Positions 1-64,000 of a DNA stretch of 64,000 nucleotides are shown one piece after another (positions within the stretch are counted from its first letter, which is position 1; each line of letters starts with the position of its first letter). This DNA is from Moraxella caprae DSM 19149 (GTDB lineage: Bacteria; Pseudomonadota; Gammaproteobacteria; Pseudomonadales; Moraxellaceae): assembly GCF_000426885.1 (NCBI RefSeq), contig NZ_AUGF01000001.1, forward strand, positions 62,001-126,000, read 5' to 3'. The translations under genes and the position numbers were made by a program. The notes beneath the pieces are model-generated. The model saw only the letters and a program-made list of their open reading frames with translations, was not told the origin of the DNA and did not search any database.

Positions 1-102
1 ACAGTTTTGCCATGGCTTTGTTACGGTTTTATCACTATTTTGTCATAAATCAATGATGGCAGTATTGATTTGATTTTGCAAATGGTTTTTAATGGCTATA
101 CA

Positions 103-2499
103 TCAAAAGCTCTCTTCTACTTCGCCATAGACCACCTCTTCTTCCACGACATCATCAGCCACCTCGCCATAGACCACCTTGCCATCGTCAATGACTTCAT
201 CAGCTGTCCCGCTTGGTTCATCATGATGATACTCTTCACTCAGACAAGACGTGCTTTGTTTGGGGGCATGTTCTGCCAATACTGGCACATACATGGCATG
301 CTCGCAGGCTTCATCGGAGAGCAGTCCTGTCTCGCCATCGAGCCACAGCCACGCCACTTTATCACTCTCATCAAGACGCACAGGGGCTAAGTTAAGCCGT
401 CTCATATAATCCGCCCAAATCGGCAATGCCCCCGACCCTCCTGTCAGTCCAATGGGCTTATTATCATCACGTCCAACCCACACCACCGAGACATAGTTGC
501 CACTAAACCCTGCAAACCACGCATCACGAGCATCATTGGTCGTGCCTGTTTTGCCAGCGAGTTTATAAGTACTGCCAATGTTGCCCATGCCTTTGGCGGT
601 GCCATCTTTGACCACTTGTTGCAGACCGAAGTTTGTCACCGTCATGACCTCAGGCGGTATGCGTGCACTTGATTTGATGTTATCGTCTGTTCGCTGAATC
701 ACTTTGCCTGTCTCGCTGATGACCTGACGAATGCTATGAATGGGAGTATGATAGCCACCACTGGCAAAGACTTGATACACCCCGAGCATGTCCATGGGCG
801 ACAAATCAATCGCCCCGAGCATGATGGATGGGTAAGGGGAAATGTGACTTTCCACACCAAGCTGACGCAGTTGTTTTGAAAATAAGTTAATGCCAAAATC
901 CATGCCGACATTGACCGCTGACTGGTTATAAGAATTGGCAAGGGCGGTGAGCATAGGGACATCACCATAGCTTCTGCCAGCATAGTTTTTGGGCGTCCAT
1001 GATTTACCACCAGCAGGATAGGCGATGGGTTCATCTTTGACAGGGGTTGCCCAGTGGTATTTACCCGACTGGATGGCGGTCATGTAGATGACAGGCTTCA
1101 ACAGTGAGCCAACTTGTCGCTTTGAATCGATGGCACGGTTAAAGCCCGTAAAATCGCTGGCACTACCCACGATGGCAACGAGCTCGCCCGTGGCAGGGTC
1201 AGCACTGACCAATGCTCCTTGTAGCTTCTTGTTTTTATTACCTTTTTTATTTAAATGTTCACTAATGGCTTTGTCTGCTGACATTTGGGCAATCGGGTCT
1301 AGCGTTGAGATGATTTTTAACCCCGCTCCACGCAAATCGCTGTCTTTATAATATCGTCTTAGCTCACGGCTGACCGCATCAAAAAAATCAGGGAATTTGG
1401 GCTTGGCGATGGCAGGGGTTTTGACCACGCCCAGTGGTCGCTCGGTTGCTTCGTTATACTCATCTTGGCTGATTTTACCCATGATTAGCATGTTGTGTAG
1501 CACGGCATTACGGCGTTCGGTCGCCCGCTCGGGGTGCTTTCTAGGGTTATAATAGCTTGACCCTTTGGCAACCCCAACCAGCAAGGCATATTGGTCAAGG
1601 CTCAACTCTGATATAGGCTTGTCAAAATAAAAATGCGATGCAATGCCAAAGCCATTGACCGAACGATTGCCATTTTGCCCCAGATTAATCTCATTTAAAT
1701 ACGCCAGCAAAATCGCATCTTTGCTATAATGACGTTCTAACAGCAAAGCCATCAAGGCTTCATTTGCCTTGCGTTTTAGGGTGCGTTCGGAGTTTAGGTA
1801 GAAGTTTTTGATGAGCTGTTGGGTAATGGTCGAGCCGCCTTGACGTTCGCCCCCTGTGATGTTGGAGAGCAACGCTCGGCTTGTGCCACGCAGTGAGATG
1901 CCATAATGCTCATAAAAACCACGGTCTTCGGTCGCAATGAGTGCATCCACCAACTGCCTCGGCATGGTATCTTTGGTCAGCAAAATGCGGTCTTCGTTAT
2001 TCTCAGGATAGATACCGCCAATGTTAATCGGCTCTAAACGCACTACCCCATCTGCATTAGGATTGGTACTTTGGATTTTGGCGACTTTGCCAGCGTTAAA
2101 GGTGATTTTTAGCACCTGTGCTGGGTCTATCTCGCCATCGCCATAATCAAAACCCCGTGTATGCACCGTGTAGGTATTGCCCGATTTCTCATAACGCCCC
2201 GTCTGATTGACATTGCCTTGGCTATATCCTAGCATGTCAAGCCACGCCTTAAAATTGGCATCAGAGACCGCCACACCCCGCTCCAAATCTAGGGGGCGAG
2301 AATAGACCGTGGCAGGAATGTCCCAACGGCGATTTTCAAATTTACTGACAATCTCGCTGTTTAATTTATAGGCATACATCGCCAAAAACACGAGTCCTGC
2401 GATGATGATAACCAACAGCAAAAACCCAACAAGCATCAGCCCCTGTTCTGATTTTGGTGAGCGGTTGGGGGTTTTTTTATGAGTTAGCATGATAATCAT
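103..2499 (-). CDS. mrcB: Penicillin-binding protein 1b, bifunctional transglycosylase/transpeptidase
   Basis: Class A PBP of 798 aa that polymerises and cross-links peptidoglycan at the outer face of the inner membrane. A short basic cytoplasmic N-terminus is followed by one membrane anchor (about residues 21-43) and a UB2H-like region (about 65-150). The GT51 glycosyltransferase domain carries the catalytic-Glu motif EDRGF near 191 and GGSTITQQL near 221. The transpeptidase domain has SLLK (465-468, nucleophile Ser), SYN (523-525) and KTGT (650-653). The C-terminal tail is acidic and rich in Glu/Val (EEEVVYGEV). The PBP1b-type order separates it from PBP1a. An alternative start lies three codons downstream at 2490; neither start has a clear Shine-Dalgarno. 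It appears to be a single-gene unit. Confidence 0.95.
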   Translation of the reverse strand: MIIMLTHKKTPNRSPKSEQGLMLVGFLLLVIIIAGLVFLAMYAYKLNSEIVSKFENRRWDIPATVYSRPLDLERGVAVSDANFKAWLDMLGYSQGNVNQTGRYEKSGNTYTVHTRGFDYGDGEIDPAQVLKITFNAGKVAKIQSTNPNADGVVRLEPINIGGIYPENNEDRILLTKDTMPRQLVDALIATEDRGFYEHYGISLRGTSRALLSNITGGERQGGSTITQQLIKNFYLNSERTLKRKANEALMALLLERHYSKDAILLAYLNEINLGQNGNRSVNGFGIASHFYFDKPISELSLDQYALLVGVAKGSSYYNPRKHPERATERRNAVLHNMLIMGKISQDEYNEATERPLGVVKTPAIAKPKFPDFFDAVSRELRRYYKDSDLRGAGLKIISTLDPIAQMSADKAISEHLNKKGNKNKKLQGALVSADPATGELVAIVGSASDFTGFNRAIDSKRQVGSLLKPVIYMTAIQSGKYHWATPVKDEPIAYPAGGKSWTPKNYAGRSYGDVPMLTALANSYNQSAVNVGMDFGINLFSKQLRQLGVESHISPYPSIMLGAIDLSPMDMLGVYQVFASGGYHTPIHSIRQVISETGKVIQRTDDNIKSSARIPPEVMTVTNFGLQQVVKDGTAKGMGNIGSTYKLAGKTGTTNDARDAWFAGFSGNYVSVVWVGRDDNKPIGLTGGSGALPIWADYMRRLNLAPVRLDESDKVAWLWLDGETGLLSDEACEHAMYVPVLAEHAPKQSTSCLSEEYHHDEPSGTADEVIDDGKVVYGEVADDVVEEEVVYGEVEESF

Positions 2500-2967
2500 T
2501 GTTAAAATGTGAAAAGTGTCATATCATAACGTTAAAATCAGGCGTTTGGCAAGTGAAAAAACCATGGAAAACCGCCCAAATGTTACAGATGGCTGACAGG
2601 ATATGATTAGAGCGTATCAAGCATTGATAACATTTTTATAAAAAGAAAACAAAATTTTACCCCATTCTCAACCTTGTATGAGTGATTGATTTATCAAGGG
2701 CAAATTGCAATCCACCCCTACAACCCGAAAACAATCATTGAAAAATCAATAAGTTAATATTTTAAGTTGAGATTGAAGTAAATTTTAAAAATTTGGCTCT
2801 GGTTCAAAAAGTATGCTACAAAGAAAACCGTTCGTGGCGAGCTTGGGAAACCTAACGGTTTTCCTACCCGCAGGCAGGCTCAGGGCGAACGGAAAACCTA
2901 GTTTGGCATACTTTTTAGACCACTACCAAAAATTTTAATCTATTTTTGCATGAAAAATGGCTAAATT
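2500..2967. repeat. Gene-free region with pieces of dispersed repeats
   Basis: No credible ORF is seen. Bases 2608-2653 (AGAGCGTATC, then CATTGATAACATTTTTATA) resemble 10746-10756 and 56368-56388. Bases 2656-2730 match, in inverted orientation, 16166-16243. Bases 2826-2898 carry an inverted pair, GAAAACCGTTCG and CGAACGGAAAAC. Bases 2946-2967 match the start of the repeat found at 10506 and 56420 (TTGCATGAAAAATGGCTAAA). The stretch looks like a landing zone for small non-coding repeats. Confidence 0.6.
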
Positions 2968-3864
2968 CTAACCATCCAGTTTTTCCACCATAAAATCAAT
3001 AAACGCCCGTACTCTGGCACTCAAAAACGCCCTATCCACATACACCGCATAGAGCATGACCGACAACAGCTCATAATCAGCAAGCAGTCGCACCAGTCGC
3101 CCATCTGCCAAATCATGCTCAACAAGCCAGCTTGGGGCATAGCCAATACCTGCCCCTGCCCGTACCAGCTCACTAATCATGGGTGTGTCATTACTGTACA
3201 TGGACGGCTTGGGGTTTAGTACAAAGTTTGCTTGTGTGGCGTGATGATAAATGGACACGCTGTCCATTTTGACATACGTTGGCAATATCACCCGATGACA
3301 GGCAGGGTCGTTTAGTTCATCGGGCGTGGTCGGCGTACCATGGCGTGACAGATAATCAGGGCTTGCCACCAGATAAAAATCCATGCGTGTCAAAGGGCGA
3401 GCTATCAAAGACAGCTTGGGGTCATGAGTGATTCGCAGTGCCAAATCAAAACCATCCGCCACCAAATCCACGAACTGGTTGGACAGCGAGACATTCAAAA
3501 TCACCTCAGGATAACGTGCCTGAAATTCACTCAAATAGCCTGCCATCTTGGGATTGGCAAACCATCTGGGCATGGTGATTTTTAACATGCCACGCACGCC
3601 ATCGGTTGCCCCTTGGGCAGTCTCTTTGGCACTGTCTAACAGTTCCAAGGCATACAGCGACTCACGATAATACTGCTCGCCTGCATCGGTCAGATGAATA
3701 TTGCGACTGTTTCTGTGTAACAGCTTGGTGCCAAGCGTGCGTTCTAAGTGAGCAACGTGCTTGCTGGTCATCGCCACCGACATATCTAAGCTGTCGGCAG
3801 ATTTGGTAAAACTACCTGTTAAAACCACTTGATGAAAAACTTTGATACTGGTAAGTGTGTCCAT
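2968..3864 (-). CDS. LysR-family transcriptional regulator
   Basis: 298 aa, the usual LysR length. The N-terminal winged helix-turn-helix (about residues 1-60; MDTLTSIKVFHQVV, SVAMTSKHVAHLERTLGTKLLHRNSR) is followed by a LysR substrate-binding domain of the CrgA/DsdC-like type (about 88-295). It is transcribed divergently from the nitroreductase gene at 4067, with a 202-bp shared intergenic region. By the usual LysR logic the nitroreductase is its likeliest target, but this is inference from position. The effector cannot be told from sequence. Confidence 0.9.
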   Translation of the reverse strand: MDTLTSIKVFHQVVLTGSFTKSADSLDMSVAMTSKHVAHLERTLGTKLLHRNSRNIHLTDAGEQYYRESLYALELLDSAKETAQGATDGVRGMLKITMPRWFANPKMAGYLSEFQARYPEVILNVSLSNQFVDLVADGFDLALRITHDPKLSLIARPLTRMDFYLVASPDYLSRHGTPTTPDELNDPACHRVILPTYVKMDSVSIYHHATQANFVLNPKPSMYSNDTPMISELVRAGAGIGYAPSWLVEHDLADGRLVRLLADYELLSVMLYAVYVDRAFLSARVRAFIDFMVEKLDG

Positions 3865-4066
3865 GTTGGGGTTCTTTGTGTAAAAAGCATCAAAAACAAT
3901 ATTTTTAAAAGTGTATTAAATGGCAAAACACGCTTAACAAAACCATTTTGCCATTATAAACCTTTTCTTAATAAGAAACAAACCTTTAACAAAATGGCTA
4001 TTGTTCTCTTATTATTTTAATTTATAATAAATCTCATTCTACTCATTCTTAACATAAGGAATACCC

Positions 4067-4669
4067 ATGTCTGTTCAAACCCTACAAGCCACCGCCGAAC
4101 TTCGCCGTTCTATCTATGCCCTAGACAAGAATAGCCCCCTAACCAGCGTACAAATCGACCAAATCGTCGAACACGCCCTACTACATACACCCTCATCCTT
4201 TAACTCACAGTCCACTCGCCTTGTGGTGCTACACGGGGCTGAACACGAAAAACTGTGGGACGCCACCACCGAAATTTTGCGTGCTATCGTACCTGCCGAG
4301 AATTTTGCCCCCACCCAAGACAAATTAAACGCCTTTAAAGCAGGGGCAGGCACGGTGCTGTTTTTTGAAGATACCGACGTGGTCAAAGGCTTGCAAGAGC
4401 AGTTCCCTGCTTATGCCGACAACTTCCCCATCTGGGCAGGTCACGCCAATGCCATGGTACAGTATGCCATCTGGACAACCCTAGCTTCCGCCAATGTCGG
4501 TGCCAACTTACAGCACTACAACCCACTCATTAATGACTTCGTGGCAAGCGAATGGGACGTGCCTAGCAACTGGCAACTGGTCGCCCAAATGGTCTTTGGC
4601 GGTATTGTTGCCCCTGCTGGCGAGAAAACGTTTGCCCCTGTGGCAGAACGCCTAAAAGTCTTTGGTTAA
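4067..4669 (+). CDS. Nitroreductase-family protein (fatty-acid-repression-mutant type)
   Basis: 200 aa FMN-dependent oxidoreductase of the nitroreductase fold. It resembles the small Frm2/YdgI-type subgroup: R-R-S-I-Y near residue 14, HTPSSFNSQSTRLVVL near 44, and a C-terminal segment GGIVAPAGEKTFAPVAERL. These enzymes reduce nitro- or quinone-type compounds with NAD(P)H; the natural substrate is unknown. A good Shine-Dalgarno (AAGGA) lies 8 nt before the ATG. It is divergent from a LysR regulator, which probably controls it. A strong terminator follows at 4712. Confidence 0.85.
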   Translation: MSVQTLQATAELRRSIYALDKNSPLTSVQIDQIVEHALLHTPSSFNSQSTRLVVLHGAEHEKLWDATTEILRAIVPAENFAPTQDKLNAFKAGAGTVLFFEDTDVVKGLQEQFPAYADNFPIWAGHANAMVQYAIWTTLASANVGANLQHYNPLINDFVASEWDVPSNWQLVAQMVFGGIVAPAGEKTFAPVAERLKVFG

Positions 4670-4711
4670 TCATCAGCCATAAAACAGACAAGTTGGCATA
4701 AAAACAGAGAT

Positions 4712-4745
4712 AAAACCAAGATAAAAATCTTGGTTTTGTTTTTTT
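4712..4745 (+). terminator. Intrinsic terminator after nitroreductase
   Basis: AAAACCAAGA (4712-4721) pairs with TCTTGGTTTT (4728-4737) over a 6-nt loop and is followed by GTTTTTTTT. Confidence 0.85.
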
Positions 4746-4803
4746 TAAAAATAAATTTTTGTGTTATAATTAAGGCATTTACCATTTTAACAACCAAAAG
4801 ACC

Positions 4804-5655
4804 ATGACCAACACTCTTTTAAGTCGCCTACTGCCCGTCGCCCTATTCTCTGCTGTTGTCACACATGCCACAGCCAACACCATCTATGTCTACGAAGATG
4901 GCGATAACGGACAAAAATTTTTGACCAATGTCCAACAAAACACCAGTGGCACCAAAAAATTCACCCAAATCAGTGTTACCTATTACCCTGACACCAAATT
5001 ACATTCCAATGGCAACATCCCTAGCACCTACAACCCAACGACCGCCGCCACACCCAGTCGCAGTGCCAACCGTAACGCCTACGACCACTTAATCCGTGCC
5101 GCCGCTGCTCGTCATGGCGTAGACCCTGCCCTTGTCAAAGCCATCATTCACACCGAATCTGCCTTTAACCCGAACGCTCGCTCACCTGTGGGGGCAATGG
5201 GACTTATGCAACTCATGCCCGGTACTGCCCGAGACATGGGCGTAAGTAACGCTTGGGACCCCGTCCAAAATATCGAAGGCGGGGTAAAATATCTTGCATG
5301 GCTACAACGCCAATTTCGCAACCGTGACTACGTCGTCGCCGCCTACAATGCAGGATTGGGCAATGTCCGCAAACATGGTGGCATTCCCCCATTTCGGGAA
5401 ACCCAAAATTACGTCCGCTCGGTAAACAGTCGTTATGCCAGTCTCTATCGCCATGATACGGGTATTATCGGGGGTGGCACGCACTTGGCAATGAACCAAA
5501 ACTTTACCACGCCCGCCCCGACCACCTTGCAAGTACCCAGCTCGTCAGGTGTTCAAAATGTCAGCATTACTTACACCACCCCAAATAATAACTACGCCAC
5601 TCCCCAAAACCCCAGTGTTGGTAGTGGCTCAGGACGTATTTACATCCATAAATAA
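4804..5655 (+). CDS. Lytic transglycosylase, SLT (family 1) domain
   Basis: 283 aa, exported by a signal peptide (MTNTLLSRLLPVALFSAVVT, cleavage probably after ATA near residue 24). A short DUF4124-like strand region (IYVYEDGDNGQKFLTN) is followed by a goose-lysozyme-like SLT domain (about 95-215). The catalytic Glu is in HTESAFNPNARSPVGAMGLM and the AAYNAGLGNVRKHGG motif follows. The enzyme cleaves the MurNAc-GlcNAc bond of peptidoglycan to give 1,6-anhydro ends. The C-terminal 70 residues are rich in Thr, Pro, Asn and Ser and probably disordered. Length and layout fit soluble or periplasmic Slt-like proteins rather than full Slt70. Confidence 0.9.
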   Translation: MTNTLLSRLLPVALFSAVVTHATANTIYVYEDGDNGQKFLTNVQQNTSGTKKFTQISVTYYPDTKLHSNGNIPSTYNPTTAATPSRSANRNAYDHLIRAAAARHGVDPALVKAIIHTESAFNPNARSPVGAMGLMQLMPGTARDMGVSNAWDPVQNIEGGVKYLAWLQRQFRNRDYVVAAYNAGLGNVRKHGGIPPFRETQNYVRSVNSRYASLYRHDTGIIGGGTHLAMNQNFTTPAPTTLQVPSSSGVQNVSITYTTPNNNYATPQNPSVGSGSGRIYIHK

Positions 5656-5746
5656 TGCGCTTGTAACTGGTTGATTTTAAAAAAATATCTAATTTTTGTA
5701 AAAATAATCAATCAGTTACACAAATACCATTTAAATTTTTAACGTC

Positions 5747-5790
5747 ATGCCCCATAATAGCAGTAATGCCAATGGGGGCATTTTTATTTT
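5747..5790 (+). terminator. Intrinsic terminator between the transglycosylase gene and htpX
   Basis: ATGCCCC (5747-5753) pairs with GGGGCAT (5775-5781), then TTTTATTTT. The loop is long (21 nt). It sits 30 nt before htpX, so it would end the upstream transcript. Confidence 0.6.
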
Positions 5791-5818
5791 GCAACTTTTA
5801 TTTTAAGGAAAATTTACC

Positions 5819-6727
5819 GTGTTACGCATTGGTTTATTTTTACTCACCAACGTCGCCGTCATGGTCGTGGCAGGTATCGCCTTTTTTATCCTAAGTAGAG
5901 TCTTTGGATTGGGCGGTGTGCATGGACCGGGCGGACTTCAATATGGTTCGCTTGCCGTCTTATGCCTGTGCTATGGCATGATTGGCTCAATGATTTCTTT
6001 ATTTTTGTCAAAATGGATGGCAAAAAAATCCACAGGTACGGTCATCATTGAACGTCCCAGTAATGCCACCGAGCAGTGGCTTGTGGATACCGTCGCCAAA
6101 CAAGCCAAAGCTGTCGGTATTGGCATGCCCGAAGTGGGTATTTTTGACAATGCCCAACCCAACGCCTTTGCCACAGGTTGGAACAAAAACTCTGCCCTAG
6201 TCGCTGTTTCATCAGGACTACTACACACCATGACCGCCGATGAAGTCGAAGCGGTACTGGCTCACGAAATCGGACACGTTGCCAATGGCGACATGGTAAC
6301 ACTTGCCTTAATTCAAGGTGTGGTGAACGCCTTTGTCATGTTCTTTGCCCGTATCATCGGCTCATTTGTGGACCAAGTGGTCTTTAAAAACGAAAGCGAC
6401 TCCCCTGGTATCGGCTACTTTGTAACCAGTATGGTTATGGACATCTTGCTTGGCTTTTTGGCAAGTGCCATCGTCATGTGGTTCTCTCGCTTGCGTGAAT
6501 ACCGTGCCGACGAGATGGGGGCAAAACTTGCCAGCCGTGACAAGATGATTAGTGCCCTAAACGCCCTACGTCCTGCCGAAGCTCGCCCCGATCAAATGCC
6601 AGAGAGCATGAAAGCCTTTGCCATTTCTAGTGGTCAATCCCAAGGATTTAGCATTGCCAATCTGTTCCGCACGCACCCGACATTGGATGAGCGTATCTCA
6701 GCACTGCAAAAACTACCTGCCAATTAA
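5819..6727 (+). CDS. htpX: Membrane zinc metalloprotease HtpX
   Basis: 302 aa M48B protease that cleaves misfolded inner-membrane proteins together with FtsH. It starts with GTG. AAGGAA lies 8 nt upstream, and [17 protein letters not shown] is the usual HtpX N-terminus. Two N-terminal membrane helices (about 5-25 and 38-58) precede the zinc motif HEIGH ([11 protein letters not shown], near residue 144) and two further helices. The third zinc ligand, Glu, is in [12 protein letters not shown]. The C-terminus [15 protein letters not shown] is family-typical. It appears monocistronic, with a terminator at 6748. Confidence 0.95.
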
Positions 6728-6747
6728 TATTGTCACAAACATCACCT

Positions 6748-6776
6748 AGACCGTCAAAGTATTGGCGGTCTTTTTA
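6748..6776 (+). terminator. Intrinsic terminator after htpX
   Basis: AGACCGTCA (6748-6756) pairs with TGGCGGTCT (6763-6771, one G-T pair), then TTTT. It lies between htpX and the convergent gene ending at 6774 and overlaps the end of that gene. Confidence 0.75.
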
Positions 6777-7301
6777 AAGCTTAAAGCCACTATAAACAAC
6801 GCCATCATCTTTCATAATAATCCAGCCCTGACAAATGGCTAACTGCATTAAAATTTTATCATTCTCGTTAGGAAAAACTGATTTAGCAATATCTAAATAT
6901 TCTGTCTCATCAACCTGTTCACCTATTTTTTGACCCAATGTAACGAACTCCGCCAATTTATCTTTTAGTCTCATGACGCCGTCTTTAACCAAAAGCGTAT
7001 TTCCCATTCTGATGAAATTGTCATTCACTCTATTAATATTAATTCTCGCCCAATTCTCAATCACTTCATCATCAAAAATAATCTGATGATTTTTTTCGAT
7101 AACACAATAAGATTGCATTGTATTGATGATATTTTGCACGCTAAAAACATGTTCAATCATCAACTCTTCTTTTAGCCATTCTGAAAATTCATTTATGGTT
7201 GCTGGCTTTTTCTTTAACAAAAACAATAAATCACAGATGGTTTTCAATCTTTTCAAAGACATATCACCCAAAATATATTCCACTTTGGGTGGCAGAGCCA
7301 A
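6774..7301 (-). CDS. Hypothetical protein, partner of the NYN-domain gene
   Basis: About 160-175 aa, not recognised. It is charged and probably helical, with no signal peptide or membrane segment. KRLKTICDLLFLLKKKPATINEFSEWLKEEL near the N-terminus and ENWARININRVNDNFIRMGN further on could form a winged-helix-like fold, but that is only an impression. The first possible start is a TTG at 7301; the next in-frame ATG is residue 14 (near 7262), so the true start is uncertain. The frame is open back to about 7330, just past the end of the upstream NYN gene, with a 17-nt gap from that stop. The two genes therefore look co-transcribed, and a lost fusion is possible. Confidence 0.5.
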   Translation of the reverse strand: MALPPKVEYILGDMSLKRLKTICDLLFLLKKKPATINEFSEWLKEELMIEHVFSVQNIINTMQSYCVIEKNHQIIFDDEVIENWARININRVNDNFIRMGNTLLVKDGVMRLKDKLAEFVTLGQKIGEQVDETEYLDIAKSVFPNENDKILMQLAICQGWIIMKDDGVVYSGFKL

Positions 7302-7318
7302 CTCTTTTTTGCGTAATT

Positions 7319-8007
7319 TTAACGCATTTTATCTGTCTGATAATCACCAGTATCAAGAGCCGACCAATTTTTGATGTGACCTTGATTGTAGCCTATCTTG
7401 GTATGATTCACATGGACAATTTTATATTCTTGTAGCAACTCAAATATTCTGTCTACACTCTTATCTGTCAATTTTAATTTTTGATAAATGTCTTTTTTTA
7501 ATGTTTTTATTTTAGCAGGGCGATTGTTATTCTCCTTAGTCCAAATATCACATAAATGCTTAATGTCATGTAGATAGATATTCTTTTTAAATTCAGTCAA
7601 TTTTGGCATAAGTCCATTGTCAATATTTTTATGCATAATATATTGCTCTTTGGTGACTTGCTTAACCTTAAATGACTTTTTTTGAAGCAGTCTAGCAATA
7701 TGTTCAAAATCTCTGTCACTAGACAAAATATAGAATTTTGTTTTATTGGGCTTAAACTGACCACTTAACGCCCCTGCATAAAATGCCAAACCAAAATCAG
7801 CACCATTGCTCTTTTTATTCTCTGTCATTGTAATTAAAAACAGCTTATAATTTAGCAACTTACTCAATAACTCAATATCTTGCAATGCAAAAATAGCAGG
7901 GGTTTTTGCAAAACTCACATAAACCCTATCATATTTTGGCAAAAAGCAAAAATCTCATCCGCTTTTACAGTCACATATTCAATATCCAATAACAAAATTT
8001 TTTTCAT
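7319..8007 (-). pseudogene. NYN-domain (PIN-like) nuclease gene with a one-base frameshift
   Basis: The intact long frame (7319-7942) lacks the beginning of a NYN/PIN-like domain. The missing part is present just upstream in another frame: ATG at 8007 reads MKKILLLDIEYVTVKADEIF and then runs into TGA. Adding one T to either T5 run on the coding strand (7948-7952 or 7941-7945 on the plus strand) joins it to LPKYDRVYVSF and gives one protein of about 229 aa. The conserved acidic sites of the family are then all present: LLDIE, ADFGLAFYAG and SSDRDFEHI. The last 90 residues (RPAKIKTLKKDIYQKLKLTDKSV) resemble the helical tail seen in such proteins. NYN proteins are metal-dependent RNases of varied roles. 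A true mutation, a slippery-tract switch or an assembly error would all look like this. Confidence 0.7.
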
Positions 8008-8019
8008 AAGACCCAATCA

Positions 8020-8724
8020 TTAAAGCAACCACGGCACAATCACAGGGGCTAAAAATGCCGTTAAAATACCATTTAAAATTAGCCCCACTGTCGCATACGC
8101 CACAAACCTTGACCCCATCTGCATGACACGCACCGTACCAAGGGCGTGCGACGCTGTCCCCATGGATAGCCCCCACGCCATAGGATGAGTGGATTTGACA
8201 AATAACAGCACGCCCATACCCATCATCTGCCCCAACACACCTGCGATGAGTACGGTACTGGCGGTAATACCCATCACCCCATCCAATTTATCAGTGACCT
8301 CGATGGCAATCGGCATGGTGACAGATTTGGGGGCGATGGCGATGGCACTTTGCTCACTACCCCCCATCAGACGCACAAGCCAAATCCCTGAGATAATACC
8401 CGTGAGCGAGCCTAGCAGTTGTGAGATGATAATAGGAAACCACTGCGAGCGGATTTTTTGCCACTGAACATAAAGCGGAATGGCAAGTGCCACAACCGCA
8501 GGCTGTAACCAAAAGGTCAGCTGACGACTCGCCTGCTCAAAGCTCGCCCACTCTATATTTAGCACTTGTAGTAGGGTAATAACCACGATGGTCGTGATGA
8601 GTGTAGGATTAATGAGCTGATTTTTGAAACGGGCTTTGATGTGCATACAGCCGTGAAAGACAGCGATGAGCATAAATAGCAGAAAAAATGGGCTGTTTAA
8701 CAGCTCTGACAGCTCGGTATTCAT
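8020..8724 (-). CDS. lrgB: LrgB/CidB-family membrane protein
   Basis: About 234 aa with the start at the ATG at 8724, which has AGAGG upstream and overlaps the lrgA stop as ATGA. It is highly hydrophobic with about 7 membrane segments. The family core is visible as PKSVTMPIAIEVTDKLDGVMGITASTVLIAGV and GTASHALGTVRVMQMGSRF. LrgB/CidB proteins work with the small holin-like LrgA/CidA. In Staphylococcus they modulate murein hydrolase activity and lysis; in plants and some bacteria relatives move glycolate or pyruvate. The role here is not settled by sequence. Confidence 0.88.
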   Translation of the reverse strand: MNTELSELLNSPFFLLFMLIAVFHGCMHIKARFKNQLINPTLITTIVVITLLQVLNIEWASFEQASRQLTFWLQPAVVALAIPLYVQWQKIRSQWFPIIISQLLGSLTGIISGIWLVRLMGGSEQSAIAIAPKSVTMPIAIEVTDKLDGVMGITASTVLIAGVLGQMMGMGVLLFVKSTHPMAWGLSMGTASHALGTVRVMQMGSRFVAYATVGLILNGILTAFLAPVIVPWLL

Positions 8725-9104
8725 GAGTTGCCTCTTTGATTTGTTCGTCCTTGATGTCTGGCTTTTTGGGCGTGCCGTAGCCACTCATAGGATTTGCCCG
8801 TCACAATCAGTACCAGCAGTGTACTGATGGCAGTCGCCCCAATCAGCACCCCCAAATCCGACCGAATGATGTCCAGATACTGCATGATGGAGATACAGGC
8901 AGGCACGACCATTAGCACCAAGTAGTCCAGTAAGGTCTTGGCAAGGCTCTGCACCGTCTCTAACTTAACCACGCCTGCCTGCAACGCCCCAAATAGAATA
9001 ATCAGCCCAATCACACTCGGGGGCAAGGACAATCCCGTCAAGGCGATAAAAATCTCGCCCAAAAACACACACCCAAAAATAATCAAAAATGCTTTTAAAA
9101 TCAT
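8721..9104 (-). CDS. lrgA: LrgA/CidA-family holin-like protein
   Basis: About 127 aa from the ATG at 9104 (MILKAFLIIFGCVFLGEIF) with four predicted membrane segments. SLPPSVIGLIILFGALQAG is the LrgA signature, and the C-terminal tail is short and basic. The open frame extends upstream to 9182, but that extension runs through a 10-bp tandem repeat (9119-9145) and lacks family similarity. No strong Shine-Dalgarno precedes 9104. It forms a two-gene operon with lrgB through an ATGA overlap. Confidence 0.85.
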   Translation of the reverse strand: MILKAFLIIFGCVFLGEIFIALTGLSLPPSVIGLIILFGALQAGVVKLETVQSLAKTLLDYLVLMVVPACISIMQYLDIIRSDLGVLIGATAISTLLVLIVTGKSYEWLRHAQKARHQGRTNQRGNS

Positions 9105-9116
9105 GATGGTTTTATC

Positions 9117-9146
9117 CGACCCAAAGACACCCAAAGACACCCAAAG
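9117..9146. repeat. 10-bp tandem repeat upstream of lrgA
   Basis: On the plus strand CCAAAGACAC occurs twice in direct tandem and is followed by a third partial copy (CCAAAGAT). It lies 15-42 nt before the likely lrgA start. Confidence 0.75.
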
Positions 9147-9330
9147 ATGACGTATTGTACAAAACTTTATGGCATTTTGCACCGCTTAATTGTGCTTGTT
9201 ATTTTATTTTGTTAAATTTGATGACAAGGCTGATTTAATGAAAATAGGTATTGTTAACAACTTATTTTTTTAACCGCCTTGTCGTAGACGTTTGAGTACA
9301 ATTAGCAAGACTAAATCTAAATCAAGACAA

Positions 9331-9362
9331 TAAAAAAGGGCAATCATGCCCTTTTTAGTTTT
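9331..9362. terminator. Bidirectional-looking terminator after sppA
   Basis: AAAAAGGGCA (9333-9342) and TGCCCTTTTT (9347-9356) form a perfect 10-bp stem with loop ATCA and T tracts on both sides. It ends the minus-strand sppA transcript. Confidence 0.85.
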
Positions 9363-9379
9363 TTATTTTGTCTTTATCA

Positions 9380-10420
9380 TCATTGCAATTTGCTTTGGCT
9401 ATTTTCTGCAATGCTCATTTGCACGCCCTGCCCCAGACCTTTACCGATTTGCACGCCAAGGCGGTCAAAGACCTTACGCATGGGGTCTACATAGGTGTAA
9501 TTCACCGAATGCTCAACGCCCAGCTCTTTTTCTAGCTTACTAATACCACCTGCTTTGTCGGCAAGTCCCAGTTCAAGCGATTCTTTGCCCGTCCAAAACA
9601 GACCGCTAAACACGTTGTTTTGTTCGGCATTTTTGAGCTTATCGCCACGCCCTTCTTTGACTGCATCGATGAAGTTTTGGTGCGTGGTGTCAAGCAGTTG
9701 TTGGACGTGTACCCGCTCATCTTCGGTCATGGGGCGAGACATGGATAGGATGTCTTTGTACTGTCCCGATGTCATGGTGCGGTCTTGGACACCGATTTTT
9801 TTCATCAGCTCTTCGGTGTTGTAGCTTGACATGATGACCCCGATAGAGCCGACCAGACTTGATGGATTCACCCAAATCTCATCGGCAGAGCTGGCGATAT
9901 AATACGCACCACTCGCCCCGATGTCGCCGATGACGGCATAGAGTTTTTTGTCAGGGTTGTCTTTACGTAGCTCCATGGCGGTCTGCCAAATCTCATCCGA
10001 CTGCACGGGCGAACCCCCAGGAGAGTTGATGGCAAGGGCGACGGCTTTGGCATTGGGATTTTCAAAGGCTTCGGTCAGTGCCGAGCTGATGTCATAAGCA
10101 TTAGCATCGCTGTCACTGGCAATCACGCCATTGACTTCCACCACCGCCAAATGGGGCGAGTTCGCTTCTAGTGGTATGGTGCTACTGGCGGTACTACACC
10201 CACGCCCCATGACGGCGATGATAAAAACGATATAGCCGAACGTGAGCAATTTAAAAAATATCCCCCAACGGCGAGCTTTTCTTTGCTCATCAAGACTTGC
10301 CATGAGTGTTTTTTCTAGCAGTCGCCACTCTTGACCGCTGTATTGATTGGGCGGTGTTTGTGGTGCTGGGTTTGAGCGTTCGTTTGAGTTGTCTTTATTG
10401 GGGTTTGGTGGCCATGCCAT
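9380..10420 (-). CDS. sppA: Signal peptide peptidase SppA (S49 family)
   Basis: 346 aa membrane-anchored serine protease that digests cleaved signal peptides. The cytoplasmic N-terminus is Pro/Asn-rich, with one membrane helix (about 54-72). The protease core contains NSPGGSPVQSDEIW, DIGASGAYYIASSADEI (nucleophile Ser region) and SLVGSIGVIMS. At this length it is the short single-domain form, like Bacillus SppA or SohB-like proteins, not the duplicated 618-aa E. coli enzyme. It appears to be transcribed alone, with a terminator at 9331. Confidence 0.92.
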   Translation of the reverse strand: MAWPPNPNKDNSNERSNPAPQTPPNQYSGQEWRLLEKTLMASLDEQRKARRWGIFFKLLTFGYIVFIIAVMGRGCSTASSTIPLEANSPHLAVVEVNGVIASDSDANAYDISSALTEAFENPNAKAVALAINSPGGSPVQSDEIWQTAMELRKDNPDKKLYAVIGDIGASGAYYIASSADEIWVNPSSLVGSIGVIMSSYNTEELMKKIGVQDRTMTSGQYKDILSMSRPMTEDERVHVQQLLDTTHQNFIDAVKEGRGDKLKNAEQNNVFSGLFWTGKESLELGLADKAGGISKLEKELGVEHSVNYTYVDPMRKVFDRLGVQIGKGLGQGVQMSIAENSQSKLQ

Positions 10421-10772
10421 GATGTATTTTCCTGACTTAACTTGGACGTGTTGAACCTTTATAACACTATTTACAATATAGAAATATTTTAGAAAAAACT
10501 AATCGTTTTTGCATGAAAAATGGCTAAATCTTGTGGCTCGAAGTCAAAAACTTATCTGATAGAATGACTATCAACCTGCGTTTTTTCCTTGAAAAACGTG
10601 CGATTTTTCTCATTTTTCATTGCAAATACAAAAGGCAGGCACGCCCTTTTAAAAATCCAAGTTAAAACCGTACGGTCGGTTTTGGATAATTTTAAATTTT
10701 AGAAGGGTTATTTTAACACAAATATTGCCAAATGCTCGCCTTAAATTTTATCAATTTGTTATTAGAGCGTAT
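10421..10772. repeat. Intergenic region with dispersed repeat, copy A1
   Basis: No gene is seen. Bases 10506-10650 are a diverged copy of the element at 56420-56560. Both begin TTTTTGCATGAAAAATGGCT and end GGCAGGCACGCCC, and share blocks such as CTTGAAAAACGTGCGATTTT. A weak hairpin AAAACCG/CGGTTTT (10664-10683) may end the comEC transcript. Confidence 0.7.
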
Positions 10773-13367
10773 CTACTGACCACCAAGCTCTATCATCATC
10801 AGCTCAGCTCGCTCACGGTTGTCCGCTATATCTTTGTCAGTAAAAATAATCTGCGATGGCAAAGTTTGTGCCAACACCGTCCCACTTACAGCATGGCGAC
10901 TGTGTCCAAGCCACACATCGGCATGCACCTGTTCATCATGGCACATACTCTCATGCATGTGCCACGCATACTCATGGGTCGCTCCATTAATGATGAGTCG
11001 TGAGCCTGCCTGCTTGCTTTTTTGGTCATCACGACCATCATCATCGCCATAATCATGATGGATACCACCCATGATGGCAGGCATCAGCTCGCTCTCAACG
11101 ATGATAGTACAGCCCCACACCCGCTCATCATCTATCATCTGCCAGCCTGTCATTGCCGATATGCTAAGCCCCTGCCCCGACCATGACCGCCCTACCCCAC
11201 ACACCTGCATGGGCAAGCCCTGCACGGTGTTTGTAGGTTGCCCCGCCTGCCAATAGCGATGGATAAACACGTCCTGTGCCAGCGTTGCCACCACATCACT
11301 CATGCGATGGCTTGGGGTCTGCACGATGACCCCTGTCAGATGGTGAATACCGTGCTGACGCAGTTTGTCGTGCAGAACACTCGCCACTTTATCATATCCT
11401 ACCGCCTTATCATCTTGCAAATCTGACAACACAAGCCACACCGCATCATCGCCATTATCCGCCCCTTGCTGACGGATGAGTACTTGGCTGACCTTATCAT
11501 CACCATCTAACACCATCACACTAAATGACGTTTGTCTATCTACAAATAACACCATCATCGCCACCGCCATGAGTGGCACCAATGCAAACTTCCGCTCTAT
11601 CACAGGGGCGACCCACACCGCCACCCCAAGGGCAAACAGTGCCATGCCTATCACGCTCGTGGTCTGATACAACCATACATCACTTAGGCTCTGTAACCAC
11701 GTCAGGAGCTGATGAAGCCATGCCAATATCAGCGATGAGACACCCCAAAGCACATCAGCAAGGCTCGGCAACACCACAAAAATCACCCCTGCCACCAAAT
11801 TTATCGGCACAATGACCACCCCAAACAGTCCCACCGCAAACAGATTGACAAATAGCCCCCATAGCGAGACTTTGCCAAAAAACAACAGCGACACAGGAAG
11901 CATGGCAACAAAGAGATAACTTTGTAACTTTAACAAACCGACCAGATGGTCTTTTATGGACATGACTGGCACATCAAACTCCCGCTCGCCATAACTCATG
12001 AGCAGTGCCACCGCCACAAAGGACAGCCAAAACCCCGCTTGCCACACCATGACAGGGTCAAGCCATATCATGCTCAGCCCCACCCACATCAGCACCGCCA
12101 ACGACGACAAAGGCAATGCCAAATAGCCTGCCACCGCCACCGCCAACAGCATGTACACCGTCCGCACCGCAGGCACATCAAAGCCTGTAAACAACGCATA
12201 AATCATGCTCGCCCCCACCATGACAAACAGTCGCAAGCGATGGCGGGGCAGTCGCTGATAATATGGCAAAAACCTATCGGTCAAATAACACACCCCAAAG
12301 CTCAACATCGTCGCCAACAGCACCACATGCATGCCCGAGATGGCAAGCAGATGACTGATACCGCCAAACTGGTATAAATCTTTGGTCGCACGACTGATTA
12401 ATGCCCTATCGCCCGTCAGCAGGGCAAGTGTGACCGCTCGGGCTTGCTGTTTATCATCACTAAGAGCATGCCAATCTTTATAAAAATGCGTGCGTAACGC
12501 ATGGCGAAATCGCTCTAAATGCCCCACCAAGCCGACCTGTGGCAGGGGTGTCGGCTCATCACGCACCGCCAATACTCGGGCATTGGCATGGATGTGGCGT
12601 GTACGAAGCCACCGCTGACTGTCAAAGCCTGACGCACTGGGGTCGGCAGTAATGGGTGTAATACGTAGCGTCATGTAAGCGGTCGTGGCAGGATGTAGTT
12701 TGGCAAGCTGATGGCGGTTCGAGCCGTCCTTATTATCCTTGACATCTGCCACTTGGAGTAGCACCGTCATCTGACTGGGCAAGGGCGGATGGGATTCGGG
12801 TGTGTCTGCGGTAACAGCAAATGGGTTACGGGTCTCTGTCCTTGTGTGCTCGCCCTCATCTTTGCTATCTTTATTATTCTTACCAACATCATTAAAGCCA
12901 TCCAACAAGCGGTCACCGCCAAATGTCAAATCAGACAGCAATGCTTTTTGGCGATAATAGCTCCCTATGTCATACACGCTGTCACTAATCTCATGCACCG
13001 TCACTTTGGCGGTGATGGTATAGCCATGCTCAGGGATGGCATGAGCAGTATTTGTAAACGCCTGTTCGGTACTGATGGTGCGAAGCATGAATAATAGCAC
13101 CACAAAGCCGACCAGTAGCACCTGCATGGCAGCCTGCCCCACTCGGGCAAAAGCGGATTTGGGATGAAATTGATTAAATTTAAAACATAAAAAAGCACAC
13201 CCCAACAAGAGCATGCTCATCATCATAAAACCCATCCCATGAGTCGTATCCATGCCAAACAGCTGACTGCTCACGGCTGTCATGTCATGGCTGGGCAAGA
13301 TATCCAGCGTGGCGAGCACCATCAACGCCACACCAATAAACACAAGCCAAATCAACATCGTACCCAC
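10773..13367 (-). CDS. comEC: DNA uptake channel protein ComEC/Rec2
   Basis: 864 aa inner-membrane protein that carries single-stranded DNA into the cytoplasm during natural transformation. An N-terminal membrane part and a soluble DUF4131-type region come first. The Competence domain follows, with the signature LTGDRALISRATKDLYQFGGISHLLAISGMHV split over about residues 314-346, then many hydrophobic segments. The C-terminal beta-lactamase-like part (about 610-860) looks poorly conserved: the histidine-rich metal motif is not obvious, although VLDGDDKVSQVLIRQQG marks its start. It is the last gene of the ispD-side cluster, 9 bp after ispD. Natural competence is common in Moraxellaceae. Confidence 0.9.
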   Translation of the reverse strand: MGTMLIWLVFIGVALMVLATLDILPSHDMTAVSSQLFGMDTTHGMGFMMMSMLLLGCAFLCFKFNQFHPKSAFARVGQAAMQVLLVGFVVLLFMLRTISTEQAFTNTAHAIPEHGYTITAKVTVHEISDSVYDIGSYYRQKALLSDLTFGGDRLLDGFNDVGKNNKDSKDEGEHTRTETRNPFAVTADTPESHPPLPSQMTVLLQVADVKDNKDGSNRHQLAKLHPATTAYMTLRITPITADPSASGFDSQRWLRTRHIHANARVLAVRDEPTPLPQVGLVGHLERFRHALRTHFYKDWHALSDDKQQARAVTLALLTGDRALISRATKDLYQFGGISHLLAISGMHVVLLATMLSFGVCYLTDRFLPYYQRLPRHRLRLFVMVGASMIYALFTGFDVPAVRTVYMLLAVAVAGYLALPLSSLAVLMWVGLSMIWLDPVMVWQAGFWLSFVAVALLMSYGEREFDVPVMSIKDHLVGLLKLQSYLFVAMLPVSLLFFGKVSLWGLFVNLFAVGLFGVVIVPINLVAGVIFVVLPSLADVLWGVSSLILAWLHQLLTWLQSLSDVWLYQTTSVIGMALFALGVAVWVAPVIERKFALVPLMAVAMMVLFVDRQTSFSVMVLDGDDKVSQVLIRQQGADNGDDAVWLVLSDLQDDKAVGYDKVASVLHDKLRQHGIHHLTGVIVQTPSHRMSDVVATLAQDVFIHRYWQAGQPTNTVQGLPMQVCGVGRSWSGQGLSISAMTGWQMIDDERVWGCTIIVESELMPAIMGGIHHDYGDDDGRDDQKSKQAGSRLIINGATHEYAWHMHESMCHDEQVHADVWLGHSRHAVSGTVLAQTLPSQIIFTDKDIADNRERAELMMIELGGQ

Positions 13368-13376
13368 ATCTTAGGC

Positions 13377-14159
13377 TTAACCCATGCCATGTTGTAACAT
13401 CAGCTCAATCATCGCCAAATCATCAGAATAAGTCAGCTTCATGTTCATGCGTGAACCCTGCACCAAAGCCACCGACTGACCGAACTGCTCAAACCCACTG
13501 GCTTCGTCGGTAATCATCAGCCCATCAGCGATGACCTTATCAAGCATGGCTTGTAAGGCGTACAACCTAAATACTTGGGGAGTCTGGGCTTGCCAAAGCT
13601 GACGACGGTCTATGGTGCGATGTATCTGACCATTGATATATTGGCAACCTGTCAAGGCAGAGCTGTTGGTATCATGAGCAAGTTTTAAGGTATCCACCAC
13701 AGGCGTGGCAAGTATCGCTCCTACTGGGTTATACTTACCATCCGTCTGTTCAAGCCGTTCAAGCTCACGCACCGCACCAATCAGACGGGTCAAATCATCA
13801 GCAGGCAAGCACGGTCTGGCACCATCATGGATAAGCACCCACACATCACCAACCGCTCGCCGAGCAATGTCATCCACGCCTGCCTTGACCGACAAAAAAC
13901 GCTCCGCCCCACCTTCGGTCAGATAAACAGGGCGGTTAAACTCAAAATCCAAAGACGACACAAGCGTATCATCTTTGGCAACCACGAGTGTCAAATCAGT
14001 GACGGCAGGGACATTTAAACACGCCACGCCATGCTCTAACACCGTTCGCCCTGCCACCGTCAAATACTGCTTTGGCACATCCGCCCCAAAACGACTGCCA
14101 CGCCCTGCCGAGACGATGAGTGCGTGAATGGGTAGGTTGGGACTTGTCTGCTTCATCAC
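13377..14159 (-). CDS. ispD: 2-C-methyl-D-erythritol 4-phosphate cytidylyltransferase
   Basis: 260 aa, third step of the MEP isoprenoid pathway: it forms CDP-ME from MEP and CTP. The nucleotide-binding signature ALIVSAGRGSRFGADVPKQY lies at the N-terminus. VLIHDGARPCLPADDLTRLI (IspD signature) is near residue 108, and WQAQTPQVFR further on. It overlaps the end of ftsB by 4 bp (ATGA type), so the two are translationally coupled. The ftsB-ispD order is a known gammaproteobacterial arrangement; ispF is not adjacent here. Confidence 0.95.
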   Translation of the reverse strand: MMKQTSPNLPIHALIVSAGRGSRFGADVPKQYLTVAGRTVLEHGVACLNVPAVTDLTLVVAKDDTLVSSLDFEFNRPVYLTEGGAERFLSVKAGVDDIARRAVGDVWVLIHDGARPCLPADDLTRLIGAVRELERLEQTDGKYNPVGAILATPVVDTLKLAHDTNSSALTGCQYINGQIHRTIDRRQLWQAQTPQVFRLYALQAMLDKVIADGLMITDEASGFEQFGQSVALVQGSRMNMKLTYSDDLAMIELMLQHGMG

Positions 14160-14650
14160 TCGCCCGTATCACCGCTAACGCCCGTAAAGGCATTCTCGCC
14201 CATGTCATCATCAATAAGTCCATCAACAGGCTCGGTCGCACTCACCCCATCCACGCCATAGGGAATCTCTCTATCACTCACCATGGGGGCAACGGACAAC
14301 TCCACAAATGTCTCGCCTGACTTAATCAAACCCAAATCAAGGCGAGCATGCTCTTCAATGGCACCCAGCCCTGATTTTAAATCACGGACATCCATTCGTA
14401 ACGTGTCATTGACCGCTTGCTGGGTGGCATTGATTTTTTGTTGTTTGGCAAGTTCATTATTTAACTCATCAAACGCATGATGACCGAACTCGCCATACCA
14501 GTATTGGTACTGTAGACCTGCCAACACCACCGCCCCAAAAACAATGAGTAGCAGATAACCCAAAAAAGCAGGCGAAAAGCTAACGCCTACTTTTTGGTTG
14601 TGTGTTTGATGGTCTGATGACAAAGCATCATCAGTTTTTTGGGTTGCCAT
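14156..14650 (-). CDS. ftsB: Cell division protein FtsB (septum initiator)
   Basis: About 164 aa from the ATG at 14650, two bases before the end of eno. A cytoplasmic lead is followed by one membrane helix (about 33-52), a short coiled coil (FDELNNELAKQQKINATQQAVNDTLRMDVRDLKSG) and the FtsB-typical stretch EEHARLDLGLIKSGETFVEL. FtsB forms the FtsQLB complex that activates septal synthesis. It is longer than the roughly 100-aa E. coli protein at both ends, with an Asp/Gly-rich C-terminal tail of about 40 residues. Confidence 0.88.
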   Translation of the reverse strand: MATQKTDDALSSDHQTHNQKVGVSFSPAFLGYLLLIVFGAVVLAGLQYQYWYGEFGHHAFDELNNELAKQQKINATQQAVNDTLRMDVRDLKSGLGAIEEHARLDLGLIKSGETFVELSVAPMVSDREIPYGVDGVSATEPVDGLIDDDMGENAFTGVSGDTGE

Positions 14651-14651
14651 G

Positions 14652-16524
<1,873 letters not shown>

Positions 16525-17391
16525 TCAATGCGTGTCTAATTTTTCAAACCCTTTTACCAAATTATCAATTTCTTTTAATTGACGTAAAAACGGCTCTAAT
16601 TGCGACAATCGCAACGCACAAGGGCCATCGCACTTGGCTTTGTCAGGGTCGGGGTGAGCTTCTAAGAACAGCCCTGCCAGTCCCGTTGCCATACCTGCTC
16701 TTGCCAAGGTGGTAATTTGACTACGGCGACCGCCTGCACTGTCCGCTCTCGCCCCTGGCTCTTGCAGGGCGTGCGTTACGTCAAAAAATACGGGTACGTT
16801 CATCGCCTTCATCGTGTCAAAGCCGAGCATGTCCACCACAAGGTTGTTATACCCAAAAGACGTGCCACGCTCGCATAAGATAATGTTATCATTACCTGCT
16901 TCTAGGCATTTATTGATGATGTGTCGCATCTCATGCGGGGCAAGGAATTGGGCTTTTTTGATGTTAATCACCGCCCCTGTTCGAGCAATGGCACTCACAA
17001 GGTCAGTTTGACGGCTCAAAAATGCAGGGATTTGTAGCACGTCCGCCACCTTTGCCACAGGAGAGGCTTGGTAGGGTTCGTGTACGTCTGTGATGATTGG
17101 TACGCCGTATTTTTCTTTAATGTCGTTTAGCCACGTCAGCCCCGTATCTAGGCTAGGCCCCCGAAATGAATGTAGGCTTGACCGATTGGCTTTATCAAAA
17201 CTTGCCTTAAATACATAGCCAATATCTAGCTTTTTGCAAATCTCAATATAGCTCTCGGCAATCTCAAATGCCAATTCTCGGCTTTCTAACACATTCATAC
17301 CACCGAATAACACAAATGGCAACTCATTGGCAATCTTTATATCGCCTGATTGTGATGATAATTCAATGGTAGATTTGGCGGTTAATGTCAT
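16525..17391 (-). CDS. kdsA: 3-deoxy-D-manno-octulosonate 8-phosphate synthase
   Basis: 288 aa, condenses PEP with arabinose 5-phosphate to KDO-8-P for the lipopolysaccharide inner core. Family motifs: [88 protein letters not shown] and [20 protein letters not shown]. It starts inside the stop region of the PIN-toxin gene (4-bp overlap), so it depends on the same transcript as the toxin-antitoxin pair. Confidence 0.97.
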
Positions 17392-17807
17392 GGGTTTTCC
17401 TTATAAAATGGGTTGATAATGGTAAGTTTGTTTTCAATGATATGATCATGGTGCATATCTTCGGAATATAAAATGGGTGTGTTTGCGTATAGAGCAGTTG
17501 CAATAATCAAACTGTCCCAATAAGAATATTGATAACGCTTTTTGATATGCAAAGCATCAACCACCAAATCGCTATTTAAGTCAATAATGGTAAAATACTT
17601 TTTAAAAAATCGTATTGATGATAATAATTCATCATCTGTCATGAGTTTTTTACGAAAAACCACATTACAAAATTCATTTAATACTTGGGTGCTAATCACG
17701 GCATTAGGATTGCGTGATAATTTTTCTGCAATGGGCTGTTTGTCATCATCACCAATAGAATATAATAAAATATTACTATCCATAAAATAGTGATTATGGG
17801 CGGTCAT
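17388..17807 (-). CDS. PIN-domain toxin (VapC-like ribonuclease)
   Basis: About 139 aa from the ATG at 17807; 17816 is also possible. The PIN-fold acidic residues are visible: [10 protein letters not shown] (first Asp), QVLNEFCNV (Glu), [11 protein letters not shown] (Asp) and YSEDMHHD. Such proteins are Mg-dependent RNases held in check by a cognate antitoxin. Its start lies inside the end of the antitoxin gene and its stop overlaps the kdsA start, so it is coupled to both. The pair sits within the otherwise conserved pyrG-kdsA-eno series. Confidence 0.85.
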
Positions 17808-18030
17808 ATAATTCATCTCTATTAAACTCATAATCGGCTGGCAATTTGCCTTTCATTTTGGCAAAAAATTCATCAAATGCCAATTGCCTTTCATCAGCTT
17901 GTGGCTTATTTGGTGTTAAACTAACTGCCACATTGTCATGCTTTAATATCACCTGCTCGCCTTGTACTGCCTTTTGTAGAATTTGCACCATGTCATATTT
18001 GGCGATGTCTGTAACCATAATTTCAATCAT
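17794..18030 (-). CDS. Antitoxin of the PIN toxin (Phd/VapB-like)
   Basis: 78 aa from the ATG at 18030, with GGGGA at a suitable distance. The N-terminal part (MVTDIAKYDMVQILQKAVQGEQVILKHDNVAVSLTP) reads like a Phd/YefM-type DNA-binding domain. The C-terminal part is acidic and would wrap the toxin ([27 protein letters not shown]). Such antitoxins usually repress their own promoter. The gene ends inside the toxin start region and lies 70 bp after pyrG. Confidence 0.8.
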   Translation of the reverse strand: MIEIMVTDIAKYDMVQILQKAVQGEQVILKHDNVAVSLTPNKPQADERQLAFDEFFAKMKGKLPADYEFNRDELYDRP

Positions 18031-18099
18031 CTTATCCCCTTTTATCTTCCCAATGAATAAACAGGGCGAAAACCGCCCCATTTATTTTATTGTAATGCT

Positions 18100-19746
<1,647 letters not shown>

Positions 19747-19838
19747 TTATTGGTAAAAGAGAATTTTACTAAAAATTGCCAAAAAAATATAGGGGGCAAT
19801 GGCAAAATCCCAAAAATTTTTGTGAAAAACACCCAAAA

Positions 19839-19870
19839 CAAAAAAGACTTGATAGGTTCAAGTCTTTTTG
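19839..19870 (-). terminator. Intrinsic terminator after the PepSY gene
   Basis: AAAAAGACTTGA (19841-19852) and TCAAGTCTTTTT (19858-19869) form a 12-bp stem with loop TAGGT. On the minus strand the stem is followed by a further T-rich run. Confidence 0.85.
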
Positions 19871-19894
19871 GATGTTTATCAATCAGCTGCCTAA

Positions 19895-20191
19895 TTAATC
19901 ATCAAGGCGTTCGCTCAAAATTTCTAGGTTGGGATAGCTTAGGCGAATGTCGTACTCTTGACCATTTTTATAAGCTTCAACCTCTAGGGTCTTTTGACCA
20001 CGATGTGCATCAGGGTCGATGTCCACTACCTGATAACCCTTGCTTTGCAAAAGCTGGGTGGCTTTTTTGACATTAGCTTGGTAATTGACATCTGTGCGAA
20101 TCTCACGCTCAATGTGGTCGTCATTATCTGCAAAAGCCACAGCAGGGGTTAGCAGAGATAACGCCAATACAGTTGATAATATTTTTTTCAT
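19895..20191 (-). CDS. Secreted PepSY-domain protein
   Basis: About 98 aa from the ATG at 20191. Signal peptide MKKILSTVLALSLLTPAVAFA, then one PepSY domain (YQANVKKATQLLQSKGYQVVDIDPDAHRGQKTLEVEAYKNGQEYDIRL). PepSY proteins are small periplasmic modules, often thought to inhibit peptidases or act as stress or metal-related partners. It has its own terminator at 19839 and no obvious operon partner. Confidence 0.85.
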   Translation of the reverse strand: MKKILSTVLALSLLTPAVAFADNDDHIEREIRTDVNYQANVKKATQLLQSKGYQVVDIDPDAHRGQKTLEVEAYKNGQEYDIRLSYPNLEILSERLDD

Positions 20192-20451
20192 GATTGCCTC
20201 CAAATGGGATAATAAATATTATGGGTGAATATTAATGATAAAACCGATTTTTATCAGCTCATAAATTGGTGCCATTTTATCATAAAATCCTCCGCTCACA
20301 AGGGTGGGCTACACTTTACGTCCACTTTATTACTCAACTTTACAAAGATCACAGTTCGCTTAACAAAGTGACTAATGTTTTATCAAACAACCACCCAATG
20401 CAATCAAGGCCTTCACTAATGTATGACTGGCTTATCAATAACCCAATTTTA

Positions 20452-21978
20452 TCAAACCGCCCCAAAACTGGCAAATAAATCATATTCGCTAGCTTCATCA
20501 ATGGTAACGGTTAAAAACTGCCCTACTTTTGCCGTCTCATCAATATTATCCACATAGACATGACCGTCAATCTCTGGGGCATCGGCATAGCTACGGCAAA
20601 TGGCGATGTTCTCTTCTGTATCAATTTCATCTACCAATACCACCAACGTTTGCCCGACTTTTTCTTGCAATTTTTCTTCGCTGATTTGTTGGGCGACCGC
20701 CATAAACCGCTCGTAACGCTCTTGCTTAACAGACTCTGGTACAGGGTTTGGCAAATCATTCGCCACCGCCCCGTCAATCTCTGAATAAGTAAAACAGCCC
20801 ACACGGTCAAGGCGTGCTTGTTTTAACCAGTCAAGCAAGTACTCAAAATCTTCTTCGGTCTCCCCTGGAAAGCCCACCACAAAGGTCGAGCGAATGACAA
20901 TCTGGGGGCAAATCTCCCGCCATTTGGCAAGTCGCTCCAAGGTATTTTCGCTCATGGCAGGGCGTTTCATCGCCTTTAATACACTGGGGCTTGCGTGCTG
21001 AAAGGGAATGTCAAGATATGGCAAAAGCCCACCCTTACCACCACTGGCTTTCATGCTGTCTGCCATGATTTGTACCACATTATCCACGTGCGGATAAGGG
21101 TACACATAATGCAAACGCACCCAAATGCCAAGCTTTGCTAAGGCTTGACACATATCAAAAAACTTGGTCTTTATCGGTTCGCCTTGCCAAAACGCCATTT
21201 TATATTTTAAATCCACGCCATAAGCGGACGTGTCTTGGCTGATGATAAGTAGCTCTTTGACCCCTGCTTTTTTTAGGGCAACCGCTTCATTCATCACGCT
21301 GTCAATGGTGCGAGACACCAAGTCGCCACGCAAGGACGGAATGATACAAAAAGTACAGCGATGATTACAACCTTCACTGATTTTGACATACGCATAATGG
21401 GCAGGGGTCAGTTTCACGCCTGCGTCATTAATCAGGTCTATTTTTGGGTCATAAGTCTTGGATTTGGCAGGTTTTGGCACATGGTGCGTTACCGCTTTGA
21501 CCACTTCATCATAGGCATGAGCCCCTGTTACCGCCAATACGGCAGGGTGCATGGTGCGGATTTTTTCGGCATCTTTACCCAAACAGCCTGTTACGATGAC
21601 CTTGCCGTTTTTGGTGATTGCCTCGCCAATGGCATCAAGGCTTTCTTGGACGGCAGATTCAATAAATCCGCAGGTGTTTACCACCACAAGATCCGCCCCG
21701 TCATAATCCTTGGCGACTTGGTAGCCCTCACGAGTAAGTTCGGTAATAATCCGCTCACTGTCCACCAGTGCCTTGGGGCAACCTAAGGATACAAACCCGA
21801 CCTTGGGCGTTTTGACAATCTCACTGGATAAACCGCCACTAGGCTCAGCAATCTGCATCAGACTTGCCGACTCTTCTAGGGTGCGGTTTTGGTTGTGATT
21901 GGCTTTATGATGATAGCCAACTTCACTGGGACTAAGATTGGGATTGGGGTTTTTGGGATTAAAGGTTTGAACAGTCAT
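20452..21978 (-). CDS. rimO: Ribosomal protein S12 methylthiotransferase RimO
   Basis: 508 aa radical-SAM methylthiotransferase that modifies an Asp of ribosomal protein S12. The N-terminal MTTase domain starts at [19 protein letters not shown] (about 60). The radical-SAM motif CNHRCTFC lies in [22 protein letters not shown]. The C-terminal TRAM domain ends the protein. The first 58 residues are an Asn/Pro/Ser-rich extension beyond the roughly 440-aa E. coli enzyme; a later start such as [15 protein letters not shown] (residue 41) is possible. [12 protein letters not shown] and the signature loop distinguish it from MiaB. Confidence 0.93.
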
Positions 21979-22286
21979 GGTATTTTGGCTAAGGATAAAC
22001 TTGGCTGATTAGGGGTGGGTTTAGGTAGGGATGAATTTTGGGCAGATGATTTTACCTTTATCATATACACCTAATGGACTTAATATTTACCACAGGGTTT
22101 GCAGGGGCATGTTGAACACGCCCTTGATGATGTGATATTCATTGGACATGCAAAGCCAGTCCCTACATCCACACATCATAAATTTGTGGCAATTTTAAAA
22201 TTCTTTATAAAATATAATATAAAATCAATCATATAGAGACAAATTGCCATGTACCCTATTTTTAAATTTCAAAATTTACATAGCAA
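21979..22286. repeat. Intergenic repeat, family C copy C1
   Basis: Bases 22079-22206 resemble the elements at 39724-39858 and 63807-63946. TAATATTTACCAC is followed by a G-rich block with GCAGGGGC, then a C-rich block and CACACATCATAAATTTGTGG, ending in TTTTAAAATTCTTTA. It is the most diverged of the three copies. No gene is seen here. Confidence 0.65.
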
Positions 22287-22313
22287 AAAACCCGCCTTAA
22301 CAGCAGGTTTTTA
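22283..22313 (-). terminator. Terminator after tRNA-Leu
   Basis: AAAACCCGC (22287-22295) pairs with GCAGGTTTT (22303-22311, one G-T pair). On the minus strand it is followed by a T run and lies right after the tRNA 3' end. Confidence 0.7.
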
Positions 22314-22317
22314 TATA

Positions 22318-22402
22318 TGGTGGGGTCGGAGAGACTCGAACTCTCACGGGTCGCCCCGCTGGAACCTAAATCCAGTGCGTCTACCAATTTCGCCACGACC
22401 CC
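22318..22402 (-). tRNA. tRNA-Leu (anticodon UAG), CCA encoded
   Basis: 85 nt. The acceptor stem GGGGTCG pairs with CGACCCC, and the discriminator A and CCA are encoded (22318-22321). The D region is GGCGAAATTGGTAGACGC. The anticodon stem CTGGA/TCCAG encloses loop TTTAGGT with anticodon TAG. A long variable arm and TTCGAGTCTC T-loop are as expected for a class II tRNA. Confidence 0.95.
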
Positions 22403-22434
22403 AGATTTCATCAACTTTCGTCTTGATGTGGCGT

Positions 22435-22462
22435 ATTATATACGACTTTTAAAATTTGGCAA
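22435..22462 (-). promoter_or_regulatory. Likely sigma70 promoter of tRNA-Leu
   Basis: On the minus strand TTGCCA (22462-22457), a 16-bp spacer and TATAAT (22440-22435), about 33 bp before the mature 5' end. Confidence 0.65.
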
Positions 22463-22497
22463 GTAATTTTTGCTAAAAATTTTAAAAAGTTTATAAG

Positions 22498-23112
22498 TCA
22501 TTGATTTAAAATATCTTTTGAATTGATAAATTTCACCCCAACCGCCGTCATGTCCGCCATCGCCTTATCCAGCGAGCCATTTATATCTATCGGGGCAGTG
22601 GCGTCCGTGATGACCGTGCAATCAAACCCAAACGCTACGGCATCTATCGCCGTCCACGCCACACAAAAATCGGTGGCGATACCCACCACATACACGCTGT
22701 CTATGCCCCGCTCATGAAGATAGCCCGCCAGCCCCGTTTTGGTCACCCTGTCGGCTTCCATAAATGCCGAATAGCTGTCTATGTGGCGATGATAGCCTTT
22801 GCGAATGATAAGCTGGGCTTTATCGGCTTGCAAATCAGCATGAAAAAGAGCGTCCGATGTCCCTTGTACACAGTGAGCATTCCATAGAACCTGCGTACCA
22901 TAGGGTAGCTCTATCGTGTCAAACGGGGCTTTGCCGTCATGATTTTGGTAAAATGAAATGTGGTCGGCAGGGTGATAATCTTGGGTCAAAATCACGGTAT
23001 CAAAATGAGCAATCAAGCGGTTAATCGTGGGGATAATCGTATGGCTGTTTGCCACCGCCAGATTGCCACCGACAAAACCGTTTTGTACGTCCACAACCAA
23101 TAGGGCTTTCAC
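22498..23112 (-). CDS. pncA: Nicotinamidase
   Basis: 204 aa isochorismatase-fold hydrolase that turns nicotinamide into nicotinate for NAD salvage. Catalytic Asp is in LLVVDVQNGFV (D8), Lys in IIRKGYHRHIDSYSAF and Cys in VVGIATDFCVAWTAIDA. The metal site is in TQDYHPADHISF. WNAHCVQGTSDA is also family-typical. It is divergent from the AGCS symporter gene. Confidence 0.94.
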   Translation of the reverse strand: MKALLVVDVQNGFVGGNLAVANSHTIIPTINRLIAHFDTVILTQDYHPADHISFYQNHDGKAPFDTIELPYGTQVLWNAHCVQGTSDALFHADLQADKAQLIIRKGYHRHIDSYSAFMEADRVTKTGLAGYLHERGIDSVYVVGIATDFCVAWTAIDAVAFGFDCTVITDATAPIDINGSLDKAMADMTAVGVKFINSKDILNQ

Positions 23113-23210
23113 AAATACTCCTTATTCTTTAATTTGTTTGATGGTTTGGCAAGTCTAATTTTTAACATGAATGCTTTGATAAGAAAAAACTAAAATGCCA
23201 TCATAAAAAC

Positions 23211-23239
23211 TTGTAATAATGGACAAATTTTTTTATAAT
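23211..23239 (+). promoter_or_regulatory. Likely sigma70 promoter of the AGCS symporter gene
   Basis: TTGTAA (23211-23216), 17-bp spacer, TATAAT (23234-23239). The expected transcript start is near 23246. Confidence 0.65.
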
Positions 23240-23251
23240 ACCGCATTTACC

Positions 23252-23278
23252 AAAGCAAGGTCAAACCTTGCTTTTTTT
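23252..23278 (+). terminator. Terminator-like hairpin in the 5' leader of the AGCS gene
   Basis: AAGCAAGGT (23253-23261) and ACCTTGCTT (23265-23273) form a perfect stem with loop CAA and a following T run. It lies only about 7 nt after the predicted transcript start and 22 nt before the gene, so it could act as an attenuator. No leader peptide or competing helix was found. Confidence 0.6.
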
Positions 23279-23299
23279 GTGAACTAAAATGGAGTGGTT

Positions 23300-24784
23300 A
23301 TGATTGAGTGGTTTAACAGTCTCATCAATTGGGGCGTAAGCCTGATTTGGGGCAATGGCGATTGGTTGATAGCGGGCAATCCTTGGTATGGTCTTATTGT
23401 GTTTTTGTTGGTGGGTGGGGGTATTTATTTTACCATAGCCACTCGCTTTGCTCAGTTTCGCTATTTTGGACATCTGTGGAAACTGCTTAGGGTGTCAGGG
23501 CAGGGCGGTCGCTCGGGCGGTATCAGCTCGTACGAAGCCTTGATGACATCGCTGGCGGCACGGGTCGGCACGGGCAACCTTGCTGGGGTTGCTATCGCCA
23601 TTTATTTGGGCGGTGCTGGAGCGGTGTTTTGGATGTGGGTTACGGCAATTTTGGGTATGGCGACAAGCTTTATTGAGTCCGCTCTCGCCCAAGCCTACAA
23701 AGTCCCCCACACCGACAACGTCTTTCGTGGTGGCCCTGCGTATTATATCCAAGCAGGTCTTGGACAACGCTGGCTTGCCATTATCTTTTCGGTGTGTCTA
23801 CTGATTGCCTTTGGGCTTGCCTTTAATGGCGTGCAAGCCAATACCATTGCCCAAGCAAGCCTACAAGCCTTCAACATTCCGCCTTGGGCAACGGGGGTGT
23901 TTTTGGTGATTTTGGTTGCTCCTGTGGTTTTTGGTGGTATGCGTTCGGTTGCCAAAGTGGCAGGTAAGATTGTGCCGATTATGGCGATTTTGTACATTTT
24001 GCTTGCACTGTTTATTATCCTTACCAACATCACGCAGTTTCCTGCCGCCATTGCCACTATCTTTAAGTCTGCCTTTGGACTTGAACAAGCCGCAGGCGGG
24101 GTGCTTGGCTATACTGTCGCGACAGCGATGATTAACGGCATCAAGCGTGGTCTGTTCTCAAACGAAGCGGGCATGGGTTCTGCTCCCAACGCTGCCGCAA
24201 CCGCCCAATCCTACCCCAATCACCCTGCTGTACAAGGCTTTATGCAAATGCTTGGGGTGTTTATAGACACCATTGTCATCTGTACGGCAACGGCTGCCAT
24301 TGTGATTTTGTCGGGTGTGGTAGACCCAAACTCTGAGCAGACGGGCATTCAGCTTACCCAGCTTGCCCTGTCGCAATATGTGGGGCAATTTGGTGTGGTG
24401 TTTGTGGCGGTGGCGATTTTCTTTTTTTCGTTTACGTCTATCATTGCCAATTATAGCTATGGTGAGAGCAACATTGAATTTTTGTCTGGTCAAAAAAACG
24501 CCAAGCTTGCCATGATGGGGCTACGCATTGCCCTACTTGTCATGGTCTTTGTGGGATCTATTGCTGACCTAAAAGCGGTTTGGAACTTTGCTGACTTGAC
24601 GATGGGTATCATGGCGGTCATCAACCTTATCGCCATTGTGTGGCTATCGCCTGTGGCACTGCGTGTCCTAAAGGACTATGAGCGTCAAATCAAAGCAGGA
24701 GTTGCCCTAAAAGACATCAGTTTCGACCCCGACCTGTTCCCCAAACTAAAAAATGAAGCGGACAGAACAGCGTGGAAGGATTGA
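23300..24784 (+). CDS. Sodium:alanine/glycine symporter (AGCS family)
   Basis: 494 aa from the ATG at 23300 (GGAG 5 nt upstream). A polytopic inner-membrane carrier with about 11 helices. AGCS signatures are GGISSYEALMTSLAARVGTGNLAGVAIAI near residue 76 and GIKRGLFSNEAGMGSAPNAAATA near 295. Such carriers take up alanine, glycine or sometimes glutamine with Na+. The substrate cannot be fixed from sequence. A promoter and a terminator-like leader hairpin lie upstream; a strong terminator follows. Confidence 0.93.
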   Translation: MIEWFNSLINWGVSLIWGNGDWLIAGNPWYGLIVFLLVGGGIYFTIATRFAQFRYFGHLWKLLRVSGQGGRSGGISSYEALMTSLAARVGTGNLAGVAIAIYLGGAGAVFWMWVTAILGMATSFIESALAQAYKVPHTDNVFRGGPAYYIQAGLGQRWLAIIFSVCLLIAFGLAFNGVQANTIAQASLQAFNIPPWATGVFLVILVAPVVFGGMRSVAKVAGKIVPIMAILYILLALFIILTNITQFPAAIATIFKSAFGLEQAAGGVLGYTVATAMINGIKRGLFSNEAGMGSAPNAAATAQSYPNHPAVQGFMQMLGVFIDTIVICTATAAIVILSGVVDPNSEQTGIQLTQLALSQYVGQFGVVFVAVAIFFFSFTSIIANYSYGESNIEFLSGQKNAKLAMMGLRIALLVMVFVGSIADLKAVWNFADLTMGIMAVINLIAIVWLSPVALRVLKDYERQIKAGVALKDISFDPDLFPKLKNEADRTAWKD

Positions 24785-24804
24785 TAATTTTCTAGACAAA
24801 CCCA

Positions 24805-24843
24805 AAAACAGGGCATGGATACCACCTGCCCTGTTTTATTTTA
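24805..24843. terminator. Bidirectional terminator between AGCS and fpr
   Basis: AAAACAGGGCA (24805-24815) and TGCCCTGTTTT (24827-24837) form an 11-bp stem, then ATTTTATTTT. It lies between two convergent genes. Confidence 0.85.
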
Positions 24844-24854
24844 TCTGTTAAATA

Positions 24855-25655
24855 TTACCAATAATTCTCCACCGCAATATTCCCCACGCCCCTACGGTTC
24901 ATCGCCAAACCTTTGTTTTTTAAAGACTCTTTGGTGTCGTCCACCATATCAGGATTGCCACAGAGCATGACATGGGAAGTGGCAGGATTTAAGTTTAGAC
25001 CGACAAAGTTTTCAAGTTCGCCACTGTCTATCAAGGCAGGAATGCGAGCATTTAGGCAGTTTTCTACTTTTTCACGAGTGATAATCGGCACAAAATGGAG
25101 TTTAGCTGGGTTGTCGGTCAGTTCGCTAAACTGCTGATTTAATTCATGAATTTTATCCAAGTACGCAAGTTCTGCCTGCGTTCTGGCACTGTACACCAGT
25201 ACGATGTCGCTGTAATTTTGCCAAGTGGTCAAATCGCCAAGCATGGACAAAAACGGAGCAAGCCCTGTGCCTGTGGCAAGTAACCACAAATCCTTTGGGG
25301 CAGGTTCTTGATAGCGGGCAAGCGTCAAAAAGCCAAAGGGTTCGGGGTTCAGATAGAGCGTATCGCCCACGTCCAAATGCTGTAATTGGCTGGTAAACGC
25401 CCCGTCAGGCACAACCACCGAGAAAAACTCCAACTGCTCATCATAAGGGCTAGATGCGACCGAATAGGCACGAAAAATGCGTTCATCGGGGGCGTTTTGG
25501 GTGTTTTTTAATTCGCTGGGATTGACCCCGAGCCGTACAAACTGCCCTGCAAGAAAGCGGAATCCGTCAGGGCGAGTGGTGGTAAAACTAAATAGTGTGG
25601 GGGTAATGGGGGTTTTGGAGAGTACGGTTAGGGGAGTGGCTTTTTGGTCGGACAT
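24855..25655 (-). CDS. fpr: Ferredoxin/flavodoxin-NADP+ reductase
   Basis: 266 aa from MSDQKATPLTVL; the frame opens upstream at a GTG at 25691 with weaker support. FAD-binding beta-barrel with RAYSVASSPYDEQLEFF, then the NADP domain with LLATGTGLAPFLSMLGDL and VMLCGNPDMVDDTKESL. The C-terminus ends in an aromatic (VENYW), as in the subclass I bacterial FNRs. It passes electrons between NADPH and ferredoxin or flavodoxin. A single-gene unit convergent with the AGCS gene. Confidence 0.92.
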   Translation of the reverse strand: MSDQKATPLTVLSKTPITPTLFSFTTTRPDGFRFLAGQFVRLGVNPSELKNTQNAPDERIFRAYSVASSPYDEQLEFFSVVVPDGAFTSQLQHLDVGDTLYLNPEPFGFLTLARYQEPAPKDLWLLATGTGLAPFLSMLGDLTTWQNYSDIVLVYSARTQAELAYLDKIHELNQQFSELTDNPAKLHFVPIITREKVENCLNARIPALIDSGELENFVGLNLNPATSHVMLCGNPDMVDDTKESLKNKGLAMNRRGVGNIAVENYW

Positions 25656-25737
25656 GATTAAAAACTTCTTTTTAAAATTATCGTGATGCACAATTTATCA
25701 TAAATCAATCAAAAAAGGAATGATTAAATTCATTGAT

Positions 25738-26841
25738 TTATATTTCTATATCATTGCACAAAAAAGAATACTCACCAGAATACACAGAAAATAACTTTGA
25801 ACAAGATATAAAATCTGAGCATTTTATATTTCCATTTTTTTGTAAAATAATTTTCCCAATGCTGTCATAAAGTGATTTTGTAAAATCTTTATTAAACCTA
25901 TTACCAATTGCAAAATACATATCAATGATTAAAGTTGTATCTTTGACAGGATTGACGGATAATGTTAAATAATAGGTTACCAAATTACCATTTGTTGCAC
26001 CAAAATAATCCACATCATAAATCTGCTCCCATAATAATGTTACTGGCTGACGATTGTGCAATTCATAATGATAAAAATGCACGCCCACATTATCCAAATA
26101 AAAATGATTATGAAATCTTGCCTTTTTCCAAAAATACAAAACAAACTTAACAAAACCAATCACAAAAAATGGCGATGATAACAACAAAAATAAATAAGAT
26201 TTTGTCTCAATGGACATCATTACAACAATCAAAAATAAAATCAAAATTGTAAACCCGCCCAGCCATAAAATCACCGCAGACACGCTATGGGGCATTGTCC
26301 AAATTTGTGGTGAATCCAAAACAGCTTGGTTTTGCTTGACTGGGGTAACTTTGGGGCGTTTTTGCTCAATTAAGTTGTGCAATTCTTGCAGTAATTCATT
26401 GGCAAATTTATAATCGCATTTTTCATCATTAAAATATAAACCATTGGCAGTTAATTGAATGTGTTTGGCGATGTTATTATCATTAACAAATAAATGCAAT
26501 ATCAATTTTTTGCCACGACATTCAAAAAAGGCGTATAAGACATTTTGCCATTGTATTTCTATATTTTGTTCATCAAACAAGCGATGACAATAAATGCCTA
26601 TTTCTTTAACAGTCAGATAAGGTGTATCAAAAAAGTCTTTAAACATTTTTACATAATGTTCGCCCCACCACACAACAATAAAAAGCAGAAAAACAGACAA
26701 GGTAAATTTAAATCCATTATCGCTTACCAAATAATAATGCAACCCAAAAATAAACAACACCACAATCAAAGCAGTTATTGAATAAAACCGACAATTTGAG
26801 ACAGGGTAGGCATAACTATTTTTTGTCATTATTTTTTCCAT
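25738..26841 (-). CDS. Unknown membrane protein with two repeated halves
   Basis: About 367 aa from the ATG at 26841 (26829 is an alternative). It is not a named family that I recognise. Each half has a pair of hydrophobic helices (about residues 20-60 and 193-240) followed by a soluble beta-rich segment. The first soluble piece (TPYLTVKEIGIYCHRLFDEQNIEIQWQNVLY) and the second (FYLDNVGVHFYHYELHNRQPVTLLWEQIYDV) look like the start of bacterial PH-like domains, so an internal duplication is likely. The gene starts in the terminator after nuoN and is AT-richer than the nuo genes. It may be a late arrival behind the operon. Confidence 0.6.
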   Translation of the reverse strand: MEKIMTKNSYAYPVSNCRFYSITALIVVLFIFGLHYYLVSDNGFKFTLSVFLLFIVVWWGEHYVKMFKDFFDTPYLTVKEIGIYCHRLFDEQNIEIQWQNVLYAFFECRGKKLILHLFVNDNNIAKHIQLTANGLYFNDEKCDYKFANELLQELHNLIEQKRPKVTPVKQNQAVLDSPQIWTMPHSVSAVILWLGGFTILILFLIVVMMSIETKSYLFLLLSSPFFVIGFVKFVLYFWKKARFHNHFYLDNVGVHFYHYELHNRQPVTLLWEQIYDVDYFGATNGNLVTYYLTLSVNPVKDTTLIIDMYFAIGNRFNKDFTKSLYDSIGKIILQKNGNIKCSDFISCSKLFSVYSGEYSFLCNDIEI

Positions 26842-26842
26842 A

Positions 26843-26869
26843 AAATAAAAAGCACCCAACTGAGTGCTT
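26843..26869 (-). terminator. Terminator at the end of the nuo operon
   Basis: AAGCACCCA (26850-26858) pairs with TGAGTGCTT (26861-26869, one G-T pair). On the minus strand it is followed by TTTATTTT, 10 nt after the nuoN stop. Confidence 0.8.
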
Positions 26870-26878
26870 GTTTTTAAC

Positions 26879-28390
26879 TTATCCCAAAATCGCAAGACTT
26901 GCCATCTTAAACAGCGTATTTGGCAAAATCCCCATCACAAAAATAAACACCGTGATAAGAATCAGCACAAGCCCGCCTGCTTTGACCCGCCAATTGCTTG
27001 GTACATCAAAAGGCACGATGGTCATTGGGCGTTTAAACATTATCAGAAGCACTTTAAGATAATAATAAAGTCCGATGGCACTGCCCACAATCACCATAAA
27101 GGCAAGCCCAAAGCGTCCGCCTTGGGTGGCAGCGAACAACACCTGCATTTTGGTAATAAATCCTGCAGTAAACGGAATGCCTGCCATGGACAAAATCATC
27201 ACCGTCAAAACTGCCGTCAAGACAGGTCTTCGCCAAAACAGTCCTTGATAGACTGCCATACTATCCGCTTCGTCTTCTACTTCTTGGGTTGCCGTGTTGC
27301 GGTCGGTCTCGCCATACGCCCCCGTCATCAGCACAATCACCCCAAATGCCCCAACAGACGACAAGGCATAGATGAGCATATACATACTAATCACGCTGTC
27401 AGCATCTGCCGTTGTCCCTGTGGCGATAAGCGGAATCAGCACATAGCCCATGTGTGCCACAGACGAAAACGCAAGTAGGCGTTTTAGGTTAGTTTGGGTT
27501 AGGGCAAGCAAGTTCCCTGCCACAATAGACATCACCACAAGGGCAACCAGTACCGTATCAACAGACGAGATGGCAGGAATGGCACTTGTCAGCAAAAAAC
27601 GCACGACAAGGGCGACAACCGCCACCTTGCCCACGCTCGCCAAAAATGCCGTAACAGGAGCAGGAGAGCCTTGATAAACATCGCCCGCCCATGAATGAAA
27701 CGGTGCCAAGGACAGCTTAAAAGCAACTGCTGCCACCATCATTACCGCCCCCACCATAAACAAAGGCGACAGCCCAAACCCTGCCATGAGACTCTGCCCA
27801 AGACGGACAAAGCCAAGCTCGCCTGTCGCCCCAAAAATAAACGCCATACCCATCAAAAGCGTTGCCGAAGCGGTTGCCGACAGGATAAGGTATTTTAGCC
27901 CTGATTCTAAGGACTTTTGTTTTAGATAAGCAAAGCTTAGCATACCATACATAGGCACAGACAAAAGCTCCAATGACACAAAGAAAGAAGCAAAATGATG
28001 AGCCGATGTCATCAGTACCGCCCCAAGCGTACTTGTCAAAAGTAGCAGATACAGCTCTTCTTTGTTGTTATTAAAACTTTGAAAATAGCGATACGCCAAC
28101 GTAACGCACGCCAACGCCGACACGACAACAACAAGGCTATTGAACAAGGCAAAGCCGTCCACCAAAAACAGCCCCATGACATCGCCACGATTGACATGAG
28201 TGGGCAATTTTTCAAAAAACTGCAACAATAGCACCGCCAACGCCCCATTTAGCCCAAGGGCAGTTAAGCCAACAATCAGACTGTGCGAGCGTTTGATGGC
28301 GATGGCAAGCATCACCACAAGCACCGCCACGCCCAATATCATGGCAGGAAGCAACGGGAGCAAAGACGAAAACTCAATAGACACGTTCAT
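26879..28390 (-). CDS. nuoN: NADH-quinone oxidoreductase subunit N
   Basis: 503 aa antiporter-like membrane subunit of complex I, about 14 helices. Family core: LELLSVPMYGMLSFAYLKQKSLESGLKYLI, FKLSLAPFHSWAGDVYQGSPAPVTAFLASVGKVA and NLKRLLAFSSVAHMGYVL. The Glu of the first block and Lys residues of the others are proton-path residues. It is the last nuo gene; its start abuts the nuoM stop, and a terminator follows. Confidence 0.96.
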   Translation of the reverse strand: MNVSIEFSSLLPLLPAMILGVAVLVVMLAIAIKRSHSLIVGLTALGLNGALAVLLLQFFEKLPTHVNRGDVMGLFLVDGFALFNSLVVVVSALACVTLAYRYFQSFNNNKEELYLLLLTSTLGAVLMTSAHHFASFFVSLELLSVPMYGMLSFAYLKQKSLESGLKYLILSATASATLLMGMAFIFGATGELGFVRLGQSLMAGFGLSPLFMVGAVMMVAAVAFKLSLAPFHSWAGDVYQGSPAPVTAFLASVGKVAVVALVVRFLLTSAIPAISSVDTVLVALVVMSIVAGNLLALTQTNLKRLLAFSSVAHMGYVLIPLIATGTTADADSVISMYMLIYALSSVGAFGVIVLMTGAYGETDRNTATQEVEDEADSMAVYQGLFWRRPVLTAVLTVMILSMAGIPFTAGFITKMQVLFAATQGGRFGLAFMVIVGSAIGLYYYLKVLLIMFKRPMTIVPFDVPSNWRVKAGGLVLILITVFIFVMGILPNTLFKMASLAILG

Positions 28391-30066
28391 TAGTTGCCCC
28401 CTTGGTTAATTTCAATGACTTGTGGCACGATTTCTGGCGAGATGGGCTTTTGATTGCCTTTTAGCCTTGTAATGGCGGTATCCACATCCGAATACCCATC
28501 AGGCATTTTGGTGCTGATATAGCTCATCGCTTGCTCGGATTTGTTTAGGACAGGTTGTGGATACAGTCCAAGCCAAACAAGCCCCACCGCCAACACACCA
28601 AGCAAAGACAACTCTCGCCCACCCAAATCACACAAAGGCTTGGCGGTGTCGTCTTTTGCCTTATATAAGGCATGCAAATGGGGCGTGGTGTTGTCGCCAA
28701 ACAACGCCTTATGAATCAAAATAAGTGCATAAAGCCCCGCCCACACAAAACTCACGGTCAATAGCACGCTGATGACAGGATACGCCTTGAACGACCCCAT
28801 CAAAATCAAAATCTCGCCAATGAAGTTGCCCGTACCAGGGATGCCCAAAAGGGCAGCACAAAAGAACATCAGTAGTGGCGCAAGATAGCGAAACTGCCCC
28901 CACATACCGCCCATGACCGTCATATCACGAGTGTGCAAACGTTCGTACACTTGCCCTGCCATGATAAACAGTGCTGCACTAGACAAGCCGTGAGCGAGCA
29001 TTTGCACCATCAAGCCCTGCAACGACACCAGCGTGCCAGCATAGATGGCAAGCACGACAAAGCCCATGTGCGACACAGACGTATAGGCAAGCAGGCGTTT
29101 TATGTCGGTCTGGGCAAACGCCAAAAACGCCCCATAAAACACCCCAATCATGCCAAGCGTGATGGCAATGGGAGCAAACTCGGCAGACGCATTTGGAAAA
29201 AGCGGAATGACAAAGCGAAGCAAACCAAACGCCGCCGTCTTAATCAAAATCCCTGCCAAATCCACCGAACCTGCGGTTGGGGCTTGGGCGTGGGCATCAG
29301 GTAGCCAGCCGTGCAATGGGAAAACAGGCAATTTGACCGCAAAGCCCACAAAAAAGCACAGCATAATCAGGTATTCATATTTGCCAAGATACGTGCCAAG
29401 CAGGTCTTCATAATGAAAACTTAGCACGCCTTTTTGGGCAAAATTGATAAGCACAAGCATACTGATACCAATGAACATGATAAGCCCAGACGCTTGGGTA
29501 TAAATAAAAAACTTCGTGGCGGCAGCCGATTTTGGCTTGATGATATTGCCATCTTTATCACGCACATCATGCCCCCATAGGGCAATCAAAAAGTAGATGG
29601 GCAGGAGCATCATTTCCCAAAAAAAGAAAAACAAAAACAAATCAATTGCCAAAAAGACACCGATGACACCGCCCAACGACCACAACAGGTTTAGATGAAA
29701 AAATCCCACACGGTGCTTAATCTCGCCCCACGAACATCCCACTGCCATAATACCTAAAAATGCCGTCAAGACAATCATAAGCAAAGACAAGCCGTCCATT
29801 GCCAAGGAAAATTTGATACCAAAGGCAGGTATCCAAGGCACTTCAAAGGTTGCCGCCCAAGGTAGACTGCCATCGGTGCTGGCATTTAGCACCCCAAAGT
29901 CGCCTTTGGCATACAACACGAGCGACAGCACAAAGGTCAATGTCATGCCAATAAGCGCCACCCATCTGGGCAGTCTTGTGTCCTTTTTTTCAAATAACCA
30001 ACACAAAAATCCTGCAATCAACGGGATTGCAATTAGACTTGGCAAAAGCCATGTTTGCTCTATCAT
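28390..30066 (-). CDS. nuoM: NADH-quinone oxidoreductase subunit M
   Basis: 558 aa antiporter-like subunit, about 14 helices. FFFFWEMMLLPIYFLIALWG (conserved Glu), VKLPVFPLHGWLPDAHAQAPTAGSVDLAG (conserved Lys) and DIKRLLAYTSVSHMGFVVL identify it. An extra charged loop near 455-480 (NTTPHLHALYKAKDDTAKPLCD) and a C-terminal tail of about 45 residues make it longer than the 509-aa E. coli protein. Confidence 0.97.
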   Translation of the reverse strand: MIEQTWLLPSLIAIPLIAGFLCWLFEKKDTRLPRWVALIGMTLTFVLSLVLYAKGDFGVLNASTDGSLPWAATFEVPWIPAFGIKFSLAMDGLSLLMIVLTAFLGIMAVGCSWGEIKHRVGFFHLNLLWSLGGVIGVFLAIDLFLFFFFWEMMLLPIYFLIALWGHDVRDKDGNIIKPKSAAATKFFIYTQASGLIMFIGISMLVLINFAQKGVLSFHYEDLLGTYLGKYEYLIMLCFFVGFAVKLPVFPLHGWLPDAHAQAPTAGSVDLAGILIKTAAFGLLRFVIPLFPNASAEFAPIAITLGMIGVFYGAFLAFAQTDIKRLLAYTSVSHMGFVVLAIYAGTLVSLQGLMVQMLAHGLSSAALFIMAGQVYERLHTRDMTVMGGMWGQFRYLAPLLMFFCAALLGIPGTGNFIGEILILMGSFKAYPVISVLLTVSFVWAGLYALILIHKALFGDNTTPHLHALYKAKDDTAKPLCDLGGRELSLLGVLAVGLVWLGLYPQPVLNKSEQAMSYISTKMPDGYSDVDTAITRLKGNQKPISPEIVPQVIEINQGGN

Positions 30067-30067
30067 C

Positions 30068-31921
30068 TTATACCACCATCATCATTGCCAAGATTAGTAC
30101 CACAGCAAGCCCCACGCCAAAGCTCACCGCATGAGAGCCTAATCGCCCTGTTTGGGTTTTTACCAACAGCTTGTTGCCAAGTTTGACCCCAAAAGGCAAG
30201 ATGCTCCAAAGTTTGTCCACAGGGTCGCCCTTTAAGAATTTGCAAATTGCCAAAAACGGCTTGACAAACACAAGGTCATAAAGAGCGTCAAAGCCCAGCC
30301 CGTGATAGCACCAATAAGTACACGCCCCACCAAAGGCAGAATTTGTCCATTTTGTCAAAATCTTACCCTTGTCAAGCACATACAAAAAGCACGCCAACGC
30401 CAAGCCAAGTGCGGTTACGCCCACAGCGATAATCTCGGCGGTGTGCTTGCCGTCTGTTAGGGTACTACCCACGCTCGCTGGCAAGACATTTGCCAAAGGC
30501 GGGTGGATTAACGCCCCAATCCCTGTCGATAGCACCAGTAACACCACCAAAGGCAAGGCATAGCTGACACCAGACAGCTTCTCGCCATGCGTTTTTTCTT
30601 GTCCAAAGAACACAAGATAAATCAAACGAAAAGTATAAACAGCCGTCAAAAACGCCCCAAACACGCCTGCCCAAAACAGACTCATGTGTCCTGTGGCGTA
30701 AGCCTCCCACAAAATCGCTTCTTTTGAATAAAAGCCAACCGTTACAAAAGGTAAGGCAACCAACGCCCCACCACCAACGACAAACGACCAAAACACAAGG
30801 GGGATTTTTTTACGCAGACCGCCCATCTTAAAGATGTTTTGCTCATGGTGTGTTGAGATAATCACCGCCCCACTGGCTAGGAATAACAACGCTTTAAAAA
30901 ATGCGTGCGTCATCAAGTGAAAAATCGCCACTTGCCACGCCCCAACGCCCAAAGCAATGAACATATAACCAAGCTGACTCATGGTAGAGTAAGCAAGCAC
31001 ACGCTTGATGTCGGTCTGTGCCAACGCACAAAAGCTCGCCACAAGCATGGACAACGCACCAATACCCCCCACCCAATATAGGAGCATCTGGGGGGTCAGC
31101 ACAAACAACGGGTGCATACGGGCAATCAGATACACCCCTGCCGTTACCATGGTAGCCGCGTGAATCAGAGCCGATACAGGCGTAGGACCCGCCATGGCAT
31201 CGGCAAGCCAAGTGTGCAGTGGAATTTGAGCCGATTTACCAAACGCCCCACCGATAAGCATTGCCACGATAAGCATAAGCATGGGGTCATTGACAGCGAA
31301 CATGGTGTCGGCTTTGGTATTGATGGCGGTCATGTCAAGCGTACCAAACACCACAAACAACAAAAACAGCCCAATCGCCAAAAACACATCGCCCACACGG
31401 GTTACGGTAAATGCCTTGATTGCCGCCCGTCCATTGGCTCGGTTGTGATAATAAAAACCGATAAGCAAGTACGAGCAGATACCCACGCCTTCCCAGCCCA
31501 GATACATCAGCAAAAGGTTGTCAGCAAGTACAAGCAATAACATACTTGCCACAAATAGATTAAGATAGCTAAAAAAACGAGCAAATCCTGTCTCGCCTTT
31601 CATGTACCAACTGGCAAACAGATGAATCAAAAAGCCCACACCTGTAATCACACCAAGCATGGTAACGGACAAACCGTCAAGATACAGCCCAAACTTGGGA
31701 GCAAAGTCGCCCACAGACAGCCATGTCCAAAGTGGCACAGACACCGCCTGTTGCCCCTGTGCCAAAAAGCTAAAAATGCTGGCAAAGGCACATATCGCTG
31801 ACAGTCCCATTGCCCCAACGCCAATCATTGTGGCAAGTTTTTCTGAAATTCTATCTCGCCCTGTGGCCAATATCAAAAAGCCAATCAAGGGGAAAATAAA
31901 GGTCAATGCTAACAAATTCAT
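30068..31921 (-). CDS. nuoL: NADH-quinone oxidoreductase subunit L
   Basis: 617 aa, the largest antiporter-like subunit, with a long C-terminal lateral helix. Typical blocks are MYLGWEGVGICSYLLIGFYY, GKSAQIPLHTWLADAMAGPTPVSALIHAATMVTAGVYLIAR and DIKRVLAYSTMSQLGYMFIALG. It lies one base from nuoM and 6 bp after nuoK, inside the contiguous nuoE-N block. Confidence 0.97.
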   Translation of the reverse strand: MNLLALTFIFPLIGFLILATGRDRISEKLATMIGVGAMGLSAICAFASIFSFLAQGQQAVSVPLWTWLSVGDFAPKFGLYLDGLSVTMLGVITGVGFLIHLFASWYMKGETGFARFFSYLNLFVASMLLLVLADNLLLMYLGWEGVGICSYLLIGFYYHNRANGRAAIKAFTVTRVGDVFLAIGLFLLFVVFGTLDMTAINTKADTMFAVNDPMLMLIVAMLIGGAFGKSAQIPLHTWLADAMAGPTPVSALIHAATMVTAGVYLIARMHPLFVLTPQMLLYWVGGIGALSMLVASFCALAQTDIKRVLAYSTMSQLGYMFIALGVGAWQVAIFHLMTHAFFKALLFLASGAVIISTHHEQNIFKMGGLRKKIPLVFWSFVVGGGALVALPFVTVGFYSKEAILWEAYATGHMSLFWAGVFGAFLTAVYTFRLIYLVFFGQEKTHGEKLSGVSYALPLVVLLVLSTGIGALIHPPLANVLPASVGSTLTDGKHTAEIIAVGVTALGLALACFLYVLDKGKILTKWTNSAFGGACTYWCYHGLGFDALYDLVFVKPFLAICKFLKGDPVDKLWSILPFGVKLGNKLLVKTQTGRLGSHAVSFGVGLAVVLILAMMMVV

Positions 31922-31927
31922 ACCGCC

Positions 31928-32302
31928 CTACCCCTTTAATTCACTGGCATGATTGACATCAAGGCTTCTAAACCGATGATAAAACTGCAACAATATGGCA
32001 AGCCCTATCGCCGCTTCTGCTGCCGCCAGTGTCAAGACAAAAACAAACATAATCTGCCCATCTGCCTTGTCCCACATATTACCCCCCACCACAAAGGCAA
32101 GGGCAGCTGAGTTCATCATAATCTCTAAACTCATAAGCATAAATAGCACATTTCGTCTTGCCATGACCCCAACCAAGCCAATGACAAACAAAATCGCCGC
32201 CAATATCAGCCCATGATGAGCAGGCACGCCCATATCGGACGCCACTTTGACGACTTCATGAGCGAAGGGGGTGGTTAGGGTGTCTACATTATAATTTTGC
32301 AT
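31928..32302 (-). CDS. nuoK: NADH-quinone oxidoreductase subunit K
   Basis: 124 aa from the ATG at 32302, which has AGGAG 8 nt upstream and overlaps the nuoJ end; the longer open frame to 32398 has no support. Three membrane helices with the membrane-buried Glu residues ([16 protein letters not shown] and [15 protein letters not shown]). It is about 24 residues longer than E. coli NuoK at the N-terminus; a start at [12 protein letters not shown] would give the classical length. Confidence 0.94.
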
Positions 32303-32933
32303 CGGTGGTCTCCTGTCGCCCTGTGTCTTGATTCGCCCACGCATTGGGGGCGACCACTTCATCTGGGTGTTCTTGACTGTGGCTTGTGTTTTCGTCATCT
32401 AAGGCACGTTTGCCCAAATGATAGGCAGCAACCAGTGCCCCCAAAAGCAAAAATGCCGCCACTTCCACAAGTAGCACATATCCTGTAAACAATCGTACTC
32501 CCACTTCTTTGGCAGAAATGGTGGTGCTTTGTAATTGCATGGGCTTGTCCGTGCCGTATTGACTGCTAATAAAGCCAATCAGCACCGCCCCAACAATCAT
32601 CATAAGACACACAGGCATCGCCCACGCATTGGCGGTCAACCACGTCTTCTCTTCTGTCGTATCCGTGCCTAAGTTTAACATCATAATGACAAACACAAAT
32701 AAGACCAAAATCGCCCCAGCATAGACAATCATTTCAAGCACGCCTGCAAATGGAGCTCCAATGATAAAGAAAATCCCCGCCACCGCCAGTAGGCTCACTA
32801 TCATGGATAAAATGGCATGGACGGGATTGGCGTGCGTAACCACCCTTAGGCTTGCCCAAATCGCCACCAGCGACAAGGCATAAAAGCCCACCGCATCGCC
32901 ATTTGCCAAAAACGCCTTTAACACATCAATCAT
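32289..32933 (-). CDS. nuoJ: NADH-quinone oxidoreductase subunit J
   Basis: 214 aa, five membrane helices plus a hydrophilic C-terminal tail of about 40 residues ([29 protein letters not shown]). [24 protein letters not shown] is the conserved third helix with the pi-bulge Tyr. It overlaps nuoI by 4 bp and nuoK by 14 bp. Confidence 0.95.
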
Positions 32934-33478
32934 GGCAACAAACTCCGTACATTGACAGGCTCTGCTTCACGCTCGTGCGACCCTTTGGGCTTATCGTCTG
33001 TTGCCATGCCTGTTACTCGATAATAGTTATATTCTGGGTATTTGCCCACGCCACTAATCAGCAAATGCTCTTTTTCATAGACAAGATTTTGGCGGTTGTA
33101 TTCGCCCAATTCAAAATCAGGGGTCAGCTGAATGGCGGTAGTCGGACAGGCTTCTTCGCACATACCACAAAACACACAACGGCTAAAATTGATACGAAAG
33201 AATTCAGGATACCAGCGACCGTCTTCACGCTCCGCCTTTTGTAGGCTAATACAGCCCACAGGACACGCCACCGCACATAGGTTGCACGCCACACAGCGTT
33301 CATCGCCGTCAGGGTCTCTTGTTAGTACAATTCGCCCACGAAAACGGGGCGGTACAGGCACAGGCTGTTCGGGGTACAAAATCGTGTCTCGTGGACGCAA
33401 GGCATGAGAATTTACCATCCACATGGAGCGTACAATGGTAAAAATGCCCACCGCCGTATTTTTTAAAGTTGCAAACAT
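32930..33478 (-). CDS. nuoI: NADH-quinone oxidoreductase subunit I
   Basis: 182 aa peripheral subunit that holds clusters N6a and N6b. Two 4Fe-4S motifs are present: [15 protein letters not shown] and [15 protein letters not shown]. It carries electrons toward NuoB and the quinone. Downstream nuoJ is coupled by an ATGA-type overlap; nuoH ends at the adjacent base. Confidence 0.97.
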
Positions 33479-34507
33479 TTAATTCACCATCAAAATCACA
33501 AAAGCAGTCGCCAAAAGGTTTAGCAAGGTTACAGGTAAACACACTTTCCAGCCAAAATTCATCACTTGGTCATAACGTGGACGCATGAGCGAGCCACGAG
33601 CCAACACAAATAAGGTCATAAAAAACAAGGTCTTAATCAAAAACCAAAACACAGGCGGAACAAAGGGTAGGTCTAGGTTAAAAGGAGCAAGCCAACCCCC
33701 AAAAAACAAGCAGGTCATCAAGGCACTAATCACCACGACATTGACATATTCGCCAATAAAAAACATCCCAAATTTCATGCCTGAGTATTCCACATGATAC
33801 CCTTCAGCAAGCTCTTGCTCGGCTTCTGGTTGGTCAAAGGGGTGTCTGTGCGTAACCGCCACGCCTGCCACCACAAAGGTTAAAAAGCCTAAAAACTGCG
33901 GAATGACGTTCCAGACGGTTGTTTGAGCTTCAACAATCTCACGCAAATTAAACGAGCCTGCCATCGCCACCACGCCCATGAGCGATAAGCCCAAAAACAC
34001 CTCATAGCTAATCGTTTGAGCTGCCGAACGCAAACCGCCAAGCAACGAGAACTTATTGGCACTTGCCCAACCGCCAAACATAACGGCATACACAGCAAGC
34101 CCCGCCATGGCAAAAAAGAACAAAATGCCAATGTTCCAATCCGCCGCCCCAAGCGTGGGCGATAGCGGAACAATGGCAAAACTTGCCAAAGCGGTAAACA
34201 TGGCAATGGCAGGGGCGAGCGTAAACAGGCGTTTGTCGGCAAAGTTGGGTGTCCAGTCTTCTTTAAAAAAGATTTTTAGCATATCCGCTACCAGTTGTAG
34301 CGACCCTTGCCAACCGACCCTATTTGGACCATAGCGGTCTTGCCACAGGGCAAGCATACGCCGTTCATAGACAATCATCAGTGCCGCCGTAATGACTAGC
34401 CCCAAAAAGATAATCAAGGTCTGGGCGGTCATAAAAATAAGCGACCACCACTCAAACGACAAACCGCCAAGCCATGACGGCACATCAGGAATCACACGAA
34501 TACTCAT
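33479..34507 (-). CDS. nuoH: NADH-quinone oxidoreductase subunit H
   Basis: 342 aa membrane subunit at the quinone chamber, about 8 helices. [67 protein letters not shown] (conserved acidic loop) and [22 protein letters not shown] are diagnostic. It abuts nuoG and nuoI. Confidence 0.97.
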
Positions 34508-37500
34508 TTATGCCCCCACTTGCATTGCTAACGGTGCGTTATTAAACCCAGCTTTTGGTGTAAAGATATTTTCACGCTTGATATTAGCGAGATTTGCCAC
34601 ACTTTTTTGATATTCAGGCACATAGACAGGCGTGTCGGCTTCCGCCTTTTTGACGGTTGTCGGCACACCGACCATAAACGGCACAAGCCCGTCAGGATAG
34701 CCGATACAGCCGTCCGCCGCATAGTCCACCACGTCCACAGGCAGGGTAATCTCTATCCCATGCTGGGCAAGGGTTAGCTTATCGCCTGCCTTGATAATCC
34801 AACGCTTGGCGTCATCATCGCTGATTGTCCATGTGGCAGGCTTAATTTGGCTTGCCACCACAGGGCTACGGCTTGCCATGCGTGAGCTTGCAAATAGATT
34901 ATACACAGGCACAACGACCGCACGACCGTCAAAAATGCTCGTGCTTATCATGCTGTCAAGCTCGGCTTTGTCAAATACCGTCTCAACTTTTGGCAAGTCA
35001 TCAAACAGACGAATGCCGACATCTCCGCCTTTTAGCCGTCCGCCCACTTTGTCTTGGAGCTTGTTCCATGCTTGGGGCGAGTTCCAGCCTGCACTCCACG
35101 CAAATGGGATAAGGCTTGGGTCAGTCTTATCGCCCACATAGCCTTCCATGGAGAACGTCAAACCACTGTCCTTATCCTTAGGTTGCATGGGTTCGTGGAT
35201 AGAAATGGGCGAGCGTAACACCGTCCGCCCCGAATAACGGCGTGGCTCACGGGCGACTTTTAGCCCTGTAATGCGATAGTCCGACTCAGGGGCAACGTCT
35301 TTGATTTGGGCAAGGTGTGGATAATCGGTGATAAGCTCATCAATGACATCATCAAGATGATACCACGTTGGCTCATCATTGCCATTTGTCAAACTGGTGC
35401 CAATCAAGGCATTAGCGACAGCGTGTAGCCAACGCCAACTGTCTTTTAGCTCGCTGTTTGGCTCATAGTATTTTTTGTCAAAACTGGCAAAAAACCGCCC
35501 TGCTCGCCCTTCGGCAGACACAAGCGTGCCGTCGCTTTCTGCAAATGACGCACCAGATAGCACCGTGTCGGCTTTGGTGTGCCAGTCATAAGACTGGTGA
35601 TCTAGGACGATGAGTGTTTTTTCGGCCAATTTATCAAATTGGCTTGGGGCAAGGTTGGCTAAGTCATGTTCTAGCACCACCACCGCCTCAAATTCTTTTG
35701 CCAGCACTTCTTCTATCGCCTGTCCGCCAAGCAAGTTTACGCCCACGCTGTTCGCCTCTGGCATGGCAACGTACACGCCTGTTTTGTCGGCATATAGAGC
35801 ATTTATTTTTAATAAACGAGATGACAGCTCTTTTTCAAACTCATTGGGGTCTCGCTCTGTGGTGTGTGTGCCGTCCGTTTTGGCATCTTTATCAGGGTCA
35901 ATGAATTGACGAGCCACTTCATCACGGATTTTGGCGTTTTGCACTTCCACAAATTCACGCTCCACATGGGCGATTTTGGCACGTTTGGCGGTCAAGGTTT
36001 GGGCAATATAGCCTGTCGCTTGTACGATTGCTTTTGATGACAAGCTGGTGCCTGTGATGACAAGTGGACGGTTCGCCATAATCAAATCATAAGCGATATG
36101 ATGAGCCAAGAACTCCATTGCCATGTTCTCATCTATCACAAGATTTGGCTCTTGTTCTTTGGCAAAAATGGCGTTCTCACTTTTGCCAATCTCATCTAGC
36201 GTATCGGCATAGCCCTTGATGATGTCGCCCACCATAAAGCCCAGTTTGGCGATGTCGTTTGGCGTGGCAACGGCAGACACTTTGGCGATGTCGGACAGTT
36301 TGGTATCCACCACGCTCGCCACATAAATGGGACTGTACGCCTCTTGTCCGATACGCTTGACAGGCTCGGCAAGCCAATGCTCGGTTTTTAGGACGGTTGC
36401 CATTTGGCGGACTTTGTTTTTGGACGCTTGACGCACCGACAAGGCGACACGGCTTGCCGTTTGGGTCAAATCCTCACCCAACACAAACACGCTATCTGCC
36501 GTCTCAATCTCTGCCAAAGACACATTATGCACATCTTTGTGGCGTAACAGCGCCACGCCCAAATCCACCACGTCTTTAACGAGTGCTCGCTCGCCTGTGC
36601 TGTAATAATCGCCTCCCACGAGTTTTTTTAGGGCAAAATTACTCTCCAAACTTGCCCGAGCCGAACCAATGCCGATGACGTTTTTGCCTTTTAATAACTC
36701 CGCCACGCTATCGACCGCAAGGCTTGCACTGGTTTTGACAAATTGTCCGTTCACGTTTTGCACAGGCTGGGTTGGGCGATCGCTACGATTGACATAGCCA
36801 TAGCCAAAACGCCCACGGTCGCATAAGAAATAGCCGTTTACGTCATGGTTATAGCGGTTTTCAATACGTCTAAGTTCGCCATAACGCTCGCCTGCCGAGA
36901 TGTTACAACCGCTTGAACAGCCGTGGCAAATGCTTGGGGCGTATTGCATGTCCCATTTACGGTTGTAGCGGTCAGAGTGGGTTTTGTCGGTAAACACCCC
37001 TGTGGGGCAAACTTCGGTCAAGTTACCACTAAATTCACTCTGTAACTGTCCGCTCTCTTCACGCCCAAAATAGACACGGTTATTTGACGCATACACCCCA
37101 AAATCCGTGCCACCTGCGTAATCCTTATAAAACCGCACACAGCGATAGCAAGCGATACAGCGGTTCATTTCATGATTGATAAACGCTCCTAAGTCTTGGT
37201 TGTGGTGCGTGCGTTTGGTAAAGCGGTAACGGCGTTTTCTATGTCCGCTCATGTAGGTCATGTCTTGCAAATGGCAATGACCGCCCTCCTCACAAGTTGG
37301 GCAATCGTGGGGGTGGTTGGTCATCAAGTATTCCACAATGCTTTTGCGAAATGCCTTTGCCTCGGCATCGTCCACCGAAATCCAAGTGTCGCTTTTTGGC
37401 GTGGGGGCAATCATACAGCTCATGACCAACTTGCCACGTCCTGCCTGATAATCCTCCTCGCTCATGTACTGCTTGACCGCACATTGACGGCACGACCCCA

Positions 37501-37624
37501 CCGAACCCAAGGCAGGATGATAACAAAAATACGGCACGTCAATGCCAAGCGACAGACACGCCTGCAATAGGTTGTCCGAGCCGTCCACGTCATAAGTTTT
37601 ACCGTCTATATGAAGGATTGCCAT
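34508..37624 (-). CDS. nuoG: NADH-quinone oxidoreductase subunit G
   Basis: 1038 aa from MAILHIDGKTYDVDG (ATG 37624). It is the iron-sulfur hub of the peripheral arm. The N-terminal 2Fe-2S ferredoxin domain has CYHP, CRQC and a further Cys; the His-Cys segment HDCPTCEEGGHCHLQ and the 4Fe-4S segment CIACYRCVRF follow. The extra CHGCSSGC motif of the N7 type comes next, then a molybdopterin-oxidoreductase-like domain without cofactor. It is more than 100 residues longer than E. coli NuoG (908 aa); the extra length lies in the C-terminal half. Confidence 0.96.
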   Translation of the reverse strand: MAILHIDGKTYDVDGSDNLLQACLSLGIDVPYFCYHPALGSVGSCRQCAVKQYMSEEDYQAGRGKLVMSCMIAPTPKSDTWISVDDAEAKAFRKSIVEYLMTNHPHDCPTCEEGGHCHLQDMTYMSGHRKRRYRFTKRTHHNQDLGAFINHEMNRCIACYRCVRFYKDYAGGTDFGVYASNNRVYFGREESGQLQSEFSGNLTEVCPTGVFTDKTHSDRYNRKWDMQYAPSICHGCSSGCNISAGERYGELRRIENRYNHDVNGYFLCDRGRFGYGYVNRSDRPTQPVQNVNGQFVKTSASLAVDSVAELLKGKNVIGIGSARASLESNFALKKLVGGDYYSTGERALVKDVVDLGVALLRHKDVHNVSLAEIETADSVFVLGEDLTQTASRVALSVRQASKNKVRQMATVLKTEHWLAEPVKRIGQEAYSPIYVASVVDTKLSDIAKVSAVATPNDIAKLGFMVGDIIKGYADTLDEIGKSENAIFAKEQEPNLVIDENMAMEFLAHHIAYDLIMANRPLVITGTSLSSKAIVQATGYIAQTLTAKRAKIAHVEREFVEVQNAKIRDEVARQFIDPDKDAKTDGTHTTERDPNEFEKELSSRLLKINALYADKTGVYVAMPEANSVGVNLLGGQAIEEVLAKEFEAVVVLEHDLANLAPSQFDKLAEKTLIVLDHQSYDWHTKADTVLSGASFAESDGTLVSAEGRAGRFFASFDKKYYEPNSELKDSWRWLHAVANALIGTSLTNGNDEPTWYHLDDVIDELITDYPHLAQIKDVAPESDYRITGLKVAREPRRYSGRTVLRSPISIHEPMQPKDKDSGLTFSMEGYVGDKTDPSLIPFAWSAGWNSPQAWNKLQDKVGGRLKGGDVGIRLFDDLPKVETVFDKAELDSMISTSIFDGRAVVVPVYNLFASSRMASRSPVVASQIKPATWTISDDDAKRWIIKAGDKLTLAQHGIEITLPVDVVDYAADGCIGYPDGLVPFMVGVPTTVKKAEADTPVYVPEYQKSVANLANIKRENIFTPKAGFNNAPLAMQVGA

Positions 37625-37625
37625 G

Positions 37626-39044
37626 TTATGCCCCCACCTTGTTGTTTTGTGGCTCTGATTTGCCCACTTTTGCCTCAAATTCATGACGGAAATAACGTAA
37701 CGCACTCATGAGTGGCTCCATCGCCCCTGGGGCATGGGCACAAAAGGTCTTGCCAAGCCATAAATCTCGTGTCAGCTCGGACAATTTGTCAATGTCGTCC
37801 GCTTGCCCTTGTCCGTTCTCCATCGCATCAAGGATTTTTACGCCCCACGGCAAGCCATCACGGCAAGGGGTACACCAACCGCACGATTCTCTTTGAAAAA
37901 ACTGTTGCAAGTTTCTAGACAGGCTTACCATATCTTGCGTTTCGTCCACGACCATCATAAGACACGTCCCAAGGCGTGAGCCTGCCTTCATAATCGGGTC
38001 AAAATCCATGACAAGGTCAAGGTGTTCATCGCTTGCCGTCAAAAAGTCGGTACTCGCTCCGCCAGGTAGCCACGCCTTTAAGGTTAAGCCGTCCTGCATA
38101 CCGCCAGCAAGCTCAATCAGCTCACGAGCGGTATAGCCAAATGGCACTTCCCACAGCCCTGCGTCCTTGACACGACCGCTACACCCCATAATCTTAGTGC
38201 CAGGGGTAGTGGATTTGCCTTTGGCGTTTGGCAAGGATAAATACCACTCCACCCCATTTAACAAAATGGCAGGCATGTTGTTTAAGGTTTCAACGTTATT
38301 GACCACCGTTGGACGACCCCACGCCCCTGATACTTGGGGAAATGGCGGTTTGGTACGTGGGTTGGCACGGCGACCCTCCAAACAGTTGATAAGAGCCGTC
38401 TCCTCGCCACAAATGTACCGCCCTGCCCCTGTGTGGACATGCAATTCAAAGTTAAAATCCGTCCCCAAAATACCCTCGCCAAGCAAATTATTGGCGATAC
38501 ATTCGTTAATGGCGTTTTGTAAGCGTTCGGCGGCTAGGACATATTCGCCACGGATAAAGATATAGCCCACACTTGCCCCAATGGCATAGGCGGTAATGAG
38601 CATACCCTCAATAAGCTGAAACGGAATCCGCTCCATAAGCAGACGGTCTTTAAACGTACCCGGCTCCATCTCATCGGCATTACAAATCAAATAGCGTACG
38701 CCACCGTCTGGGGGCGTCATAAAGGTCCATTTTAGCCCTGCGTTAAAACCTGCCCCGCCACGCCCACGCACATTGGCGGTTTTTATCATCTCGCCTACCT
38801 CTCTTGGGTCTTTGGCTAGGGCGTTTTTTAGCCCGACAAAGCCGTCTAAGGCTTCATAATCTGCCAATGTCAGCACTGCATCATGATGATACAGTCGCCA
38901 TGTCAAAGGGTGCGTAAGCGAAGTCGGTGCTTGACCGTCCGCCAGTCCCACGCCCCAGATTGGCGTTTTTTGGCGATTTAGTTGGCTTGGGGCAAGTCCG
39001 TTTTTACGAGCATTGATTTGCTCGGCGACATTTGGTTTATTCAT
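37626..39044 (-). CDS. nuoF: NADH-quinone oxidoreductase subunit F
   Basis: 472 aa, NADH- and FMN-binding subunit. RGRGGAGFNAGLKWTF (nucleotide loop), CNADEMEPGTFKDR and GAGRYICGEETALINCLEG are FMN/NADH contacts, and ESCGWCTPCRDG holds cluster N3. It overlaps nuoE by 4 bp and precedes nuoG by one base. The first 40 residues, before the family core, are an extension. Confidence 0.97.
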   Translation of the reverse strand: MNKPNVAEQINARKNGLAPSQLNRQKTPIWGVGLADGQAPTSLTHPLTWRLYHHDAVLTLADYEALDGFVGLKNALAKDPREVGEMIKTANVRGRGGAGFNAGLKWTFMTPPDGGVRYLICNADEMEPGTFKDRLLMERIPFQLIEGMLITAYAIGASVGYIFIRGEYVLAAERLQNAINECIANNLLGEGILGTDFNFELHVHTGAGRYICGEETALINCLEGRRANPRTKPPFPQVSGAWGRPTVVNNVETLNNMPAILLNGVEWYLSLPNAKGKSTTPGTKIMGCSGRVKDAGLWEVPFGYTARELIELAGGMQDGLTLKAWLPGGASTDFLTASDEHLDLVMDFDPIMKAGSRLGTCLMMVVDETQDMVSLSRNLQQFFQRESCGWCTPCRDGLPWGVKILDAMENGQGQADDIDKLSELTRDLWLGKTFCAHAPGAMEPLMSALRYFRHEFEAKVGKSEPQNNKVGA

Positions 39045-39550
39045 GCGTATTGCTCCAACAATAGACCGACCTCAGACGGCAACACAGGTCCATAAGTATC
39101 CTCATCAATCAGCACGCTCGCCCCCTTATCGCAGTTGCCAAGACAGCAAATGGGAAGTAGGGTAAAACGACCATCTTTTGTGGTTTGCCCATAATCAATG
39201 CCAAGCTCACGCTTAAAAGCATCCGCCAATGCCTCATAGCCGTTCAGATAGCAAGCGATAGAATCGCAAATCAAAATCACATGGCGACCGACTGGCATCC
39301 GATAAATGCGGTTAAAAAATGTCGCCACGCCCTCCACGTCCGCCACAGGCATGGACAGCATATGGGCTATGGCAGCCACTTGGGCATCGTCCACCCAGCC
39401 GTTACGTTTTTGGACGAGTTTTAGGGCATCAAGCACCGCCGCCCTCGGTTGTGGGTAGTGATGAATGTGATGATGAATGCCGTCAATTTCTTGGGGTATT
39501 AAAATGGCGTGAATGTCCACTTTGGGGGTTTTGTCGGTTACTATTTTCAT
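39041..39550 (-). CDS. nuoE: NADH-quinone oxidoreductase subunit E
   Basis: 169 aa thioredoxin-like 2Fe-2S subunit (cluster N1a). The four Cys are visible in CDSIACYLNG and CLGNCDKGASV. It is the first gene of the contiguous nuoE-N block. Instead of nuoCD directly upstream, there is a 325-bp repeat-bearing gap, pilU and the microcin island, so nuoE-N must have its own promoter or depend on pilU read-through. Confidence 0.95.
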   Translation of the reverse strand: MKIVTDKTPKVDIHAILIPQEIDGIHHHIHHYPQPRAAVLDALKLVQKRNGWVDDAQVAAIAHMLSMPVADVEGVATFFNRIYRMPVGRHVILICDSIACYLNGYEALADAFKRELGIDYGQTTKDGRFTLLPICCLGNCDKGASVLIDEDTYGPVLPSEVGLLLEQYA

Positions 39551-39875
39551 AAAGTTACCTGTGCTAGCGTCAGCTTGCGGTTTTGGTTTTATTTATTAAA
39601 TTGATAAAACTAACTTAATTTTATCAGTTTAACAAATGGTTGATTTAAATTTTTTAGTGTATGATATACACCCTATTTTTACTTATTAATATTTTCAAAA
39701 TAGGGCAAGATACACCCAACCAACTTGATATTTACCACGGGTTTGTAGGGGTTGGCTCCGCACACCCTTTGATGATATTACTATACAAGGCGTGCTCAGC
39801 ACGCCCCTACGCCCACACATCATTGTATTTGAGTAATTTTAAAGTTTCTTGGGTGTATCCATACTTCTTCCTTAA
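39551..39875. repeat. Intergenic repeat, family C copy C2
   Basis: Bases 39724-39858 closely match 63807-63946: both begin CTTGATATTTACCACGGGTT and end AAAGTTTCTTGGGT. TGTAGGGGTTGGCTCCG on the left and CAGCACGCCCCTAC on the right are the imperfect inverted ends of the 70-80-bp core. No ORF is supported. Confidence 0.8.
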
Positions 39876-41087
39876 TCACCCCTTTTTATCATCAGCCTTT
39901 TCGACATCAGCGTGAAGTGATAACGAGCTTGCCACTTCATTTTGTCCGTCACGGCGAGTACCTTTGAGTTTGATTTGTAAGCGTAGCTCATTGGGCGAGT
40001 CGGCATTACGAATCGCTTCATCGTACGAGATAGCCCCTTCATCATATAAGTCAAACAACGCTTGGTCAAAGGTCTGCATACCCACTTCACGGCTTTTGGT
40101 CATAATCGCTTTTAACTCGTGCATTTCACCCTTTAAAATCAAATCTGCCACAAGGCGGGTGTTAAGCATGATCTCCACCGCCGCCCGCCGCCCCTTGCCG
40201 TCTTCGGTACGGATTAGGCGTTGGGAAATAATCGCTTTCATATTGCTGGACAAATCCATCAATAACTGCTGACGGCGTTCTTCTGGGAAAAAGTTGATGA
40301 TACGGTCAAGCGTTTGGTTGGCGTTGTTGGCGTGGAGCGTACCTAGGCACAAATGCCCCGTCTCGGCAAAGGCAATGGCGTGCTCCATGGTCTCGGTATC
40401 TCGTATCTCGCCAATCAAAATCACATCAGGGGCTTGCCTTAGCGTGTTTTTTAGAGCGTGGTGCCATGAGTGCGTATCCACGCCCACTTCACGGTGTGTA
40501 ATCATCGATTTTTTGTGCTTATGCACATATTCCACAGGGTCTTCCACCGTGATGATATGCCCTGCACTGTTTTCGTTACGATAATCAATCATCGCCGCCA
40601 AGCTCGTGGACTTACCAGAACCTGTACCACCCACGACCAGCACCAAACCCCGCTTTTCCATGATGACATCACGCAGTTGGGGCGGCAATCTTAATTTGTC
40701 AAAATTGGGAATCTCGGCAGCGATAACCCGAATCACCATACCAACCTGTTGCTGTTGGATAAAAACATTGACACGAAAACGACTCACATTTGGCACGTTA
40801 ATGGCAAAGTTACATTCCATTTCACGTTCAAATTCATCACGCTGATAGTCATTCATGATACTGTATGCAAACAGTTTGGTTTTGTCAGCACTTAATACCT
40901 GCTTGCCAAGCGGTTTCATCAAGCCTTGGTGTTTGACGCTCGGCGGAAATTCTGCCGTGATAAATAAATCCGATGCCCCAATCTCAACAACTTTGGTGAG
41001 CATATTATACATCATACCTTTGGCTTCGTTTAGGGTTTCTTCGGCAAATCGCATTAGCGATTCTTCGGAAATATGGTGTGTAGTCAT
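39876..41087 (-). CDS. pilU: Type IV pilus retraction ATPase PilU (PilT family)
   Basis: 403 aa from MTTHHISEES. The N-terminal PAS-like domain precedes a RecA-like core with Walker A GGTGSGKST, the Asp box ITVEDPVEYVHKHK, Walker B PDVILIGEIRDTETM and the His box TGHLCLGTLHANNANQTLDRI. NFFPEERRQQLLMDLSSNMKAIISQRL is more PilU- than PilT-like, as is the long charged C-terminal tail. It powers pilus retraction together with PilT and supports twitching and DNA uptake, which fits the comEC gene at 10.8 kb. pilT is not adjacent here. Confidence 0.9.
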   Translation of the reverse strand: MTTHHISEESLMRFAEETLNEAKGMMYNMLTKVVEIGASDLFITAEFPPSVKHQGLMKPLGKQVLSADKTKLFAYSIMNDYQRDEFEREMECNFAINVPNVSRFRVNVFIQQQQVGMVIRVIAAEIPNFDKLRLPPQLRDVIMEKRGLVLVVGGTGSGKSTSLAAMIDYRNENSAGHIITVEDPVEYVHKHKKSMITHREVGVDTHSWHHALKNTLRQAPDVILIGEIRDTETMEHAIAFAETGHLCLGTLHANNANQTLDRIINFFPEERRQQLLMDLSSNMKAIISQRLIRTEDGKGRRAAVEIMLNTRLVADLILKGEMHELKAIMTKSREVGMQTFDQALFDLYDEGAISYDEAIRNADSPNELRLQIKLKGTRRDGQNEVASSLSLHADVEKADDKKG

Positions 41088-41149
41088 AGATTGTTCTCTG
41101 TTTGATAACAAAATCATCTAAAAAGTGCTATTTTTTAAATAAAAATCGC

Positions 41150-41179
41150 TTGACATGTTTTTTTTTGATAAAATATAAT
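41150..41179 (+). promoter_or_regulatory. Near-consensus sigma70 promoter of the microcin operon
   Basis: TTGACA (41150-41155), 18-bp spacer, TATAAT (41174-41179). The expected start is near 41186, giving a leader of about 50 nt before mccA1. Confidence 0.8.
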
Positions 41180-41192
41180 GAGAATTATTATA
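41174..41192 (+). promoter_or_regulatory. Candidate Fur box over the -10 element of the microcin promoter
   Basis: TATAATGAGAATTATTATA agrees with the 19-bp Fur consensus GATAATGATAATCATTATC at 15 of 19 positions and is itself nearly palindromic. Placed over the -10 box and start site, Fur-Fe would block transcription, so the operon may be switched on by iron shortage. The AT-rich background makes chance matches easier. Confidence 0.5.
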
Positions 41193-41200
41193 TTTTTCAA

Positions 41201-41220
41201 TTCAGTTCAGTTCAGTTCAG
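41201..41220 (+). repeat. Pentanucleotide tandem repeat (TTCAG)x4 in the mccA1 leader
   Basis: Four exact TTCAG units, directly preceding the ribosome-binding region of mccA1 (AAGGAG at 41226) and downstream of the predicted start site. Confidence 0.9.
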
Positions 41221-41237
41221 CAAATAAGGAGATCGTA

Positions 41238-41261
41238 ATGATTGCTATGGCTCATAACTAA
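41238..41261 (+). CDS. mccA: Microcin C-type precursor heptapeptide MIAMAHN, copy 1
   Basis: A seven-codon gene reading MIAMAHN and stop, with AAGGAG 6 nt before the ATG. Microcin C precursors are classically heptapeptides ending in Asn (E. coli MRTGNAN); the C-terminal Asn is converted by MccB into a phosphoramidate-linked adenylated isoasparagine/Asp. Length, terminal Asn, strong Shine-Dalgarno, position upstream of an MccB- and an MccC-like gene, and an exact second copy 265 bp downstream make this call strong. Apart from its first Met and last Asn the peptide differs from MRTGNAN at nearly every position (only Ala6 against E. coli Ala6 differs by one place), so the middle is not informative. 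It is too short for ORF finders. Confidence 0.88.
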   Translation: MIAMAHN

Positions 41262-41284
41262 TATATTTGTTCTTCTCATTAGAG

Positions 41285-41454
41285 TTCTTGCAAAATTCAA
41301 AAATTTTGGCTTACAAACATTGATTTTATTGGATTTAGAATTTTGACAAGCTTAATAAAATCGTAATTTCGCAAGAAGTCTATTGAACCGTCTAAAATAT
41401 CGTGGAGAAGGTTTGATGGCTATGCCATCAGTGCCAGATATGCGGATATTTTAG
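41285..41454 (+). promoter_or_regulatory. Structured RNA region between mccA1 and mccA2
   Basis: CTTGCAAAATTC (41287-41298) pairs with GAATTTTG-A-CAAG (41338-41350), a 12-bp stem with one bulged A. Further on CTAAAATATC (41392-41401) pairs perfectly with GATATTTTAG (41445-41454), enclosing a 7-bp hairpin TGATGGC-TAT-GCCATCA (41414-41430). None is followed by a good T run, so these look more like barriers to RNA decay or partial terminators than plain terminators. Confidence 0.6.
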
Positions 41455-41502
41455 TACAGTTTGTCATGTATTACAACCCAAAAATAAATAAGGAGATCGT
41501 CA

Positions 41503-41526
41503 TGATTGCTATGGCTCATAACTAAT
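41503..41526 (+). CDS. mccA: Microcin C-type precursor heptapeptide MIAMAHN, copy 2
   Basis: Identical in nucleotide sequence to copy 1 over all eight codons. The 16 bases before the ATG, including AAGGAG (41491-41496), match copy 1 at all but one position. The following TTCTTGCAAA (41539-41548) also recurs after copy 1 (41285), so a unit of about 265 bp seems to have been duplicated and has since drifted, except at the precursor and its ribosome-binding site. Selection on exactly the translated part supports real expression. A second identical precursor gene should raise peptide output. Confidence 0.88.
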
Positions 41527-41539
41527 TAAACTATATTTC

Positions 41540-41585
41540 TTGCAAATTATAAGGTAATGTTATTTATAAAACCACCTTAGCAAGT
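41540..41585 (+). promoter_or_regulatory. Hairpin after mccA2
   Basis: CTTGC (41540-41544) with GCAAG (41581-41585) and TAAGGT (41551-41556) with ACCTTA (41575-41580) form a two-part stem 14 nt after the mccA2 stop. No T run follows. Confidence 0.5.
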
Positions 41586-41768
41586 TGAAATTAAAATTTA
41601 TGGTTAATTAAACTCAAAAGACATCATGTTACGATTTTTGATCATGGTAAATTTGTTGAACCACCAACAAAAAACTATTCCGCCCTTCAAGCAAACTTAG
41701 GGTGAACGGTTCTGATGACTTTTGAAGTTAAATTACTATAAATATATGTCGTATTATCTCTCAATAAG

Positions 41769-41798
41769 CACTCTCTAACAATATTTTGTTGGAGAGTG
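41769..41798 (+). promoter_or_regulatory. Strong hairpin before mccB
   Basis: CACTCTCTAACA (41769-41780) pairs with TGTTGGAGAGTG (41787-41798) over 12 positions with one T-G pair and a 6-nt loop. It stands 42 nt before mccB. In the E. coli mcc operon a hairpin between mccA and mccB limits read-through and leaves abundant short mccA RNA; this may do the same. Confidence 0.6.
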
Positions 41799-41840
41799 TC
41801 AATATCAATCATTCATATATTATTAAGGATACAAAGTAGA

Positions 41841-42884
41841 ATGTTATATCAGACAGCTCATTATGCAAGTGTAGGAACATACCAAGATTTCGGCATTATT
41901 GGCGTTGGATCTAAACAAATGCTGATAAAAGATAGAGAGCTATGGGAAAACGTAGCCATCATTTTGCATGAATGGCTTTCACCCAACACAAAAGATGACA
42001 TAGAAAAAATAGTAAGCTCTAAAAATTATTTTCACCATCAGAAAAACCAAGAAGCATTTGATATCATTTATGATAATCATTTAATTATGGTTTATGATGT
42101 ATTTAAATTAAATGATAGGTATAGTAGAAATTTTTTATATTTTAATCACGAAGGAGCCGATCCCATTTTAGTACAAGAAAAACTCAAAAATTCATCTGTA
42201 ACCATTATTGGTTGTGGCGGTATTGGCAACCACATATCATCAGTATTAGCAACTGCTGGTGTTGGTCATATTCATTTGGTTGATAGTGACATCATAGAGA
42301 CAAGCAATCTGACTAGACAGGTTTTGTTTAGTGAAAAAGACATTCAACAACTAAAAACGGAAGTTTTATATAGAGAACTAACCAAAAGAAATTCAGAAAT
42401 AAAAATCACCACTCAAAATATAAATATCCAATCAGAATATGATGTTTTCAAATTAGAACCATCTGATTTATATATTTTATCAGCAGACAGTCCAAATGAC
42501 ATCATAAATTGGGTTAATACCGCTTGCATTCAAAAACAACAAGCTTATATCAACGTGGGATATATCAATGACATATCTATATTTGGACCTTTTTATATTC
42601 CCAAACACACAGCCTGTTTCAATTGCACTCAGTACACACCCAATAACACAAAACGAGACCCTTTTTATCAAATCATTAAAGATATTGAGAACAATTTTAG
42701 ACCCGCCACCTATGCCCCTGTTAATGGTGTTGCATCAATGTTAGCAGTTGGCGATATTTTACGTTATTTGGGTGGATTTGGAGAAATTTTATCCAAAAAT
42801 AAAAGGATAGGCATGCACTTTAACAGCCTAAAAATAGAAGAGCAAATTTTCCATATTAATAAGGATTGTTTATGTCAAAAATAA
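41841..42884 (+). CDS. mccB: MccB-like peptide adenylyltransferase (ThiF/E1 fold)
   Basis: 347 aa, almost the length of E. coli MccB (350). The ATG at 41841 has AAGGA upstream; the frame can be read from a GTG at 41796 but that lies inside a hairpin. An N-terminal peptide-clamp-like region (1-105) precedes the Rossmann adenylation domain: GCGGIGN (124-130), DSD (148-150), NLTRQ (156-160) and an Asp at 216 in LSADSP, the E1-family catalytic position. Zinc ligands are Cys259-Cys262 (CFNC) and Cys343-Cys345 near the C-terminus. The predicted reaction uses two ATP to turn the terminal Asn of MIAMAHN into a succinimide and then a P-N linked AMP. Plain ThiF or MoeB would lack the N-terminal domain and the heptapeptide neighbours. 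Confidence 0.88.
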   Translation: MLYQTAHYASVGTYQDFGIIGVGSKQMLIKDRELWENVAIILHEWLSPNTKDDIEKIVSSKNYFHHQKNQEAFDIIYDNHLIMVYDVFKLNDRYSRNFLYFNHEGADPILVQEKLKNSSVTIIGCGGIGNHISSVLATAGVGHIHLVDSDIIETSNLTRQVLFSEKDIQQLKTEVLYRELTKRNSEIKITTQNINIQSEYDVFKLEPSDLYILSADSPNDIINWVNTACIQKQQAYINVGYINDISIFGPFYIPKHTACFNCTQYTPNNTKRDPFYQIIKDIENNFRPATYAPVNGVASMLAVGDILRYLGGFGEILSKNKRIGMHFNSLKIEEQIFHINKDCLCQK

Positions 42885-44083
42885 CTAACATACCAAATAT
42901 ATTACGAACTATCATTTTTTATGGCGTGGCTTTTGGTAGTTTTCGCATGCTTGTTGGAGGTGTTTCTGTTTTATATCTAATTGGTAAAGGTTTAAATTTA
43001 ACCGACATAGGTCTATTAAAGTCATTTCAATTTGGGCTAATGATGATTATTGACCTACCTCTTTCTTATATTGCCGATAGATACAGTCGCAAATTATCTA
43101 CTATATTAGGAGTATTATTTGGTTCCTTATGGTTGTTAACAACAGCTTTTTCTTCTGAAATTTGGCAATTTTATGTTGCAGAAACTTTTAATGCAATATC
43201 ATTATCTCTATTTAATGGTGCTTACATATCATATTTAATTGATACGAAAAATAAACTATATAAAAATATTGATAATAAAACTATATTATCATATGAAAAC
43301 AAATATAACAGTTTAGGTATGGCATTATGTGCTTTTATTGGTGCCAGCTTTTTAAAACCAACATCAAATACGATTTGGATTATTGCTGGTGTATTATTGT
43401 TAATAATTTGTGCAGGATCTTTTTTACAACTTCCTAGCGACACACAGAATGACATACATGATAGAGGTAAACAAAAAATTATAAACAATACATTAAGTAT
43501 AAAAGAAAATGTCAATCATTTATTATCCATCATTACAGAAAAAATAGAGATATTTTATGGAATATTAATAACTTCTATTTTACTAATCTATTTTCAGATT
43601 ATATTGCAACTATGGCAACCTATTATCAAAGATTTTAATCCAAGCGATTTAGGTTGGCTTTATGGTATGTTTTTTTCTATTGTTTCTATGGCTCAATTAC
43701 TTTCTAGCTATATTGTTGATAAGAATATAAAAAATAAACACACATATATCATTGTTTGTATATTCATTTCATTGATAATTATGTTATTATCCAATATACT
43801 TTTTCAACAATCAATAGCTGGTACATTATTGATAATAATTTCTTTATTTATGATGTTTTTTAGCATTAAGTTTTTAATGATAGAAATATCCGCAAGATTT
43901 CATGATATAGTACCAAATAATCACCGATCATTTCTTGATAGTATGGGGTTTTTTATTAGTCGCACCATTCTATTGCTCATATTTCCAATCATCACTTACC
44001 TAATACAAAGTGTTGGTTTTATATCACTACCTTTTATCCTTCTTGTGTTGATAGTGATATATATCAATCAATCATCGTTTTAA
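42872..44083 (+). CDS. mccC: MccC-like MFS exporter of the microcin
   Basis: 403 aa, equal to E. coli MccC (404) in size. The ATG at 42872 has AAGGA 6 nt upstream and lies 13 bp inside mccB, so the two are translationally coupled. About 12 membrane helices are predicted, with an MFS motif A-like loop between helices 2 and 3 (DLPLSYIADRYSRK) and a long hydrophilic central loop near 190-215. In microcin C systems this pump exports the product and gives partial self-immunity. It is very AT-rich, like mccB. It ends 35 bp from the convergent nuoCD stop with no clear terminator. Confidence 0.85.
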   Translation: MSKITNIPNILRTIIFYGVAFGSFRMLVGGVSVLYLIGKGLNLTDIGLLKSFQFGLMMIIDLPLSYIADRYSRKLSTILGVLFGSLWLLTTAFSSEIWQFYVAETFNAISLSLFNGAYISYLIDTKNKLYKNIDNKTILSYENKYNSLGMALCAFIGASFLKPTSNTIWIIAGVLLLIICAGSFLQLPSDTQNDIHDRGKQKIINNTLSIKENVNHLLSIITEKIEIFYGILITSILLIYFQIILQLWQPIIKDFNPSDLGWLYGMFFSIVSMAQLLSSYIVDKNIKNKHTYIIVCIFISLIIMLLSNILFQQSIAGTLLIIISLFMMFFSIKFLMIEISARFHDIVPNNHRSFLDSMGFFISRTILLLIFPIITYLIQSVGFISLPFILLVLIVIYINQSSF

Positions 44084-44118
44084 AAACAATGCTTAACCCA
44101 ACAAAACCATATTATTAT

Positions 44119-45867
44119 TTACCTATCACAATCCGCCATAACAATATCAATACTTGCCAAGTAAATAATCGCATCGGATACCAGCGAGCCATTGATAACC
44201 GAAGGCATTTGTTGCAAATGGGCAAAGGTAGGCGTGCGAATGCGAGTGCGGTAGCTCATCGTGCTATTATCGGACACCACATAATAGCTGTTTAGTCCCT
44301 TGACCCCTTCCACCATACAGGCACTCTCACCTTGTGGCATGACAGGTCCCCACGACACCGAGATAAAGTGGTTAATAAGCGTTTCAATGTCTTTAAGTGT
44401 TTTGTCTTTTGGCGGTGGCACGGCAAGCGGATGTTCGGCCTTATATGCCCCTGACGGCATATTATTTAAGCACTGCTCAATAATCCGTAGAGACTGGCGA
44501 ATCTCTTCAATTTTGACCAAACATCTGTCATAGGCATCACCGTTATAAAACACAGGAATTTCAAAGTCAAAATTCTCATAGCCCAAATAGGGGCGAGCTT
44601 TTCGCAAATCAAACTCAATGCCCGTGGCACGAAGCCCCGCCCCTGTTACCCCCCACGCTAGGGCTTGTTTGGCATCGTATTGGGCAACGGCTTGCGTGCG
44701 TCCTTTTAGCACGGTGTTGGTCATCGTTGCCTTATAGTATTCATCAAGGCGTTTTGGCATCCAATCCAAAAACTCACGCACCAGTCGCTCCCAACCATTT
44801 GGCAAATCGTGAGCCGTACCGCCAATTCTAAACCACGCAGGGTGCATCCGATAGCCCGTTACCGCCTCAATGACATCATACGCCTTTTGACGGTCGGCAA
44901 ACATATAAAACACAGGGGTCATACCGCCAGCATCTTGGATAAATGTCCCCCAGTACAAAAGGTTATTGGTAATCCTAAACAATTCACTCATCATAATGCG
45001 AATGGTGTTAGCTCGGTCTGGCACACTGATGCCTGCCAATTTTTCCACCGCCATGATATAGGGTAACTCATTCATCACCCCACCCAGATAATCAATGCGG
45101 TCGGTATAAGGAATGAACGAATGCCAAGTTTGGCGTTCCGCCATTTTTTCCGCTCCTCGGTGATGATAGCCAATGTCGGGGATACAGTCCACAATCTCTT
45201 CGCCATCAAGCTGTAACACCAAGCGAAACGCCCCGTGTGCGGACGGGTGGTTGGGACCGATGTTCAAAAACATAAAATCTTCATCACGCCCAGAGCGTTT
45301 CATTCCCCATTCTTCTGGCACAAAGCGTAAGTTTTCTTGTTCAAACTGCTGTTTAGCAGAGTTTAGGAAATACGGCGTAAACTCAGTCGCCCGAGCGTGG
45401 TACTCTTTACGCAGTGGGTGTCCTTCCCAGTATTTAGGCAATAAAATCCGTGTCAGGTGCGGATGACCGTCAAACACCACGCCAAACATATCCCACACTT
45501 CTCGCTCATACCAGTTGGCATTGGGGTAAATTTGCGTGGCGGACGGAATGCTCTCGCCTTCGGCTAGGGCAACTTTAATGCGAATGTCGGAGTTTCGCTC
45601 CAAACTCATCAGATGATAAAACACGGTAAAATCAGACTCAGGTTGCCCATAGCGATGTTTTCGCAGGCGTTCGTCAATGGCGGACAAATCCACGAGCATC
45701 ACAAAGGGCTTGGGCAATTTACGCAAATACAGCAATAAATCAAGCACTTGGGCTTTATCCACCCACACAGTCGGGATGCCGTCTGCGGTCTCTTGGACGG
45801 TCAGCCCTGTAAATTGGGCGTTTAATTCGGTTAAAATCTCAAAATCGTGAATGTGGTGAATGCTCAT
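44119..45867 (-). CDS. nuoCD: NADH-quinone oxidoreductase fused subunits C and D
   Basis: 582 aa fusion, as in E. coli. The C part (about 1-180) has [32 protein letters not shown]. The D part begins at [26 protein letters not shown], which lines the quinone site, and ends with DIVMADCDR as the family does. It is not linked to nuoB or nuoE: the AurF/TauE/GGCT genes lie on one side and the microcin island on the other. A 247-bp region upstream must hold its own promoter. Confidence 0.97.
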
Positions 45868-46123
45868 AATACCAACTGTTTATAATATGTTTGTTAAATT
45901 GGTCGCTTGCGTGGGGCTTGCAGTCTCCAAACACTTTAACTAAATGGCAAATTATAACGCAAAATCGCTTTTTTTACAGCATATTTATGATAGATTACGA
46001 GAAAAATTGAATGATAAACCATTGTGAGATATAAATTTATTTTATAATTGATGGCTAAATCTTGACAATAAATACTTTATTTGATATAAAATTGAGGAAT
46101 TTCTTAGGTTAAGGATGTACCCG

Positions 46124-47011
46124 ATGAAAACCGTAGCAGATGTGCAAACTATCTTGAAAAAACTATCAAAATACTGGCAACAGAATGCAACTGTACATAC
46201 TTTTGATGGTGATTATGATGATATTGAATTCTTTGCCGATAAAAAAGACTTTGCTGAATGTCTATTGCCTTTTGCCAACCATGATGCTTGGCTAAATGCA
46301 CCACAGCCCAAAAAAGATGCTTGCTTGTCTTATGCTTGGATTCTGTATAACATGAAAACAGTCTATATAGAATGTGATGTTGTTACGCCAGCATGCGAGA
46401 ATATCTTAAAATATCCCCCCAATACAGAAAATTTGGCAGATGTGCAAAAAGTCATCGCCGAAGCATTGCTTGATGAAGCATTGCACACCAAGATGTCTAT
46501 TGGTGCGTGCAACTATATTTACCAAAAACGAAATTTACCTCACTTAGGCGAGAATAATTTTTACCTTTCACAATGATAAACAAGATACTAAACAAACAAC
46601 TTGATGAAAAAAAATAGAAGGTTGGTGCAATTTGCAGTGGTGTGTGCTAGTGAAACACTAATTGCTGACTATCTAGACATTCTATCCAAGGATAATACCA
46701 TTCAAAATATCTGCTATGAAGTTACCAAGAGACACGCCCTTGATGAGCGTAGTCATTCTGGTGTATTTAGCCATGTCGCCTTGGAAGTGCTAAAAAATGA
46801 AAGCAAAGAAACTAGAACGCTATTCATTAATACTCTAAAATCTACCGTACCTTTATTTGCACATACTGAAATGAAAGAATGGGAAAAAATCTTTGGAATA
46901 CTTAACTTTCCTAATTATCAAGAAATATTAAGAGACACGGATACATTAAAAAATATTGGTATTTATGATAACTCAGTCAATAAACTGTTACTAAGATTGG
47001 GGGCAATGTGA
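46124..47011 (+). pseudogene. Broken AurF-type diiron oxygenase
   Basis: Two ORFs in the same frame (46124-46576 and 46604-47011) are separated by stops but together carry all seven iron ligands of AurF (p-aminobenzoate N-oxygenase family). Part 1 has E83 (YIECD), E118 and H121 (DEALHTKM), with the E-35-E spacing of AurF. Part 2 has E17 (CASETL), then H44, E48 and H51 (RHALDERSH), with the 27-residue spacing of AurF. The missing linker is readable in another frame from the ATG at 46573 as MINKILNKQLDEK, and ends at a run of eight A (46607-46614). One lost base near 46573 and one gained A restore a single protein of about 296 aa. The stop overlaps the next gene's ATG. Confidence 0.78.
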
Positions 47012-47775
47012 TGGAATTACTTGGTCTTAGCATAGATATTGTTGTCTTTTTATTAATAGGTTCTTGTATTGCAGGCTTTATTGACGCGATTTGTGGGGGT
47101 GGCGGTCTTATTTCTATTCCTGTATTATTAACCGCAGGATTTAGCCCCGCACAGGCGATTGCCGCCAATAAGTTACAAGGAACAGTAGGAGCAATTGCCT
47201 CCACCCAATATTATTTAAACAAAGGTGTATTAGATAAAAAATTACTCATTGCTTTATTGCCTCCTGCTATAATTGGCGGTGCAATTGGGACTGCCACTTT
47301 ATCTTTGTTACCTAGTACACTCCTTGAAAAAATTCTCCCTTTTTTGTTAATTGCAATGGCTTTATATTTTTATTTCTCCAAGAATTTGTCAGATACCACA
47401 AAGAAAGCAAAGATGGGTGTATTTCTGTTTTCTTGGACAATTATCCCTGTTATTGCTTTTTATGACGGATTTTTTGGAGCAGGTGCAGGTACTTTTTACC
47501 TACTTGCAGTAACTTCTTTACTAGGTTTTGCCGCTACCAAAGCAATGGCATATTCAAGAGTACTTAACCTAGCCAGCAACCTAATTTCCTTGCTTGTCTT
47601 TATTTATTTAGGCAAGATGGCGTGGATGGCAGGTATTTTAATGGCAATTGGCGAAACAATTGGAGTATATCTAGGTAGTCATTTAGTTGTAAAAAATGGT
47701 GCAAAACTTATGCGTCCTTTGGTGGTTATTGCCTGCGTGCTAATGGCAATTAAATTACTATGGTCATCATCTTGA
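47011..47775 (+). CDS. TauE/SafE-family membrane exporter (TSUP)
   Basis: 254 aa from the ATG at 47011, which shares a base with the stop of the AurF-like gene. About 8 membrane helices in two halves. The family signatures are GFIDAICGGGGLISIPVLLTAGF with PAQAIAANKLQG in the first half and FYDGFFGAGAGTFYLLA with GFAATKAMAYSRVLNLASN in the second. Members move sulfite, sulfoacetate or related organic anions. It is tied by overlap to the broken oxygenase gene, so the two once formed an operon. Confidence 0.88.
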   Translation: MELLGLSIDIVVFLLIGSCIAGFIDAICGGGGLISIPVLLTAGFSPAQAIAANKLQGTVGAIASTQYYLNKGVLDKKLLIALLPPAIIGGAIGTATLSLLPSTLLEKILPFLLIAMALYFYFSKNLSDTTKKAKMGVFLFSWTIIPVIAFYDGFFGAGAGTFYLLAVTSLLGFAATKAMAYSRVLNLASNLISLLVFIYLGKMAWMAGILMAIGETIGVYLGSHLVVKNGAKLMRPLVVIACVLMAIKLLWSSS

Positions 47776-47876
47776 TTTCAAGGCAAATAAGTCCACAAGC
47801 ATTACTTAGGTAATATTCTCAGAAGTCTCAGTTGATTTGGTGCGTATTACGCACCTTGCTTTTTAAATGTCGTTTA

Positions 47877-48254
47877 TCACACTTGCCTAAAACTTTTAAT
47901 TTCCTTATCCGCCAATGCATAAACATAAGCGGTTACGCTCTCACCCGTCTCTAAATATGCCGTAATGATAACACGGTCATAGCCTTCCCCTTCAAAGTCA
48001 TCAAGCTTGTCCCAATGGTTTGTCATCTCATCGGACGTAAAAATAAAGCCTTGCACCTTTTGTCCGTCATCGGCAGGGATAAGAGCAGGATAACCCAATG
48101 ACGCCCCAAAGCCATTTGGCAAAAGCTCGCCAAAAGCATAAGCCGATACCCATTCGCCACCTACAATCGGTGTCATGATGTGATGATTGGGGCGGTTTGG
48201 GGAAAGCGTGCCATAAACAAAAAGGGCGTTTGGGATTGGTATTTTATTTTCCAT
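47877..48254 (-). CDS. Gamma-glutamylcyclotransferase-like protein (YtfP/GGACT type)
   Basis: 125 aa. FVYGTLSPNRPNHH is the BtrG/YtfP-type YGTL nucleotide, and the conserved Glu is in LDDFEGEGYDRV. Such enzymes release 5-oxoproline from gamma-glutamyl amines or peptides; the substrate here is unknown. It lies 21 bp after nuoB on the same strand, so it is probably transcribed with nuoB though unrelated to complex I. Confidence 0.85.
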   Translation of the reverse strand: MENKIPIPNALFVYGTLSPNRPNHHIMTPIVGGEWVSAYAFGELLPNGFGASLGYPALIPADDGQKVQGFIFTSDEMTNHWDKLDDFEGEGYDRVIITAYLETGESVTAYVYALADKEIKSFRQV

Positions 48255-48275
48255 TTTTGATAAATTTATTGAACT

Positions 48276-48944
48276 TTAAAACGCATCATCAGGACTTCTT
48301 AAATTCTTAACCGTAATCCGCTCGCTATTTTTTCTATCCCGTTCTGGGGTCATAATCGGCTGATAAATGTTTTGGTCAAGATGAATGCCAAGCGGACGGC
48401 GTTCTTTTTGAATGCTCTCTTGCAAAAGCATAATCGCCTGAATCAAGGCTTCTGGACGGGGCGGACAGCCGGGGATATAGACATCCACAGGGATAATCTT
48501 ATCCACGCCCTGCACCACCGAATAAATGTCGTACATACCGCCCGAGTTGGCACATGCCCCCATTGAGATAACCCATTTGGGTTCTAGCATTTGCTCGTAC
48601 AGTCGTAGTATGACAGGTGCCATCTTAACAAAACAAGTCCCCGCCACAATCATCACATCGGCTTGGCGTGGCGACGCTCGAATGACTTCCGCCCCAAAAC
48701 GAGACAAATCGTGTACGCCTGTCAAAGTCGTGGCGTATTCCACATAACAACAGCTCGTGCCAAAGTTAAACGGCCACAAAGAATGCTTGCGTCCCCAGTT
48801 GGCGGCGGCGTGGGCGAGATTTTCAAGACTGCCCAAAAAGACATTTTTTTCAACTTCCGCCTGCGTGATGTCGTCCACCACTTGACGAGTGGTGTGGGGA
48901 TAGGTATTGGCGTTTTCGTTGGGGCGGGTTAGGGTGTATTTCAT
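48276..48944 (-). CDS. nuoB: NADH-quinone oxidoreductase subunit B
   Basis: 222 aa, holds cluster N2 which reduces quinone. The ligands are visible in [13 protein letters not shown] (Cys-Cys), [12 protein letters not shown] and [13 protein letters not shown]. It stands apart from nuoA (a hypothetical gene intervenes) and from nuoCD. Upstream, 49 bp after the start, the DNA becomes AT-rich. Confidence 0.97.
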
Positions 48945-49069
48945 AGTTGTCTGCTTGTTTTTTAAAACTGGCGTTTATAGGAAATTAAATTTAATACTAG
49001 GTGTAAACTTTTTTGATAATCGCAAACACTTTTTTTTAAATTTGAGATTAAATATTTTAAAGTTAAAAA

Positions 49070-49783
49070 CTAACTCCAATCAAATTTTTCAAAAACTTGA
49101 TTGTTTTTGCGGTCAATATACAACTTGATTTCATCTTCGCCACTTTGTATATAATTATAACCACAAACCTTACCAATCAATTCATTACTGCGATTGGTTG
49201 CAGATTTATCGCTTAATTTGCCAATGGTTGATTTTCTTTCATATTCTTTGGGATTGAATTTATCCAAATCACCATAAATACCATCCAAATAAACAGAGCC
49301 TTGAATAAAATGCCCTGTTTTTAAATACATTTCTTTGGTTACCCAATAATTGATAAGACTTCTTATATAATGATAATAGCCAAAATCAATTTTCTCTCGT
49401 CTTTGACATTGTATGGCAAAGTTAGAGTTTTCGGCATCTTGCCAAGACTTTAAAAGACAATATTCATCTTTAAATTGAATATATTCTTGCACCGCTTCAT
49501 CGTACCATTTTGGAATATCATCAATACTTTCAATGCTGGATAAATCCCCTTTAAAATGATAGCGTTCACCGTCCCATTCAAAACGAATATTGTCATAATC
49601 AAATAAAGTAGTATTATGATAGATTAGTTCAGGATTACCATTACCAAAAACCGATACAAAATGGACTTTACCTCTATTCTTGTTCAATGTTTCCAAATCC
49701 ACTGTCAATAATGGAAAAAATACCATTTTGTGAATGTCATCAGCTTGATAAAAAACATCATCAAAGTTTGGGAAAAGTTTCAT
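49070..49783 (-). CDS. Unknown protein lodged between nuoA and nuoB
   Basis: 237 aa, not recognised. No signal peptide or membrane helix; it is rich in aromatic and charged residues (FPNFDDVFYQADDIHKMVFFPLL, IRFEWDGERYHFKGDLSSIESIDDIPKWYDEA). SMI1/KNR4- or immunity-like proteins share such composition, but no motif allows a claim. It lies 25 bp after nuoA on the same strand, is AT-richer than its neighbours and interrupts the normal nuoA-nuoB order. Confidence 0.7.
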   Translation of the reverse strand: MKLFPNFDDVFYQADDIHKMVFFPLLTVDLETLNKNRGKVHFVSVFGNGNPELIYHNTTLFDYDNIRFEWDGERYHFKGDLSSIESIDDIPKWYDEAVQEYIQFKDEYCLLKSWQDAENSNFAIQCQRREKIDFGYYHYIRSLINYWVTKEMYLKTGHFIQGSVYLDGIYGDLDKFNPKEYERKSTIGKLSDKSATNRSNELIGKVCGYNYIQSGEDEIKLYIDRKNNQVFEKFDWS

Positions 49784-49808
49784 TTTATATCCTTATAATT
49801 AATAATTC

Positions 49809-50414
49809 TCAATCAAACTTCTGCGTGGTAACTCGTCCTGTGTCATTGATATGGTCAATATTTGCCATGTCAGTTTTGTCTTTTTCAAGCACCGCTTGCA
49901 AGTCTTTACGCCCTGCAAAAATCTTGCCAGACAACTGGGCAGGCACTTTGCCTGTGGGGTCGGTATGCAACTCATCAATCGTGGTAAAGGCGGTAATGCT
50001 CGCCAAATCAAAATCGGCAGGACGCTCATAGATACGCTTTTTCTTGGCACGTTTATCAGCAGGAGCCCAGTTCATCGCCCCAAGTTTCATCTCATAAACA
50101 AGCCCCACAAACAAAATGGCGATAAAGACAAAGGCGGTCGCAAACCCTACCCAGCCCACTTCTCGCACGCTGACCGAATAGGCGTACAAATACAAGGCTT
50201 CTAAGTCAAAAATCACAAAGAAAATCGCCACCAAGTAAAACTTGGCGGACAAATGGATACGAGCCGTCCCTGCTGAGACCACCCCTGCTTCAAAGTTTTC
50301 TTGTTTTTGAGAACCGCTTGAGTGCCCACCAAGCAAGCGTGGCACGACAAGCATAAAGACGACAAGCCCTAGACTGGCAAGTAAATAGACAATGGCTGAC
50401 CATTCGGCTGGCAT
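49809..50414 (-). CDS. nuoA: NADH-quinone oxidoreductase subunit A
   Basis: 201 aa, three membrane helices. ENFEAGVVSAGTARIHLSAKFYLVAIFFVIFDLEALYLYAYSV holds the conserved loop and the DLE helix. The C-terminal 75 residues form a charged extension (MNWAPADKRAKKKRIYERPADFDLAS) beyond the E. coli protein (147 aa). It is the first nuo gene, preceded by a 190-bp gap after purL. Confidence 0.95.
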   Translation of the reverse strand: MPAEWSAIVYLLASLGLVVFMLVVPRLLGGHSSGSQKQENFEAGVVSAGTARIHLSAKFYLVAIFFVIFDLEALYLYAYSVSVREVGWVGFATAFVFIAILFVGLVYEMKLGAMNWAPADKRAKKKRIYERPADFDLASITAFTTIDELHTDPTGKVPAQLSGKIFAGRKDLQAVLEKDKTDMANIDHINDTGRVTTQKFD

Positions 50415-50559
50415 AAATCACCCCATGTGATTTTATGAAAGTAGATTATAATAAAGTATCCGCTAATCCTGACAGATTAACCTTAAAATTATAGCATATT
50501 TTGTAAAATTATTTAAATAAAAAATAACCACATCAGTCATTGGATAAATTTGGCATTTT

Positions 50560-50596
50560 CACAAAAAACACCGCCAACATGACGATGTTTTTTTGG
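50560..50596 (-). terminator. Possible terminator after purL
   Basis: AAAAAACA (50563-50570) can pair with TGTTTTTT (50587-50594) around a 16-nt loop that itself can form AACAT/ATGTT. On the minus strand a T run follows. The A/T-only outer stem makes it weak. Confidence 0.4.
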
Positions 50597-50605
50597 CTTG
50601 GGTTG

Positions 50606-53600
50606 TTATCGTAAAAACGCACGGGCATTACGGAACAGTCGCATCCATGCCCCATCTTTATCCCACTCGTTCGGTTTCCATGAGTGATTGACCGCACGTA
50701 GTGTCCGTTCTGGATGTGGCATCATGAGCGTTACCCGCCCATCATTACTACAAATGCCTGTAATGCCTTGGGGTGAGCCGTTAGGGTTTAGGGGGTAATG
50801 CTCGGTGGGTCGCCCCTGACTGTCTACATAGCGTAGGGCAATCTGACCGCTATTTTCTAACTCAAAAATCGCCTTGCCATCAAGATTAGCAAAGCCCTCT
50901 CCATGTGCCACTGTAATCGGCAAAATGCTGTCTTGCATGCCCTTTAACAGCACTGATTTGGTACGCTCTACACGCACATTGACGGTGCGAGCCTCAAAAC
51001 GTGCTGATACGTTGGTGCTAAATCGTGGGAAATGCTCCGCCCCAACCATCAAGCCTTTGAGCTGACTCATCATCTGACAGCCGTTGCACACGCCCAAAGC
51101 AAAGGTTTCGGGACGATGGAAAAATCTGGCAAACATCATGGACAACTCTTCGTGGTGTAACACACTATTTGCCCAACCCGAGCCTGCCCCTAACACGTCG
51201 CCATAACTAAATCCGCCACAGGCTACTAGCCCATCAACATCACGCAGATTGACACGTCCGCTCATCAGGTCACTCATGTGCACATCAAGTGCGTCAAAGC
51301 CTGCCAGTTTAAAGCCTGCCGCCATCTCCAAATGGCCATTCACGCCCTGTTCACGCAAGATGGCAACCTTAGGTTGGCTGGTGCGAGCATTGACATACGG
51401 GGCTTCTACAGCTTGATTTAGGTCGTAATTTGCCTGTGCAATCAGTCCGTAATGGTCGATGTCGTTGATGAGTGCAAACTCTTGGTCGGCACAAATAGGG
51501 TTATCGCGCGTGCGAGCGATGGCATGGCTGACTTTTGTCCACTCATTTTGTAAATCGCTACGCATGAATTCTAAGTTCACAGTGGCTGTCTGTATACTTA
51601 GAATGTCTTGGTCGGCACCACCTACTGGGGTTTCAAAGACTTGTCCGATTTCACTTATCAGCTCTGACACGCCCATACTGTATGCCAACTCTTTAAAATC
51701 AAAAGCGTATTCAGGTAGCACCTGCACCACCGCCCCCAACTCTTCGGCAAACAGCTGTCCTAAGACGTTATCATCATCAAGGGACAGGTTAATGGCGACA
51801 CGGGCAGTGAACTGCATCTCCGCCACGGTGGCAATCAGTCCACCATCAGAAATGTCATGATAGGCACTGATAAAGCCTTGCTCATTGGCACTTTGGATAA
51901 ACTCAAAAAAACGTCGCAAATCATCGGCACTGTCCACATCAGGACAGTCATCGCCAAGCTGACCTAATGTTTGGGCAAGGATAGAGCCACCTAGACGCAA
52001 TTTACCTTTTGATAAGTCAATACGATACAGGCGACTGTCCGCATTGATAAGCTCAGGTGTTAGCGTCTTGTTGATGTCTTGGACAGGAGCAAAGCCTGTG
52101 ATAATAAGACTCATGGGCGATGCCACCGCCTTATCCACGCCATCATCTTGCCAGCTAGCACGCATGGACAAGCTGTCTTTGCCCACAGGAATGGCAATAC
52201 CTAAGGCAGGGCATAGCTCCTCACCTACGGCATGCACTGCATCATATAACGCCACATCTTCGCCATCATCACCGCACGCCGCCATCCAGTTGGCAGATAA
52301 GGTAATGTCCGATATCTTAGCGATATTGGCACTGGCTAAGTTGGTAACCGCTTCGCCCACTGCTAGGCGTGCTGACGCTTTGGGACTGATGAGTGCCACA
52401 GGCGTACGCTCGCCCATCGCCATCGCTTCGCCCGTATCGGCAAGCAGTCCTGTCATCGTCACCGCACAGTCCGCCACAGGCACTTGATAACGCCCCACAT
52501 ACTGCTCACGCACCACCATGCCCGTGATAGAACGGTCGCCGATACTAATTAAAAATGATTTGCTTGCCACGGTCGGATGTCTTAGCACATCTCGAACAGC
52601 ACTGGCAATGTCTAGCTTATCGACATTTAGTGCTGTTCGCTGAACATTTTGGCGACGTACCGAACGCTTCATCTTGGGCGTGCCACCCAGTAGCACTTGC
52701 ATGGGCATGTCCACAGGTTGCTCTGGCAGTAGCTCGTCATTGACTTTAAGCTGACGCACATCGGTTGCCACGCCCAGTATGGCAAAAGGACAGCGCTCAC
52801 GCTCACAAATTTGAGTAAATAACTCCTCGTCCTTAGGGTCAATGGCTAGCACATAGCGTTCTTGGGCTTCATTTGACCAAATTGCCATCGGCGACATACC
52901 ACGCTCTAACGATGGCACTTTTCTAAGCTCTAACACCGCCCCAAGCTCATGGTCATCTACCAGCTCTGGCATGGCGTTAGATAGCCCGCCTGCCCCCACA
53001 TCATGAATGGAGACGATGGGATTATGCTCCGCCCCCATCGCCCAACAGGTATCAATCACCTCTTGGCAACGACGCTCCATCTCGGCATTATCACGCTGTA
53101 CACTGGCAAAGTCTAGTCCTTCATCTAGGCTACCACTGTCCACTGAGCTTGCCGCCCCACCACCTAGGCCGATTTGCATGGCAGGGCCCCCAAGCACGAT
53201 GAGCAAATCACCTTGCTTGATGGCATTTTTTTGCACCAAATCACGCTTGATGTTGCCATAACCGCCGGCAATCATGATCGGCTTATGATAGCCACGCATT
53301 TGACTTCCGTCCTGCATGACGCTGGTGTCGAGCTGAAAACTTCTAAAATAACCCGTTAAGTTAGGGCGACCAAATTCGTTACTAAACGCCGCACTGCCTA
53401 GTGGAGCGTGAGTCATGATTTCTAGGGCAGATGCCATACGTTCTGGCTTGCCGTATGCTTTGGTCTGAACCTCCCATTTTTCGGGCATCTCTGGCAAGTG
53501 CAAATGCGACACGCTAAATCCTGCCAAGCCTGCTTTTGGCTTACCGCCACGCCCTGTCGCCCCTTCGTCTCGTATCTCACCGCCCGAGCCTGTCGCCGCC

Positions 53601-54529
53601 CCTGCATAGGGAGCGATGGCGGTTGGGTGATTGTGCGTTTCTACTTTCATCAAGATATCAACAGGCTCTTCATGAAAGTCATACTCATGCACGCCATCAC
53701 TATTTTTATTGACATAAAAACGCTTGGCAGTAAAGCCTTCCATGACCGCCGCATTGTCTTTATATGCTGACAAAATACCCTCAGGCGAGGTTTCATGGGT
53801 ATTTTTAATCATTTTAAATAATGATTTGTCTTGTTTTTTGCCGCCAATCATCCATTCAGAGTTAAAAATCTTATGACGGCAATGCTCGCTGTTGGCTTGG
53901 GCGAACATCATGAGCTCCACATCAGTGGGGTTACGAGCTAAGATGTTAAAATGCTTGACCAAATAATCCATGTCTTCATCCGACAGGGCAAAACCAAACT
54001 CACGATTTGCCTGCACCAATGCCGAACGCCCCTGCCCCATGATGTCAATGTGTGTGAGGCTGGCAGGTTTATCATCGCCAAACAGAGCTTTGACCGCGGA
54101 CAACTCATGGCTTAGACTTTGGGTCATGCGGTCGTGCAGGATATTTTGGGCGACCTGTGGCAGTTTACGTGGTAGCTCGCCATCACCTGTTAGTGTGAAC
54201 AATACCACACGCTCGACACGCTCAATGTCCACCCCACAGTTTCTAAAAATATCGGTCGCTTTGGACGCCCACGGACTAATCGTACCAAAACGTGGCGACA
54301 CCACCACTTGACGCTCGCCCTCGCCTGCTTTATCTTCATCAAACTCCAAGCCGTCATTTAAGAGACTCAACGCTTTTTGGCGTGCATCAGCCGTCAGATA
54401 GCTAGGAAAAACATAAATCTGCTGTGATTTGATGGCACGAATGGGTAAATTGGCTTTGGTATTTAGCTCTTTGATGAGAGCGTCTGTCTGAAACTGGGTT
54501 AAAAACGGCTTTCCAGCTATGGTCATCAT
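50606..54529 (-). CDS. purL: Phosphoribosylformylglycinamidine synthase
   Basis: About 1307 aa (start at ATG 54529 or 54526, with GGGGA upstream), the large single-chain form. It makes FGAM from FGAR, glutamine and ATP in purine synthesis. ETHNHPTAIAPYAGAATGSGGEIRDEGATGRG holds the ATP/FGAR site. The C-terminal class I glutaminase has GVCNGCQMMSQL (nucleophile Cys) and MMPHPERTLRAVN (His-Glu). The open frame extends 19 codons further upstream, without a ribosome-binding site. It appears to be transcribed alone. Confidence 0.96.
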   Translation of the reverse strand: MMTIAGKPFLTQFQTDALIKELNTKANLPIRAIKSQQIYVFPSYLTADARQKALSLLNDGLEFDEDKAGEGERQVVVSPRFGTISPWASKATDIFRNCGVDIERVERVVLFTLTGDGELPRKLPQVAQNILHDRMTQSLSHELSAVKALFGDDKPASLTHIDIMGQGRSALVQANREFGFALSDEDMDYLVKHFNILARNPTDVELMMFAQANSEHCRHKIFNSEWMIGGKKQDKSLFKMIKNTHETSPEGILSAYKDNAAVMEGFTAKRFYVNKNSDGVHEYDFHEEPVDILMKVETHNHPTAIAPYAGAATGSGGEIRDEGATGRGGKPKAGLAGFSVSHLHLPEMPEKWEVQTKAYGKPERMASALEIMTHAPLGSAAFSNEFGRPNLTGYFRSFQLDTSVMQDGSQMRGYHKPIMIAGGYGNIKRDLVQKNAIKQGDLLIVLGGPAMQIGLGGGAASSVDSGSLDEGLDFASVQRDNAEMERRCQEVIDTCWAMGAEHNPIVSIHDVGAGGLSNAMPELVDDHELGAVLELRKVPSLERGMSPMAIWSNEAQERYVLAIDPKDEELFTQICERERCPFAILGVATDVRQLKVNDELLPEQPVDMPMQVLLGGTPKMKRSVRRQNVQRTALNVDKLDIASAVRDVLRHPTVASKSFLISIGDRSITGMVVREQYVGRYQVPVADCAVTMTGLLADTGEAMAMGERTPVALISPKASARLAVGEAVTNLASANIAKISDITLSANWMAACGDDGEDVALYDAVHAVGEELCPALGIAIPVGKDSLSMRASWQDDGVDKAVASPMSLIITGFAPVQDINKTLTPELINADSRLYRIDLSKGKLRLGGSILAQTLGQLGDDCPDVDSADDLRRFFEFIQSANEQGFISAYHDISDGGLIATVAEMQFTARVAINLSLDDDNVLGQLFAEELGAVVQVLPEYAFDFKELAYSMGVSELISEIGQVFETPVGGADQDILSIQTATVNLEFMRSDLQNEWTKVSHAIARTRDNPICADQEFALINDIDHYGLIAQANYDLNQAVEAPYVNARTSQPKVAILREQGVNGHLEMAAGFKLAGFDALDVHMSDLMSGRVNLRDVDGLVACGGFSYGDVLGAGSGWANSVLHHEELSMMFARFFHRPETFALGVCNGCQMMSQLKGLMVGAEHFPRFSTNVSARFEARTVNVRVERTKSVLLKGMQDSILPITVAHGEGFANLDGKAIFELENSGQIALRYVDSQGRPTEHYPLNPNGSPQGITGICSNDGRVTLMMPHPERTLRAVNHSWKPNEWDKDGAWMRLFRNARAFLR

Positions 54530-54799
54530 GATGGTTATTCCCCACAATTTGATGGATAAGAAAAATGACAAACAATATAAAAGCAACGAGCAATTATCAG
54601 CACGATATTTTAACAGATTCTACCCTAATTATGCCAATGCTTTACTGATATTTTTTAAATTATTGGGAAACATTGAACGCTTGTGGTGCAATTTGCATTA
54701 TAGAAATATGTTAGAAACAAAATGCTGTTTTTGCATGGAAATTTTGGCTTTTTTGGACAAAAAATGCTACAATAAGCCAAATTTTATCCACATGTCATC

Positions 54800-55468
54800 A
54801 TGTCAGCGACCACCCCAACCCCCAATGCCCCCCAAACCACTGCCAACATCAATGCCAATGTTTGGCATAAAAACTACATGGTCATCGTGTTTGTCATCGG
54901 ACTGCCACTCATTGTGGTAATTTCTTGCGTTTTCTTTGTCGTGCACGCCTTTAAAATCAAAGACTCGCCCGTGCGTGATGATTGGTACATGGATGGCAAA
55001 AGCCTCTATCAAGATGCCTCCAAAGATAAGCTCGCCCATGATTTGGGCTTATCAGGAATCATGCGATTAGACGGCACGCCCGATGATTATGCCGTGCGAT
55101 TTGAGCTAAAATCCGCCCAAGCCATGAGCTATCCTGCCACGCTCAATGTCAAAGTCTCACACGCCACCGACAAAGCCAAAGACCGTGATTTTGTGCTGAC
55201 CTACCAAAGCGACAATCTATATACCGGCAAATTCACCCTTGACCCCCTGCCTGCCAAATACTATCTTGACATCAGCAATGATGACCACAGTACTGCCGAG
55301 ATAGAAGCTGGTTCATGGCGACTGACCCACAGCCAAAAACTGCCCGCCCAAAACGTGGCGTTTTTGCCTTTGACCGCCTTTGATGATGAGCGTCAAGCCC
55401 TGCCCGACCAACGAGACAAACGCCACCAACAGCACACCCCCGACACCATACCACCATTGGCACAATAA
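54800..55468 (+). CDS. FixH-family membrane-anchored protein
   Basis: 222 aa. A soluble N-terminus of about 25 residues, one membrane helix (about 27-50: YMVIVFVIGLPLIVVISCVFFVVHA) and a periplasmic domain (about 55-190) that fits FixH: VRDDWYMDGKSLYQDASKDKLAHDLGL. FixH proteins help build cbb3 oxidase or its copper supply with FixGIS. None of fixG, fixI, fixS or the ccoNOPQ genes is in the window, so this copy stands alone with the TraX-like gene downstream. Confidence 0.8.
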   Translation: MSATTPTPNAPQTTANINANVWHKNYMVIVFVIGLPLIVVISCVFFVVHAFKIKDSPVRDDWYMDGKSLYQDASKDKLAHDLGLSGIMRLDGTPDDYAVRFELKSAQAMSYPATLNVKVSHATDKAKDRDFVLTYQSDNLYTGKFTLDPLPAKYYLDISNDDHSTAEIEAGSWRLTHSQKLPAQNVAFLPLTAFDDERQALPDQRDKRHQQHTPDTIPPLAQ

Positions 55469-55486
55469 CTCATCAACAAACCCAAG

Positions 55487-56272
55487 ATGACCAATATAAG
55501 CCGTCAAACTCATCAACCATTGACCGCTTTTCATATCAAATGGCTTGCCATGCTACTCATGACCGCCGACCATGTGGCATGGCGGTTTTTGGATTATGAT
55601 ACGCATTCATCAGAGATGCTACACTTTGTGGGGCGGGCGGTTGCTCCACTCATGTGTTATTTGCTCGTGGTCGGGTTTTATCATACGCATGACATCAAGG
55701 GCTATGCCAAACGGTTGGGGCTGTTTGCCCTTATCTCACAACTGCCCTTTTGGTTGTTTAATATTGGCATTGCTCATACTGCCCTGCTTTGGCAAGGGGT
55801 TTATTTTGATGATTGGGCGGTACTGACCCCTTTTATAGGCGGTAACGTGCTGTTTTCACTGTTTTTATCACTCACCGCTTTGATAATTCGGCACCATAAA
55901 TCTTTTCACCTTTGGGAAAAGGCAATCCTTATCACCCTGCTCTATCCCATCATCAGTCTGTGTGATTATGGTTTTGCCATGATTTATATGACGTTATTGT
56001 TTGATTATTTTTATAAAAATAAACCCAACTACCTTATCATCGCTTATCTCTTATCCTTGCCCATCATCTATGTGCTCATCTATGGCTTTAACACCACCGT
56101 GGGGCTTGGTTATATGCACTTTGGCATGATATTGACCGCCCTTATCATCTATGGTTTTAATGGACAAAAAGGCTCTGACTTTGGCGGTCGCTATCTGTTT
56201 TATTGGTTTTATCCTGTGCATTTATTAGTCATTGCTGTGGTGGAATATTTGCTTTTGGATTATGTTAAATAA
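55487..56272 (+). CDS. TraX-family membrane protein
   Basis: 261 aa, about 8 membrane helices. FHIKWLAMLLMTADHVAW and LHFVGRAVAPLMCYLLVVGFYHTHDIKGYAKRLGLFALISQLPFWLF match the TraX family (PF05857). F-plasmid TraX acetylates pilin, but chromosomal relatives are common and mostly unstudied; they resemble integral-membrane acyltransferases. It starts 18 bp after the FixH-like gene and is probably co-transcribed. Confidence 0.82.
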   Translation: MTNISRQTHQPLTAFHIKWLAMLLMTADHVAWRFLDYDTHSSEMLHFVGRAVAPLMCYLLVVGFYHTHDIKGYAKRLGLFALISQLPFWLFNIGIAHTALLWQGVYFDDWAVLTPFIGGNVLFSLFLSLTALIIRHHKSFHLWEKAILITLLYPIISLCDYGFAMIYMTLLFDYFYKNKPNYLIIAYLLSLPIIYVLIYGFNTTVGLGYMHFGMILTALIIYGFNGQKGSDFGGRYLFYWFYPVHLLVIAVVEYLLLDYVK

Positions 56273-56691
56273 ATTATTGATCCAAAAAACACAACTCAAA
56301 GATTATGCTTTTAATTTATAACATTTAAAAGAATAAAAATTACTCTACTCTTTTAGGGCGTGCCTACCATTGATAACATTTTTATACAATAAGTTAAAAA
56401 CCTAACATTTTAAATTAATTTTTTGCATGAAAAATGGCTAAATCTTGTGGCTTGAAGTCAAAAATTTGTCTGATAGAAGACTCACAGCCTCAAGTTTTTT
56501 CCTTGAAAAACGTGCGATTTTTCGTGATTTTCATTGCAAATACCAAAGGCAGGCACGCCCTATACAAGTCATTGATTCACCAAGGACGATTGCAATTTAC
56601 CCCCACAATCAAGCCACCCAATAACCAATAAACCACCATTTTAACTTAAAATTAGGGTGATATATGCACATCATCACCCCAAGGAACTTTT
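56273..56691. repeat. Gene-free region with dispersed repeat, copy A2
   Basis: Bases 56420-56560 are the second full copy of the element at 10506-10650. Bases 56368-56388 (CATTGATAACATTTTTATA) recur at 2631. Bases 56568-56620 (CATTGATTCACCAAGG..GATTGCAATTTACCCCCACAA) are a diverged family B piece (compare 2656-2730). No ORF is supported. Confidence 0.65.
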
Positions 56692-57261
56692 ATGAAAAAT
56701 CTCACCCGCTGTGTATTATCTGCTGTTTTGCTTAGCTCTCTGCCTGCATTTGCACTAACCATTGCCCCGCCCGTATCAGAAGCAGAAAAAGTTAGAAATA
56801 CACATCGCTTATTTATCAGCTCCAAAAAAGTCGCCTTAGAGAGATTGGAAAAATATGGCTTTATAGACATCAAAAACAGTGGTAAGTACGAGTGCTATAT
56901 GGATGATGATGTTTTTGGTTGTAGAGTTATACATCCCTATTATTTTACCATGAAAGATAATGTTTTCACCAAAGTCCATTATGACTTCAATCCAAGGTTT
57001 TCTTCTATCCAATCAACATCTACCACCTTATCCAAAGATGAGAAAGATGAACTCATTAATGTCCTAAACATGGCAACTGATGACCCACAAATGTCGGAGA
57101 TCATCATTGACAAGTTGGTTCAAGATTATCACGCAAAAGTCGCCAAAAAAGAAACCATAGAAAAAGGATGGTATGGTTATTCTGTTTATTTTAACTATTA
57201 TGGTGTAATTATTGAATTAGCAGGCAGTGATGAAGAATTTATATATCTTTATGTTAATTAA
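56692..57261 (+). CDS. Unknown small secreted protein
   Basis: 189 aa with a clear signal peptide (MKNLTRCVLSAVLLSSLPAFA) and AAGGAA before the ATG. The mature part is about 168 aa with two Cys (CYMDDDVFGC), which could form one disulfide, and a Tyr-rich C-terminus (KGWYGYSVYFNYYGVIIEL). No family is recognised. It lies between two gene-free stretches and is probably a single-gene unit, likely periplasmic. Confidence 0.75.
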   Translation: MKNLTRCVLSAVLLSSLPAFALTIAPPVSEAEKVRNTHRLFISSKKVALERLEKYGFIDIKNSGKYECYMDDDVFGCRVIHPYYFTMKDNVFTKVHYDFNPRFSSIQSTSTTLSKDEKDELINVLNMATDDPQMSEIIIDKLVQDYHAKVAKKETIEKGWYGYSVYFNYYGVIIELAGSDEEFIYLYVN

Positions 57262-57274
57262 TCCAAAAAAGAAA

Positions 57275-57305
57275 AAGGCGTAAGGCGTAAGGCGTAAGGC
57301 GTAAG
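57275..57305. repeat. 7-bp tandem repeat (AAGGCGT)x4
   Basis: Four exact AAGGCGT units (57275-57302) plus AAG, then CCACGCCT, whose ACGCC can pair with any GGCGT unit. It lies between two convergent genes and could serve as part of a terminator. Confidence 0.85.
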
Positions 57306-57333
57306 CCACGCCTAGTCTTTGATTTGCAAATTA

Positions 57334-58524
57334 TCATCCATTTGACACATTATCCACATTTTTGTCATCAGCAACGGTCGTGCCTAGCCTGCTCATGCGT
57401 CTGTCCATGAGCTGACGGGCAAGGGCTTGCATGTCATCAACACGGTCAATCTCATCAACAATTTCAAGCCCGAGCAAGGTTTCAAGGACATCTTCTAAGC
57501 TTACAATACCCTTAACTTCGCCAAACTCCCCCACAACAAGGGCGATATGCAGTCGCTCTTTTAACATCAAATCAAGCACATCAAACAGCTTCATCTTGGC
57601 AAAAACAAAAGTAATGTCTCGTTTAAAGGCTTTGATGGGTGTGTGAATCTCTTGGTTGGCTTTGGCAATGAACAGGTCGCTTTTTAGCACAAAACCTGTG
57701 GCATTATCTAGGTCTTCATCAAAAATGGGAAAACGTGAAAATGGCAATTTGGCATGAACAGCAAATACATCGCCCACCGTCATATTCTCATCAAAGGCAA
57801 TCATCACCGAGCGTGGCGTAACAATACTCTCCACATGAATCATGCTCAGAGCCAACGAATTTTTGATGATGCGTGTCTCAAGCTCGCTCATCTGTCCTGA
57901 TACCTCACCTTGATTGGCAAGGGCGATGAATTCATGACGGTTAAACCCGCTCTCGTTGTTGCCCCGAGTGAGTAGGCGAGAGACTTTTTCGGCAACCCAC
58001 ACGATGGGAAACAGCAAAATACTAATACCTTTGACATAGTACGCCACTGGCACAGCAAAACGTCGCCAATAAGTCGCCCCCAGCGTCTTTGGGATAATCT
58101 CGCTACCCATAAGTACCGCCAATGTCATCACGCCACTAAACACCCCAAACCACGCACTACCAAACACGATGGTCGCCTGCGAACCTGCCCCAAGCGAGCC
58201 TAAGGTATTGGCGATGGTGTTGAGCGTGAGAATTGATGAGATGGATTTTTCGATGTTTTTAACTTTGACTTCGTTGAGCAAGTCGGCAGTTTTAGGGCTG
58301 TCATCTCTTAGCGTGTCGATATAGCTTGGGGTCATTGTCAGAAGAGTTGCTTCTGAAATAGAACAAATAAAGGAAACAATCAGCGACAACGCCACATAAA
58401 AGATAAGCAAAATAACATTGGTGCTACCCGCCTGTCCCACACTCTCGCCTGTGGCAGCAAGGACAGTGATGGGTGTGATGGCTAATAAAGAGATAACAAT
58501 AAGGAAAAATCGCGGTCGGGGCAT
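57334..58524 (-). CDS. CNNM-domain/CBS-domain transporter (HlyC/CorC or MgtE-like efflux family)
   Basis: 396 aa. An N-terminal signal-like helix, then a CNNM membrane domain (about 35-195; SISEATLLTMTPSYIDTL, SEIIPKTLGATYWRR) and two CBS domains (about 215-345; IVTPRSVMIAFDENMTVGD, LVVGEFGEVKGIVSLEDVLETLLGLEIVDEID). The C-terminal CorC_HlyC domain of longer relatives is absent. Family members export Mg2+ or Co2+. It appears monocistronic. Confidence 0.87.
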   Translation of the reverse strand: MPRPRFFLIVISLLAITPITVLAATGESVGQAGSTNVILLIFYVALSLIVSFICSISEATLLTMTPSYIDTLRDDSPKTADLLNEVKVKNIEKSISSILTLNTIANTLGSLGAGSQATIVFGSAWFGVFSGVMTLAVLMGSEIIPKTLGATYWRRFAVPVAYYVKGISILLFPIVWVAEKVSRLLTRGNNESGFNRHEFIALANQGEVSGQMSELETRIIKNSLALSMIHVESIVTPRSVMIAFDENMTVGDVFAVHAKLPFSRFPIFDEDLDNATGFVLKSDLFIAKANQEIHTPIKAFKRDITFVFAKMKLFDVLDLMLKERLHIALVVGEFGEVKGIVSLEDVLETLLGLEIVDEIDRVDDMQALARQLMDRRMSRLGTTVADDKNVDNVSNG

Positions 58525-58762
58525 ATAAAAAATGAGTGGCTTAAATTAAGCGCTAATATTAAGCCAAAATGATGACAACTGCAAGTATTTTAGGATAAAG
58601 TGGACAATTTTATGATGATGAACGTGGTTGGGATTGGGAGCAGGACGATATTTTTGGGGAAATTTATAAAATTTTTCAAAGACTTATGTAAAATTTTATA
58701 AATTGTGTTTGTTTTATGGTATGATATGCGTTATTTTTCGTTTTGGAAATTTAGGAACACTC

Positions 58763-59080
58763 ATGCTACTTTCTATTTTGGCAACCACTGCCCCTGCTCA
58801 GCCCAATGCCTTTTTGCAATTATTACCGATGGTTGCCATTTTTGCCATTTTTTATTTTCTCATCATTCGCCCCCAGTCCAAGCGTGCCAAAGAACACCGT
58901 GCCATGGTCAATGCGTTAGCGGTGGATAATGAAGTGGTATTTGCTGGCGGTCTGGTCGGTCGTGTCAAAAAAGTTGATGGCGACTATGCGGTCATCGCCC
59001 TAAACAACAACACCGATGTCAAAATCCAACGTGCGTCCGTGATTAGCGTATTGCCTAAAGGCACGATTGAAAATATCTAA
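58763..59080 (+). CDS. yajC: Sec translocon accessory protein YajC
   Basis: 105 aa from the ATG at 58763 (AGGA 6 nt upstream); the frame opens earlier without support. One membrane helix (about 18-36: LLPMVAIFAIFYFLIIRPQ) ends in the IRPQSKR motif, and a small soluble domain follows (VVFAGGLVGRVKKVDGDYAVI). It forms the SecDF-YajC complex with the next two genes. A 179-bp gap separates it from secD. Confidence 0.94.
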   Translation: MLLSILATTAPAQPNAFLQLLPMVAIFAIFYFLIIRPQSKRAKEHRAMVNALAVDNEVVFAGGLVGRVKKVDGDYAVIALNNNTDVKIQRASVISVLPKGTIENI

Positions 59081-59259
59081 ATTCGGTACTGTTAAAGACG
59101 CATTTTAAATAAATACATCGGGCAAAAGGATAAGCCCTATTTTAACAAGACCAAACAATGATTTAACACTTAAATTATTGTCAATTATTAAAGGGTTTAA
59201 TGATAATTATTTTTTAAAATAAATTAAACCCACATCATCAACCTTTTAAAGAAGTCCTT

Positions 59260-61134
59260 ATGCATTACCCTGCTTGGAAATACATACTCATCGCTGTGGT
59301 GCTGGTCGTTGCTGGCTTGTACGCCCTACCCAATCTCTACCCTGACGAACCTGCGGTACAAATCACAGGTGCCAGTGCTGGTACTGAACTGACATCTGAC
59401 GTGTTGGTACAGTCACAGGCTCTGCTTGATAAGGCAGGTTTGGCACATCATGATGGTAGCTTTGCCAATAACAGTGCCTTGATTCGCCTAAATACCGCCG
59501 AAGACCAGCTCAAAGCCCAAGAGACCCTCCGCCAAAACCTAGGTGAAAACTACGTTGTGGCACTAAACCTTGCTCAGACCACACCCGAATGGCTAAAAAA
59601 TATCGGAGCAAAGCCGATGAAGCTGGGTCTGGACTTACGTGGGGGCGTGCGGTTCGTCCTAGAAGTGGACATGGATAAAGCGTTAGAACAACGCCTAACG
59701 GTTGCCAGCCAAGACGTGCGTCGCAATCTACGCACCGCCAAAATCGCTGTCAAAAGCCTAAGAACCACCAAAGATGGCATGGTACTGACCTTTAACAGCG
59801 ACAATGAACGCAACCAAGCCCAAAGTGCCCTACAAGGGATCATGATGGACTTCACGCTAAGACCCCTTGCCAGTAATGACGGGGCAGTGCTAGAACTCAC
59901 TTATACCGAACAAGCCCTAAACCAAATCAACGAGTATGCTGTTGGTCAGAACTTGACCACCTTGCGTAACCGTATCAATGAGCTTGGCGTGGCAGAAGCA
60001 CTGGTACAGTCGCAAGGCACCAACCGTATCGTTGTGGAACTACCTGGTGTGCAGGACACCGCCGAAGCCAAGCGTGTACTGGGTCGTACGGCAAACTTAG
60101 AGTTTCGCATGGTTAGTGAAAACGCTCATAACTTCACAGGTGGTATCGCCCCTGCTGGTACCGAAGCCTTCCCTTTTGGTACACTTGATGGTCCACCCGT
60201 CTTACTTGACCGCCAAGCCATCGTGACAGGCGACAAAGTCCAAAATGCCCAAGCTGGTGTTGATGAAAATGGTCGCCCACAGGTATCCATCACCCTAGAC
60301 ACAGCAGGTGGTCGTCTCATGCAAAACGCCACTCGCACCAGTGTGGGCAAACAGATGGCGGTGCTATTTATCGAAAACAAACAACGTGTCGGCTATGAGA
60401 CTGACCCCACCACGGGCGAGACCAAAGAAGTGCGTCAGCCATATAGTGAGACTCGGGTCATCAACCAAGCCACCATTCAGGCAGTATTAGGCTCATCCTT
60501 TGTCATCACAGGACTAGACAGCCCTGCCGAAGCTGGCGAGCTTGCCCTACTGCTTCGCTCTGGGGCACTGGCAGCACCGATGTACTTTGTCGAAGAGCGT
60601 ACCATCGGTCCATCACTGGGTCAAGATAACATTGATAAAGGTCTTAGTGCGTCCAAAATCGGCTATTTGCTTGTGTTCTTATGGATGATTGTGTTCTATC
60701 GTGCTTGCGGTGTAATTGCCAACATTGCCCTTGCCTTTAACATCATCATGCTAGCGGCGGTAATGTCCATCATCGGCTCATCGCTAACCCTGCCTGGTAT
60801 CGCTGGGGTCGTGCTAACCATGGGCATGGCGGTCGATGCCAACGTATTGATTTTTGAGCGGATTCGTGAAGAACTTGCCAATGGATCCAGACCCAAATCC
60901 GCCATTGTTGCAGGCTTTGACCGTGCATTTAGCTCTATCTTTGATGGTAACATCACAACATTGCTTGTTGCCTTTATCTTGTTTGCCATCGGTACAGGTC
61001 CTGTCAAGGGCTTTGCCATCACGCTTGCGATTGGTATCATCACCTCGCTATTTACCGCCATCATCGTCACTCGTGCCCTGATGCAGTTATGGTATGGCAA
61101 TCGCAAAAATCTCACCAAAATCAGTATCGGCTAG
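59260..61134 (+). CDS. secD: Protein translocase subunit SecD
   Basis: 624 aa RND-fold subunit that uses the proton gradient to help pull exported proteins across the inner membrane. An N-terminal helix, then the P1 periplasmic domain with KLGLDLRGGVRFVLEVDMD and LRNRINELGVAEALVQSQG. Five C-terminal helices follow, with GVVLTMGMAVDANVLIFERIREEL (conserved Asp) and RAFSSIFDGNITTLLVAFIL. It sits 9 bp before secF. Confidence 0.97.
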   Translation: MHYPAWKYILIAVVLVVAGLYALPNLYPDEPAVQITGASAGTELTSDVLVQSQALLDKAGLAHHDGSFANNSALIRLNTAEDQLKAQETLRQNLGENYVVALNLAQTTPEWLKNIGAKPMKLGLDLRGGVRFVLEVDMDKALEQRLTVASQDVRRNLRTAKIAVKSLRTTKDGMVLTFNSDNERNQAQSALQGIMMDFTLRPLASNDGAVLELTYTEQALNQINEYAVGQNLTTLRNRINELGVAEALVQSQGTNRIVVELPGVQDTAEAKRVLGRTANLEFRMVSENAHNFTGGIAPAGTEAFPFGTLDGPPVLLDRQAIVTGDKVQNAQAGVDENGRPQVSITLDTAGGRLMQNATRTSVGKQMAVLFIENKQRVGYETDPTTGETKEVRQPYSETRVINQATIQAVLGSSFVITGLDSPAEAGELALLLRSGALAAPMYFVEERTIGPSLGQDNIDKGLSASKIGYLLVFLWMIVFYRACGVIANIALAFNIIMLAAVMSIIGSSLTLPGIAGVVLTMGMAVDANVLIFERIREELANGSRPKSAIVAGFDRAFSSIFDGNITTLLVAFILFAIGTGPVKGFAITLAIGIITSLFTAIIVTRALMQLWYGNRKNLTKISIG

Positions 61135-61143
61135 GAGTAGAAG

Positions 61144-62271
61144 ATGACAGACAATAACGACAATCTTAACACCACCGGTGAGACTCGCCGTCGTCGTGCC
61201 CCACGCCGTGATGGTAAGGGCAGTAATGCCTCTGCTAATGCCAGTCTTGACAATCAAGCCATCATCGCCCCAACCGATGAGTTTGCCGAAAAAGAAGGCG
61301 GGGTCAAACTGCTGGGCAATAAACGCATTATCCCGTTTATGAAATTAGAAATCCCCATGGTGGTACTCTCTGCCATCTTGGTAATTGCCAGTCTGGTTGC
61401 CATCACCACCAAAGGGCTAAATCTAGGACTAGACTTCACAGGCGGTATCTCTGCTGATGTGGCATACAGTCAGCCTGTCGAGCAAGCACAGGTTGCTTCT
61501 GCCCTAGCTGACAAAGGCTTTAATGATGCGGTCGTACAATATCTCGGTACCCGTCAAGAGCTACTCATTCGCCTGCCACCCCAAGAGAATAAAGACCCCG
61601 AAGGTCTAAGCAACGCCCTTAGTGACGCTCTAAACCTGCCTGCCAACCCTGCCAAAGTGGACAACGTCAACATCATCGGCAGTCAAGTGGGCAATGAAGT
61701 TTATACACAGTCGCTCATGGCGTTAGGACTGGCACTTATCCTAATGATGGTGTACATCTCCATTCGCTTTCAGTTTAAATTGGCAGTGGGGGCAACGCTC
61801 GCTCTGTTTCATGACGTGATTGTGGTGTGTGGACTCTTTGCCATCTTTGGTTGGCCGTTTGACTTGACCGTGCTTGCCTCTGTATTGGCATTGATTGGTT
61901 ATTCGGTAAACGATACCATCGTGGTCTATGACCGTATCCGTGAGAATTTTCGCCGTGTGCGTGGACTACTACCCCGTCAAGTCATTGACTTATCTTTAAC
62001 CGAGACCTTACGCCGTACTTTTATGACTTCTGGTACAGTCTTTGTGGTCGTGCTTGCCTTGCTGTTTTTGGGTGGTGAAGGGTTATTTTGGTTTGCTTTG
62101 GCCCAGTTTATCGGCACCATTGCAGGAACGTATTCATCTATCTATGTTGCCAGCTCCATTCCTTTACGCATGGGACTGTCTCGTGAAGACTTTGTGGTGC
62201 GTGTCAAGCCTGAATTTGAAGAAGAAGTAGTGGTTTTTGCTGACCCCAAACTCCAAAACGCCCAAGATTGA
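61144..62271 (+). CDS. secF: Protein translocase subunit SecF
   Basis: 375 aa, partner of SecD. The first 65 residues are a hydrophilic, Arg/Asn-rich cytoplasmic extension (GETRRRRAPRRDGKGSNASAN) not found in E. coli SecF. Next comes the first helix (about 70-92), GLDFTGGISADV, and the C-terminal helices with LALIGYSVNDTIVVYDRIRENFRR and LTETLRRTFMTSGTVFVVVL. A terminator follows at 62284. Confidence 0.96.
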   Translation: MTDNNDNLNTTGETRRRRAPRRDGKGSNASANASLDNQAIIAPTDEFAEKEGGVKLLGNKRIIPFMKLEIPMVVLSAILVIASLVAITTKGLNLGLDFTGGISADVAYSQPVEQAQVASALADKGFNDAVVQYLGTRQELLIRLPPQENKDPEGLSNALSDALNLPANPAKVDNVNIIGSQVGNEVYTQSLMALGLALILMMVYISIRFQFKLAVGATLALFHDVIVVCGLFAIFGWPFDLTVLASVLALIGYSVNDTIVVYDRIRENFRRVRGLLPRQVIDLSLTETLRRTFMTSGTVFVVVLALLFLGGEGLFWFALAQFIGTIAGTYSSIYVASSIPLRMGLSREDFVVRVKPEFEEEVVVFADPKLQNAQD

Positions 62272-62283
62272 TTGCAAGTTAAC

Positions 62284-62318
62284 AAACCGCTCAACTGATT
62301 TGGGCGGTTTTGTTTTTG
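62284..62318 (+). terminator. Terminator after secF
   Basis: AAACCGC (62284-62290) pairs with GCGGTTT (62304-62310), then TGTTTTTG. It may also serve the convergent cysG. Confidence 0.65.
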
Positions 62319-62350
62319 GGGAAAATAATTTCAAAGTTTATTCCCGTAAT

Positions 62351-63718
62351 CTAACCCCCATGCTCATAAACCCCCACCACATTCCCCACCACGATAATCG
62401 CAGGGGCGGGCAGATTGGCAACTGCTTGTTTTTGAACGATATTTGAAAGAACGCCTGTCAGCACTTTTTGATTTGGCAAACTGGCATTTGAGATAATCGC
62501 AATGGGCATATCCGTGCTAAGTCCGCTTTTGGCAAGGTTTGCCACGACTTTATCAAGGGCATGCAAACCCATATAAAACACCAGTGTCTCGTCCTTGTGA
62601 TACACACTTTTTAGACCATCAAACTCGCTGTCCTGATAGCATGCCGTCAAAAACCGCACACTGGTCGCAAGCCCCCTATGCGTAAGCGGTATGCCCGCCC
62701 CACTCGCCCCTGCAAGGCTTGCTGTAATCCCTGCCACGACTTGATATGGCACGCCAGCAGTACGGCACGCCAGCATCTCCTCGCCCCCACGCCCAAACAC
62801 AAACGGGTCGCCCCCTTTTAGGCGCAACACACGTTTGCCACACTTGGCGTACTGCACGATAAGCTCGTTAATCTCATCTTGGGTTTTGGTGTGATGACTA
62901 CGTTTTTTGCCAACAAAAATCTTGTCGCTATCACGCCGACACAACTCCACAATGGCAGGCGAAACAAGGGCATCATACAGCACCACGTCCGCCTGTTGCA
63001 TAAGTCGCAACGCCTTAAAGGTCAATAAATCAGGGTCGCCTGCCCCCGCTCCCACGATATACAATTCGCCTGTGGTTTTATTGTCATTTTTGATAAAATC
63101 ATTTAATTCATCGGACAAATTTTTTATGGATTTGTCATTTAAAGCATTTGTAAAAATCTTTTCCCAAAAATGCCGTCTTTGATTAATTGTGCTTAATGCC
63201 GATTTTACCGTATTTCTAAATTCACCTGCTTTTTTGGCAATGTCGCCGATATTACTTGGCAAACTGCTTTCTATTTTGGCACGGATAAGGCGAGCCAGTA
63301 CAGGGGCTTTGCCATTTGATGAAATGCCAATGGTAATCGGGTCTCTATCCACAATCGCAGGAAAGATAAAATCACATAATTCTGGCGTATCCACGACGTT
63401 AATAAACAGCCCAATTTCTTTGGCGTTTTCATAAACATTTTTATTTAAGTCATTATCATCGGTCGCACAAATAACCAATGCAATATCATGATGATTTTTT
63501 ATATCAATTAAATCCTGTTTTTCATAGGATTTTTGAATGATGATATGATTATAATGAGTTAAAAATTCTTTAAATTCTTTATCAAAATGTTTGGCAAGCA
63601 CAACCAATCTTGCCCCTGCATTGGTTAATAACGTGGCTTTTCTTTGGGCGACATCTCCGCCCCCAATGATGAGTACGCTTTTTTGATTTAGATTAAAAAA
63701 TAAAGGCAAGGTGTTCAT
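62351..63718 (-). CDS. cysG: Siroheme synthase (precorrin-2 dehydrogenase/ferrochelatase and uroporphyrinogen-III methyltransferase)
   Basis: 455 aa, the E. coli CysG layout. The N-terminal half (1-210) has the NAD-binding loop VLIIGGGDVAQRKATLL and CATDDNDLNKNVYENAKE, and the dimerisation helix region. The C-terminal half (215-455) is the SAM methyltransferase: YIVGAGAGDPDLLTFKALRLMQQADVVLYD, RLKGGDPFVFGRGGEEM and GVPYQVVAGITASLAGASGAGIPLTHRG. It makes siroheme for sulfite and nitrite reductases. It has no neighbours from the same pathway in the window. Confidence 0.96.
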   Translation of the reverse strand: MNTLPLFFNLNQKSVLIIGGGDVAQRKATLLTNAGARLVVLAKHFDKEFKEFLTHYNHIIIQKSYEKQDLIDIKNHHDIALVICATDDNDLNKNVYENAKEIGLFINVVDTPELCDFIFPAIVDRDPITIGISSNGKAPVLARLIRAKIESSLPSNIGDIAKKAGEFRNTVKSALSTINQRRHFWEKIFTNALNDKSIKNLSDELNDFIKNDNKTTGELYIVGAGAGDPDLLTFKALRLMQQADVVLYDALVSPAIVELCRRDSDKIFVGKKRSHHTKTQDEINELIVQYAKCGKRVLRLKGGDPFVFGRGGEEMLACRTAGVPYQVVAGITASLAGASGAGIPLTHRGLATSVRFLTACYQDSEFDGLKSVYHKDETLVFYMGLHALDKVVANLAKSGLSTDMPIAIISNASLPNQKVLTGVLSNIVQKQAVANLPAPAIIVVGNVVGVYEHGG

Positions 63719-64000
63719 AGTGGCTTTTTGGCTAAATGATAAATAATGAGATAAATTTTATTTACGGATTGTAGGGGCGTGTTGAACATGCCCTTTTATT
63801 TTAAAACTTGATATTTACCACGGGTTTGTAGGGGTGTGCTGAGCACACCCTTTGATGATATTACTATACAAGGACAAGGCGTGCACAGCACGCCCCTACA
63901 TCCAAACATCATTGCATTTGTAATTTTAAAGTTTCTTGGGTATATATGGGTTATAAATAATTTCCTACAATTATTTAAACTTAATTTTTTATAATTGTGT
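63719..64000. repeat. Intergenic repeat, family C copy C3, with MITE-like ends
   Basis: Bases 63807-63946 match 39724-39858. The core has inverted ends: TGTAGGGGTGTGCTG (63827-63841) against CAGCACGCCCCTACA (63886-63900), 14 of 15 positions, giving a 74-bp unit that could fold into a long hairpin. A half copy (TGTAGGGGCGTGTTGAACATG) lies at 63770-63790. No ORF is supported. Confidence 0.8.

Follow-up and report, generated by a model that had tools for sequence, protein, structure and literature searches.

Two identical mccA minigenes and MITE-like repeats in the leader of a microcin C-like operon of Moraxella caprae

Why would a microcin C-like operon carry its seven-codon precursor gene twice, in identical form? 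The question is raised by a 64,000-nucleotide stretch of the Moraxella caprae DSM 19149 genome (contig NZ_AUGF01000001.1, positions 62,001 to 126,000), which we call the window and in whose coordinates positions are given unless stated otherwise. Two forward-strand genes of 24 nt, each running from ATG to TAA and encoding MIAMAHN, lie at 41238-41261 (copy 1) and 41502-41525 (copy 2), with 264 nt from start to start. A first-pass annotation of this DNA had described the two genes as identical, and all 24 nucleotides do agree; its start for copy 1 stands, while the start that it gave for copy 2 (41503) was off by one. Each gene follows a 16-nt ribosome-binding region on the same strand (41222-41237 and 41486-41501) in which AAGGAG lies 6 nt 5' of the ATG. 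The two regions agree at 15 of 16 positions, the single difference having been recognized earlier, and five of the six bases between AAGGAG and ATG are common to both copies. The result is a 41-nt direct repeat (41222-41262 and 41486-41526, 40/41 identical) that extends from 16 nt 5' of the ATG through one base 3' of the stop codon. Outside it, ungapped identity is about that expected by chance (13/44 upstream and 20/67 downstream). A search of the whole genome (2.6 Mb in 103 contigs) allowing up to three mismatches found exactly two copies of the MIAMAHN gene, whereas a reversed control pattern had no match in the same genome; viral contigs, searched with a pattern of the mccA region, gave no match either. 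Usual sequencing reads are longer than the 41-nt repeat, whose two copies also have different flanks, so an assembly artefact is an unlikely source of the second copy.

Microcin C-like operons encode MccB, which couples a nucleotide to the precursor peptide; the product, once processed, inhibits aspartyl-tRNA synthetase. The gene downstream of the two copies (41841-42884, forward strand) encodes a 347-residue protein of the ThiF fold (Pfam ThiF) whose best match in the PDB is E. coli MccB (3h5n, E = 4.6e-88, residues 3-337, 335 residues). The top PDB matches (3h5n, 6om4 and 3h5a) had E values of about 5e-88, and the next was ThiF at 7.9e-16. There was no MccB model among the NCBIfam families matched, and ThiF/MoeB models scored far below their cut-offs. 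Residues Cys259, Cys262, Cys343, Cys345, Arg159, Lys172 and Asp216 were invariant in an alignment of four MccB sequences, and we class the protein as an MccB-type ThiF-fold peptide adenylyltransferase rather than a generic ThiF/MoeB protein. Its best matches on plasmids came from E. coli and two Salmonella plasmids (41-42% identity over 97%). Beside mccB on the same strand lies mccC (42866-44083; the listed open reading frame starts with TTG, and an ATG occurs at 42872), which encodes an MFS protein (Pfam MFS_1) and by its presence there supplies a candidate export pump. It is 24% identical to the product of the MFS gene behind E. coli mccB (318 aligned columns, E = 1e-14). No S66 (MccF-type) peptidase was matched in the M. 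caprae genome, and such matches occurred in 6 of 14 control genomes.

By a published definition, mccA encodes a short precursor, usually of 7 residues with Met first and Asn last, has a strong Shine-Dalgarno sequence and lies near mccB (PMC6495379). MIAMAHN answers this description twice, having seven residues, the two expected ends, an AAGGAG before each copy and mccB close by. This agrees with the earlier assignment of both genes as mccA, given the MccB homology and two good Shine-Dalgarno sites. In the five best-scoring relatives of MccB among the matches listed, which come from M. oculi, Dickeya and three Photorhabdus, MccA begins with MIA or MIS, supporting MIAMAHN as the true substrate. 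Judged by its testable sequence features, the locus is a microcin C-like mcc operon.

The operon occupies a variable junction within the nuo genes. Five relatives have pilU but lack mcc here. Their similarity to the window breaks off within or immediately before the start of pilU (41032 to 41103) and is regained where nuoCD ends (44116 to 44123), so the space between is taken up by the mcc operon. Across the genus, 18 of 22 genomes gave a match for the interval from nuoCD to nuoF, whose length, counting nuoE, varies between about 550 and 6891 bp, implying that the junction often carries cargo. In the window too, unrelated cargo interrupts the nuo operon (33479-50414). Of the 16 nuoCD-nuoF intervals retrieved (L170-L185), 5 contained pilU and several contained other open reading frames. 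Two adjacent frames at 46115-47011 match two parts of the Pfam family of AurF-like N-oxygenases and are probably a broken gene.

A close relative is found in Moraxella oculi Tifton1, whose mcc operon also lies between nuoCD and nuoE, with MccB 76% and MccC 73% identical to ours. It differs in having a single mccA (MIAAVRN) and neither of the two dispersed repeats described below, which had no match in the M. oculi genome. Beside this operon, M. oculi pilU (L033, 11292-12101) is matched only in separate pieces and looks degraded, whereas pilU in the window is a full open reading frame; MFS-like and ATP-grasp-like genes were seen by inspection between nuoB and nuoCD of M. oculi (L033, 4385-6797). 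Another Moraxella genome (G001) has a separate mcc-like locus elsewhere (L034, 2255-4605) with the peptide MLGRSHN, a strong hairpin, an mccB broken by stops into two frames and then a 402-residue frame that is MFS-like by inspection. A third (G004) carries at the same nuoE-nuoCD junction an mccC-like MFS gene that is 55% identical (L180, 894-2150). That stretch had no mccB match, the genome gave only generic ThiF matches to MccB, and no mccA was visible by eye just upstream. The apparently orphan gene may be a remnant, or it may confer resistance as a pump in its own right.

Among described systems, the operon of E. coli plasmid MccC7-H22 shares with that of M. caprae a seven-codon mccA, a strong Shine-Dalgarno sequence, a hairpin, and the order of mccB and the MFS gene, and the two MccB proteins are 41% identical. 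The E. coli operon has one mccA (MRTGNAN), whose stop codon lies 74 nt from mccB compared to 315 nt here. It also has a gene for a SAM-dependent methyltransferase after the MFS gene, whereas the Moraxella operon shows only two mccA genes, mccB and mccC. In E. coli the methyltransferase gene is named mccD, and the operon has the further genes mccE and mccF. The Helicobacter pylori plasmid HPP12 has a similarly minimal operon, annotated as mccA-mccB-mccC, with a heptapeptide and a small hairpin behind mccA (interval fold z = -1.70), but with one mccA (MKLSYRN) and an MccB only 30% identical. Two precursor genes in one mcc-like cluster, mccA1 and mccA2, are reported for Hyalangium minutum in the accessible part of PMC7157772, where they encode two unlike peptides of 36 and 46 residues, each with its own MccB. 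In contrast, the Moraxella operon has two identical heptapeptides and one MccB.

To gauge how unusual the doubling is, we compiled a census of mcc loci. A scan of named genomes with a single MccB query returned nothing, whereas a query built from the four-sequence alignment gave 207 confirmed matches, 80 of which were listed. We examined 48 of these (the first 43 and five lower ones), leaving out 32 lower or partial matches, and added the E. coli and H. pylori plasmids to reach 50 loci; a Lactobacillus plantarum plasmid locus (L037) and a ThiF-like locus of genome G314 (L128) were not counted. The first rule yielded an mccA candidate in 21 of the 50, and those of L084 and L087 were dropped for their odd distance to mccB, as was a TTG-started second candidate in L088 that encodes a different peptide at -568. 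Rechecking 17 of the 29 loci without a candidate under a laxer rule led us to accept seven more, though not the longer candidates in L057 (19 residues) and L079 (22 residues). The final tally was 26 loci with an accepted mccA, 2 doubtful and 22 with none, the last including 13 from Nocardiopsis, only three of which were rechecked. Adding the Moraxella locus of G001 to the 26 gave 27 other operons with an identified mccA.

None of these 27 operons had a second near copy (a match with at most 25% mismatch on either strand), and none encoded its peptide a second time, anywhere in the DNA covered, which reached 430 to 3910 nt upstream; the test is blind to a second mccA of quite different sequence. 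The earlier remark that known mcc operons usually have one mccA is consistent with this count. In a test independent of the mccA calls, a 30-nt direct repeat with up to four mismatches occurred within 800 nt upstream of mccB in 1 of the 50 loci (L084), where the best pair lacked an ATG; one locus (L078), with 68 nt upstream, was too short to count. The distance from stop codon to mccB was 50-126 nt in the 27 other operons, as compared to the 315 nt that follow copy 2. Judging from these sequences, the doubled identical mccA with MITE-like repeats appears to be a new variant among microcin C-like operons. Our literature search found Hyalangium minutum as the only mcc cluster with two precursors (as far as the accessible part of PMC7157772 goes), although Table S1 of PMC6495379 might list a doubled mccA. 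The available portion of PMC10686094 mentions no doubled mccA genes, no text containing the peptides MIAMAHN, MIAAVRN, MISIASN or MLGRSHN was found, and titles and abstract openings revealed no publication on a Moraxella mcc operon.

The DNA around the copies turned out to be composite. The 240 bp between them had been described as otherwise diverged, yet about 109 bp of it (41278-41386, forward strand, edges uncertain by about 3 nt) belong to a dispersed repeat with terminal inverted repeats, and this part was consequently never homologous between the copies. Repeat 1 has 14 matches in 9 of the 22 genomes of the genus, four of them in this genome and two of them short (44 and 23 nt). Aligned copies have common ends and different flanks, except for two pairs (L131/L132 and L139/L140), each of which seems to represent one site shared by two species. 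A second repeat of about 143 bp with ends of the TATAG/TATGG type (41599-41741, forward strand, edges approximate) separates copy 2 from mccB and has 44 matches, many partial, in 7 of the 22 genomes. Many aligned repeat copies have TA at their ends, a candidate target-site duplication that could also belong to the ends themselves. Bacterial MITEs and Correia-like repeats are short and dispersed, with terminal inverted repeats and strong RNA folding, and MITEAba12 is said to be a MITE of the Moraxellaceae. Repeats 1 and 2 are likewise short and dispersed with common, inverted ends and fold strongly, a likeness in general features. The leader is therefore a patchwork in which the first mccA and repeat 1 are followed by a hairpin, the second mccA, repeat 2, another hairpin and mccB.

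The sequence TTCTTGCAAA is present after the stop codon of each copy, as reported in the first-pass annotation. When the sequences were shuffled, a match of at least 10 nt common to the 40 nt next to each stop appeared in 1 of 1000 trials, and one located anywhere in the two intervals in 35 of 200. We considered and rejected a shared regulatory motif: alignment of the repeat copies places the occurrence after copy 1 at the left end of repeat 1, as its left terminal repeat. This end mostly reads TTCTTGCGAA in the other aligned copies, none of which has the exact ten letters. The occurrence after copy 2 could be either chance or a degenerate element end.

The first-pass annotation had explained the pair by an old duplication, after which selection spared only the Shine-Dalgarno sequence and the peptide from divergence. 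In favor of this history, the repeat breaks off sharply close to functional boundaries, and its flanks agree about as well as chance predicts. Yet all six synonymous choices agree between the copies. If codons were drawn independently, such agreement would have a probability of 0.0045 given the usage in 12 window genes, or 0.015 with mccBC codon usage and the stop codon omitted. This speaks against an old duplication with selection on the peptide alone, as does the agreement of five of the six bases between AAGGAG and ATG, and the roughly 109 bp of flank that are a dispersed repeat rather than diverged sequence. We hence consider an old duplication very improbable. The synonymous identity points, with moderate strength, to recency, to conversion or to selection acting on the RNA as such. 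Most likely, copy 2 originated in a short, fairly recent duplication, or else conversion or selection on the RNA of the ribosome-binding region kept it identical. By eye, the leader of copy 2 resembled that of M. oculi mccA, a candidate relationship that we rejected after alignment against shuffles (z = -0.2, or -0.8 with the last 20 nt removed). Upstream alignments of copy 2 with G001 (z = 3.2) and of copy 1 with copy 2 (z = 2.1) lost their signals (z = -0.3 and -0.0) upon removing the last 20 nt with the Shine-Dalgarno sequence, so neither copy can be assigned as ancestral. Downstream of both copies, there was no significant alignment with M. oculi or G001.

Copy 2 may also be a short, recent and neutral duplication with no selected effect, in which case one copy will decay. 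Perfect identity down to synonymous sites fits such recency, as do the single mccA of M. oculi and the lack of a second near copy in the 27 other operons; and the doubling, known from one genome of the species, might be a transient polymorphism. Against neutrality, the repeat ends near the Shine-Dalgarno region and the stop codon, which would be rare for a random segment, both ribosome-binding regions are intact, and the dispersed repeat between the copies suggests that some time may have passed. We regard this explanation as unlikely, albeit a genuine contender. Copy 1 might instead be compensatory, if repeat 2 broke a short mccA-hairpin-mccB layout and a second mccA restored precursor supply. 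The long interval between copy 2 and mccB, whose excess includes the approximately 143 bp of repeat 2, favors this idea. However, about 172 nt would remain without repeat 2, still more than in the other operons, and copy 1 too has a repeat behind it. We find compensation quite improbable.

The leader also contains several predicted RNA structures. A strong hairpin is predicted 3' of copy 1 (41385-41462, forward strand, -27.6 kcal/mol; z = -3.84 for 41385-41465), a weak and non-significant one after copy 2 (41539-41584, forward strand, -9.2 kcal/mol, z = -0.88) with its left arm inside TTCTTGCAAA, and a 14-pair hairpin before mccB (41768-41799, forward strand, -20.8 kcal/mol; z = -7.32 for 41762-41806). 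The last is likely the usual mccA-mccB hairpin, as modeled folding suggests. Repeats 1 and 2 themselves fold well (z = -2.69 and -3.76), so the strong folding of the leader is partly theirs. A structured mccA-mccB interval is common among mcc operons: the fold z was -2 or lower in 19 of 26 operons (L082 was not folded) and no better than -2 in the other seven, including two from Bartonella with positive z. For M. oculi, z was -1.74 over the whole interval and -4.10 over its first 73 nt. A terminator scan found no classical terminators at the locus (0.5 expected), and the E. coli mccA-mccB hairpin is also without a clear T-run. Rfam at gathering thresholds gave nothing at the locus and one tRNA in the whole window. 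A repeat search detected no similarity in sequence between the main hairpins, so duplication of a module of mccA plus hairpin is not shown by homology.

In E. coli, according to the available portion of PMC6495379, a ribosome on mccA induces termination at the hairpin before mccB, leading to a large excess of MccA. With a ribosome-binding site for each copy and hairpins after copy 1 and before mccB, the M. caprae leader may by analogy act as two ribosome-controlled terminators in series. A putative consequence of the doubled mccA, which we consider plausible, is a higher ratio of precursor to enzyme. The extra hairpin may matter more for this ratio than gene dosage does, because the excess in E. 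coli comes from ribosome-induced termination.

Upstream of copy 1, a sigma-70 promoter of the operon is predicted at 41150-41179 (forward strand) from its match to consensus, with TTGACA, an 18-nt spacer and TATAAT (12/12). The region held 11 promoter-like sites, whereas shuffled sequence gave 5.4 (sd 2.0); apart from the predicted promoter, all ten were weaker and matched consensus at 9 or 10 of 12 positions. The spacer contains a run of nine T (41158-41166, forward strand), the sole homopolymer of at least 9 nt in the 64 kb; simulation gives 4.2 such runs, so the run in itself is no enrichment. Just 5' of the copy 1 ribosome-binding region lies (TTCAG)x4 (41201-41220, forward strand), the sole pentamer repeat of at least four units in the window, with none in 30 simulated windows; Tandem Repeats Finder reported 5.0 copies at 41196-41220. 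Together, the two tracts suggest possible phase variation of the mcc operon. Another simple sequence repeat, AAGGCGT x4, is found at 57275-57302.

The reading that we prefer, with confidence only slightly on the side of belief, is a minimal mccA-mccA-mccB-mccC operon with a doubled minigene and a two-step leader. One transcript from the consensus promoter (41150-41179) would carry two genes, each translated independently into formyl-MIAMAHN, to whose C-terminal asparagine MccB would join a nucleotide, and the MFS protein would export the product as a Trojan-horse inhibitor. On the E. coli model, the ribosome occupying an mccA would promote termination at the hairpin behind that gene. Two termination steps in series would yield short RNAs rich in mccA and would lower read-through into mccB multiplicatively, while each full transcript would still contain two precursor units. 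The MITE-like repeats would have spread the leader apart. A more elaborate version, in which the two ribosome-trapping minigenes and the hairpin downstream of each form a two-stage ribosome-controlled attenuator that sets precursor far above enzyme, slippage in the T9 and TTCAG tracts switches the operon, and MITE-like insertions helped to build the spacing, strikes us as doubtful speculation.

The effect of these findings on the wider field would be small, because clusters for other peptide antibiotics often contain their precursor gene more than once, and the doubling here is known from sequence. For the genus, they describe mcc operons in Moraxella and one species with an apparent orphan mccC exporter. 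For microcin C it matters that precursor exceeds enzyme, which E. coli achieves with a single mccA through ribosome-controlled termination, according to the available portion of PMC6495379. A natural operon with two identical mccA genes in series would make it easy to ask which of the two, copy number or termination, determines this ratio.
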